DNA of 47,059 nucleotides from a bacterium (lineage in GTDB: Bacteria; Patescibacteriota; Microgenomatia; Levybacterales; UBA12049). Position 1 is the first letter of the stretch, and every line of letters starts with the position of its first letter. The stretch is taken from NCBI GenBank assembly GCA_021780675.1, contig JAJXYH010000019.1, forward strand, positions 1 to 47,059. The letters run 5' to 3'. Of this stretch, positions 1 through 47,059 are shown in pieces. The position numbers and the translations under genes were made by a program. The notes under the pieces are model-generated. The model saw nothing but the letters and a program-made list of their open reading frames with translations, did no database searches and was not told where the DNA came from.

Positions 1-522
1 GGATTTATTAAGTTCGTTAAGTAAGGCATACATTAAAGTTGATTTTCCCGAACCGGTCGGACCTGTGGTTATGAGTAATCCATTAGGGCTTTTAAGAATT
101 TGTTCTAAGATAGTAAGTTGCAACTGATCGAATCCCATGGTTTTAATGTTGCCCATCATCATTTCCCTATTTAAAATTCTTAGGACCGTAGTTTCTCCAT
201 ATTGGCTGGGTATGGTAGAAACTCTTAAGCTGTACATTCTATTTTCAAAACTAAACTGTGTATGCCCGTCTTGTGGAGCCTGATGATTGGTAATATCAAG
301 TTCCGATAAAACTTTTATCCTTGATACAAGCATATTTAAAGAAGCAATCGGAAGAGTTTGGTATGTAATTAAACTACCGTCTACTCTAAAGCGGATAGTA
401 ACATTGTTTTGTCCGGGTTCAATATGGATATCACTGGCTTTTTGCGCAAAAGCAGCTTTTAAAATTTGCCCAAACCAATCGGTTGCATCACTTGTTTGTG
501 TGTTTGGATCATCCGGTTGCAT
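1..522 (-). CDS. PilB/GspE-type secretion/pilus assembly ATPase, partial (C-terminus beyond window start)
   Basis: Minus-strand translation from ATG at 522: MQPDDPNTQTSDATDWFGQILKAAFAQKASDIHIEPGQNNVTIRFRVDG...GLLITTGPTGSGKSTLMYALLNELNK; ASDIHIEP and Walker A GPTGSGKST are typical of GspE/PilB. Upstream in-frame stop at 541-543. Confidence 0.9.
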   Translation of the reverse strand, partial: MQPDDPNTQTSDATDWFGQILKAAFAQKASDIHIEPGQNNVTIRFRVDGSLITYQTLPIASLNMLVSRIKVLSELDITNHQAPQDGHTQFSFENRMYSLRVSTIPSQYGETTVLRILNREMMMGNIKTMGFDQLQLTILEQILKSPNGLLITTGPTGSGKSTLMYALLNELNKS

Positions 523-662
523 ACCTAATTTAATCTTAGTTTAAAACTTAATGGTTAGTCAAATTATAAATGTGTAACAATATTTTTAAAATCCCGTTAA
601 AGTTTATAGGCAGCCAAAACCTGTCTTAGGAAAGGACAAAAATGTTCAATTCTTATTGTTTT

Positions 663-707
663 AAACAGCTCCTGACATTACGAAACTGCCGAGGGGCTGT
701 TTTTTTT
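663..707 (+). terminator. Rho-independent terminator
   Basis: 10-bp stem AAACAGCTCC (663-672) / GGGGCTGTTT (693-702, one G-U), followed by T8 at 700-707 on the + strand. Confidence 0.65.
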
Positions 708-744
708 AAGCATAACTTAAGTATTAAATAGTATTCTGCTTCTT

Positions 745-781
745 GACCCACCCAACATGTGTTTTGAGGTGGGTTCTTTTG
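745..781 (+). terminator. Stem-loop, probable second + strand terminator
   Basis: ACCCACC (746-752) / GGTGGGT (768-774) followed by T-rich TCTTTT; no comparable T-tract on the minus side. Confidence 0.45.
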
Positions 782-782
782 T

Positions 783-1463
783 CTAGAAGTTAATGTGTTC
801 GCTGGAGTTACTTATAAATTCCTCCTGAAGTTTTTTATAGTTTAGAATTGTTATTTTATGATCGGAATAAGTAATTATCTTTTCTTTTACCAGTTTTTCA
901 AGTTCCCTGCTGGTCGCTTCGCGGGAAAGTCCTGCAAGAGTCCCTAAGACTCTATGAGTAAGAGGAACTTCAATTTGTGTTTGCTTACCATCAGGTTTTC
1001 CAAACCTAACCGTAAGCATCACAAGGATTGAGCTGATTTGGTGGTAAGCATTTTTGGATAAAAGCGAATCCATAAGTTTGGTGATTCCTTCAAGTCCCGA
1101 AAATGCATTTTGTGTTAATAAAAAAAGTAAGTCCGGGTTTTGCTGAAGCGTTTTTATAACTTCTTCTTTAGGTGCTTTTAAAACTTCAACATCTGTTAAA
1201 GCTTCGATAAAATAGATATTAATATTTTGGTTTAACGCCCAAATAAGCGGAAAATACATTCCCGGTTTATAAATATTAAAGGTTATTTCTTTGCCTTCTT
1301 TGGAAATTGTATATAGCCTGGCAAATCCTTTTTTAAGGTAAAATACCCCGGCCGGTTCTTTTTCCGGTTCAACAATCAACTGATCTTTTTTATATATTTT
1401 TACCGGACCGAATTTTGCAAAAAAATTTTCGTCAAGATTTTTATTGGTTGTTTTTTTTGCCAT
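783..1463 (-). CDS. Crp/Fnr-family transcriptional regulator
   Basis: 226 aa; N-terminal cyclic-nucleotide-binding-like beta domain (KKDQLIVEPEKEPAGVFYLKKGFARLYTISKEGKEITFNIYKPG) and C-terminal HTH (THRVLGTLAGLSREATSRELEKLVKEKII). Confidence 0.9.
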   Translation of the reverse strand: MAKKTTNKNLDENFFAKFGPVKIYKKDQLIVEPEKEPAGVFYLKKGFARLYTISKEGKEITFNIYKPGMYFPLIWALNQNINIYFIEALTDVEVLKAPKEEVIKTLQQNPDLLFLLTQNAFSGLEGITKLMDSLLSKNAYHQISSILVMLTVRFGKPDGKQTQIEVPLTHRVLGTLAGLSREATSRELEKLVKEKIITYSDHKITILNYKKLQEEFISNSSEHINF

Positions 1464-1561
1464 ATCTTAAGCTGATTTTAAGACAAATTTATAAAAATTA
1501 CCATAGTAACGTTTTATTAAAGTTTGCGTTACATTAAGTATAACACATTTAGTGATTGGTA

Positions 1562-1591
1562 TTGCATTAGACACTATTTATAGTGTATATT
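1562..1591 (+). promoter_or_regulatory. Promoter with palindromic operator candidate between -35 and -10
   Basis: TTGCAT (1562-1567) N18 TATATT (1586-1591); the spacer holds perfect inverted repeat ACACTA-TTTA-TAGTGT (1571-1586). Confidence 0.45.
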
Positions 1592-1636
1592 ATTAAATAG
1601 CAATCATATTCATAGATCTTTAATGAAAGGAGGAAT

Positions 1637-1726
1637 ATGAAACTTAAATTAATTTATATTAAAAATAAGTTAACTAAGTTGCTAGGTAGCATTCTTAATG
1701 TTTATGCTACAGAGTTAATGCTGTAG
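1637..1726 (+). CDS. Small ORF (29 aa) with strong Shine-Dalgarno sequence
   Basis: AAAGGAGG-AAT-ATG; MKLKLIYIKNKLTKLLGSILNVYATELML then TAG. No recognisable family; below the length cutoff of the ORF track. Confidence 0.4.
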   Translation: MKLKLIYIKNKLTKLLGSILNVYATELML

Positions 1727-1912
1727 TTTGAATTATGGAAAAAGATTCAAGCAATATTAACTTTAATAATTGTCGGCAGGAAAGTTGAAGTTTCGATAAA
1801 ACCGATAAGGTTGGTATATGTGTTAGTGAACCTGCTTACTCCTTGTAGTTAAATAAATTTTAAGTAATTCTTCAGGTTATTTTTTTACAATTTTTTATAC
1901 AAATATAATATC

Positions 1913-1941
1913 TTGACACGGGAATAAGTTTTGATTATGCT
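1913..1941 (+). promoter_or_regulatory. Sigma70-like promoter of the 1955 gene
   Basis: TTGACA (1913-1918) N17 TATGCT (1936-1941). Confidence 0.6.
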
Positions 1942-1954
1942 AATCTTTAAGTAA

Positions 1955-2443
1955 ATGAAGAAATTATTAAAAAATAAGGTTTTTCTTATAGCCTTAGGAG
2001 CGGTTTTAATAATAATAGTTATTATTATTGGATTCGCAGCTTTTTTAAGTAATTCCTCTAAAACAGCGGATAACGGAGTAAGTGCACTTCCAACGCAAAT
2101 ACCGGTTCCAACAATAACTGCAAGTTCATTAGGTTTAACCTTAAAGACGGGTACAGCCGGAAAAACCGTAATCGCGGCAGTTTCCAATATTGATGGAATT
2201 TCTTCAATTGAATATGATCTTTCTTATACCGCAAAAGTTAACGGGGAAGATGTACCTAGGGGAATTATCGGGGAATTTGATCTTACCAAAACCCCGGTTT
2301 CCAAAGAGATTACTCTTGGAACATGTTCCGACGTATGTCATTACGACTCCGATGTAAGGAATTTAAAATTAGATCTTAAGGTCACAAAAACCGATGGAAG
2401 TGTCTATCAATCCACCACCACTTTAGCCTCAACAGGTAATTAA
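1955..2443 (+). CDS. Membrane-anchored extracytoplasmic protein with a GTCS...C-type domain
   Basis: 162 aa; N-terminal TM (VFLIALGAVLIIIVIIIGFAAFL) then extracellular domain ending ...PRGIIGEFDLTKTPVSKEITLGTCSDVCHYDSDVRNLKLDLKVTK... Confidence 0.75.
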   Translation: MKKLLKNKVFLIALGAVLIIIVIIIGFAAFLSNSSKTADNGVSALPTQIPVPTITASSLGLTLKTGTAGKTVIAAVSNIDGISSIEYDLSYTAKVNGEDVPRGIIGEFDLTKTPVSKEITLGTCSDVCHYDSDVRNLKLDLKVTKTDGSVYQSTTTLASTGN

Positions 2444-2527
2444 TCCCGCTTTTTTAATAAATTCGTTTAAACTCTACTATATTTAGTGTTTCCGGTTTCT
2501 GTTGGCACTAAAAATTCTCATTACCTA

Positions 2528-2590
2528 TTGACAAGACCCTGAAATAAAGCGCAATATTAAATAAAGTGGGAAAAGTTGGGAAATAGTGGG
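2528..2590 (+). promoter_or_regulatory. mraZ promoter and three TGGG MraZ-type boxes
   Basis: TTGACA at 2528-2533, AT-rich -10 region near 2552-2558, then TGGG at 2567-2570, 2577-2580 and 2587-2590 with exact 10-bp period, just upstream of mraZ. Confidence 0.75.
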
Positions 2591-2608
2591 AAAAGGAGGC
2601 AGGAGAAA

Positions 2609-3052
2609 GTGCTAATCGGTCAATATGATTCAAAAGTTGATACTAAAGGAAGAACAGCGTTACCTAAGAAATTCAGGGAAATCTTGGGTGAAAAGTTAAT
2701 TGTTACTTTAGGTTATGAAAGCTCGCTTATTGTCGTATCAGAGAAAAACTGGAAAGCGTTACTTGAGGGGACAGAAGGAAGGCCGTTTATTGACTCCGCA
2801 ACCCGGCAGACGCAAAGGTTTTTACTCGGAGGAGCTTCAAACGTCGAGCTCGACAATAAGGGCAGGTTTATACTCCCTTATTATCTTAGAGAATATGGAA
2901 AAATTGAGACAGATGTCGTATTCGTAGGGCTTTCGAGGTACGTTGAGATTTGGAGTAAAAAGGTTTGGGAAGAGTATAGGAAAGTCTTAGAAAAAGATAT
3001 CGACACAATTTCGCAAAGATTAGTCAAAAGAGAAAGGGAGGGAAATGAATAA
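2609..3052 (+). CDS. mraZ: Transcriptional regulator MraZ
   Basis: VLIGQYDSKVDTKGRTALPKKFREILGEKLIVT... SpoVT/AbrB-like MraZ signature. GTG start at 2609 after AAGGAGGCAGG preferred over the TTG at 2576. Confidence 0.95.
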   Translation: MLIGQYDSKVDTKGRTALPKKFREILGEKLIVTLGYESSLIVVSEKNWKALLEGTEGRPFIDSATRQTQRFLLGGASNVELDNKGRFILPYYLREYGKIETDVVFVGLSRYVEIWSKKVWEEYRKVLEKDIDTISQRLVKREREGNE

Positions 3053-3941
3053 TTTCCATAAGAGCGTTCTTTTAGACGAGGTTTTAGAACTTTTACAAGT
3101 TAAAAGCAAGGAAAAATACATTGACGCCACTCTGGGTGGAGGCGGACATGCTCTTGGAATTTTAAAATCGGGTGGAATTGTTTTAGGCATAGATCAAGAT
3201 AAAGAGGCACTTGAGCACGTTGCCCTAAAACTTAAAGACAAGATAGAAACAAGGGATTTGACATTAGCTAAGGGAAATTTCAGGGATATCGATAAAATTG
3301 CACATTTAAATAATTTCGGGAAAGTTAAAGGGATTCTATATGATCTGGGGGTTTCCTCACATCAAATAGACGAGCCCAAACGGGGTTTTAGTTTTTTAAA
3401 AGACGGGCCGCTTGATATGAGAATGGATAGTGAAAGCCCTGTAACGGCTGAAGTTTTGGTAAATCTTTTAAAAAAAGAAGACCTTATTAAAATTTTCAGT
3501 GAGTTTGGGCAGGAAAGACGAAGCTTTGCAATCGCAAACGCAATTGTTAAAAAGCGAAAGGAAAAAGCGATAAAAACAACAGGAGATTTATCAAAAATTA
3601 TTGAAAGCGTTTACGGATTTAGAGGCGAAGTGTCTAACTTTAACAAAAACGAGATTAATAAACGGGTCTTTCAGGCGCTTAGGATTGCGGTAAATAACGA
3701 GCTTGAAAATTTAAACGAAAGTTTAATAAAAGCAGTAGGACTTTTGCAAAGCGGCGGAAGGTTAGCGGTAATTTCTTTCCATTCGCTTGAGGATATAAGT
3801 ACAAAAAAAGTATTTGAAAATTTAGAAAGAGAAAATATGGGGAAAATTATTACTTTAAAGCCGATTGAGGCAACAGAAGAAGAAAAATCAGAAAATTCAA
3901 GATCGAGAAGTGCAAAGTTAAGGGTATTTGAAAAAAATTAA
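3045..3941 (+). CDS. rsmH: 16S rRNA (cytosine(1402)-N(4))-methyltransferase RsmH
   Basis: 298 aa; DATLGGGGHALGIL, LYDLGVSSHQIDEPKRGFSF, VISFHSLED motifs. Confidence 0.97.
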   Translation: MNNFHKSVLLDEVLELLQVKSKEKYIDATLGGGGHALGILKSGGIVLGIDQDKEALEHVALKLKDKIETRDLTLAKGNFRDIDKIAHLNNFGKVKGILYDLGVSSHQIDEPKRGFSFLKDGPLDMRMDSESPVTAEVLVNLLKKEDLIKIFSEFGQERRSFAIANAIVKKRKEKAIKTTGDLSKIIESVYGFRGEVSNFNKNEINKRVFQALRIAVNNELENLNESLIKAVGLLQSGGRLAVISFHSLEDISTKKVFENLERENMGKIITLKPIEATEEEKSENSRSRSAKLRVFEKN

Positions 3942-3942
3942 T

Positions 3943-4227
3943 ATGAAAAAACCTGCCCTATTAATTATATTTTTGATTTCAACAATTATAGTTTTGTCAC
4001 TTGTTAGAACCTATATTTCCAACAATGTTGCAACTTCCGGTGTGGTTTTAGGCCAAATACAAAAGGAAACAGAAAGTTTAAAACTGGAAAACAGCGTGTT
4101 AGCAGAAAAAGTATATGATTTATCTTCTTTGACAAATTTAGCGCAAAAAGCTTATGATCAAGGTTATACGGAAGGAAAGTCAAGTTTTGCCATTGGTACG
4201 ACAATCCCCGTTGCTATAAAACAATGA
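3943..4227 (+). CDS. FtsL-like septum protein
   Basis: Short single-TM protein with coiled-coil-like segment between rsmH and ftsI; ATG at 3943 preferred over TTG 3928. Confidence 0.65.
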   Translation: MKKPALLIIFLISTIIVLSLVRTYISNNVATSGVVLGQIQKETESLKLENSVLAEKVYDLSSLTNLAQKAYDQGYTEGKSSFAIGTTIPVAIKQ

Positions 4228-5909
4228 CCTGGAGATATAAAATCGTATTTATTTCCATTGTGTTTTTCTTCTTTCTGATTATTCTTAGGTTATTTTATTG
4301 GCAGGTTATTAAAGCAAGTGAATTGTCCGACATGGCCCAGGCACAGTACGGCACAGCGATAAAAATTTTGCCCCAAAGGGGAGATATTGAAACATCCGAC
4401 GGATTTCCGATAGCAACCAGTAAAATCACTTACCTTGTTTTTGCAAACCCCCAAGAAATAAAAGATAAGGCAAACTCGGTTGATCTATTATCGCGGTATT
4501 TAGACATAGATGTTGCATCAATTAGTGCTGATTTAAGTTTGGATAAATTCTGGGTTCCTCTTGAGCACGGATTGAGCGTAGAAAATAAGCAGAAAATCGA
4601 AAGCCTTGATCTTCCCGGTATTGGTTTTTCCCAGGAGTATGAAAGACACTATCCGGAGGCATCGATGGCGGCCCAGCTTTTGGGTTTTTTAGGAAAAGAC
4701 GAACAGGGAAATGATAAAGGTTATTTTGGTTTGGAAGGCTATTATGACAGGCTCTTAAAAGGAAAAGAAGGAGCGGCTATTCAGGTTCATGATGCATTTG
4801 GAAGGCCGATATTGGCAAAAATGAATAGCAACCAGAGTGAAGCCGACGGACAGACATTGGTTTTAAACATTAACCGCGCATTCCAGTTTTTGGTCGAAAA
4901 GAAACTAAAAGACGGGGTGGAAAAATACGGGGCTCAAAGTGGAATGGTAGGAATTATGGATCCTAAAACTGGAGGAATATTGGCTATGGCTTCGTATCCC
5001 AAATTTGATCAAAGACACTATCAGGATTACTCAAGCGATTTATATGTAAACCCTTTTATCTCCGACCTTTATGAACCTGGTTCGACTTTTAAACCGATCG
5101 TTATGTCTGCAGCTTTAGATAAAAATTTGGTTACTCCCCAGACAAAATGCAATATTTGTTCGGGGCCTGTTTCGGTTAGCGGGTATGAAATCCATACTTG
5201 GAATGACAAATATTTCCCCGGAATCAATATGATTGAAACCATCCAGCACTCGGATAACACGGGAATGGTATTTGTTGCCCAAAAAATGGGAGTTGACCAA
5301 ATGATAACGGCCTTAAATGAATTTGGAATAGGAAGTAATACCGGCATAGATTTACAGGGTGAAGTTTCGGCGCCGCTTAAGCCAAAAAGCGATTGGTATG
5401 CCGTAGATTTGGCAACTACCGGCTTTGGACAGGGAATATCGGTAACTCCGATAGAAATTTTGGATGCAATCGGAGCAATAGCAAACGAGGGAAAGCGGAT
5501 GGAGCCTCATGTTGTGAATGCGGTTGAAAATTCCGAAGGGAAGTTGGTTAAAATCCCTCCTAAGGTTACAGATTCGCCTATAAGCCCTCAAACTGCCAAG
5601 GTAATGACAGAAATAATGGTTAACGCCGTAAATAAGGGTGAAGCTTCTTTTGCTCGTTTAAAGGGATATAGGATAGCCGGTAAGACAGGAACGGCTTCTA
5701 TTCCGATTGCCGGACATTATGACCCTAACCAAACTATAGCTTCATTTGTGGGTTTTGCGCCTGCCGATAACCCTAAATTTGTAATGCTGGTAATTTTAGA
5801 TAGGCCAACTGCTTCAATTTATGGAGCAGAAACCGCAGCGCCAATTTTTTTCGATATTGCTAAAACTCTGTTAGAATATTATCAGATAGCACCAACAAGC
5901 GGAGAATAA
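4224..5909 (+). CDS. ftsI: Peptidoglycan D,D-transpeptidase FtsI / class B PBP
   Basis: 561 aa; YEPGSTFKPIV (SxxK), SDN in HSDNTGMVF, KTGTA motifs; dcw context. Confidence 0.95.
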   Translation: MTWRYKIVFISIVFFFFLIILRLFYWQVIKASELSDMAQAQYGTAIKILPQRGDIETSDGFPIATSKITYLVFANPQEIKDKANSVDLLSRYLDIDVASISADLSLDKFWVPLEHGLSVENKQKIESLDLPGIGFSQEYERHYPEASMAAQLLGFLGKDEQGNDKGYFGLEGYYDRLLKGKEGAAIQVHDAFGRPILAKMNSNQSEADGQTLVLNINRAFQFLVEKKLKDGVEKYGAQSGMVGIMDPKTGGILAMASYPKFDQRHYQDYSSDLYVNPFISDLYEPGSTFKPIVMSAALDKNLVTPQTKCNICSGPVSVSGYEIHTWNDKYFPGINMIETIQHSDNTGMVFVAQKMGVDQMITALNEFGIGSNTGIDLQGEVSAPLKPKSDWYAVDLATTGFGQGISVTPIEILDAIGAIANEGKRMEPHVVNAVENSEGKLVKIPPKVTDSPISPQTAKVMTEIMVNAVNKGEASFARLKGYRIAGKTGTASIPIAGHYDPNQTIASFVGFAPADNPKFVMLVILDRPTASIYGAETAAPIFFDIAKTLLEYYQIAPTSGE

Positions 5910-5924
5910 GATATAATACCTGAA

Positions 5925-7259
5925 ATGAGAAAAGTGTTTGCAAAATTTATTATTAATTATTTAAGAGTTATTGCAAAACTTAAATTAAGAAGTATAAATC
6001 CAATAATCATCGGTGTAGGCGGCGCAAGCGGTAAGACTACTCTTTCGAATTTTATCTACTTAATTTTTAGTAAAAAATATAAAGTAAGGCAGGGAAAAGG
6101 AAAGAACAGCGAGACAGGAATCCCCTTAGATATTTTAAAGTTATCTACAGGAAGCTATAAATTTTTAGATTGGCTTAGAGTCGTAGTTCAGGCACCTTTT
6201 AGGCTTTTTTTAGACTTTGATAAATATGATGTATATGTTGCAGAAATGGGTATTGATAGTCCGGTTGAGCCTAAAAATATGTCGTATTTACTTAAAATAA
6301 TAAAGCCGCAGATTGCGGTTTTAACAAATATTTCTTATGAACACAGTGAATATTTTGAGCCGCTTGCAATGGATGAAGACTTTAAAAATGTAGAAGAAAA
6401 AATATTAAATTTAACTGCACAACAGGAAATGCTTCTTTTAACCTCGGTAGGAGAATCGGGCACAGCAGTTTTAAATATAGACGACGATTATATAAATTCG
6501 GCGAAAAAAGAAATACAAGCTAAGAAAATTACGGTTTCTCTAAAAAATGATTCGGCAGATTTTTATATTAATGAAATTAAAAACTATGTTGATAAATTCG
6601 ACCTACATTTTATACATGAGGGAGAAAAATATAAATTAACTATCGACAATCCCCTGCCTGTGCATTTTGCATACAGTTTTGTAAGCGCGATTGCGGTTGG
6701 TAAGGCAGGAGGAATAAAAATATCGGAATCGATAAGTATTTTAGAAAATGATTTTTACCTGCCTGCCGGTAGAATGAGTTTTTTTAAAGGCGTTAAAGAT
6801 TCAATTATTGTGGATTCTTCTTACAATAACGCTACTCTTACTCCGATTTTAGACTTACTAGGCTTTGTTAAAGAAATTGGCAACCAAAGAAGAAGAGTTG
6901 GGATCATTGGGGATATGAGGGAGCTTGGAACCATGAGTAAGCCACTGCACGAGGAAGTTGCGAGAAAAATTCTTGAGACCTTGGATGCTGTGATTTTAAT
7001 CGGACCGTTAAGTCAAAAATATATATTACCGATTCTAAGAAGTAATAACTTCCCTGTATCTTCGTTTTTAAACTTTACTTCGGCAAAATCAACAATTTTG
7101 GAGCAAGTTAAGCCTAAGAATATAGTACTGGTTAAGGGTTCGCAGAATACATTATTCTTAGAAAGAGTTGTTGAAATGCTTCTTAAAGACCCTAAAGATA
7201 AAGAAAAACTTTGCAGACGTGGTGAATACTGGGATAGGATAAGAGAGAAAACTTTATAA
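5925..7259 (+). CDS. murF: Mur ligase family protein, MurF-like
   Basis: GVGGASGKTTLSNF P-loop, VAEMGIDSPVEP, LTNISYEHSEYF, IVDSSYNNATLTPILDLL. Confidence 0.85.
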   Translation: MRKVFAKFIINYLRVIAKLKLRSINPIIIGVGGASGKTTLSNFIYLIFSKKYKVRQGKGKNSETGIPLDILKLSTGSYKFLDWLRVVVQAPFRLFLDFDKYDVYVAEMGIDSPVEPKNMSYLLKIIKPQIAVLTNISYEHSEYFEPLAMDEDFKNVEEKILNLTAQQEMLLLTSVGESGTAVLNIDDDYINSAKKEIQAKKITVSLKNDSADFYINEIKNYVDKFDLHFIHEGEKYKLTIDNPLPVHFAYSFVSAIAVGKAGGIKISESISILENDFYLPAGRMSFFKGVKDSIIVDSSYNNATLTPILDLLGFVKEIGNQRRRVGIIGDMRELGTMSKPLHEEVARKILETLDAVILIGPLSQKYILPILRSNNFPVSSFLNFTSAKSTILEQVKPKNIVLVKGSQNTLFLERVVEMLLKDPKDKEKLCRRGEYWDRIREKTL

Positions 7260-7583
7260 TTTTAGGTTCAATTTGTCTCCAAGTCCGGTTTTAGAATTAT
7301 TAACACTGCCTGCAGGCAATTCCAAAACGATATCATACTTTGGATTCCATAAAATTACTCTATTGGGTTTAACGGATTCTTTGATAAATACAACTTCATA
7401 TCTTTTATTTAATACAATAAGGTCGAATGGTTTACTCATTAAAAAAGTGTGTATTCCAAAGCGGGTCCTAAAAACAATCGCCTCAACTTCTTGTTTAAAT
7501 AAAAGTCCAACCATTTTCGAAAGTCCTGTTTTATATAAAAAATTATTTGCAATAACAGTTTTTTTAGACTCGTTTTTTATCAT
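7254..7583 (-). CDS. DUF192-family protein
   Basis: 109 aa; GLSKMVGLLF...AIVFRTRFGIHTFLMSKPFDLIVLN...VLELPAGSVN pattern of DUF192. Confidence 0.75.
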   Translation of the reverse strand: MIKNESKKTVIANNFLYKTGLSKMVGLLFKQEVEAIVFRTRFGIHTFLMSKPFDLIVLNKRYEVVFIKESVKPNRVILWNPKYDIVLELPAGSVNNSKTGLGDKLNLKL

Positions 7584-7639
7584 TCATCTTATTATACAAA
7601 AACTAGAGAAAGGTAAAAATAAAAGGTATAATACTGTTT

Positions 7640-8833
7640 ATGTGGCAAAAGATTAAAAATCAGTACCATTTATTTATGGCTGTTCTTGCTAATGCGGCAT
7701 ATCTTTTCCCTACCAGAAAAATAAAAGTAATAGGTGTTACCGGTACAGACGGAAAGACAACTACTGTAAGCTTAATTTATCATATATTAAGCGCAAATAA
7801 TTTTAGGGTTTCGATGGTAACAAGCATAGGCGCAGTAATAAACAATAAAAATTTTGATATAGGATTTCACGTTACTACCCCCAGTTCATTTTCATTACAA
7901 AAATTAATAAAAATGACCAGCATTAAAGAAACAGACTATTTTATATTAGAGGTAACATCTCATGCGATCGATCAGAATAGAATCTACGGAATTCCTTTTG
8001 AAATTGGGGTGTTAACGAATGTGACCAATGAACACTTGGATTATCATAAAACCTATAAAAATTATTTATACACCAAATTAAAATTGATATTTAAGGCAAA
8101 AATTGGAATTGTTAATTTTGATGATGACTCTTATTCTTATATTTCAAAATTAAAAGAAACAAATAAAAACCATAAACTTTTAACGTTCGGCTTATCGGAT
8201 AAAGCGGATATAAATCCGAATAATTTTAATTTAGGAGCAGTTAACTTTAAAGATAAATTTAATCAATATAATTTATTAGCTGCCGTAGCTGCGGTAAGAC
8301 AACTGGGGGTTACAAATAATCAGATAATTAATGCATTAAAAGTATTTAAGATGCCAATTGGAAGAATGCAGACTATATATGATAAAGATTTTAAAGTTGT
8401 TATCGATTTTGCCCATACTCCTAATGCTTTTTATCAAATTTTAAGTTATTTTCGTCCCATTATTAAGGGAAAAATAATTCACGTTTTTGGTAGCGCAGGG
8501 GAAAGGGATGCAAAAAAGAGACCAATCTTAGGAAAAACATCTTCCGAATACTCTGACGTTTTAATTTTAACAGCAGAGGATCCCAGGAGTGAAAATGTTG
8601 ATAAAATAATTAATGAGATTTCAGTAGGAATTAAAAATGAGAAAGTAAACATTTTAAAAATTCCCAATAGAAAAAAGGCAATAGAAGAAGCCGTTAAAAT
8701 GGCGAAGAAAAACGATTTAATAATTATTACGGGAAAAGCGCATGAGAAATCTATGAATATGGGAAATGGGGAAGAAGCGTGGGATGAGTTCTCCGTTGTA
8801 GAAAAAGCGCTTAAAATACATGAAAAAAATTAA
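7640..8833 (+). CDS. murE: UDP-N-acetylmuramyl-tripeptide synthetase-like Mur ligase (MurE)
   Basis: GVTGTDGKTTTVSLI, EVTSHAIDQNRIYGIPFEIGVLTNVTNEHLDYH, TAEDPRSEN. Confidence 0.9.
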   Translation: MWQKIKNQYHLFMAVLANAAYLFPTRKIKVIGVTGTDGKTTTVSLIYHILSANNFRVSMVTSIGAVINNKNFDIGFHVTTPSSFSLQKLIKMTSIKETDYFILEVTSHAIDQNRIYGIPFEIGVLTNVTNEHLDYHKTYKNYLYTKLKLIFKAKIGIVNFDDDSYSYISKLKETNKNHKLLTFGLSDKADINPNNFNLGAVNFKDKFNQYNLLAAVAAVRQLGVTNNQIINALKVFKMPIGRMQTIYDKDFKVVIDFAHTPNAFYQILSYFRPIIKGKIIHVFGSAGERDAKKRPILGKTSSEYSDVLILTAEDPRSENVDKIINEISVGIKNEKVNILKIPNRKKAIEEAVKMAKKNDLIIITGKAHEKSMNMGNGEEAWDEFSVVEKALKIHEKN

Positions 8834-10232
8834 AAACATTCACTTTGTCGGAATTAAAGGCGTCGGGATGACACCGCTTGCAATTATTGCCAAAGAGGCC
8901 GGTTTTGCAGTTACGGGTTGTGACACTCAAGATAGTTTTATAACGGATGAGCCGTTGAAAAAAGCAGGTATTAATCCGCTTGTAGGTTTTGATAAGTCAC
9001 ATGTTGTAAATGCCGATTTGGTAATAACAACAGGAGCAAATGGCGGTTTTGATAATCCTGAAAACTTGGAGGCTAAAAATCTAGATATTCCCATATTAAC
9101 ACAGGGTGAAGCAATTGCTAAATTTCAAAGCGGTGAATTTTTCGGTAAAAAATATGAAGGAATATCTATCGCAGGAACCCACGGAAAGACAACAACGACA
9201 GCAATGATTGCAGTTGTCTTAAAAGCGAACAAGCTTGACCCTTCTTTTGCAGTTGGTACAGGAATGATCCCGTTTTTGGATTCCGATGGACACTTTGGAA
9301 AGGGAAAATATTTTGTGGCGGAGGCAGATGAATATGCGACAGAACCCAAGTATGATAAAACACCCAAAATGCTACTGCAAAAGCCCAATATAGGCGTAAT
9401 TACCAATATTGAATACGACCACCCCGATGTTTATGCATCTTTAGAAGATTTAAAACGCGCATTCCTAAAGTTTGCAGAGGGAATAAGTAAGGATGGAGTT
9501 TTAATTACCAATATAGATAACGAAAATGTAAGAGAGCTTCTTAGATTCTATAAAGGAAATGTTATTACTTATGGATTTTCTAAAACAGCCGAGTTTGTCT
9601 TAACAAGGGTAAATATTGAGCAAGATAAAACATTTTTCTGGATAGAAAGAAATGATGTAAGTTTAGGTGAATTTTCAATTAATGTGTCCGGAGAACATAA
9701 TGCGCTTAACGCTTTGGCTGCAATTATTTCCTGTACAGAACTGGGATTACCGATAGAGCAAATAAAAAAGGGACTACTTTCTTTTAAAGGCACTAAAAGA
9801 AGAATGGAGTATATAAAAACAACTTATCAGGGAGCGTTAGTGTTTGATGATTATGCACATCATCCGACTGAAATACGGAAAACCTTAGAAACTCTTAGGA
9901 AAACCTATCCGAGTAAAAAAATTGTTTGTATTTTTCAACCGCATACATATTCGCGTACGAAATCTTTATTTGAACAATTTAAGAGTTCATTTACCGATGT
10001 TACAGAGCTAATTTTAACTAAGATTTACTCTTCCAAACGGGAAACTCCCGATCCGTTAGTTTCATCCGAAATTTTAGCCCAGCAAATTTCAACTACAAAA
10101 AACGGTGTAATATATACAGAAAACTTGGAAGATGTGGTAAAATATGTCGTTTCGAAGGCTTATGGTAGAGAATATATAATAATTACCATGGGAGCAGGGG
10201 ACGTATATAAAATTTTGGAGGAAATAAACTAA
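8820..10232 (+). CDS. murC: UDP-N-acetylmuramate--L-alanine ligase
   Basis: HFVGIKGVGMTPLA, AGTHGKTTTTAM, FDDYAHHPTEI, FQPHTYSRTKSL. Confidence 0.95.
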   Translation: MKKIKNIHFVGIKGVGMTPLAIIAKEAGFAVTGCDTQDSFITDEPLKKAGINPLVGFDKSHVVNADLVITTGANGGFDNPENLEAKNLDIPILTQGEAIAKFQSGEFFGKKYEGISIAGTHGKTTTTAMIAVVLKANKLDPSFAVGTGMIPFLDSDGHFGKGKYFVAEADEYATEPKYDKTPKMLLQKPNIGVITNIEYDHPDVYASLEDLKRAFLKFAEGISKDGVLITNIDNENVRELLRFYKGNVITYGFSKTAEFVLTRVNIEQDKTFFWIERNDVSLGEFSINVSGEHNALNALAAIISCTELGLPIEQIKKGLLSFKGTKRRMEYIKTTYQGALVFDDYAHHPTEIRKTLETLRKTYPSKKIVCIFQPHTYSRTKSLFEQFKSSFTDVTELILTKIYSSKRETPDPLVSSEILAQQISTTKNGVIYTENLEDVVKYVVSKAYGREYIIITMGAGDVYKILEEIN

Positions 10233-10233
10233 T

Positions 10234-11577
10234 ATGGACAAATTTATTGTAAAGGGAGGAAAAAAAATGCGGGGAACGGTTAACGTGTTTGGTTCAAAAA
10301 ATGTAGCTACAAAATTATTAGTTGCAGCATGTTTAACAGATGAGGAGATAGTTATCGAAAATTTACCTCTTATCTCAGACGTTTTAATAATGATTGAAAT
10401 AGTGAGGCATTTAGGCGGAGAAGCTAAAATCATTGACCACAAATTAAAAATAAGAATGAATAAATTTCTAAGTGAGAAAATTTCTCTGGAAAAAGCAGCA
10501 GAAATAAGACCATCGTTTATGTTTTTGGCGCCGCTTTTAGCCCGTAAAAAAGTTGCAATTATTCCTAATCCCGGTGGATGCAGGATTGGAGCAAGACCAA
10601 TAGACAGGGTCATAGACGGACTTAAGCAAATGGGCGTTAAGATTAAATATGAAAGTAAAGACGGATATTTTCATGCTCTGGCGCCTGATGGTTTAAAAGG
10701 AACATCTTATAAATTTGTAAAGAGTACTCATACGGGAACGGAAACAATGATACTGGCCGCCACAAACGCAAAAGGTAAAACAATTTTGGAAAATGCGGGG
10801 CAGGAGCCTGAAATTGATGAGCTTATTGCACTTTTAAATAGAATGGGTGGAAAAATTAAAAGAGATACACAAAATCCAAGAAGAATAGAAATAGATGGAG
10901 TAAGAAAATTGCACGGAGCAAAGTTTATTATTGCTCCAGATAGAAATGAGATTGTAACTTTTGCATGTGCGGCATTAGCAACACGAGGAGATATATTTAT
11001 TGAAAATATTACCAAAAAAGGAATTGAAGAATTCTTAGAACTTTTCGAAAAAATTGGAGGGCACTATGAAGAAAAAAATAAAGGAATAAGATTTTACTAT
11101 AAAGGAAAATTAAAAGCACAAGATGTTACGACAGGATATTATCCCGGTTTTATGACAGATTGGCAGGGTCCATGGTCTGTTGTAATGCTTAAATCGGAAG
11201 GAACATCGATACTTCATGAAAGAGTTTATGAAAATAGATTTACTTATGTTGAAGATATAAATAAAATGGGCGCAGAAATAGAGCTTTTTAATCCGCAGGT
11301 TAAAGACCCCAAAAAATATTATAATTTTAATTACAAAGACGGAAAAAATTTCTTTCATGCAGCCAGAATTACTGGTCCAAAAGAATTGCATAATGCAATT
11401 TTAAATATTTATGATTTAAGAGCAGGAGCAACTTTGGTTCTTGCAGCCTTGGCAGCTCAGGGTGAAAGTGTTTTACTAGGGATTGAGCACTTGGATAGGG
11501 GATACGAAGAGTTTGATAAAAGACTTAAAAAATTAGGCGCAAACATAAAAAGAGTAAAAGAAGAAATTTATGAATAA
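10234..11577 (+). CDS. murA: UDP-N-acetylglucosamine 1-carboxyvinyltransferase (MurA)
   Basis: FIVKGGKKMRGTVNVFGSKNVATKLLVAACL, PGGCRIGARPIDRVIDGLKQMG, YDLRAGATLVLAALAAQGESVL. Confidence 0.92.
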   Translation: MDKFIVKGGKKMRGTVNVFGSKNVATKLLVAACLTDEEIVIENLPLISDVLIMIEIVRHLGGEAKIIDHKLKIRMNKFLSEKISLEKAAEIRPSFMFLAPLLARKKVAIIPNPGGCRIGARPIDRVIDGLKQMGVKIKYESKDGYFHALAPDGLKGTSYKFVKSTHTGTETMILAATNAKGKTILENAGQEPEIDELIALLNRMGGKIKRDTQNPRRIEIDGVRKLHGAKFIIAPDRNEIVTFACAALATRGDIFIENITKKGIEEFLELFEKIGGHYEEKNKGIRFYYKGKLKAQDVTTGYYPGFMTDWQGPWSVVMLKSEGTSILHERVYENRFTYVEDINKMGAEIELFNPQVKDPKKYYNFNYKDGKNFFHAARITGPKELHNAILNIYDLRAGATLVLAALAAQGESVLLGIEHLDRGYEEFDKRLKKLGANIKRVKEEIYE

Positions 11578-12307
11578 AACAATAGGAGCGATAATACTTG
11601 CTGCGGGTAAAGGTACCAGAATGAAATCTAAGCAAATAAACAAGGTCGCGCTTCACTTAGCAGATAAACCGATGATCTTACATACGGTTGAATTTTTAAA
11701 AGACAATAATATAAAAAATATTGTGGTAGTAGTCGGTTTTGCGAAAGAGTCGGTAATGAAACTTTTAGACGGCGGGGTAATTTTTGCAGAGCAAAAACAA
11801 AGGTTAGGGACTGCACATGCCGTTTCAACAGCAATTAAAAAATTGTCAGGAGAGGTTAAAGAGGTTTTGGTCTTAAATGGAGATGATTCCGCTTTTTATA
11901 CGAGTGAGATAATTAATAAGCTTGTTAATAAACATATTAAAGACCAAGCGGCTTTTACGTTTTTAACAATTAAAAAAAATAATCCTCTTGGTTTAGGAAG
12001 GGTTGTAAGAGATTCAAAAGGAAAAGTGCTGGCAGTTGTGGAGGAAAAAGACGCGACTAAAGCACAAAGAAAAATCACCGAAGTTAATCCCGCATGTTAT
12101 ATTTTTAAAGTCTCTTTTTTAAAAAAATATTTAAAAAAAGTTAAGAAAAGCCCGATTACCGGTGAATATTACTTAACCAGTCTTATAGATTTGGGTATAA
12201 AAAATTATGAAAAGATAGAAACGCTTGCCGCGGGAAATCTTTTATGGAGAGGTGTTAATACACAGGAAGAGCTTTTAGAGGCTCAAAAATTAATCAAAAA
12301 AAATTAG
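11570..12307 (+). CDS. GlmU-type sugar nucleotidyltransferase, N-terminal domain only
   Basis: IGAIILAAGKGTRMKSKQINKVALHLADKPMI, EQKQRLGTAHAV, LNGDDSAF; lacks the C-terminal left-handed beta-helix of GlmU. Confidence 0.85.
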   Translation: MNKTIGAIILAAGKGTRMKSKQINKVALHLADKPMILHTVEFLKDNNIKNIVVVVGFAKESVMKLLDGGVIFAEQKQRLGTAHAVSTAIKKLSGEVKEVLVLNGDDSAFYTSEIINKLVNKHIKDQAAFTFLTIKKNNPLGLGRVVRDSKGKVLAVVEEKDATKAQRKITEVNPACYIFKVSFLKKYLKKVKKSPITGEYYLTSLIDLGIKNYEKIETLAAGNLLWRGVNTQEELLEAQKLIKKN

Positions 12308-12335
12308 TTCTCATATACAATTTGATATAGATTTA

Positions 12336-12364
12336 TTGAATAAGCTAACTTCAAGTATTATAAT
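12336..12364 (+). promoter_or_regulatory. mraY promoter
   Basis: TTGAAT (12336-12341) N17 TATAAT (12359-12364), 7 nt before the ATG at 12372. Confidence 0.65.
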
Positions 12365-12371
12365 ATAATCT

Positions 12372-13385
12372 ATGGCCCAACTATTAGGTTTTACTTTGCT
12401 TTCCCTAGTAATCACAGCGCTTCTTATAGTTCCTTTTATAGACTTTTTATATAAAATTAAGCTAAGAAGACAAGACCAAAAAACCGTAGATCTATTTAAT
12501 AAACCGACACCCATTTTTGATAAATTTCACGCCTGGAAGGTGGGTACTCCATTTGGCGGAGGACTGCTTATAATTATCATAGTTTCTGTTCTTTTCTTAT
12601 GGTCTTTTGGTGTTTTAAACGTGGATGTTAGCTTATGGGAAATTTTCGTAATCCTTTTCACATTTATTAGCTTTGGGGTTCTGGGGTTTTATGATGATGT
12701 TAAAAAATTGATAAATGGAAGGGACAATATTAATTTTTTTGGTTTAAGGTTTAGACATAAATTTATTCTTCAGTGCCTTTTAGCTGTTGTTCCCGCAACT
12801 ATTTTATACACGCATCTTGGTTATAGTTTTTTGTTTGTACGGGGCTTGGGGCAAGTTAATGTAGGATTTTTGTATATTCCGTTTGCAGTATTTGTGATTG
12901 TATCTTTTGCAAACGCCTTTAATATTACTGACGGTCTAGACGGCTTAGCGCCCGGACTACTGCTAATTGCACTGGTTGCATTCCTTTCGATTTCATTTGC
13001 TAATGTTGAGCAGAGCCTTGGACTTTTTATTGCTATACTTATGGGCAGCGTTGCTGCCTTTTTATATTTTAACGTGTATAAAGCGAGGATTTGGTTAGGT
13101 GACGTAGGATCTATGTCACTCGGCGCGTCTTTGGCAATAATTGGACTTTTAACCGGCAAAATTTTGGCAATTGCCATTATTGGAGGGGTTTTTGTTTTAG
13201 AGGTAGGTTCATCTTTAGTTCAAATTTTAGGGAAGAAATTTTTAAAAAGAAAAATATTGCCGATTGCACCCTTACATTTATATTTTCAAAAAAGAGGTTG
13301 GGATGAGCCAAAAATCGTAATGCGCGCCTGGTGGTTGGGGATTGTATTTGCAATACTTGGGTTATACCTTGCGTATTACAAATAA
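12372..13385 (+). CDS. mraY: Phospho-N-acetylmuramoyl-pentapeptide-transferase
   Basis: 337 aa multi-TM; KVGTPFGGGLLI, GFYDDVKKL, NAFNITDGLDGLAPG, IWLGDVGSMSLG, APLHLYFQKRGWDEPKIVMRAWW. Confidence 0.95.
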   Translation: MAQLLGFTLLSLVITALLIVPFIDFLYKIKLRRQDQKTVDLFNKPTPIFDKFHAWKVGTPFGGGLLIIIIVSVLFLWSFGVLNVDVSLWEIFVILFTFISFGVLGFYDDVKKLINGRDNINFFGLRFRHKFILQCLLAVVPATILYTHLGYSFLFVRGLGQVNVGFLYIPFAVFVIVSFANAFNITDGLDGLAPGLLLIALVAFLSISFANVEQSLGLFIAILMGSVAAFLYFNVYKARIWLGDVGSMSLGASLAIIGLLTGKILAIAIIGGVFVLEVGSSLVQILGKKFLKRKILPIAPLHLYFQKRGWDEPKIVMRAWWLGIVFAILGLYLAYYK

Positions 13386-14455
13386 TGAAAAGAATTGATT
13401 TAGTTCTTCTAATATCCGTATTGTTTTTAACTCTTTTCGGATTGTTTATGATCTATGATGCTTCTTCCTATGTTGCATTTAGAGATTTTGCAGATAAATA
13501 TCATTACATAAAAGACCAATTTTTTTGGGTAATCTTGGGGGCTGTGGCGCTTGGGTTTTTTTCTCATTTTGATTATCACAAGTTCTACAATCTTGCTTTA
13601 CCGATCATGGTTTTTGCAATTGCGCTTTTAATATTGGTGTTTGTACCCGGTGTAGGGGTAAAATTATTGGGCGCAAGACGGTGGATTAATTTACACTTTA
13701 CGCTTTTACAGCCTTCTGAGTTTGTAAAGCTGGCACTATCTACCTACTTGGCAGCCTGGTTTTCGAATAAAGAAAAGGGGAGACTTTGGGCATTCCTATT
13801 ACTTTTGGCATTTATAATATTTTTGGTAATGCTTGAGCCGGATATGGGAACGGCGGCAATTATATTGTTTGAGGGAATTGTAATTTATTTTTTATCAGGA
13901 GCGAAAACAATCTATTTTGTAATAATGGGACCAGTTATTGCCGTTTTAGGACTAATTTTTGCAAAGCTTGAACCATATAGAGCAGCAAGACTTACTACTT
14001 TTTTAAACGTTTCTCAAAACGTTGATTCAACGTCATATCATGTTAGGCAAATACTTATTGCTTTGGGTTCGGGAGGTTTAACTGGGGTGGGGATTGGAAA
14101 TTCATTACAAAAGTATGCCTTTCTTCCTGAGAGTACCACCGATTCTATTTTTGCGATAATTGCAGAAGAGTTGGGTTTTTTGGGATCCCTAGCAATAATT
14201 TTTGTGTTTATAATTGTTATATGGAGGGGATTTAGGATTGCTACAAACGCAAAAGATCTATTTGGAAAATTATTGGCAGGGGGGATAATTTCGTTTTTAG
14301 CAGGACAAATAATGATTAACTTAGCAGCACAAACGGCACTGTTACCGCTTACGGGAATTCCTTTGCCGTTTATTTCTTATGGAGGTTCGGCTTTAATTAT
14401 CAATTTGGCAGCAATCGGAATTTTACTTAACATATCTAAACAAAGCAAAGTATGA
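13385..14455 (+). CDS. ftsW: SEDS-family peptidoglycan polymerase FtsW
   Basis: LGARRWINLHFTLLQPSEFVKLALSTYLA, EPDMGTAAII, FLPESTTDSIFAIIAEELGFLG, PLPFISYGGSALI. ATG at 13385 overlaps the mraY stop (TAATG). Confidence 0.95.
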   Translation: MKRIDLVLLISVLFLTLFGLFMIYDASSYVAFRDFADKYHYIKDQFFWVILGAVALGFFSHFDYHKFYNLALPIMVFAIALLILVFVPGVGVKLLGARRWINLHFTLLQPSEFVKLALSTYLAAWFSNKEKGRLWAFLLLLAFIIFLVMLEPDMGTAAIILFEGIVIYFLSGAKTIYFVIMGPVIAVLGLIFAKLEPYRAARLTTFLNVSQNVDSTSYHVRQILIALGSGGLTGVGIGNSLQKYAFLPESTTDSIFAIIAEELGFLGSLAIIFVFIIVIWRGFRIATNAKDLFGKLLAGGIISFLAGQIMINLAAQTALLPLTGIPLPFISYGGSALIINLAAIGILLNISKQSKV

Positions 14456-15540
14456 AAATTTTAATTACAGGCGGGCATTTGACGCCTGCACTTGCAGTTA
14501 TAGAAAAACTTAAAGGAAAACATGAAGTTCTTTATGTTGGTAGAAAACACGCTTTTGAAGGTGACAGCGCTATTTCTTTTGAATACCAAACCATTACAAA
14601 ATTGGGAATTCCATTTTATGAAATTAAAACCGGAAGATTGCAGAGAAAATTTACCAAGTACACTGTTTCTTCGCTTTTAAGAATTCCAAGCGGATTTTTA
14701 GGTGCTTATAAAATATTAATTGATGTTAAGCCGGATGTGGTCTTGGGTTTTGGAAGCTATGTTTCCGTGCCTGTGGGTATTGCCGCAAAATCATTAGGAA
14801 TACCACTGGTTATACATGAACAAATTCTTGCAGCTGGGTTTGCAAACAGAGTACTTTCGAAATTTGCAGATAAGATATGTGTTTCCTGGAAGTCTTCAGA
14901 AAGTTATTTTCCAAAGAAGAAAACTATTCTAACCGGAAATCCTTTAAGAGGTAGCGTATTGAATTTGAAAAATCAACAACAGGAAAAATCAATATACATT
15001 AGCGGCGGAAGTTTAGGATCTCATACTATAAATATGTTAATTTTAAAAATAATAAAAAAACTTTTAAAGGACTTTGTAGTTTTCCATCAGACAGGTGATT
15101 ATAAAAAACACAATGATTTCCAAAAACTTTTAGAGTTAAAGGAAACTTTACCAAAACAATTGGCTGATAAATACAAGTTAGTGAAATTTATGGATGTTGA
15201 TGAAGTATCCAAAAATATGTTGGCATCAAGTTTTGTAATAGGAAGATCCGGAATTAATACGGTAACTGAATTAATTTACCTTAAAAAAGCGGCGATTTTA
15301 ATACCTTTATCGTTAACCAAACACAGTGAGCAAATAAAAAATGCATACTTTTTTAAGCAAATCGGTCTTGGAGAAGTGTATTTAGAAGAAGATTTAGAAT
15401 CGGAAGGCCTCTACGATAAAATTATTAACTTTTATAAGAATATAGATAAATATCAATTAAAGGAAAACGTTCTAGTAAAAGAATCAGCAGATAAAATTAT
15501 TTCTGTACTTGAAGATGTTTATCCAAAAAAGGCTTCTTAA
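14452..15540 (+). CDS. murG: UDP-GlcNAc--MurNAc-(pentapeptide) pyrophosphoryl-undecaprenol GlcNAc transferase
   Basis: ILITGGHLTPALAVI, VLGFGSYVSVPVGIAAKSLGIPLVIHEQ, SGGSLGSHTIN, GRSGINTVTELIYLKKAAILIPL. Confidence 0.92.
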   Translation: MKILITGGHLTPALAVIEKLKGKHEVLYVGRKHAFEGDSAISFEYQTITKLGIPFYEIKTGRLQRKFTKYTVSSLLRIPSGFLGAYKILIDVKPDVVLGFGSYVSVPVGIAAKSLGIPLVIHEQILAAGFANRVLSKFADKICVSWKSSESYFPKKKTILTGNPLRGSVLNLKNQQQEKSIYISGGSLGSHTINMLILKIIKKLLKDFVVFHQTGDYKKHNDFQKLLELKETLPKQLADKYKLVKFMDVDEVSKNMLASSFVIGRSGINTVTELIYLKKAAILIPLSLTKHSEQIKNAYFFKQIGLGEVYLEEDLESEGLYDKIINFYKNIDKYQLKENVLVKESADKIISVLEDVYPKKAS

Positions 15541-15931
15541 AAAAGATCGAAATAAAAAACGAAAAAAACAATTAATATTTTCGGGTGTAATTATTTTATT
15601 TTTATTTGTTTTGGGAGTTTTTGTATACACTAATTTTTCCTTTGGCAGAAAAGTTTATATAAATCCGGTTTTGGAAAACCAACAAACAGGCACGTCTAAC
15701 TTGGAGCAAACATTAAAGGGTGCGAATATTAATTTTTCAAATATTAAATCGAATAATGACGGTTCATATAGTATTACACTATCGGATGGTGGTGAGGTAA
15801 TTTTGTCTTCAAAAAAAGACTTAAAGGCGCAACTATCCTCTTTACAATTAATACTTTCTAGGCTTACAATAGAAGGGAAGAAGCTTAAGATCGTAGATTT
15901 TAGGTACGATCGTCCTGTAATTTCATTTTAA
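15515..15931 (+). CDS. Short FtsQ/DivIB-like protein
   Basis: About 138 aa, single N-terminal TM, between murG and ftsA, C-terminus LKIVDFRYDRPVISF resembles the FtsQ end. Confidence 0.6.
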   Translation: MFIQKRLLKKDRNKKRKKQLIFSGVIILFLFVLGVFVYTNFSFGRKVYINPVLENQQTGTSNLEQTLKGANINFSNIKSNNDGSYSITLSDGGEVILSSKKDLKAQLSSLQLILSRLTIEGKKLKIVDFRYDRPVISF

Positions 15932-15935
15932 ATTT

Positions 15936-17231
15936 ATGAGTGAAGGAAAAATAGTTGTCGCAATTGATATCGGTACTTCAAAAATTGTTACTTTAATTGC
16001 AAAAGTTGATGAAGATGTAAATGTTTTAGGTGTATCCGAGACGCAGGCTAACGGAATTAAAAAAGGTCAAATTGTAGATATAGATGAAGCTGTAATTTCA
16101 ATAAATAATTCCTTAGAAGCAGCTGAGCGAATGGCCGGTTATTCGGCCTCGCATGTTGTTGCGTCTATTGGCGGAAGCCATATTGAGTCACAAAACTCTA
16201 GAGGTGTTGTCGCAGTTGCAAGACCGGAAGGCGAAATTACGGAGAGTGATTTAGCAAGAGTGTTCGATGCGGCAAGAGCAGTATCTCTTCCCTCAAGTAG
16301 GGAAATTATTCACGTACTCCCCCGAAGTTACATTGTTGATGGTCAAGAAGGAATTAAAGACCCAATTGGTATGACGGGTGTTAGGCTTGAAGTTGATACA
16401 CACATAATTTCTGCTAACGCGGTATCAATTAAAAATATGGAAAAGGCATTTTCTAATGTTGGGGTTGATTTGGACGGAGTGGTTTTTAGCGGATACGCAA
16501 GTTCGCTTGCAACTCTTTCGGATACGGAAAAAGAATTGGGTGTAGTACTAGTTGATATTGGTGCCGGAACAACCGATATCTCGGTTTATGTGGACGGTTC
16601 GGTAGCTTATTCTTCCGTTCTTCCAATCGGCGCAAAACACATAACCAATGATCTTGCGATTGGTTTAAGGATATCTTTGGAGTCTGCTGAGAAAATTAAG
16701 TTGCATTTATCAATTCCCGCCAGGAAAGCAGTTAGAGTAGATCAAGAGGGAGAAAATGAAAGGACAGAAGAAAAAGTAGGTGACGAGGTAGATCTTTCAG
16801 ACCTTAATTTGCCTGAAGAATTAAAGAAAGTTTCTAAAAAAACCTTAGTTGATGGGATTATCAGACCAAGATTAAACGAAATATTTACAATGGTAGGTAT
16901 AGAAATTAAGAAAAGTGGTTTTATCGGACAAACTCCATCAGGGCTTGTTATTACCGGCGGCGGAGCAAAAACAACCGGTGTAACGGATGCAGCAAAAAGG
17001 ATGCTTGCAATGCCTGTTAGAGTTGCAATTCCAACAAATATAAAAGGGATAATAGACGAAATCCAAGAACCTTCTTTTTCAACAGTTGTTGGTTTAACAG
17101 TGTATGGCGGCGGTCTTGATGTACAAAATTCTCTTCCCTTTGGTTTTTCGATGCCAAAGATACCGGGTATAAAAATAGATAACAAGATTTTTTCTAAAGT
17201 AATTTCGTTTGTAAAGTCATTTTTACCCTAA
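15936..17231 (+). CDS. ftsA: Cell division protein FtsA
   Basis: VVAIDIGTSKIVTLIA, SIGGSHIESQNSRGVV, VLVDIGAGTTDISVY, VITGGGA; C-terminal amphipathic helix. Confidence 0.96.
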   Translation: MSEGKIVVAIDIGTSKIVTLIAKVDEDVNVLGVSETQANGIKKGQIVDIDEAVISINNSLEAAERMAGYSASHVVASIGGSHIESQNSRGVVAVARPEGEITESDLARVFDAARAVSLPSSREIIHVLPRSYIVDGQEGIKDPIGMTGVRLEVDTHIISANAVSIKNMEKAFSNVGVDLDGVVFSGYASSLATLSDTEKELGVVLVDIGAGTTDISVYVDGSVAYSSVLPIGAKHITNDLAIGLRISLESAEKIKLHLSIPARKAVRVDQEGENERTEEKVGDEVDLSDLNLPEELKKVSKKTLVDGIIRPRLNEIFTMVGIEIKKSGFIGQTPSGLVITGGGAKTTGVTDAAKRMLAMPVRVAIPTNIKGIIDEIQEPSFSTVVGLTVYGGGLDVQNSLPFGFSMPKIPGIKIDNKIFSKVISFVKSFLP

Positions 17232-17285
17232 AGTTTTACTAAAGGGTCTGCCTTAAAAATTCTGTCTCAAAAGAATATACGGAAC

Positions 17286-17314
17286 TTGCAAATTTAATGT
17301 TAATTTGCTAGTAT
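17286..17314 (+). promoter_or_regulatory. ftsZ-proximal promoter with palindrome in spacer
   Basis: TTGCAA (17286-17291) N17 TAGTAT (17309-17314); GCAAATT-taatgtt-AATTTGC inverted repeat at 17288-17308. Confidence 0.5.
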
Positions 17315-17326
17315 CCAGAAACAAAT

Positions 17327-18460
17327 ATGTTAATTAAACCGCAGACAACAAATTTTGCAAAAATAAGGGTGATGGGAATCGGTGGAGGTGGCGGAAATGC
17401 CTTAAATTCGATGATTTCCCAAAGCACGATCCAGGGTGTTGATTTTATTTGTGTAAATACCGATGCACAGAGTCTTCTTTTAAATCAGGCAGCAACTAAA
17501 CTTCAAATTGGAGAAAATTTAACCAAAGGTCTTGGGTCGGGCGGAAATCCGGATATAGGAAAAGAAGCAGCAGAAGAATCTTACGAGAAAATAAAAGAAT
17601 TAATTAATGGTACAGACATGATTTTCTTAACTGCGGGAATGGGTGGAGGAACAGGAACAGGTGCAACCCCTGTAATTGCAAGAGCTGCAAAAGAGGTTGG
17701 CGCATTAACAGTTGCTGTTGTTACCAAACCATTTGCGTTTGAAGGAACAAGGAGAATGGTTGCAGCAGAAGACGGGATAGAAGAGCTTAAAGATAAGGTC
17801 GATACTTTAATTATTATCCCAAACCAAAGGATATTAGACGTTGTCGATAAAAAACTTTCGCTTTTAGAAGCATTTAAAGTTGCCGATTCGGTTCTTACAC
17901 AGGGTGTACAGGGAATTTCCGATCTTATTACTTTACCTGGGCTTATTAATGTAGATTTTGCCGACGTTAGGACAATTATGTCCAATGCAGGGAGCGCGTT
18001 AATGGGAATAGGAACCGGAGTTGGGGAAAACAGGGCACAAGCTGCGGCAAGAGCGGCGGTTGCATCTCCGCTTTTAGAAATTTCCATGGACGGAGCAAGA
18101 GGAGTGTTATTTAATATCATCGGAGGACCGGATTTAACCATGAACGAGGTTGATGAAGCGGCAAAAATTGTTGCTTCAGCTGCCGATCCTGATGCAAATA
18201 TAATTTTCGGAGCTACAATTGATGAAACGATGCATGATCAGCTTAAGATCACCGTAATTGCAACAGGATTTGATTCAACCAGGCAAACTCTTAAGGAATT
18301 TATGACGCCAACTATTAATAGAGTTATGGAGCAAAGCCAACAGCAGGTAAATAATCAGACAAATACGGTACAAGAGCCTCCAATGCCTACAGAAGCGCCT
18401 GCAGCGGAGGAAGAAGACGACGCATGGGACATTCCCGCATTTCTTAGACAAAAAAATTAA
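17327..18460 (+). CDS. ftsZ: Cell division protein FtsZ
   Basis: [33 protein letters not shown]-terminal peptide [14 protein letters not shown]. Confidence 0.98.
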
Positions 18461-18519
18461 ACCACCAAATTCTTCTTTAAATTGATTTTTGCTTATATAA
18501 AGTGTATAAGAAAATTAAG

Positions 18520-18978
18520 ATGACTAAAAACAAGCAAGAAGAAGACGGGTTATATTTTACAAAAGATAAATTTTTTGCTGTAATATTGATTTTTGCTATC
18601 CTCTTGTTAGTTTATTTTTTAACTAAAAATAGCATTTATCTTGGGAATCCGGTAGCTAAAAGTTCTACTTCCACAATTACCTTACCTTCGATTAGTCCAA
18701 CTTTAACAACGGCACCCACTTTAACAGATACCCCTACGCCAATACCTTTACAACAAGCTAAGTATTTCGTAGGACCATTATATTGCCCTAAAGTGTATTT
18801 GTCCGGCGTAACGCCTTGTGTTGATCAATATAAAACTCCGGTAGCATGCGTTTCCATGTTACACCCTGATGGAAGTCCCATTATTAATCTAATTTGTGGA
18901 ATACCTAATAACTCAAATAGCGTTAAGTCGTGTATAAATTATATGAATAATCCAAATGTTGTAATATGCCCCCAATAG
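18520..18978 (+). CDS. Membrane-anchored Cys-containing extracytoplasmic protein
   Basis: One TM, then T/P-rich linker (TAPTLTDTPTPIPL) and a small domain with 6 Cys. ATG at 18520 preferred. Confidence 0.6.
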   Translation: MTKNKQEEDGLYFTKDKFFAVILIFAILLLVYFLTKNSIYLGNPVAKSSTSTITLPSISPTLTTAPTLTDTPTPIPLQQAKYFVGPLYCPKVYLSGVTPCVDQYKTPVACVSMLHPDGSPIINLICGIPNNSNSVKSCINYMNNPNVVICPQ

Positions 18979-19112
18979 CAAAAAACTTCACAAAATATAA
19001 CCTTATAGTTAATCAATTAGCCTCAAGACAAACTAGAAAAAAATATTTAGCCTCAAATATATATCGTAATTATATGTTGTGCGACATAAAATAAATTTTA
19101 TAACCCTAGTTA

Positions 19113-19142
19113 TTGACAAATAAGGGGTAAAGTGCGATTATA
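19113..19142 (+). promoter_or_regulatory. Promoter of the TasA-like/signal peptidase module
   Basis: TTGACA (19113-19118) N17 GATTAT (19136-19141). Confidence 0.6.
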
Positions 19143-19147
19143 CCGAT

Positions 19148-19255
19148 ATGAAAAAGGCAGGTTTTTCATCTTATCCTCAGTTTTCCTCAAGCATAATCCG
19201 CCAATTTTTAAATCACAAATTATTTAATTTTAATCCTTTAATAGAAAGGGGGTGA
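19148..19255 (+). CDS. Candidate leader ORF (35 aa) overlapping the TasA-like start
   Basis: ATG 7 nt after the -10; MKKAGFSSYPQFSSSIIRQFLNHKLFNFNPLIERG, stop TGA (19253-19255) overlaps GTG (19252-19254). Confidence 0.3.
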   Translation: MKKAGFSSYPQFSSSIIRQFLNHKLFNFNPLIERG

Positions 19256-19821
19256 ATAAAATGATAAAAAGAATTTTATTAAGCGTTTTAATGATTTCTC
19301 TTGCTTTTTCTGCAGCAGCAGTAGCAACAACTGCTTACTTTTCTAATGGTCAAGTATTAGGTTCTAATACTTTTGCTACGGGTACTGTTACGATAGGTGG
19401 TTTTAATACACAAGGTCTAAGTGTAACGGGATTAACACCGGGCGTACCAGTATGGGTTCACAATGTCGGCGTTAATTACACTGGTAGTATAAATGCCGAT
19501 TTGTATGTTGGAGCTGGGGGCATAAGTGCTCCCGGAGAGCAAGCATATATTGCAGATATTACTTATCTTAGAATCTATAAGGCAGGTACGAATACGGAAG
19601 TTTGGGAAGGATATGTTAATACTTTGTCTACCAATTGGATAAGTTTAGCAAGCAATATAAGTGCAGGATGGCAAGCATATGATCTTCAGTTTACTCTTAA
19701 TTCCAATGTTGGAAATGATAAACAAAATGTAAACAATACGGATACGAAGATTTTAATCTATGCCGTTCAACATGGAGGTCCGGTTCCCGGTACAGTTCCA
19801 TATTTAACAAGTAGTTTTTAA
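19252..19821 (+). CDS. TasA/camelysin-like secreted protein (SipW-type signal sequence)
   Basis: SD AAAGGGGGTG; MIKRILLSVLMISLAFSAAAVATTAYFSNGQVLGSNTFATGTVTIGG, the A-T-x-AYFSN...NTFATGT pattern of SipW substrates. ATG at 19261 also possible. Confidence 0.8.
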   Translation: MNKMIKRILLSVLMISLAFSAAAVATTAYFSNGQVLGSNTFATGTVTIGGFNTQGLSVTGLTPGVPVWVHNVGVNYTGSINADLYVGAGGISAPGEQAYIADITYLRIYKAGTNTEVWEGYVNTLSTNWISLASNISAGWQAYDLQFTLNSNVGNDKQNVNNTDTKILIYAVQHGGPVPGTVPYLTSSF

Positions 19822-19842
19822 TTTACAAACTTGTTACTTTAT

Positions 19843-19870
19843 AGATTACCCAATTAATTTTGGGTAATCT
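19843..19870 (+). other. Intercistronic 11-bp perfect stem-loop
   Basis: AGATTACCCAA (19843-19853) / TTGGGTAATCT (19860-19870), 6-nt loop, no T-tract; lies between the TasA-like gene and the peptidase gene. Confidence 0.75.
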
Positions 19871-19882
19871 AATAAGGTATTT

Positions 19883-21073
19883 ATGAAAAATATATTATTA
19901 GTCTTTAAAAAATTATTGATGGTGCTAGTTATTTTTGTGCTTTGCATTTCCGTTTTGCTTTTGGTGTTAATTTCCTTTTCACCGATAAAAACCTTTCAGG
20001 TATTTAGGGTAATGTCAGGCTCAATGGAGCCGGAGATAAAAACAGGTTCTGTAATTTTTGTAGAACAAGTTAATCCAAAGGATTTAAAAAAGGGTGATAT
20101 TATTACGTTTTCCGTAAATAAATCAGTTTCTCCTGTAACTCATAGGATTGTAAAAATTTCTAAAGACGGAAAAATTACTACTAAAGGTGATGCAAATAGC
20201 ACAAATGATGTAGATGCGGTTAGCTTATCAAGTGTTAAGGGTAGGGAAATTTTTACATTACCGTATTTAGGATATATCTCTGAATGGACTAAAACACCAC
20301 TAGGGTTTATCTTTTTTATAATTTTGCCTGCCCTATTAATAATTATTAATGAAATTTTTAATATAAGAAAAATAGTTAAAGATGAAATTAAAAATAAGGT
20401 AAATGAAGCAAAAATGCCAATTATACTAATTTTGTTTTTAACAAGTACCGTAATTAGTTTAATAATTATTAGGCCAACTGGTGCCTTTTTCTCTAACGGA
20501 TTAGCATTATCCGGTAATATTTTTTCTACAGGTTATTGGGAGGCTTCAGGACAAAAAATTACTATTTGTCATGCAACGAGTAGTAAAAATAATCCATATA
20601 ATGAAATAAGTGTCAATTTGTCCTCGCTTGGAGATGGTCATGGAAGTAGTGGAATAAATTCGGATGATATTATTCCTCCAACGCAAGACTCTAATTATCC
20701 AAATGGGCATAACTGGACAGCTTTAGGTCAAGCAATATGGAATAATAAATGCGAGATACCAGATAAAATTCCTACTCCAACACTAACTCTTATTGAATCT
20801 AGCGATAATAAATATCTTACTTTTACGATTGAGGGAGTTTCCGACTATAAAAATTTATCTTATACGCTTACTTATGATACAAGTTCGGTGCCTCAGGGGG
20901 TTATAGGTAGTGATTCGGTTAAGGGCTCAACCTATTCCTCTCCGCAAATTATCTTGGGAACGTGTTCAACGGGTGGATTATGTGTATATAATAGTGGAAT
21001 ACATAATATCGTTTTAAAAGTTACCCTAAACGGTAAAGGTGGATTAACAAAAGTTTTAACAGGTTCTCTATGA
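19883..21073 (+). CDS. SipW-like signal peptidase I fused to a TasA-like motif, an ICHAT-type domain and a GTCS...C domain
   Basis: 396 aa; MSGSMEPEIKTGSVIFV (Ser), VTHRIVKI (His, ER/SipW type), TKGDANSTNDVDAV; then PTGAFFSNGLALSGNIFSTGYW, ITICHATSSKNNPYNEISV...GHG...DIIPP, and PQGVIGSD...IILGTCSTGGLCVYNSGIHNIVLKV. Confidence 0.88.
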   Translation: MKNILLVFKKLLMVLVIFVLCISVLLLVLISFSPIKTFQVFRVMSGSMEPEIKTGSVIFVEQVNPKDLKKGDIITFSVNKSVSPVTHRIVKISKDGKITTKGDANSTNDVDAVSLSSVKGREIFTLPYLGYISEWTKTPLGFIFFIILPALLIIINEIFNIRKIVKDEIKNKVNEAKMPIILILFLTSTVISLIIIRPTGAFFSNGLALSGNIFSTGYWEASGQKITICHATSSKNNPYNEISVNLSSLGDGHGSSGINSDDIIPPTQDSNYPNGHNWTALGQAIWNNKCEIPDKIPTPTLTLIESSDNKYLTFTIEGVSDYKNLSYTLTYDTSSVPQGVIGSDSVKGSTYSSPQIILGTCSTGGLCVYNSGIHNIVLKVTLNGKGGLTKVLTGSL

Positions 21074-21546
21074 GCGAATTATTTTAAAGTTGGTATATTA
21101 GTACGGTTTGAATAACTCTTGGACATTTATTCAATTAGGACAAAAAATTTATAGCTACACGTTTACATTTTCTATATCTGCGATAAATATTTTTAGGTAA
21201 AAATCCGTAATATTTGATTTAACATTTGGAAGCAAAAATCTATACAAAGTAGTTTAGTTAACTCCGCGAAAATACAATCAAATGAGGTTATTTTACCAGC
21301 TAAGTCGCTTAAGGATAATCTTAAGTCTACGCAAACGGATCTTTTCGAGCAATAGCTGTCTAGTGCTTTTAATTTTTTATATATCCCTCAAAAGAACTAG
21401 ACTTTCCGTATTCTGTCATTTCTGCAGAAGATGAGATACATCGGTTACACACTTAAGGTAGAAGAATTAATATATAATTTCTTATATAAATTCCCCAAAA
21501 ATTTTGTTGACTTGTATTTGGGTTATAAATTTTAAATAATAGAATT

Positions 21547-23061
21547 ATGTTAGTTTGGTTTAAAAGGGGATTTTATTTATTTTTTGCAATTTTTATAATT
21601 TATAACATTTTTTTATCCTCTACTTTGGTAAGGTTGGGAGAGGTTAACTTATCAAATGATATCGGACGTGATTTTCTTCTTTTACAAGAACTAGACCAGA
21701 AAAAAATTGTTTTGATTGGAGCAAGGTCTAATGTGCAAGGTGTTTTCCATGGGCCACTGTGGACCTATTTGAATTACCCTGCCTATCTTATCGGTAAAGG
21801 TGATCCTGTAACAGTTGCCTGGGGTTGGGTTTTATTCTCCATAATTTCGTTAGTAACTACTTTTATAATTATGAAAAAATTATTCGGTAATTTAGCTGCT
21901 TTTCTTACAACAGCCATGTTGTCGGTTTATATTGTTCCTTTTATAGATAGTATGTTTGGTCCATACGCAATGTATTTCTTTATACCTGCATTTCTTTTTT
22001 CGATTTACAAATATTTTCTAAGTAAAAGACCAGTATTTTTAGCTATACATTTTATGTTAGCCGCTTTTCTTATACATTTGAATATTGGTTCCGGCATTTT
22101 GCTTGCAATGCTTTCCCTGGGACTTAGTTTGGGATTTATTGTAAAGAATAAATTATGGATTCATATTTTTTCACTTTTTACGCTTCCTTTGTTTTGTATT
22201 AATTTTATAATTTTTGATTTAAGACATAACTTTTTAATTACTAAATCTTTACTTAATTTAGGTAAATCTTCGAAATTTATTATTCCTTTTAATGACTGGA
22301 TTTTTCAGAGAATTGACTTAGCAGTTTCAATGCAACTTTTATTAACAAACATAGTCTACTTATCAGTTTTAATTTTTATTTTAGTAATGTTGTTTACGAT
22401 TATTAAAATTAAAAACAAAGAAAAACATAGGACATTTTTTATTATTTTGGCGTTTTATTATTTTGGATTTATGGTGCTTAGTTATTTTAATAAAGGAGCA
22501 CTTTTGGTTGACCAAATATTTTTTCTAATTCCCTTAACGATTATTTGGCTTGGTATCCTTAGTGTAGGAAAATATAGACAACTATTTATTTTAATAGTTA
22601 TAGTGGTTTTATATCTTAATTTTAATACCGCAAAAGCATTCGTGGAAAGTTCGAGTACTACAATAGGTAAAATTCCCGATTCATGGGTCTCTTTGAAGAA
22701 TGTTGCTTCCTCTATAATAAAAGAGGAAAGAGGAAAACAGTTTGGATATTTTGTTTATGCTCCAGACTCCTTTGCATATCAACAGCGTTACGCAATGATT
22801 TTTTCGTTTAAAAAAGCTGATTTAAAAGCATTTGAATATAAAAAAATGCCTGTAACTTTTATAGTTGTTTCTCCGAGGCCCGTAAATAAACCATATATGA
22901 GTGAAGAGTGGTGGATAGAGAATGAGGCCAAAATTAACACAAAACCGTCCGAAGTTAAAAATTTCCCAAGTGGTTATAAGATAGAAAAATTTGAATTGAG
23001 TAATGATGAGCAAAATGTGCTTTTTGATCCCAACATAAAGCTGGAATTGAATTTCCGCTAG
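21547..23061 (+). CDS. GT-C fold membrane glycosyltransferase-like protein
   Basis: 504 aa, multi-TM, early acidic loop (NLSNDIGRDFLLLQEL) typical of ArnT/PMT-like GT-C. Confidence 0.7.
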   Translation: MLVWFKRGFYLFFAIFIIYNIFLSSTLVRLGEVNLSNDIGRDFLLLQELDQKKIVLIGARSNVQGVFHGPLWTYLNYPAYLIGKGDPVTVAWGWVLFSIISLVTTFIIMKKLFGNLAAFLTTAMLSVYIVPFIDSMFGPYAMYFFIPAFLFSIYKYFLSKRPVFLAIHFMLAAFLIHLNIGSGILLAMLSLGLSLGFIVKNKLWIHIFSLFTLPLFCINFIIFDLRHNFLITKSLLNLGKSSKFIIPFNDWIFQRIDLAVSMQLLLTNIVYLSVLIFILVMLFTIIKIKNKEKHRTFFIILAFYYFGFMVLSYFNKGALLVDQIFFLIPLTIIWLGILSVGKYRQLFILIVIVVLYLNFNTAKAFVESSSTTIGKIPDSWVSLKNVASSIIKEERGKQFGYFVYAPDSFAYQQRYAMIFSFKKADLKAFEYKKMPVTFIVVSPRPVNKPYMSEEWWIENEAKINTKPSEVKNFPSGYKIEKFELSNDEQNVLFDPNIKLELNFR

Positions 23062-23130
23062 CCACAATTAAGCTTCAATAAGGTTAAATTAGCCGTTAAT
23101 TATAATATTTGTTGTATAATTATTAACTAA

Positions 23131-23373
23131 ATGAGCTTATTAAAGAATAATCTTCTTGTTTTATTATTTTTACTGCTGTTTTCCGCATTTTTTGTAAAAA
23201 GCATGCTTAACTTTGTTAAGTTTATTAAAGAATTATCCCTTAAACCAATAATACCTACGGTTTCCACCTGCCCGTATAAAACGCTAAAAGATTTCCAAAA
23301 TACTCCTAACGGAGAATATGTATATGCTCTTTATAGGTATGAAAGTATGGGGGTAGTATGCAGCAAAAAATAA
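23131..23373 (+). CDS. Small single-TM protein of unknown function
   Basis: 80 aa, overlaps the start of the next gene by 16 nt. Confidence 0.55.
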   Translation: MSLLKNNLLVLLFLLLFSAFFVKSMLNFVKFIKELSLKPIIPTVSTCPYKTLKDFQNTPNGEYVYALYRYESMGVVCSKK

Positions 23374-24443
23374 ATTGTTTACTTATTATTTTAATTGTTT
23401 TTAATGTTTTGTTTGTGTTTTGGGGAGCTCATCTTTATCCATTAAGTAGTTTAGATGCAGTGAGTATTTGGTACTTAAAAGCAAAAGCTATTTTTTTAAG
23501 TGGCGGTCATATTCCCATTAATGTTCTTAAAGACAGTATTTATTCCAATTCTCATCAGCAATATCCATTATTAGTATCATATATTTTCTATTTTTTCTAT
23601 TTGATTTTAGGGAGTATAAATACAAGCGTTGTTGCTTTTATTAATCCGTTACTTTATTTACTAGTATTGTCTATTACATATAAAGTTTTTAGGCAAATTA
23701 ATTTTAGCAAAACTTATGCACTATTATTTACCTACTGTTATTCAATGTTTTCACCTCTTTTGGCAGCGGGCGGAAGAATGCATTCGGGTGATGCAGATAT
23801 ATTTGTCGTTTTTGCATACTGGATCTCAATTTTTTTAACTTTTAAATTCCTGGAGACTAAAAACTATAAATATTTTTGGTCGTTAATAATATCAATTATG
23901 ATTGCATCACAAATTAAAGCCGAAGGCATATTTTTAATTGCGATTTTATTATTTATTCCGGTTATAAAAAAAGTTAAATTGTTTTCACTCTTTATTTCGC
24001 TGTTTCCATTTATTCTTTGGAGACTAATTATTTATTATTCCCAAATTCCCAACGACTTTTATTATATTATTCCAACATTCCAAACATTGCTACTGCGTAG
24101 TTTTGAGGTAGTGTATTTTACGGCTAAAGAAATGATAAATGTTAACAATTGGTATATATTTTGGCCAGTTTTTTTATTATTCTCTTTGTTTGGTAAAATA
24201 AAGATTAATTTACAAACTAGAATATTATTATTAACTTTATCGATGATGTCAGCATTTTTACTTATTAATTATCTTTTTTCAAATATAGATCCTCATATCT
24301 ATGTTTCTTCCTCTATAGACAGATTGCTGCTTCAATTTTCTCCATTTTATTTTATAATATTCGCAATGCTAGTTAAGAACGAAATATCTAAGTTAGATCA
24401 AAAAGTGATATATAAGAAATTTAAAAGTATGCTGCTTAAATAA
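23358..24443 (+). CDS. Multi-TM protein, GT-C glycosyltransferase-like
   Basis: 361 aa; LYPLSSLDAVSIWYLKAKAIFLSGGHIP, an early Asp-containing loop. Confidence 0.6.
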   Translation: MQQKINCLLIILIVFNVLFVFWGAHLYPLSSLDAVSIWYLKAKAIFLSGGHIPINVLKDSIYSNSHQQYPLLVSYIFYFFYLILGSINTSVVAFINPLLYLLVLSITYKVFRQINFSKTYALLFTYCYSMFSPLLAAGGRMHSGDADIFVVFAYWISIFLTFKFLETKNYKYFWSLIISIMIASQIKAEGIFLIAILLFIPVIKKVKLFSLFISLFPFILWRLIIYYSQIPNDFYYIIPTFQTLLLRSFEVVYFTAKEMINVNNWYIFWPVFLLFSLFGKIKINLQTRILLLTLSMMSAFLLINYLFSNIDPHIYVSSSIDRLLLQFSPFYFIIFAMLVKNEISKLDQKVIYKKFKSMLLK

Positions 24444-24444
24444 G

Positions 24445-25005
24445 ATGAATAAAAAAGATGTTTTAAAAATTGCACTCTTGGATTTTGCGTTTTTTCTATT
24501 AGGAACTTTACTTTTTGTCCTTAGTTTTAGTACTCCTATTTTTGGGTGGGTATCAATACTTTTTTATAGAGGAATATATTTGCTTGTTTTTGCGAGTTTA
24601 CTAATGTTGGCAATAATGCTTATATTTAAAAAATCAAAATACGGAAGACTATTAACATACAGAGATTTAATAATGGTAATGGTATTATTTGTTTCAATTA
24701 ATATTATGTTTTTTACATTAGTTCCGGTAACAATTGAACGTTCGGTGTCTGTTTACATGTTAGGATACCTTGATAAAAATTCCAATGTAATACTTACAGA
24801 CAGTCAATTGTCTGACGCATTCGTTAAACAATATGTAAAGGACGATAAAGCAATGGATAAAAGATTAAATGAACAAATTTATTCCGGAAATGTAAGCTCT
24901 AGGAGCGGAGGATATATAATAACAGAAAGAGGAAAAAGCTTAGTAAATATATTCTTAATTATTGCAAGAATATTCAATGTTAACACAAAGATAATAAAAG
25001 AATAA
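24445..25005 (+). CDS. Membrane protein of unknown function with cytosolic wHTH-like C-terminal segment
   Basis: 186 aa; four hydrophobic segments then LTDSQLSDAFVKQYVKDDKAMDKRLNEQIYSGNVSSRSGGYIITERGKSLV. Confidence 0.55.
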   Translation: MNKKDVLKIALLDFAFFLLGTLLFVLSFSTPIFGWVSILFYRGIYLLVFASLLMLAIMLIFKKSKYGRLLTYRDLIMVMVLFVSINIMFFTLVPVTIERSVSVYMLGYLDKNSNVILTDSQLSDAFVKQYVKDDKAMDKRLNEQIYSGNVSSRSGGYIITERGKSLVNIFLIIARIFNVNTKIIKE

Positions 25006-25007
25006 AA

Positions 25008-26597
25008 TTATATCTGGGGGGCTTTTAAGAAATTAATTAAGTAATTATATGTTGACCTTAAAAGACTTTCCTTCTTAGGAACCACTTGGTTTTGAACCAT
25101 TTTAGATTCACTAATAATCGGATCGGGAATTTCTGCTGTTTGTTTTTCTTTTAAAAAGAATATATATACCCTTGCGGGTGGTGAACCGTAGGTTCTAAAT
25201 GCATATAACTTTGCAAGATAATTTATTTCGGGGGTATTTAAATTGCAACCTATGCAGCTAAATACATAGAAATTAGCGTTTTTTAATTTGTTTTGATTTT
25301 GCGGTATGGCCAATACTTCTTTTACATTTTGGTAAAAAGCATATGCGTACAGGTCGCTATCTACATAAGAACCCGGATTTACAATTATGGTATCGTAAGG
25401 GATAAGGTAAGGACTTACAGCTTTTGCAAGAATGTATCTAAAAAGGTTAGACGCATCTTGTTGGTATTTCCAATCTTGTATCCTTAATGCATAAATTATT
25501 GAGAAAAATAAAACAGCAAGAACAAGAAATTTAAATTTTATTAAGTTGTCTAGAATAATCCTTGCGGAGGCAAATACTATAAATGGTGTAAGGATATAAA
25601 TCCAGAATGGATGCCCGAATGAGCCTTCGGGAAAAAGAATTATATTTGCTATTCCACAGGAAAAATAGGCAAAAAGCAAAAGGTCTATATTGTCTAATTT
25701 TTTTACAAGCAATTTTCTTACAAAAATTATTAAATAGAAAAGACTTAAAATTACGAATATGGGATTAAAATAAATAATAAATCTTATTATTAAAAGCAGA
25801 GACCAACGAAGTGGCCACAAAGATAATGAAAATAATAAACTTCCAACACTCCGGTTTAATATTGATGCAATTAGATTATTAAAATTTCCAAGTACAAGAT
25901 AGGCATAAAACAGGAATAAAATTGCTGTAACCGTAGAAGTTGCAATAAGAATCAAGCCCTTTCTCCATTTTTTGTGTTTTAGAAAAAGCGGGAACAGAAA
26001 CGGAGTAAAATAAGTCATTGGCCAGTCGCATAAGGTTCCCAAGATAACGGCAATTAATGCAAGATAAAAGTTTTTTTCATTTTTAGTTCTAATATACTTT
26101 AATGAAAAATATGATGTTAAAGTTATAAATAATAAAGTCCATGGCCCCTGAAAAGTAATTTTTCCAAATACTACAGTTGTGGGAACTAAGGAAGCGATAA
26201 AAAGACTAAGTACAGCGAATTTCTTATCATTTAATTCTTTGCCGATAAAATATATGACCGGTAAAATTAAAAATGCAGGCAATACTTTTGCCAGTCTTCC
26301 GACCCAAAATCCGTCTCCGAATATTTTAAAAAGAAAAGTTTCTATGTAGACGGTAAGGGGCGGATGATGAAGGTAGAAGGCAGGATTTTGGGGAAGGTTT
26401 TTTGTTAACTCTACAACCGGTGCAAACTTTAAGTTAAAAAATCCAAAATTTATAAAGTTTCTTGAGGCAAGGGACATTAAGTTAAAATCCGATGCGTTGG
26501 GGCCGACATAGGGCATGTTTATATCCGTAGTGAATAAATACAAGGCAAATAAAATTGGCAGAAATAAAATAAGCAAATATTTGGTTTTTAAATTCAT
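25008..26597 (-). CDS. ArnT/PMT-like GT-C glycosyltransferase
   Basis: About 529 aa, multi-TM; NLAYVGPN-type early loop, HHPPLTVYIETFLFKIFGDGFWVGRL. ATG at 26597 preferred over upstream TTG. Confidence 0.75.
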   Translation of the reverse strand: MNLKTKYLLILFLPILFALYLFTTDINMPYVGPNASDFNLMSLASRNFINFGFFNLKFAPVVELTKNLPQNPAFYLHHPPLTVYIETFLFKIFGDGFWVGRLAKVLPAFLILPVIYFIGKELNDKKFAVLSLFIASLVPTTVVFGKITFQGPWTLLFITLTSYFSLKYIRTKNEKNFYLALIAVILGTLCDWPMTYFTPFLFPLFLKHKKWRKGLILIATSTVTAILFLFYAYLVLGNFNNLIASILNRSVGSLLFSLSLWPLRWSLLLIIRFIIYFNPIFVILSLFYLIIFVRKLLVKKLDNIDLLLFAYFSCGIANIILFPEGSFGHPFWIYILTPFIVFASARIILDNLIKFKFLVLAVLFFSIIYALRIQDWKYQQDASNLFRYILAKAVSPYLIPYDTIIVNPGSYVDSDLYAYAFYQNVKEVLAIPQNQNKLKNANFYVFSCIGCNLNTPEINYLAKLYAFRTYGSPPARVYIFFLKEKQTAEIPDPIISESKMVQNQVVPKKESLLRSTYNYLINFLKAPQI

Positions 26598-26717
26598 AAG
26601 TTTACGTACCAATATATTTTAAATGGCAATAATTATACGGTAGATTATAACACTTCATTTTATTAAATTGATGTTTGGATTTGTATAAGCTAAAATTGCT
26701 TTTATATAAATTTAATA

Positions 26718-27683
26718 ATGAATAACTTTTGGCAAAAATTACCAAAACCTTTTACAGTTCTTGCTCCGATGGATGGGGTAACGGACGTTGTATTTAGGCA
26801 AATGATGGTTAGTATTGGAAGGCCGGACGTATTTTTTACAGAGTTTACCAGCACAAGCGGACTTATGTCTAAAGGGTTTGAAAAGGTTGTAAGAAGCTTG
26901 AAATTTAAGAAAAATGAGCTGCCGGTCGTTGCCCAGATTTGGGGTCTTAATCCGAAAGATTTTTATGATACAGCAAAACTTTGCAAAAAAATGGGATTTT
27001 CCGGAATAGATCTTAATATGGGTTGTCCAATCTATGGGGTAGTTAAAAAAGGAGCGTGTTCGGCATTAATTAAGAACAAGCCGCTTGCTAAAGAAATAAT
27101 TCAGGCTACCAAAGAAGGGGCACAGGGCCTACCGGTAAGCGTTAAGACCAGATTGGGTTTTGAAAACGAGCAAATTAACGATTGGATATCCTTTTTACTC
27201 GAACAAGATTTGCCTGCATTAATAATACATTTGCGTACGGTTGCGGAATTATCAAAAGTAGATGCTCATTGGGAATTAATGCCTAAAATAATTAAGTTAA
27301 AAAACAAGATTGCACCGGATACTAAGATCGTCGGCAACGGAGATATAAAAACTAAAGAAGAGATAGGGCAAAAATTTGAAAAGTATGGCTGTGATGGATT
27401 TATGATCGGCAGAGGAGTTTTTTTTGACCCGTGGATTTTTAATAATACATTTGATTATAGAAATGAAACTGCAGTTATGAGACTAAATTTGTATTTAGAA
27501 CATATAAAACTTTTTGAAAAAATCTGGAAAGATGAAAAGAACCCCGATAGCCTTAAAAAGTTTAGCAAAATGTATATTAATAATTTTAATGTCGCAACGG
27601 AATTTAGGAATAAAATAAATTTAACCAAGACAACGCAGGAAATGATTGAACTAATTAACCTCTACGTAAAAAATTTATCTTAA
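26718..27683 (+). CDS. dus: tRNA-dihydrouridine synthase
   Basis: LAPMDGVTDVVFRQMM, GIDLNMGCPIYGVVKKGACSAL, VKTRLGF, GNGDIKTKEE, GRGVFFDPWIF. Confidence 0.93.
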   Translation: MNNFWQKLPKPFTVLAPMDGVTDVVFRQMMVSIGRPDVFFTEFTSTSGLMSKGFEKVVRSLKFKKNELPVVAQIWGLNPKDFYDTAKLCKKMGFSGIDLNMGCPIYGVVKKGACSALIKNKPLAKEIIQATKEGAQGLPVSVKTRLGFENEQINDWISFLLEQDLPALIIHLRTVAELSKVDAHWELMPKIIKLKNKIAPDTKIVGNGDIKTKEEIGQKFEKYGCDGFMIGRGVFFDPWIFNNTFDYRNETAVMRLNLYLEHIKLFEKIWKDEKNPDSLKKFSKMYINNFNVATEFRNKINLTKTTQEMIELINLYVKNLS

Positions 27684-27735
27684 AATGCAATACTTCCGGT
27701 TGAAGTTAGGTTCAAATTAAGCTAAAATAAATTTT

Positions 27736-30700
27736 ATGTCAGAAACGAAGTCTTCTAAGAATTCTAAGGACGGTTTTAAGCCTGTTACCCCCCAAGTAGA
27801 TTTTCCTGCCTTGGAAAAAGAAATACTTAACCGTTGGGAAAAAGAAAAACTGGTTGATAAGTACCTACATAGGAACGATAAGTCAAAAGATGTCTATTCA
27901 TTTTTGGATGGTCCGATTACCGCTAATAATCCGATGGCAGTTCATCATGCATGGGGAAGAACTTACAAAGATCTTTGGCAAAGGTTTTGGAATATGCGAG
28001 GGTATAGGCAGAGGTTTCAGAATGGATTTGATTGTCAGGGCCTGTGGGTTGAAGTAGAAGTAGAAAAAGAGTTGGGAATTAGGAATAAAAAAGATATTGA
28101 AAATCTTGTTGAAGGAGATAGGAAAGCAAGTATTGCCAAATTTGTTCAACTTTGTAAAGACAGGGTCATAAAATATTCCACGATGCAAGCTATGCAAAGC
28201 CAAAGACTGGCAGAGTTTATGGATTGGGACAACTCCTATTACACAATGTCGGATGAAAATAATTACATGATTTGGCATTTCTTAAAAACCTGTAGTGACA
28301 GGGGTTGGATTTATAAGGGAAAAGATTCTGTTCCTTGGTGTCCAAGGTGCGAAACGGCAATTTCCCAGCATGAGATGCTAACGGAAGATTATAAAGAGTT
28401 AACTCATGAGACGATATTTTTTAAACTGCCGATTTTGGATAAGGGGTTTGAAAATACTTTCCTTTTGGTTTGGACAACAACTCCGTGGACAATTCCTGCA
28501 AATGTAGCGGTAGGTGTAAATTCTAAATTTACATATAAAATTTACAAGAATAATAAGCTTAACGAAAAAATTATATTTATAGCAAAAGATGAGCTTGGAC
28601 AAGTGCCGACAAGAGAGCTAAAGGGTAAACAACTTGCTGTTTCCGATTATATTTTCAATTCGGTTGAAGGAGAATGGGAAGAATTGGAGGAAATAAAGGG
28701 ACAAAAGTTAATCGGACTTAAATATGAAGGGCCGTTTGATAATCTGCCAATGGTAGAGGAGGCAAGAAAAGAAAATCCAGATACATTCCATAGGGTTGTG
28801 GACGGATCGGAAATTGTTGTTTCAACAGAAGGAACGGGGCTTTTGCATGTTGCGCCGGGCGCAGGAAAAGAGGATTTTGATTTAGGAAAAGTTGAAAAGT
28901 TATCGATAATTTCTCCAATTGCCGATGATGCTTCTTACCTTGAAGGAATGAACGAATTCAGTGGACAGAATGCCAAGAAACACCCGGAGATAATTATTGA
29001 TTACCTTAAAACCTATCTAAAGGGAAGGTTTTTATTAAAAACCATGCATTATACACATAGGTATCCTGCGTGCTGGAGATGTAAAGCAGAGCTGGTATGG
29101 AAGGTAACATACGAGTGGTATATAGCAATGGATAAAAAGGAAGGATCAGATAAAAACTCGGAGACGTTAAGAGAGCAAATGATCGATACGGCAAAAATGA
29201 TCGAGTGGAGACCAACGTTTGGTTTGGAAAGAGAACTGGATTGGTTAACAAATATGCATGATTGGCTTATAAGTAAAAAAAATAGGTATTGGGGTCTTGC
29301 GCTTCCGATTTTTGAATGTCAGCATTGCGGAAATTTTGAAGTAATAGGTTCAAAAGAAGAGTTAAAAGAAAAAGCAATAGAAGGATGGAGTAAATTTGAA
29401 GGTAAAAGTCCCCACAAGCCATTTATTGATGAAATAAAAATAAAATGCTCAAAATGCGGTGAGAAGGTAAGTAGAGTTGATGATGTTGGAAATGTTTGGC
29501 TTGATGCAGGAATAGTACCCTTTTCTACGTACATAGATCCTAAACTTAAGAAATTAAGCTATACGGAAGATAAAAAATATTGGCAGGAATGGTTCCCGGC
29601 GGATTTTATTACGGAATCTTTTCCAGGACAATTTAAAAACTGGTTTTATTCGCTTATTGCAATGTCCACGGTTTTAGAAAAGAAAAATCCGTTTAAATTG
29701 GTTTTAGGGTTTGGTTCCATGCTTGGTGAGGATGGAAGGCCGATGCATAAATCCTGGGGGAATTCGATAGAGTTTAATGAGGGCGCGGATAAAATAGGTG
29801 TTGACGTTATGAGGTGGATGTATGTTTCCCATAATCCCGAACTGAATTTACTTTTCGGATATAAAAAGGCAGACGAAACAAGAAGAAGGTTCCATCTTAT
29901 GCTTTGGAATATTTATAACTTTTTTGTAACTTATGCAAAGGTAGATAACTGGACAGCAAAAAATAATTTAAACTTTAAATTAACTTCCGAAAATCTTTTG
30001 GATAAATGGATTTATTCCCGTTTTAATAATAGTGTTTTGACAGTTACGTCTTCTTTAGAAGATTACAATGTGCAAAAAGCAGCATTAGAAATTGAATCTC
30101 TGGTAAGCGATTTATCACTTTGGTATATACGAAGAAGTAGGGATAGAGTAGGCCCTTCAAGCGAGGATAAAAAAGATAGGGATAGTTTCTACGAAACAAC
30201 TTATTTTGTTTTAGTAAACCTTTCAAAGCTAATCGCTCCGTTTATTCCGTTTATTTCGGAAGAGATCTTTACAAACCTAACCGATGAGAGTTCTGTTCAT
30301 TTATCCGATTGGCCAAAAAATGACCCCAAAGCAATTGATAAAAAACTGGAAGAAGAAATGTCTTATGCAAGACTTTTGGTTGAATCGGCGCACGCCTTAA
30401 GAAAACAATCCGAAGTAAAGGTAAGGATTCCGATAAAGAAGATGACGTATGACGGGCCGATCAAGCTTTCCGAGAAAGTTTTGGAAATTGTTAAGCAGGA
30501 GATAAACGTATATGATTTATCCTTTAATAAATCAAGTGATGAATTTAAGGTAGTTGCCGCTACCAATGATGATAATCTTGATTTGAATTTCGGACTGGCA
30601 AGGGATATTGTTAGAAAAGTTCAGGAAGAGAGAAAAAATTTACAAACAAGGACGGATGAAAAAGTTAAAATTACAATTCCTTTTTGGCCGAGGGAACACG

Positions 30701-30777
30701 AGGATTATATAAAAAGAAAAGCATTGATAAGTAAAATTATCGAGGGAAATAAATTTTTGGTTGAAAAAGATGAATAG
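27736..30777 (+). CDS. ileS: Isoleucyl-tRNA synthetase with altered signature motifs
   Basis: 1013 aa; GPITANNPMAVHHAWGRTYKDLWQRF, WTTTPWTIPAN, GRPMHKSWGNSIEF, NGFDCQGLWVEVEVEKELG. Confidence 0.88.
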   Translation: MSETKSSKNSKDGFKPVTPQVDFPALEKEILNRWEKEKLVDKYLHRNDKSKDVYSFLDGPITANNPMAVHHAWGRTYKDLWQRFWNMRGYRQRFQNGFDCQGLWVEVEVEKELGIRNKKDIENLVEGDRKASIAKFVQLCKDRVIKYSTMQAMQSQRLAEFMDWDNSYYTMSDENNYMIWHFLKTCSDRGWIYKGKDSVPWCPRCETAISQHEMLTEDYKELTHETIFFKLPILDKGFENTFLLVWTTTPWTIPANVAVGVNSKFTYKIYKNNKLNEKIIFIAKDELGQVPTRELKGKQLAVSDYIFNSVEGEWEELEEIKGQKLIGLKYEGPFDNLPMVEEARKENPDTFHRVVDGSEIVVSTEGTGLLHVAPGAGKEDFDLGKVEKLSIISPIADDASYLEGMNEFSGQNAKKHPEIIIDYLKTYLKGRFLLKTMHYTHRYPACWRCKAELVWKVTYEWYIAMDKKEGSDKNSETLREQMIDTAKMIEWRPTFGLERELDWLTNMHDWLISKKNRYWGLALPIFECQHCGNFEVIGSKEELKEKAIEGWSKFEGKSPHKPFIDEIKIKCSKCGEKVSRVDDVGNVWLDAGIVPFSTYIDPKLKKLSYTEDKKYWQEWFPADFITESFPGQFKNWFYSLIAMSTVLEKKNPFKLVLGFGSMLGEDGRPMHKSWGNSIEFNEGADKIGVDVMRWMYVSHNPELNLLFGYKKADETRRRFHLMLWNIYNFFVTYAKVDNWTAKNNLNFKLTSENLLDKWIYSRFNNSVLTVTSSLEDYNVQKAALEIESLVSDLSLWYIRRSRDRVGPSSEDKKDRDSFYETTYFVLVNLSKLIAPFIPFISEEIFTNLTDESSVHLSDWPKNDPKAIDKKLEEEMSYARLLVESAHALRKQSEVKVRIPIKKMTYDGPIKLSEKVLEIVKQEINVYDLSFNKSSDEFKVVAATNDDNLDLNFGLARDIVRKVQEERKNLQTRTDEKVKITIPFWPREHEDYIKRKALISKIIEGNKFLVEKDE

Positions 30778-31849
30778 TAAACTTCTAAATTTGGATCTAA
30801 AATTACTAGCTCCTGTTTTTATCTTAATCGCAATAAGTTTAATGACTCTGTTTTCGATAAGCCCAGTTTTGGCAAGAAGTCAGGCTATTTTTGTAGGGAT
30901 TTCGTTTATTGCATATATTTTTTTTTCTAACTTCAATTTAAAAATCTTTCAATTTTATTCGATACCTATTTATCTTATTTCTATAGTTTTTTTAGTGCTT
31001 GTTTTTTTAATAGGGATTGAAAGCAGAGGCTCAATAAGATGGGTAGAAATATTGGGATTTAGGATACAATTTTCGGAAGTTTTAAAACCGTTCCTGGCAA
31101 TAAGTCTTGCAAGTTACTTATCTGAAAAAAGAACTTTTAATTTTGAAGTTCTAATAAAAACGTTTTTACTACTACTTCCTATTGTTTTTCTGATTTTTTT
31201 GCAGCCGGATCTTGGAGATGCGCTAATTTATGGAATGGTAGTTTTATGCATATTGATTTATTTAGGATTTTCCTTTAAATATTTCTTGGCAATTTTTGCA
31301 CCGCTATTTTTAATAGCGCCAATATTTTGGAATATTTTGCACGATTATCAAAAGCAGAGGATTTTAACTTTTCTTAACCCGGGGCAGGATCCGCTTGGAT
31401 TTTCTTATAATGTAATTCAATCTGTTATTGCAGTCGGGTCGGGTATGTTTTTAGGTAAAGGTTTGGGTCTTGGCACACAGTCGGGGTTAAAATTTTTACC
31501 TGAAAGACATACGGATTTTATTTTTGCAACACTTTCCGAGCAGCTTGGATTCGTAGGGGCAATTATCATTTTAATCGCCTTTGGATTTTTACTTTATAGA
31601 ATTTATAAGCATGTAGAACGAGCAGAGAATGTTTTTGCAAAAACTTTTTTTTCGATAATATTTTTTGCATTTCTCCTGCAGTTCTTTATTAATATTGGTA
31701 TGAATATAGGAATATTGCCAATTGTTGGGGTTACTCTTCCATTTGTTTCCTATGGGGGAAGCTCACTTTTATCCAACTTTATTTTCTTAGGATTAATGGT
31801 TTCTGTTGGTAAATCGGAGAAAAGGGGAGAAGTTCTAGAAATAAAGTAG
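30770..31849 (+). CDS. rodA: SEDS-family protein RodA
   Basis: GSIRWVEILGFRIQFSEVLKPFLAISLASYL, QPDLGDALIY, FLPERHTDFIFATLSEQLGFVGA, PFVSYGGSSLL. ATG at 30770 overlaps the ileS end. Confidence 0.93.
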   Translation: MNSKLLNLDLKLLAPVFILIAISLMTLFSISPVLARSQAIFVGISFIAYIFFSNFNLKIFQFYSIPIYLISIVFLVLVFLIGIESRGSIRWVEILGFRIQFSEVLKPFLAISLASYLSEKRTFNFEVLIKTFLLLLPIVFLIFLQPDLGDALIYGMVVLCILIYLGFSFKYFLAIFAPLFLIAPIFWNILHDYQKQRILTFLNPGQDPLGFSYNVIQSVIAVGSGMFLGKGLGLGTQSGLKFLPERHTDFIFATLSEQLGFVGAIIILIAFGFLLYRIYKHVERAENVFAKTFFSIIFFAFLLQFFINIGMNIGILPIVGVTLPFVSYGGSSLLSNFIFLGLMVSVGKSEKRGEVLEIK

Positions 31850-31873
31850 ATTTTTTGTTATAATTAAAACCTC

Positions 31874-32182
31874 ATGAAATACGCAGTCATAAAAACAGGC
31901 GGAAAACAATACAAGGTAAAAGAAGGAGATATAATCGAAGTAGACAGACTAGCTGAAGAAACCGATAAAAAGGTGCTTTTTGATCAGGTCCTTCTTAAAG
32001 TTACAGATTCCGGAGTAAAAATCGGTGAACCTTATATTAAAGGAGAAAAAGTGGAAGCAAAACTTATGGATCAAATTAAAGGAGATAAAGTTAGGGTTTC
32101 CAAATTTAAGGCAAAAGTAAGATATAGAAGAGTAAACGGATTTAGAGCCAGTCTTTCAAAAGTTCTGGTAGAGAAAATTTAG
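31874..32182 (+). CDS. rplU: 50S ribosomal protein L21
   Basis: MKYAVIKTGGKQYKVKEGDIIEVDRL... KVRYRRVNGFRASLSKVLVEKI. Confidence 0.97.
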   Translation: MKYAVIKTGGKQYKVKEGDIIEVDRLAEETDKKVLFDQVLLKVTDSGVKIGEPYIKGEKVEAKLMDQIKGDKVRVSKFKAKVRYRRVNGFRASLSKVLVEKI

Positions 32183-32296
32183 TTTAGCTTTTAAAATCAA
32201 TAGAATTGACTTACTTTGATATCTTGACGATTGTGAAAATAGTAGTTAAAATATAGCAAGTTTTCACATATTAGACAATATATTTTATTATAATAT

Positions 32297-32545
32297 ATGG
32301 CACATACAAAGGCGCAAGGCGCAGTAAAAGGTAACAGAGACTCAAGAGCAAAACGTTTAGGCGTTAAGGTTTATGGTGGTCAAAAAGTCATTGCCGGAAA
32401 TATTATTGTAAGACAAAAAGGAACAAAGTTTCATCCAGGAAGAGGTGTTTCCATGGGTAAAGATTTTACTTTGTTTTCTTTAATCGAAGGAACAGTTGGA
32501 TTTAAAACGCAAAAAGGCAAAACAATGGTTGAAGTTTCCAATTAA
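32297..32545 (+). CDS. rpmA: 50S ribosomal protein L27
   Basis: [48 protein letters not shown]. Confidence 0.97.
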
Positions 32546-32546
32546 C

Positions 32547-33365
32547 ATGGATAGAGTAGAACAAATTTCAGAATTAGACATAAACCTTCTTCAGACAAAT
32601 CCTTTGCAGCCAAGGGGAATTATTTCTCCCGAATCTCTCCAGGAATTAGTTGACTCAATCAGAGAACACGGCATTTTGGAGCCTATTGTAGTGGCAAAAA
32701 CACCGGCCGGTTACCAAATTATTGCAGGAGAAAGAAGATGGAGAGCATCCAAAGTATTAGGTCTTATTAAAGTGCCGGTAGTTATTAGGGAAACAACTCC
32801 CCAGGGAATGCTTGAAATGTCCATTGTAGAAAATGTTCAAAGAGAAGATTTAAATCCGATTGAAAGGGCCCAAGCATATAAAAGATTAATTGAAGAATTC
32901 GGACTTGGTACAAATGAAGTTGCCAGAAGAGTTGGTAAAAGCGCTCCGACAGTCTCCAACACAATTAGATTATTATCCCTACCCGATGCAATTAAAGACG
33001 CTTTGGTTGCAGGAGTAATAACAGAAGGTCATGTAAGACCGCTTATTTCATTGGGAGACAGTAAGTTAATGCTGGATTTGTTTAAAAAGATCTTAAAAGA
33101 AAGTAGCACTGTCAGGCAGACCGAAGAATTTGCAAGACAAGCTAAAGGAGAAATTGAGAAAAAAGAGCCAAGATCAAAGGTGCATAAGCTTTGGGTTCCT
33201 GAGCTTGACGAAATGTCTAAGAGTTTAGAAGAAAAAAGAGCTCTAAGCAAAGTTGCAATATCACAGTCCAGAACCCAGGCAAAAATCTCAATTTTTATTA
33301 AGGGAGATGTGGATGCTACAGGACCAAAAGTTAAGGAAATTTTTGAACTTCTAAGTAGGGACTAA
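32547..33365 (+). CDS. parB: ParB/RepB/Spo0J family partition protein
   Basis: TNPLQPRGIISPESLQELVDSIREHGILEPIVV, GYQIIAGERRWRASKVLG, SIVENVQREDLNPIERAQAYKRLIEEFG. ATG at 32547. Confidence 0.95.
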   Translation: MDRVEQISELDINLLQTNPLQPRGIISPESLQELVDSIREHGILEPIVVAKTPAGYQIIAGERRWRASKVLGLIKVPVVIRETTPQGMLEMSIVENVQREDLNPIERAQAYKRLIEEFGLGTNEVARRVGKSAPTVSNTIRLLSLPDAIKDALVAGVITEGHVRPLISLGDSKLMLDLFKKILKESSTVRQTEEFARQAKGEIEKKEPRSKVHKLWVPELDEMSKSLEEKRALSKVAISQSRTQAKISIFIKGDVDATGPKVKEIFELLSRD

Positions 33366-33952
33366 TTGCCTCTATAAGGGTTATTAATAAATCTCATTCT
33401 GTTTATCGGCCAGTAGACAAAGCTTGATTTACCAATTACTTCGGACATTTTTACAAATCCCCACTCGCGCGAATCCGAGCTTGCCATGCGGTTATCGCCA
33501 AGCACAAAATACTCATTACTCGGAACAGTAATGGCCTGATTATCCAAAAGGAATGCTTCTCCGTATGTTTTAATATCACTTGCAATGTATTTTTTTTCGT
33601 CAAGAAGCTTACCATTAACATAAACGTCGCCGTTTTTAAGCATTATTGTATCTCCCGGAAGACCAATTACTCTTTTTATATAATCTTTATCAGGTTCAGG
33701 AGGTGCGTTAAAAACAATTACATCCCCTCTTTGTAGTTTTCCAAAAGAAGCGTGATAAAAGCCAAAGTTTTCAAATCCGATAAGATTAGTTAAAACGTAT
33801 TCCTGATTCCAAAAATTTGGGTACATAGATTCACCCTTTACCTCGAAAGGCCTAAAAAGTGTGACGTAGATAAAAAGAAATATAGCTGCGGCGATTAGAA
33901 AAGTTTGGACGGTATCTAAGAGAAAGTAGTAAATTATTCGTAGATATTTCAT
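33362..33952 (-). CDS. lepB: Signal peptidase I (Ser-Lys type)
   Basis: VKGESMYPNFWNQEYVLTN, DYIKRVIGLPGD, YFVLGDNRMASSDSREWG. ATG at 33952 preferred. Confidence 0.93.
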   Translation of the reverse strand: MKYLRIIYYFLLDTVQTFLIAAAIFLFIYVTLFRPFEVKGESMYPNFWNQEYVLTNLIGFENFGFYHASFGKLQRGDVIVFNAPPEPDKDYIKRVIGLPGDTIMLKNGDVYVNGKLLDEKKYIASDIKTYGEAFLLDNQAITVPSNEYFVLGDNRMASSDSREWGFVKMSEVIGKSSFVYWPINRMRFINNPYRGN

Positions 33953-34018
33953 TAACAATTTATTTTCCCAGAAGTTTAGGACTTTGTCAACGAAAGGATA
34001 ATGTGGTATATTTATGCA

Positions 34019-34090
34019 GGACTTGTAGCTCAGTGGTAGAGCGCTTCATTCACATTGAAGAAGTCAGAGGTTCGAGTCCTCTCAGGTCCA
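34019..34090 (+). tRNA. tRNA-Val, anticodon CAC
   Basis: GGACTTG/CAGGTCC acceptor stem, GCTC-AGTGGTA-GAGC D arm, CTTCA-TTCACAT-TGAAG anticodon arm, AGAGG-TTCGAGT-CCTCT T arm; CCA not encoded. Upstream TTGTCA N17 TATATT. Confidence 0.95.
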
Positions 34091-34109
34091 CTGCCCCTGA
34101 AGACTTAAA

Positions 34110-34712
34110 ATGAAAAAATTAATTTTTGCATTCATATTACTATTACTATTAATACCGGTCGTTTTAATTTACTTTAAAGGTGGTTTTTCTGCCAGGAACA
34201 ACAATGCAGTAAATATAAATAATAGTAGTTCAACAACTACAAGCAGCAGTAAAAGCTTTGATTTTGCAAAAGACGGGTTTTTAAATCCCGATAATGTTGC
34301 TTTTCCAGGAAATGCTAATTTTATAAAGGCAAAAAGCAGTGAGGATTTAGGTAAAACAGCGCTATATTATGACTATAACCCATATCCATTATCAGGTACG
34401 GAATGGGCTTATACAAAAAAAGTAAATAACGAACAGGAGTATAAGAATGCATTGCAGATTTTTGACGGTTTTTATAATGCTCAAGTCCAAAAAAATGGTT
34501 GGAATAATGAATTAACCGTGGAAAGCCATAATGTTCAGCCAATTGCCGCAGACAGCCCCGCAGGGCATTTATACGGCTACATAAAGTATGTAAATGGCAA
34601 TATCCAGGAAATACTTCTTTACGATCAAAAAGACAGCCTACAGTACCCTACAAACGTTCAATTCAGGGTCTTTTTAAGCGACGTTAAAGCACTCAAAGAC
34701 GTAGTTAAATAA
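34110..34712 (+). CDS. Secreted or membrane-anchored protein of unknown function
   Basis: 200 aa; N-terminal hydrophobic segment, Ser/Thr/Asn-rich linker, globular domain. Confidence 0.7.
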   Translation: MKKLIFAFILLLLLIPVVLIYFKGGFSARNNNAVNINNSSSTTTSSSKSFDFAKDGFLNPDNVAFPGNANFIKAKSSEDLGKTALYYDYNPYPLSGTEWAYTKKVNNEQEYKNALQIFDGFYNAQVQKNGWNNELTVESHNVQPIAADSPAGHLYGYIKYVNGNIQEILLYDQKDSLQYPTNVQFRVFLSDVKALKDVVK

Positions 34713-34764
34713 CTTAACTTAAAAATACTTGATTTTTTACCTGAAAGATGTGCATAAATTAATT

Positions 34765-35394
34765 ATGCCTTTAATTGAGTCAACTGACAATTTAAAAAGT
34801 GATATTACTTCAAGTAAACCACGTGATGAATAGGGAAAATTTATAAAAGTGCTAGATATTGTTCCTTCTAAAAATATTGTAAAGAATTTTCTTTTAAGCC
34901 ACACTGGTAATTATAAAAATCAAGATGATATTCTAGATATAAAGATTGGTAATCCGTTAGGTAGAATAGTAAAGTAACTGGAGGATATTAAAAGACAAAA
35001 GGCTTTCTCTTTTACTTTTAAAGGAAGCTTGGAGATCGCTGGGGTTATTTTGACTTTGTCATTATTTGGAATATTTGGTGTAAGTCAAATCTTATGTGAA
35101 AAAGGAATTCAAACTCATGCTGGAATGGTGAAAGTGTTAAATTATAAAGAAATTTATACTTAAAAAGTTCCAATATTATCATACTTTACTGAATTAGTTT
35201 CTCCTCCAGCTAAATTAATTAAGAATAGAACAATTTTGGTAAAAAATGATTTAAGTACATTATATTTACCCTTTTCAGATATAACAGATATTGCAAAGTA
35301 CTCTAATAAGTCAGTAATAGTAACAGGAAAATTTAATTCTTGTTTAAGCACCCTAACCATAAATGATTCAAGTGCAATAGAAGAGTATACTTAG
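34765..35394 (+). pseudogene. Membrane protein gene interrupted by three in-frame stops (TAG 34831, TAA 34975, TAA 35161)
   Basis: One frame reads MPLIESTDNLKSDITSSKPRDE*GKFIKVLDIVPSKNIVKNFLLSHTGNYKNQDDILDIKIGNPLGRIVK*LEDIKRQKAFSFTFKGSLEIAGVILTLSLFGIFGVSQILCEKGIQTHAGMVKVLNYKEIYT*KVPILSYFTELVSPPAKLIKNRTILVKNDLSTLYLPFSDITDIAKYSNKSVIVTGKFNSCLSTLTINDSSAIEEYT*. Confidence 0.75.
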
Positions 35395-35437
35395 TGATTA
35401 ATGAGCCTCATTAAATGTTATAATACCGTATAAAACT

Positions 35438-36451
35438 ATGAAAATTTTATTTTTCGCAAGATTATTTTATCCACATATTGGCGGAGTGGAGAAGCATGTT
35501 TTAAAAATTAGTAAGATTCTAATTAACAAAGGATACACGGTTACAGTGATAACGGAAAATTATCAATCGCTTCCTCCGACTGCTAAGTTTGAGGGAATTA
35601 ACATTATAAGGATTAATGCAGGCAGTAATGATTGGTTTAAGAAATTTAGAGTATGGAGAGAGTTATTTAAGCATTTTCAAATAATCAAAAATGCTGATAT
35701 TGTTCATTGTCATGATATTTTTTTCTGGTATTTACCCTTCAGATTTATATTTCCGTTTAAAAATAATTATGTAACCTTTCACGGATACGAAGGAAATAAC
35801 ATTCCAAATACTAGATCTATATTTATGCATAAATTAGCAGAAAAATTTTCTAATGGTAATTTGTGTATTGGCAATTTTTATAAAAAATGGTATGGAACCA
35901 ATGCAACGCTAGTTAGTTTTGGTGCTGTTGATAAAAAAATACTAACTCAAAGTACAAAGGATAATAAAATTACAAAGGATGCGATGTTTTTGGGAAGATT
36001 AGAGAAAGAAACAGGAATTATGGAGTATTTAAAAGCGATAAAAGAATTAAAGCTAAGTTTAGATGTGTATGGCAACGGAAGTTTAGAAGAGGAAGCAAGA
36101 AAATACGTAAAAGACAATAATTTAAAGATAAATTTTAAAGGATTTGTTGAAAATGCAACAGACTATATTAAAGATTACAGATACATTTTTACATCGAGGT
36201 ATCTTGGAATTTTAGAGGCGATGGCTTCTAAAAGACCGGTATACGCAATTTATAATAATAAAACAAAAAAGGATTATCTTGAAATGACACCCTTTTCTAA
36301 ATGGGTATTGATTTCAAAAAATGAAGAAGATCTTGTAAAGAAGTTTAATAGTTCCAATATGTATGTTGATAAAGCCTATTCCTGGGTAAAAAGCCAAACG
36401 TGGGAAAACATGACAAACTTATATTTAATACTTTGGGAATTGAAACTATAG
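35438..36451 (+). CDS. Glycosyltransferase family 4-like
   Basis: ARLFYPHIGGVEKHVLKISKILINKGYTVTVIT, FLGRLEKETGIMEYLKAIKEL. Confidence 0.85.
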   Translation: MKILFFARLFYPHIGGVEKHVLKISKILINKGYTVTVITENYQSLPPTAKFEGINIIRINAGSNDWFKKFRVWRELFKHFQIIKNADIVHCHDIFFWYLPFRFIFPFKNNYVTFHGYEGNNIPNTRSIFMHKLAEKFSNGNLCIGNFYKKWYGTNATLVSFGAVDKKILTQSTKDNKITKDAMFLGRLEKETGIMEYLKAIKELKLSLDVYGNGSLEEEARKYVKDNNLKINFKGFVENATDYIKDYRYIFTSRYLGILEAMASKRPVYAIYNNKTKKDYLEMTPFSKWVLISKNEEDLVKKFNSSNMYVDKAYSWVKSQTWENMTNLYLILWELKL

Positions 36452-37468
36452 TTATTTTTTTAATCTTCTTTGTCTTAAAATATCAATTGGTTTTTCAAGA
36501 GTAATTACCATCACTTCAGATATAATTAAAGTAATTATTATAATAGATAATACAAATAAATTCTGTGATGTTTTGTAGTGAACTACATTTACTAACATAG
36601 TAATAACTAATACATGTATTAGATAAACTGGATAGGATAAATCACCGATCATTTGATCAATTTTTAATTTGTTAGTTAATTTAAAAATAAATGGAATTGA
36701 AATAGTTAATAAACCTAAATATCCCCATGATTTAAAATCTAACCAATGATACTGTAATGTAAAAGAAAATGCATTATAAAAAATGGTAATAGTTATTGTT
36801 GAGATAAGTACTGCAAGTAGATTTTTGGTTGGAATGTTTTTCTGTTTAAAATTTTTATAAATTTTGTAAGAGATAGCTCCTAAGAGAAAAAAAACAATTT
36901 CAGCTGGAAAAAATCTGTCTGTTGTTGGATCTCCATTTAATCTTAAAATTACAAAAACAATAAATCTAATAAATACACTAATGAGTATTAATAAAGATAT
37001 AAATTTAGTACTGCGTTTTACTATAAAGGGTGCTACTAAGTAAAATAATATCTCTAGAACCAATGTCCAAGCTTGAGATATCAGCATAGCTTCATTAAAA
37101 TTTGGATTTATAGTTAAGTAATCAAATCTAAATAGTACTGTTATATCTCTCAATAAATTACTAATACCATCCAATGATAATGAATATAAATTAAGCGCGC
37201 TTGGAATAAAAAAATAAAAACTAATAAGTGAAAGAATTAAAGTGAACCAATAAATAGGATAAATTCTAAGAAACCTATTTGTAATAAATAACTTGAAGGA
37301 GCCATTTTTATTTACGTACTTTTCGTTTAAAATTAAAGACATATAAAATCCAGAAATTACGAAAAATCCTCTTACTGCTGCATCCCTACCTAAAAGATTA
37401 TTACCAAAAATAGGATAAGAATGTGAAATGAGTACGCTTAAAGCAAATAATAATCTAAGAATTCCCAT
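36452..37468 (-). CDS. Acyltransferase family 3 (OafA-like) membrane protein
   Basis: LRLLFALSVLISHSYPIFG...AVRGFFVISGFYMSLIL, FLRIYPIYWF, SQAWTLVLEILFYLVAPF, SYPVYLIHVLV. Confidence 0.9.
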   Translation of the reverse strand: MGILRLLFALSVLISHSYPIFGNNLLGRDAAVRGFFVISGFYMSLILNEKYVNKNGSFKLFITNRFLRIYPIYWFTLILSLISFYFFIPSALNLYSLSLDGISNLLRDITVLFRFDYLTINPNFNEAMLISQAWTLVLEILFYLVAPFIVKRSTKFISLLILISVFIRFIVFVILRLNGDPTTDRFFPAEIVFFLLGAISYKIYKNFKQKNIPTKNLLAVLISTITITIFYNAFSFTLQYHWLDFKSWGYLGLLTISIPFIFKLTNKLKIDQMIGDLSYPVYLIHVLVITMLVNVVHYKTSQNLFVLSIIIITLIISEVMVITLEKPIDILRQRRLKK

Positions 37469-37471
37469 ATC

Positions 37472-39235
37472 TTATTTAAATTTTATTATATATTTTGATG
37501 AAAAAAATAAAGAAATTAAAATAATAAATGATAGAAAGCTTGTAAGGTTTCCAATATTTATAATGTTAGTATTTTCAAATTTAGCCTCAATTATATATAA
37601 CCCAGGTTTTAAATTAAATGATATAGCCCCAAATTTTAATGGGTTTTCAATGTTTAAATGTATAGGTTTACCATTAGCATAAACATTCCATCCCGGAAAA
37701 TAATATGTATTATCAATGATATTTAAGTTTGTTGATGCTGATACTATGTATTTATGTAATATTGGCGTTCTCTCAATTTCTTTATATTGTCCTTTACCTG
37801 AAATAATTACTAAATGAGATTTTGGATGGTTTAAAACTAAGGTATCAGCTATAGGTAAACGTGTATTTAATCTATGAAGATACAATGGATTATTAGGTTT
37901 AAAATATTCACTATACATAATCCAAGTGTTCTGATATTCATTTGGATTGGGCGGAACCATTTTCCGATTTCCCCAATTTAAAACAGTGGACAATACTACA
38001 AATAGGCAAAATAGTATTAATATTTTATTATTCCATTTTTTTACAATAAATGCTGATAAAAACGATGTAAAAAAGGCAATTGGTATTAGCATCCTCCATG
38101 GTAAAACAAAGGATTTAAAGAAAAATATATTATTCCATAATGGTGCTGTAAAAGATAGCATCATGCAAAAACTTATAAATGTAAATAGTAAAATTAAAGT
38201 TACTGCTAAGGTCTCTTTTTTAGGAAATTTTGATTTTATTAATAAAATAGTTCCTAAAATAAATATAAATAGATGGGGGTATCCAACGATTAATCTTAGT
38301 TCTCCTTGATTGCCTTGAAATAATAAACCATATCTTGCAGGGGAGAATAAATAGTACCAAATGGGGAAAAAGGCTTCTTTGGTGTATTTTACCACAACAT
38401 TAGGGTTATACCAGGTATATTTTATTTCAGATAGTGCTGGGAAAACATAATAAGCAGTTAACCCGGCTCCCAAGACACAGGCAATAATTAAATGTACTAA
38501 CTGTTTTTTGTCTTTTAATTTAAATAGAGCGTATAAAATAGACAGAGGGATTATCATAAAAGCACTACTGGAATGTGCAAGCGTAAGTAATAGTAAATTA
38601 ATTGCAAATAAACTGACATATATATTTTTGCCATCAGCTATTTTTTTGGCAAATAAGAAACTTAAAGGAATAAAAATAAACGCTGCATCTGTTCCAACAG
38701 ACACTCTAAAATGCATTTCTATAAAGCGTATTGGAGCAAAAAGATAGAGCAGTGATGCAACAAAAGCAGATTTATCACCATATTCATCCTTAATAAATAA
38801 ATACATTGTAATACCTGAAAGAATGTATGAAGAAGCAAGGAAAAGCTTCATACTGTTGATAAATGAAAATCCGATAAAGTGGAAAACTGATCCAATATAG
38901 AATGGAAGCATATATTCAAACATGAAGTTAGGGCAACCATATCCTCCGCAAAAATCAGCACCCCAGCGTGGCACTAATATTCCTAATTTTAGATTATTGT
39001 AAAATCCTTGAAGGTAAGCGCTGTGTAAAGATAGATCACCTGCTTGATAAGTCCCCTCTCTGAAAATACTTATTATTGGTAATATCGAAATTAAGATTAG
39101 TAAAAAAAATAAATTTATCTTTTTTTTGGGATATATAAATTTATAAAATAAAATTGATAAACCTAATAATGTGGAAAACAGAAGGCTAGCAAAAACCATT
39201 CTGTAAGGATCAGGGTATAATAGATTCATTATCAT
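37472..39235 (-). CDS. Large multi-TM protein (PTPS-related / YfhO-like membrane family), copy 1
   Basis: 587 aa; GDLSLHSAYLQGFYNNLKLGILVPRWGADFCGGYGCPNFMF; clear paralog of 40656-42428. Confidence 0.65.
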   Translation of the reverse strand: MIMNLLYPDPYRMVFASLLFSTLLGLSILFYKFIYPKKKINLFFLLILISILPIISIFREGTYQAGDLSLHSAYLQGFYNNLKLGILVPRWGADFCGGYGCPNFMFEYMLPFYIGSVFHFIGFSFINSMKLFLASSYILSGITMYLFIKDEYGDKSAFVASLLYLFAPIRFIEMHFRVSVGTDAAFIFIPLSFLFAKKIADGKNIYVSLFAINLLLLTLAHSSSAFMIIPLSILYALFKLKDKKQLVHLIIACVLGAGLTAYYVFPALSEIKYTWYNPNVVVKYTKEAFFPIWYYLFSPARYGLLFQGNQGELRLIVGYPHLFIFILGTILLIKSKFPKKETLAVTLILLFTFISFCMMLSFTAPLWNNIFFFKSFVLPWRMLIPIAFFTSFLSAFIVKKWNNKILILFCLFVVLSTVLNWGNRKMVPPNPNEYQNTWIMYSEYFKPNNPLYLHRLNTRLPIADTLVLNHPKSHLVIISGKGQYKEIERTPILHKYIVSASTNLNIIDNTYYFPGWNVYANGKPIHLNIENPLKFGAISFNLKPGLYIIEAKFENTNIINIGNLTSFLSFIILISLFFSSKYIIKFK

Positions 39236-40050
39236 TTAATTGATTTTATTACAGTTACCCAACAATATTTTCTTAAAAAAGGAAAAGTCCAAAGAATTTC
39301 ATTATCTAACCAATATAATACCTTAAAACTTAATTTATATTTGTCTGCATCGGAAATAATTTTTTTCCAATATCTAATTTTGTTAGGATTATATCTTTTG
39401 ACAAAATAGAACCATAGGAAAATTAAAAGTGTAGTGAAATGAAACTCTTCATGTTCAGTTTTGGGAAAATATTTACTTACCAATTTTAAATTGTCATTAC
39501 TTAGCGGATGTTCATGATCTGTTCGTACTTTGTTAGCAATTACTCTATAAACATTAATAATAGGGTTGTAGGTTAGCGGTTCTGAAAATACTGCTACTCC
39601 GTTAGGTTTTAATACACGTTTAACTTCTTTTATAGATTTTGTAATATCGACATGATGTAGGATATTACATCCTAATACAAAATCAAAATTATTGGTTTTA
39701 AAATCTAGTTTTTCTGCAGATACTTTATGGTATTTAATTCTTTTTTGAACACGATACCTTTTCGCTAATTTTTTTGTCATGTCTAACATTTTCTGAGAAA
39801 TATCAATTGCCATAACATTTGCACCTTTTATAGCTAAATAAACTGCTTCTTCACCTAGTCCACATCCAAGGTTTAATATATATTTATCCTTAATTGGTCC
39901 GAGTAATTCAATAGCTCGTTTATATTCAGGAGAGGTTATTCCTTCAAACTGTTTTATAACGTCAATCTCAGAAGGTTTAACAGATAGAGCCCATTCATCA
40001 TGAAATTCTTCTTCCGATTTATTATTTTTTTTCTTTTTTATACCTTGCAT
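39232..40050 (-). CDS. Class I SAM-dependent methyltransferase
   Basis: ILNLGCGLGEEAVYLAIKGANVMAIDIS, NILHHVDITKSIKEVKRVLKPNGVAVFSEP. Confidence 0.9.
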   Translation of the reverse strand: MQGIKKKKNNKSEEEFHDEWALSVKPSEIDVIKQFEGITSPEYKRAIELLGPIKDKYILNLGCGLGEEAVYLAIKGANVMAIDISQKMLDMTKKLAKRYRVQKRIKYHKVSAEKLDFKTNNFDFVLGCNILHHVDITKSIKEVKRVLKPNGVAVFSEPLTYNPIINVYRVIANKVRTDHEHPLSNDNLKLVSKYFPKTEHEEFHFTTLLIFLWFYFVKRYNPNKIRYWKKIISDADKYKLSFKVLYWLDNEILWTFPFLRKYCWVTVIKSIK

Positions 40051-40652
40051 ATTGCTCCAAACTGAACAGCCATTTTTGAGTTTATAATTCTTTTTTCAAC
40101 AATAGTGAAATGTTTATTAATTAATTTAATTTTGTCTTTTTCCAACCTTACATATTTACCTCGATCTAATTTAGCTAGTAGCATCTTAAACAAGTTTGGG
40201 GGGTTTGGAATTATATCAGCAATTATTACAATTTTTTTGGCTCTTTTTTTTGCAGCAAGAAGAATATTATTTACTTCTTGATCTGAAAAATGATGCAACA
40301 TTGATATAAGCAATACGGCATCGTATTTTGAAATTTTTGTATTTTTTAATGAATCTTCTATTCTAAATTTACGTGTTTTTGTTTTGTATTTATTTTTAGC
40401 ATACATAATATATTTAGGACTTATATCAGTACCCAAATATTTTATGTTTTTTGGACATGCTTCTGAAAAATCACCTGTTCCACACCCTAAATCATAAACA
40501 GAATTACATTTATATTTTTTTATATTATCGTACACAAATTTTTTTGTATTTTTTTGATCACCCGCTAAGAAGAACCTTATATTGTTAAATAAGGTTGGGT
40601 TGTCTAGTAAAAAGTCACTAAACTTATTAAAAATAACAGTAAATAAATTCAT
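40038..40652 (-). CDS. Class I SAM-dependent methyltransferase
   Basis: VYDLGCGTGDFSEACPKNIKYLGTDIS, DAVLLISMLHHFSDQEV. Confidence 0.88.
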   Translation of the reverse strand: MNLFTVIFNKFSDFLLDNPTLFNNIRFFLAGDQKNTKKFVYDNIKKYKCNSVYDLGCGTGDFSEACPKNIKYLGTDISPKYIMYAKNKYKTKTRKFRIEDSLKNTKISKYDAVLLISMLHHFSDQEVNNILLAAKKRAKKIVIIADIIPNPPNLFKMLLAKLDRGKYVRLEKDKIKLINKHFTIVEKRIINSKMAVQFGAICKV

Positions 40653-40655
40653 TTG

Positions 40656-42428
40656 TTATCTTGTATCCCTAATTTTTTGAATAAGTATTATGGAATTATA
40701 TCTAAGTTTGTTAAAAAATAAAATACCAATTATGAATATAAACGCAGTTACTGTAATAGTTTTTGCCTGCTTAATTATAAATGTATCCTCGAATTTTAGT
40801 TGAAGATCGTAGAGACCAGGTTTTAGTTTAAATTCAATTGTGCCTTTGGGATTTGTTTTGGAAACTTCAATCGGATTAAGTTTATTATTTACATATAAGT
40901 TCCAACCGGGGAAATATAATGTATCTTCTCTAAAAGTTGTATTTTTTATTACAGCTACTGCATATTCATGGTAGTTTGTTGATCTAGATATCTGCTTAAC
41001 TTCTGCTTGTCCTGAAATAATTTCTAAATGATATTTAGGAATTTTATTTTCCCATGTATTATTAGGGTTTGTCCAGATAGGAGCGGCTTGTCCCAGTCCT
41101 GCGCCGTCTGCAGTACTTAATGATAAATTTTTTAGTATAGTTGAGTCGTTAATTTGAGGAATTACATTTCTGTTTCCCCAATTTAGAATGGTTGAGAAAA
41201 CAGTAAAAGCAAGAATTAAAATTAGCAAGTAGTTATTTTTTAGTTTATAAAGAGTAATGGCGGCTAAAACAGAAGTGGGGATAGAAACAATGAGAAGCAA
41301 ACGGTAAACAAATTGGAAATGTCTAATAAACGGGATTATATGCCAAAGAGGTGTCGAAATACTTTGCATCATAAAAAAATAGCCTGCAAATAATAGTAAA
41401 AATAATTTAATTAATGGTTTATGTTTAGAATTAAATTTATTAGTAAATAAAAGGTAAACAGCATAAATTAGAATTAAAATTTGGGTATATCCCAAAATAA
41501 AAGATAATTCTCCTTGATGTCCCTGGAATAAAAAGCCAAATCTCCATGGCGAGAAAATAAAGTCCAAGAATCTTGGAAATGAAACTATTGTAATATCTGC
41601 TTGCTGTGTGAATTTTATTAAAGAAATCGTAGGAAGCCAGAAAGAAGCAGAAAGCATTGCGCCGATTGCTAAAGACAGAAAGCTATTGATAAGTTGTTTA
41701 ATGTTTCTTTTTTTAAGCCGATACCAGTAAAACAACATGTAAGCTAAAATTAACGGTGGAGCTGCAATTGCGATTGCAGGATGGGAAATTATTAGTGCAG
41801 CAAAAAATATTGCTTGTAAAGCAAAAAACTTTACTGAGCTTTTTTCTATAAACTTTTTTGCCAAATATAAATTTATAGGTAATATGGCAAAGGCTAACAT
41901 CTCCCCGATATCAGAGCGAAAATGCATGTCTACCAAGTGATAGGGAACAAACAAATAAAAAATGGACGCTATAAACGCAGCTTTTTCATTTAACTCACCT
42001 TTAATCCAGATAAACATACCTATACCTGAGGTTATAAAAGATAATGCAATTAATAATTTTGTTGCGGTTACAAAAGAGAAGCCAATAAAATGAAATAAAG
42101 AAATAATATAATAAGGCAAAGAGTAGATAAACATAAATGCAGGAAAACCGAAAGTAGCATTTAACTGTCCTGCCCATCTTGGAATTAATATGCCTTCAGT
42201 TAGAGATTTATAAAAACTTATAGATTGTGTAATGTGAACCCAAAGGTCTCCGCTTTCATAGACACCCGGTCTAAAAATGCTCCAAACAGGAAGAAGAGAA
42301 ATTAGAATTAGCAGGAAAAAGAGATTAATTTGTTTTTTAGGATAAATATATTTATAGATTATTAGCGCTGTGCCTAAAATAATTGAAAGGCTTAAATTGA
42401 TAAAACTTAATGCATAAGGGTTGATCAT
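40656..42428 (-). CDS. Large multi-TM protein (PTPS-related / YfhO-like membrane family), copy 2
   Basis: 590 aa; GDLWVHITQSISFYKSLTEGILIPRWAGQLNATFGFPAFMF; paralog of 37472-39235. Confidence 0.65.
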   Translation of the reverse strand: MINPYALSFINLSLSIILGTALIIYKYIYPKKQINLFFLLILISLLPVWSIFRPGVYESGDLWVHITQSISFYKSLTEGILIPRWAGQLNATFGFPAFMFIYSLPYYIISLFHFIGFSFVTATKLLIALSFITSGIGMFIWIKGELNEKAAFIASIFYLFVPYHLVDMHFRSDIGEMLAFAILPINLYLAKKFIEKSSVKFFALQAIFFAALIISHPAIAIAAPPLILAYMLFYWYRLKKRNIKQLINSFLSLAIGAMLSASFWLPTISLIKFTQQADITIVSFPRFLDFIFSPWRFGFLFQGHQGELSFILGYTQILILIYAVYLLFTNKFNSKHKPLIKLFLLLFAGYFFMMQSISTPLWHIIPFIRHFQFVYRLLLIVSIPTSVLAAITLYKLKNNYLLILILAFTVFSTILNWGNRNVIPQINDSTILKNLSLSTADGAGLGQAAPIWTNPNNTWENKIPKYHLEIISGQAEVKQISRSTNYHEYAVAVIKNTTFREDTLYFPGWNLYVNNKLNPIEVSKTNPKGTIEFKLKPGLYDLQLKFEDTFIIKQAKTITVTAFIFIIGILFFNKLRYNSIILIQKIRDTR

Positions 42429-42523
42429 AAATTTTAGGTTATTTTACTACATTTTAACCTTAAGAAAACATGCAATATCTTCCCTAAACTAGGAGCGGAT
42501 ATTGTATAATCGCTATAACAAAA

Positions 42524-45085
42524 ATGAAAGCATCTGTTATTGTAACTGTTTATAATGAAGAAAATACAATTACCCGTTTTTTGGAGTCTGTTAATAAACA
42601 GACGGAAGTTCCCGATGAGGTAGTTATTGTTGATGGAAGCTCTAAAGATTCAACGGTTAAAAAAATAAATGAGTTTATAAATAGACATAAGAAATTAAAT
42701 ATCCGTCTTGTTGTAAAGGCAGGAAACAGGTCCGTTGGAAGAAATACTGCTATAAAAAATGCCAGGAACGAAATAATAGCAATTTCCGATTCGGGAAACA
42801 TTTTAGATAGGGATTGGCTTAAAAACATTGTTAAACCGTTTAAAAATAAAAAAACAGACGTAGTTGCGGGGTATTATAAAGGGGAAGCTAAAAATATTTT
42901 TCAGAGATGCTTAATTCCGTATGTATTGGTAATGCCTGATAAAGTAAATAAAGATAATTTCTTACCAGCCACAAGGTCCATGGCAATTAAAAAATCGGTT
43001 TGGAAAAGGTCGGGAGGGTTTAATGAAAAATTGTCCCATAACGAAGACTATGAATTCGCAAATAGGCTTAAAGCTAAAGGTGCAAATATAGTTTTTGAGC
43101 AGACAGCAATAGCTAACTGGATCCCAAGACAAAACTTAAAACAAGCTTTTATAATGTTTTTTAGATTTGCGCTAGGAGACATAGAGGCAGGAATTTATAG
43201 AGAAAAGGTTGTTTATAAATTTTTAACTTATCTTTTTGCATTTTATCTTTTAGGTCTAAGCATAATAATGAGATCCATAGTTTTATGGGTTTTTTATATT
43301 TTATTAATCGGCTCGTATTTATTCTGGTCGGTTGTAAAAAATTATAAGTATGTTAAAAATCCTAAGGCATTTTTTATACTGCCTATGTTGCAGATTACTT
43401 CCGACATAGCAGTTTTAGCAGGTTCAAGTACAGGGCTATTAAAATTATTTTCTTTAAAAGGATGGATAAAAGCAGCATTAAACAATAAAGGTGTAATTTT
43501 GATAATTATCGGATATGTTATTTTAACTTTGTCGGTTATCAACTGGGGCATACCGGGAGTAAGCCACCCCTTTACATATCACATGGATGAATGGCATTTT
43601 TCGCAAGCTCTTAGGACCTTCGTAAAGTACGGAACAGGTTCTTACAGCGGAGCTGCCAGTATTCCGCTTTACCATATTATTTCCACTTATATATTTTTGG
43701 CTCCGTTTTTTATACTTCACATATTCAATCCATTTTTAATTAAATCATCGCTTGAAAATTTAAGCCTACAAACAACATTTTTCCAGATTTTAAGACTGCA
43801 CACGTTATTTTACGGGGTTTTATCAACCGGTATGATGTATTTGATATTAAAACGCTTTATTAAGTTTAAACCGTTAATTTTTACTACGCTTTTTGTATTT
43901 ACGCCGATTTGGATAGTACTTAGCAATTATTATAAATACGATATAACTTTAAATTTTTGGATAATAACGACCATATATTACTTATTTAAATTTTATGATT
44001 CACATAAATTTAGCAATTATATATTTGCCGGAGTTTCCTGCGCGCTTGCATTATCCACAAAATTTACCGCAGCGCCACTTTTTGCAATGTATATATTTTC
44101 CTACTTTTTATTTTCCGACAAAATTAAATTTAAAGACTTAATAATTTCGTCTGTAATGGTTCTATTTATATTTTCGCTGGCGGGAATTCCGGACATGCTG
44201 CTTTTAAAAGGTAATTATTACGAGCTTCTTAACGCAACATTAATAAGAGGGCCTAAGGATACTACAAATTACATTTTACAAACTTTTTCACAATTTTTCT
44301 TATTATTTGAAGAGTTTCCGCAAATATTTGGATATTTCTTAACAATATTTAGCTATGGAGCAGTTATTTACTGGTTTTATGTTTTAATAAAAGAATTTTT
44401 TAATAAGAAGTTATTCAATTATAAGTTGGAAATATTTTTAATAGTATCTCTTATTGCATATTTAATTCCTACAATAAGTTTTGGCGTTGATGCGGGCGGA
44501 AACAGGTCTTTAGTAATGCTTCCATTTATGATACTTATTTTAAGTTTGTTTTTTAAGAATATTGTTAAAAGAAATAAGTCATACAATAAATTTATAATTA
44601 TAATTGTTATACTGGGAATTTTTCTGCAACTTAGCCAGTCTTTAAGCTGGCAGTCTGTAAAACTACTGCAAGATCCAAGAGTTAAATCCTCCGAATGGAT
44701 AGCTAGAAATATTCCTAAAGGAGCTACAATTGGGGTGGAGAATATCCCGATTTACCAATTTTTGCCAAATCTGGTGCTTAAAGAATTCTACGAAAAACAA
44801 TACGGATTAAAAGGTAATTATTTATATAACTATCAAGTTATTAGCGCTGCTGATAATAAATTGCCTAAATATATTATTATTAGCAATGCGGATGTGGAAA
44901 GTAAGTATCTTAAGTCTTCTCCCAAAATTGACATTCTAAAAGATATTTCCCAAAAAAATTATATTAAAATTGCTGAGTTTAATTCGGATTTTAAATTTTA
45001 CAAAATTTTTGGAAATGATCTTTCTTATTTTATTTCCGGAATTCTACCATCTGTAAGTTCCATAAGCGTTTACGAAAAATTATAA
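42524..45085 (+). CDS. Fusion of GT2 glycosyltransferase and GT-C membrane glycosyltransferase
   Basis: 853 aa; N-term SVIVTVYNEENTITRFLESV...IVDGSSKDST...NEDYEFANRL (GT2), then SHPFTYHMDEWHFSQALRTF...TKFTAAPLF...EWIARNIPKGATIGVE (ArnT/PMT-like). Confidence 0.85.
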   Translation: MKASVIVTVYNEENTITRFLESVNKQTEVPDEVVIVDGSSKDSTVKKINEFINRHKKLNIRLVVKAGNRSVGRNTAIKNARNEIIAISDSGNILDRDWLKNIVKPFKNKKTDVVAGYYKGEAKNIFQRCLIPYVLVMPDKVNKDNFLPATRSMAIKKSVWKRSGGFNEKLSHNEDYEFANRLKAKGANIVFEQTAIANWIPRQNLKQAFIMFFRFALGDIEAGIYREKVVYKFLTYLFAFYLLGLSIIMRSIVLWVFYILLIGSYLFWSVVKNYKYVKNPKAFFILPMLQITSDIAVLAGSSTGLLKLFSLKGWIKAALNNKGVILIIIGYVILTLSVINWGIPGVSHPFTYHMDEWHFSQALRTFVKYGTGSYSGAASIPLYHIISTYIFLAPFFILHIFNPFLIKSSLENLSLQTTFFQILRLHTLFYGVLSTGMMYLILKRFIKFKPLIFTTLFVFTPIWIVLSNYYKYDITLNFWIITTIYYLFKFYDSHKFSNYIFAGVSCALALSTKFTAAPLFAMYIFSYFLFSDKIKFKDLIISSVMVLFIFSLAGIPDMLLLKGNYYELLNATLIRGPKDTTNYILQTFSQFFLLFEEFPQIFGYFLTIFSYGAVIYWFYVLIKEFFNKKLFNYKLEIFLIVSLIAYLIPTISFGVDAGGNRSLVMLPFMILILSLFFKNIVKRNKSYNKFIIIIVILGIFLQLSQSLSWQSVKLLQDPRVKSSEWIARNIPKGATIGVENIPIYQFLPNLVLKEFYEKQYGLKGNYLYNYQVISAADNKLPKYIIISNADVESKYLKSSPKIDILKDISQKNYIKIAEFNSDFKFYKIFGNDLSYFISGILPSVSSISVYEKL

Positions 45086-45094
45086 ATAAACAAT

Positions 45095-45928
45095 ATGAGC
45101 ATAAAAAGCGATGTCTTTGATGATTATTATTATTCCCACGTCTGTCTTGGCAGCGAGGAGTTTAAAAAAAGTAATGGTTTGTCTTTAAATCCAAAAGTTA
45201 AAAACATGCTTGATAAACTTCGTTTAACTTCGAATATGAACGTACTTGAAATAGGCTGTGGAAGGGGAGACAGCGCTATTTATATGGCAAGAAAAGTAAA
45301 ATCCGTGACGGCCATTGATTATTCCAAGAGTGCTATAAAAATTGCGAATAAGATTAAATCAATTTCCGATAAAAAAACAAAAGAAAAAATAAATTTTTAC
45401 GTAATGGAAGCAAGCAAGTTAACGTTTGAGTCCAATAAGTTTGACATGGTCATAATGGTTGATACAATAGACCATTTTAATAAGAAGGAATTAAATAAGG
45501 TAATGTCTGAAATTAGAAGAGTGCTAAAACCGGGAGGAAAATTGTTTGTAAAAACTTGTGCTAATAAAATATTGCTGGATAAAACTTATAAGTACTACAT
45601 TTACCCGCTAAATAGATTAATAACATATCTGGATATGAAGATTAAAAATACAAAATATAACTCTTTACCCAGGTTTTCAAGGACAAAAGAAGCAAAAGAG
45701 CAACATGTTAATGAAATGGACTATTTTTATTTAAGGAACTTAATGAGTAAGTTTGGATTTTCGGGAAAAATATGGTCTGAAGTGGGTTTTTTGACGGAAG
45801 AAAAGAGTATTAGAAGCAAAATCTATAATTTTGTGGTTACCTTTGATCCATTGTCGTATCATTTTCCTCTTAATATATTTTTTGCCCATTCCTTTTTTGT
45901 TCTTGCTGTTAAACGTAATACCACCTAA
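45095..45928 (+). CDS. Class I SAM-dependent methyltransferase
   Basis: VLEIGCGRGDSAIYMARKVKSVTAIDYS, EIRRVLKPGGKLFVKT. Confidence 0.9.
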   Translation: MSIKSDVFDDYYYSHVCLGSEEFKKSNGLSLNPKVKNMLDKLRLTSNMNVLEIGCGRGDSAIYMARKVKSVTAIDYSKSAIKIANKIKSISDKKTKEKINFYVMEASKLTFESNKFDMVIMVDTIDHFNKKELNKVMSEIRRVLKPGGKLFVKTCANKILLDKTYKYYIYPLNRLITYLDMKIKNTKYNSLPRFSRTKEAKEQHVNEMDYFYLRNLMSKFGFSGKIWSEVGFLTEEKSIRSKIYNFVVTFDPLSYHFPLNIFFAHSFFVLAVKRNTT

Positions 45929-45971
45929 ATGCATAAATGAGCCTGACATGTTATACTATTAAGGCTAAATT

Positions 45972-47059
45972 ATGGGATATACCAAGAGTGCAATTAGGGG
46001 TATTTCGTGGATGACGGCGCTTCAGACTGTTATTAGAATATTTACATTCTTAAAAATTGCCGTTTTAGCAAGAGTATTAACTCCTGATCAGTTTGGAATT
46101 TTTGGAATTGCCGCATTAGTTTTAGCACTTTTGGAAATATTAACGGAGACAGGAATAAACGTAATTCTTATCCAGTCCAAGGAGTCGATAGAAAAATATT
46201 TAGATTCTGCCTGGGTTGCTTCGATTATAAGAGGAATAGTTATTTGTTTAGGAATAATAATTTTTTCCCCCCTTATTATTACTTTTTTTAATACACCGCA
46301 GGCCTTAGGTATTATATTACTTATTAGCCTTGCGCCACTTATAAAAGGGTTTATAAACCCTGCGGAAATAGTTTTTCAGAAGGAATTAAGGTTCGGTAAC
46401 GAATTCTGGTTTAGAACATCTCTTTATTTTGCAGATGCGCTTGCTGCCATAGCTGTAGCTATTTTGACTCATTCGGTTTATAGTTTGGCAGTAGGTTTAA
46501 TATTTGCAGCAATTGTTGAAGTAATTTTGTCGTTTAGCTTAATTAAATTAAGGCCAAAATTAAGATTTAACAAAGAGTATTTAATGGAGATCTTCCATAA
46601 AGGAAAGTGGGTTACGGGTTTTGGGATTTTTAATTATTTTGGAGAAAATAGCGATAATATTATCGTTGCAAGGCTTTTAGGGACAACACCTTTGGGTATA
46701 TACCAGATGGCATATAGAGTGTCTATTATACCTATTACAGAAGTTTCGGACGTAGTTAATAAAGTAATTTTCCCTGTTTATTCAAAGATCAGTAACGAAA
46801 AACAGAGACTTATTTCTGCCTTTTTAAAAACATTCTCAATTAACACTTTAGGTACGATTATTTTAGGTTTAATTATTCTTCTGTTTCCAAAAGAAATCAT
46901 AAGCATTGTTTTGGGCAGTCAATGGTTGGGGGCAGTTGATGTACTAAGGGTACTGGCAATTTTTGGCATTACGCGCGCAATAACGTCTCCTTTCTCCGTG
47001 ATTATTCTATCCACCGGAAATCAAAAGTATATGACTTTAGTTACTTTTGTAAGGCTCTT
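45972..47059 (+). CDS. Polysaccharide/lipid flippase (Wzx/MOP-like), partial at window end
   Basis: Translation from ATG 45972: MGYTKSAIRGISWMTALQTVIRIFTFLKIAVLARVLTPDQFGIFGIAALVLALLEILTETGINVILIQ...; open to the window end, so absent from the ORF track. Confidence 0.88.
   Translation, partial: MGYTKSAIRGISWMTALQTVIRIFTFLKIAVLARVLTPDQFGIFGIAALVLALLEILTETGINVILIQSKESIEKYLDSAWVASIIRGIVICLGIIIFSPLIITFFNTPQALGIILLISLAPLIKGFINPAEIVFQKELRFGNEFWFRTSLYFADALAAIAVAILTHSVYSLAVGLIFAAIVEVILSFSLIKLRPKLRFNKEYLMEIFHKGKWVTGFGIFNYFGENSDNIIVARLLGTTPLGIYQMAYRVSIIPITEVSDVVNKVIFPVYSKISNEKQRLISAFLKTFSINTLGTIILGLIILLFPKEIISIVLGSQWLGAVDVLRVLAIFGITRAITSPFSVIILSTGNQKYMTLVTFVRL

Follow-up and report, generated by a model that had tools for sequence, protein, structure and literature searches.

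What is a signal peptidase doing with an apparent substrate of its own attached to its C-terminus? Signal peptidases act on other proteins in trans, and to our knowledge none has been described whose own substrate follows in the same chain, after an internal signal peptide. Yet in the window, by which we mean the whole 47,059-nt stretch of DNA analysed here, one open reading frame encodes in order a SipW/ER-type (Ser-His) signal peptidase, a third transmembrane segment (TM3) with the features of a SipW-type export signal, and extracytoplasmic domains. Comparison with related proteins lends good support to the reading that a SipW-type peptidase has here been joined to a SipW-type substrate (SipW::B), and we think it probable that the fusion processes itself at A201/F202, freeing a filament accessory half, and that it also cuts the product of the upstream gene (gene A). 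The features on which the argument turns are the following.

19261 to 19821, plus strand: gene A, a TasA/camelysin-like filament subunit with a SipW-type signal; predicted cleavage ATTA/YFSN between 19335 and 19336
19835 to 19879, plus strand: hairpin in the gap that separates gene A from the fused peptidase gene; minimum free energy (MFE) -22.7 kcal/mol
19883 to 21073, plus strand: fused gene (396 aa, ATG start) that joins a SipW-type signal peptidase to a SipW-type substrate
19883 to 20380, plus strand: peptidase part, residues 1-166, with TM1, the catalytic domain and TM2; TIGR02228 match over residues 12-158
20021 to 20023 and 20141 to 20143, plus strand: catalytic S47 and H87 of the peptidase part, which also holds D103 and D109
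20423 to 20539, plus strand: SipW-type signal segment found with the stand-alone substrate profile, residues 181-219, comprising TM3 and PTGAFFSNGLALSGNIFSTGYW; predicted cleavage A201/F202 between 20485 and 20486
20558 to 20761, plus strand: ICHAT...GHG...DIIPP domain, recognised in the sequence itself; residues about 226-293
20759 to 21070, plus strand: C-terminal domain YxLTYDT...LGTCSxGGxC, residues 293-396, with homologous C-termini elsewhere

The peptidase half was identified with several models. It scores 118.7 bits on TIGR02228, the curated S26 ER-type model with a cut-off of 51.85, matches Pfam S26 (E 2.9e-6), and has SEC11C as its nearest solved chain by sequence (E 6e-9), SEC11 being nearest by fold too. 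On the Bacillus SipW equivalog model SipWBacil (NF046067) it reaches 110.9 bits, under the cut-off of 190; judged by these profiles, it is a relative and not the Bacillus equivalog. The residues S47, H87, D103 and D109 are unchanged in all 67 fused copies, S47 and H87 are also invariant in 43 stand-alone relatives where these could be aligned, and AlphaFold models the peptidase part with pLDDT values mostly of 87-97. A preliminary description of the locus had reported a single 396-aa frame with a complete Ser-His signal peptidase, which is borne out by the TIGR02228 score and by the presence of all the motifs that it quoted, but it misnumbered the catalytic serine as S44: the serine is S47, beside M48, and the histidine is H87.

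The junction behind the peptidase was scored with a profile built from 46 stand-alone SipW-type substrate signals in neighbouring loci of related bacteria, with no fused proteins among them. The window junction scored 26.4 bits, a value that fell to 24.2 once the gene upstream of the fusion had been taken out of the profile, and on the same profile none of the controls taken from fused proteins (65 peptidase halves, each holding two TM segments, 58 distal regions and 65 shuffles) reached 5 bits. These clean controls rule out a chance motif and uphold the earlier claim that the peptidase is followed by a hydrophobic segment with a motif resembling those of SipW substrates. Fused junctions scored at least 5 bits in 47 of 65 cases and at least 10 bits in 36. 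Across the 67 fusions, 49 stood at 5 bits or above and 18 below, and most of the latter keep a degenerate [AS]-x-[FY] site, so that the FFSN-type motif, whose absence from homologues the preliminary description had named as evidence against its reading, is mostly retained. Degenerate junctions include SFAFPTD in L010 and AIAQYVD in L012, and L156 and L137 are among the few fusions with no recognisable junction signal.

At aligned positions the cleavage-site pattern is kept in fused proteins as in free substrates: P1 is A, S or G (61/61), P3 is T, S or A (52/57), P2' is F or Y (53/61) and P4' is D, S or N (59/61), fractions that lean upward because the alignment was profile-guided. The curated NCBI model for SipW signals, TIGR04088, matches 15 of 62 fused C-terminal halves; it gave no match to the window's own at E values up to 1, and only the class-specific profile reached that one. 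Arg197-Pro198, at P5-P4 of the window junction, is unusual.

Fusions of this kind recur. Our survey covered 382 genomes of the window's class, 129 of which carry the peptidase at E ≤1e-15, and copies were counted by hand as fused when the open frame reached at least 235 aa, short extensions and broken frames being set aside. The preliminary description had proposed a search for the same fusion in related genomes: 60 of the 129 have one, and in 49 of these 60 it is the sole match. About 67 distinct fusions were collected, with Levybacteria, Woesebacteria and Amesbacteria (Microgenomates, Patescibacteria) among the named relatives, and this number, spread over many genomes, rules out a sequencing or frame artefact. 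In the phylum at large, stand-alone SipW is dominant and fusions are rarer.

The domains behind the junction vary, a Lamin Tail Domain (LTD) being present in 37 of 62 fusions and Ig-like, fn3 and RTX repeats in others, and the fused proteins reach 1171 aa in length. Even L041, the window's nearest relative (45% identity over peptidase and junction), ends in an LTD-like domain and not in the window's domains. A junction that stays constant ahead of changing downstream domains is what would be predicted for a working cleavage signal. For the class as a whole, we favour, somewhat cautiously, the view that these are autoprocessing signal peptidases, that is, polyproteins of an enzyme with its own substrate cut at an internal signal, in which a conserved module of enzyme and site has had varied surface domains grafted onto it.

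The ICHAT...GHG...DIIPP domain of the window's fusion matched nothing in Pfam or NCBIfam, and the fetched SipW loci contained no homologue of it; similar motifs probably occur in other bacterial surface proteins. Pfam and NCBIfam searches likewise gave no match to a TasA-like domain after the signal. The second domain, which the preliminary description had recognised as 'GTCS...C', proved to be a real, conserved C-terminal domain shared by fusions and separate substrates: the last 104 residues have homologues in about 18 other fusions and in stand-alone downstream substrates (L004, E 2e-22; L123, E 2e-17), always at or near the extreme C-terminus and with LGTCSxGGxC conserved. No Pfam family was found for this domain in the fusion proteins, and on the evidence of these alignments it belongs to an unnamed family other than TasA/camelysin. 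The same domain occurs in a 162-aa membrane-anchored protein elsewhere in the window (1955-2443, plus strand; E 2.0e-15), just 5' of an mraZ-like gene. Of 238 class genomes, 217 have the domain, for the most part in proteins about 150 aa long.

Loci in which SipW stands alone indicate where the fused half came from. Their gene order is a TasA-like gene (A), SipW and a second SipW-type substrate (B), and the commonest gap between SipW and B is -3, i.e., a 4-nt overlap. A separate protein with a SipW-type signal lies directly 3' of SipW in 24 of 41 split loci; among fused loci the figure is only 2 of 55 (Fisher p 1.1e-9). Among loci with context on both sides, A, SipW and B occur together in 22 of 39 split loci, B alone never, and A with the fusion but without B in 45 of 50 fused loci. 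The LTD, also common to fused C-terminal halves, is found in 15 of 24 separate B proteins. Since B is rarely found beside fusions and shares its domains with them, the fusion appears to be SipW joined to substrate gene B: the gene would have been born by in-frame joining of SipW with the translationally coupled second-substrate gene, turning A-SipW-B into A-SipW::B within a TasA-like surface-filament operon. On a tree built from peptidase domains, the fused or split state requires 17 changes by parsimony, only 2 of them forced by well-supported (starred) branches, which disfavours a single origin and suggests that fusion or fission of SipW and B has occurred repeatedly. In one further locus, L173, a stretch of about 2 kb contains two SipW peptidase genes, each flanked by its own SipW-type substrates.

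Gene A, which most likely starts at the ATG at 19261, behind AAGGGGGTG, and not at the GTG at 19252, matches Pfam Peptidase_M73 at E 0.0037, under the cut-off. Its family profile (A6) matches TasA structures over mature positions (8aur, E 1.8e-10; 5of1, E 2.1e-10) and, likewise within the mature domain, archaeal AbpX. Once its first 20 residues are removed, the mature part of the window's protein reaches 30.7 bits on the leave-one-out family profile. In a Foldseek search the model of this protein (mean pLDDT 84) came closest to Pyrobaculum bundling pili and the Sulfolobus thread filament, with modest TM-scores of 0.33-0.36. By profile homology, gene A is a member of the TasA/archaeal bundling-pilus family; this membership and synteny support the earlier proposal that the peptidase also acts on the upstream TasA-like protein. 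The filament operon follows directly on a cluster of division and cell-wall genes of which ftsA-ftsZ are the last (window 1955-21073). Linkage to ftsZ as a general feature is ruled out, no ftsZ motif being present in the other fetched loci.

In the mechanism that we propose, the catalytic domain would lie outside the cell, TM2 would return the chain to the cytoplasm and, after a short positive cytoplasmic loop, TM3 would run outward again, acting as a signal peptide inside the chain. The fused peptidase is predicted to cut after A201 (PTGA/FFSN), in cis or through a neighbouring copy, releasing a C-terminal surface domain with a TasA-type N-terminus, FFSNGLALSGNIF, and the same enzyme would trim the upstream TasA-like protein (TTA/YFSN). 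The freed half would probably be a low-copy accessory of the gene A filament (nucleator, tip or anchor), like TapA in B. subtilis, and by that analogy may start or anchor the filament. Self-processing is supported by the retention of P1, P3 and the motif, by the retention of the catalytic residues, by the split equivalents, and by the presence of a single SipW with two signals.

Alternatively, there may be no self-cleavage, TM3 serving as a permanent anchor in a stable three-TM assembly platform for the TasA-like filament, with FxSD...GNxF as a donor-strand-like element that binds the filament. Consistent with this, AlphaFold models TM3 as one uninterrupted helix (residues 180-203; the model is poor beyond 217), the fused domains are adhesion-like (LTD, Ig, fn3), and the segment after the predicted cut coincides in part with the TasA donor strand (PMC9674648). 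However, the fused proteins keep the same small residues at P1 and P3 as free substrates do, and a donor strand would not need these; nor would a pure anchor have any need of FxSD. We therefore consider a permanent anchor unlikely.

If the fused half is cut, the enzyme responsible could in principle be another one. The window's genome, which is 98% complete, has one SipW-type peptidase above cut-off and exactly two SipW-type signals by profile, one in gene A, at 66.6 bits, and one in the fusion, at 23.1 bits. It also has canonical P-type signal peptidases, including LepB at 33401-33910 on the minus strand, and one of these might cut the fused half, the fusion then being a neutral joining of genes. 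However, E. coli LepB cuts TasA-type sites with Phe at P2' poorly, an aromatic residue in that position being a hindrance (PMC10269814), which makes the P-type enzymes poor candidates for the junction, and the conserved pattern is SipW-type and not an ordinary AxA site; we consider cleavage by such an enzyme very unlikely. With a sole SipW, only two signals and an E. coli LepB that is poor at such sites, the most economical explanation would be that the fused SipW processes both itself and the product of gene A. That the tethered signal is instead a pseudosubstrate, blocking the active site until the real substrate (gene A) arrives, is scarcely plausible: the signal is indeed held beside the enzyme at 1:1 and some junctions are degenerate (L010, L012), but most show the full cleavable consensus, and inhibition would not need large, varied C-terminal domains (up to 1171 aa).

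Two other peptidase-like genes were noted in the same genome. One encodes a P-type signal peptidase I of 596 aa fused to an apparent CAP/SCP-like extracytoplasmic domain, read by eye (contig C12, L126:982-2772), and the other is a signal-peptidase-like open reading frame of about 100 aa (contig C48:32915-33202) that is also found in L002 and many relatives.

The arrangement of the operon bears on how much of each product would be made. None of 200 shuffles of the hairpin between gene A and the fused gene folds as low as the native sequence, and the homologous gaps between A and SipW have z below -2 in 62 of 67 cases (median -5.5, relative to mononucleotide shuffles), in fused and split loci alike. 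The hairpin is possibly a partial terminator or an RNA stabiliser. Together with the SipW-B overlap in split operons, it suggests that A is abundant and that SipW and B are scarce and made at 1:1, a ratio that the fusion would keep.

The fusion sets enzyme and partner at 1:1 and points to the surface protein that belongs with the TasA-like filament of these uncultured bacteria, and TasA-type filament operons are carried by many Patescibacteria. Furthermore, one gene and two point mutants would make a simple system for cis cleavage by a signal peptidase.

Among known systems, the closest is the tapA-sipW-tasA operon of B. subtilis, in which SipW trims both of its neighbours, TapA and TasA (PMC9674648), and TapA probably gives the first donor strand (PMC9674648, PMC10151520). 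Both loci have a dedicated Ser-His signal peptidase whose neighbours on either side carry SipW-type signals, include a TasA-family filament subunit and have overlapping genes beside sipW (PMC10151520, PMC9674648). In B. subtilis, however, SipW is a separate protein, whereas in the present loci the filament gene comes first and SipW forms one chain with the substrate that follows; this substrate has LTD, Ig or unnamed domains and not a TapA or TasA fold. The Bacillus cereus sipW-calY operon likewise sets a SipW-type peptidase beside camelysin (M73/TasA-like) genes (PMC10151520), but without a fusion and with camelysins as partners. The gene A model best matches the donor-strand filaments of archaea, namely bundling pili and Sulfolobus threads. 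A signal peptidase I has been proposed to trim the subunit of the threads (PMC9715654), and the literature consulted on these filaments describes no peptidase-substrate fusion. Eukaryotic SEC11, the signal peptidase catalytic subunit and the nearest solved structure to the peptidase half, is a single subunit of a complex without a fused substrate. Full-text searches of an open-access library yielded no description of such fusions, in Patescibacteria or elsewhere, and the fusion is apparently a real, recurrent and hitherto undescribed variant of a known system.
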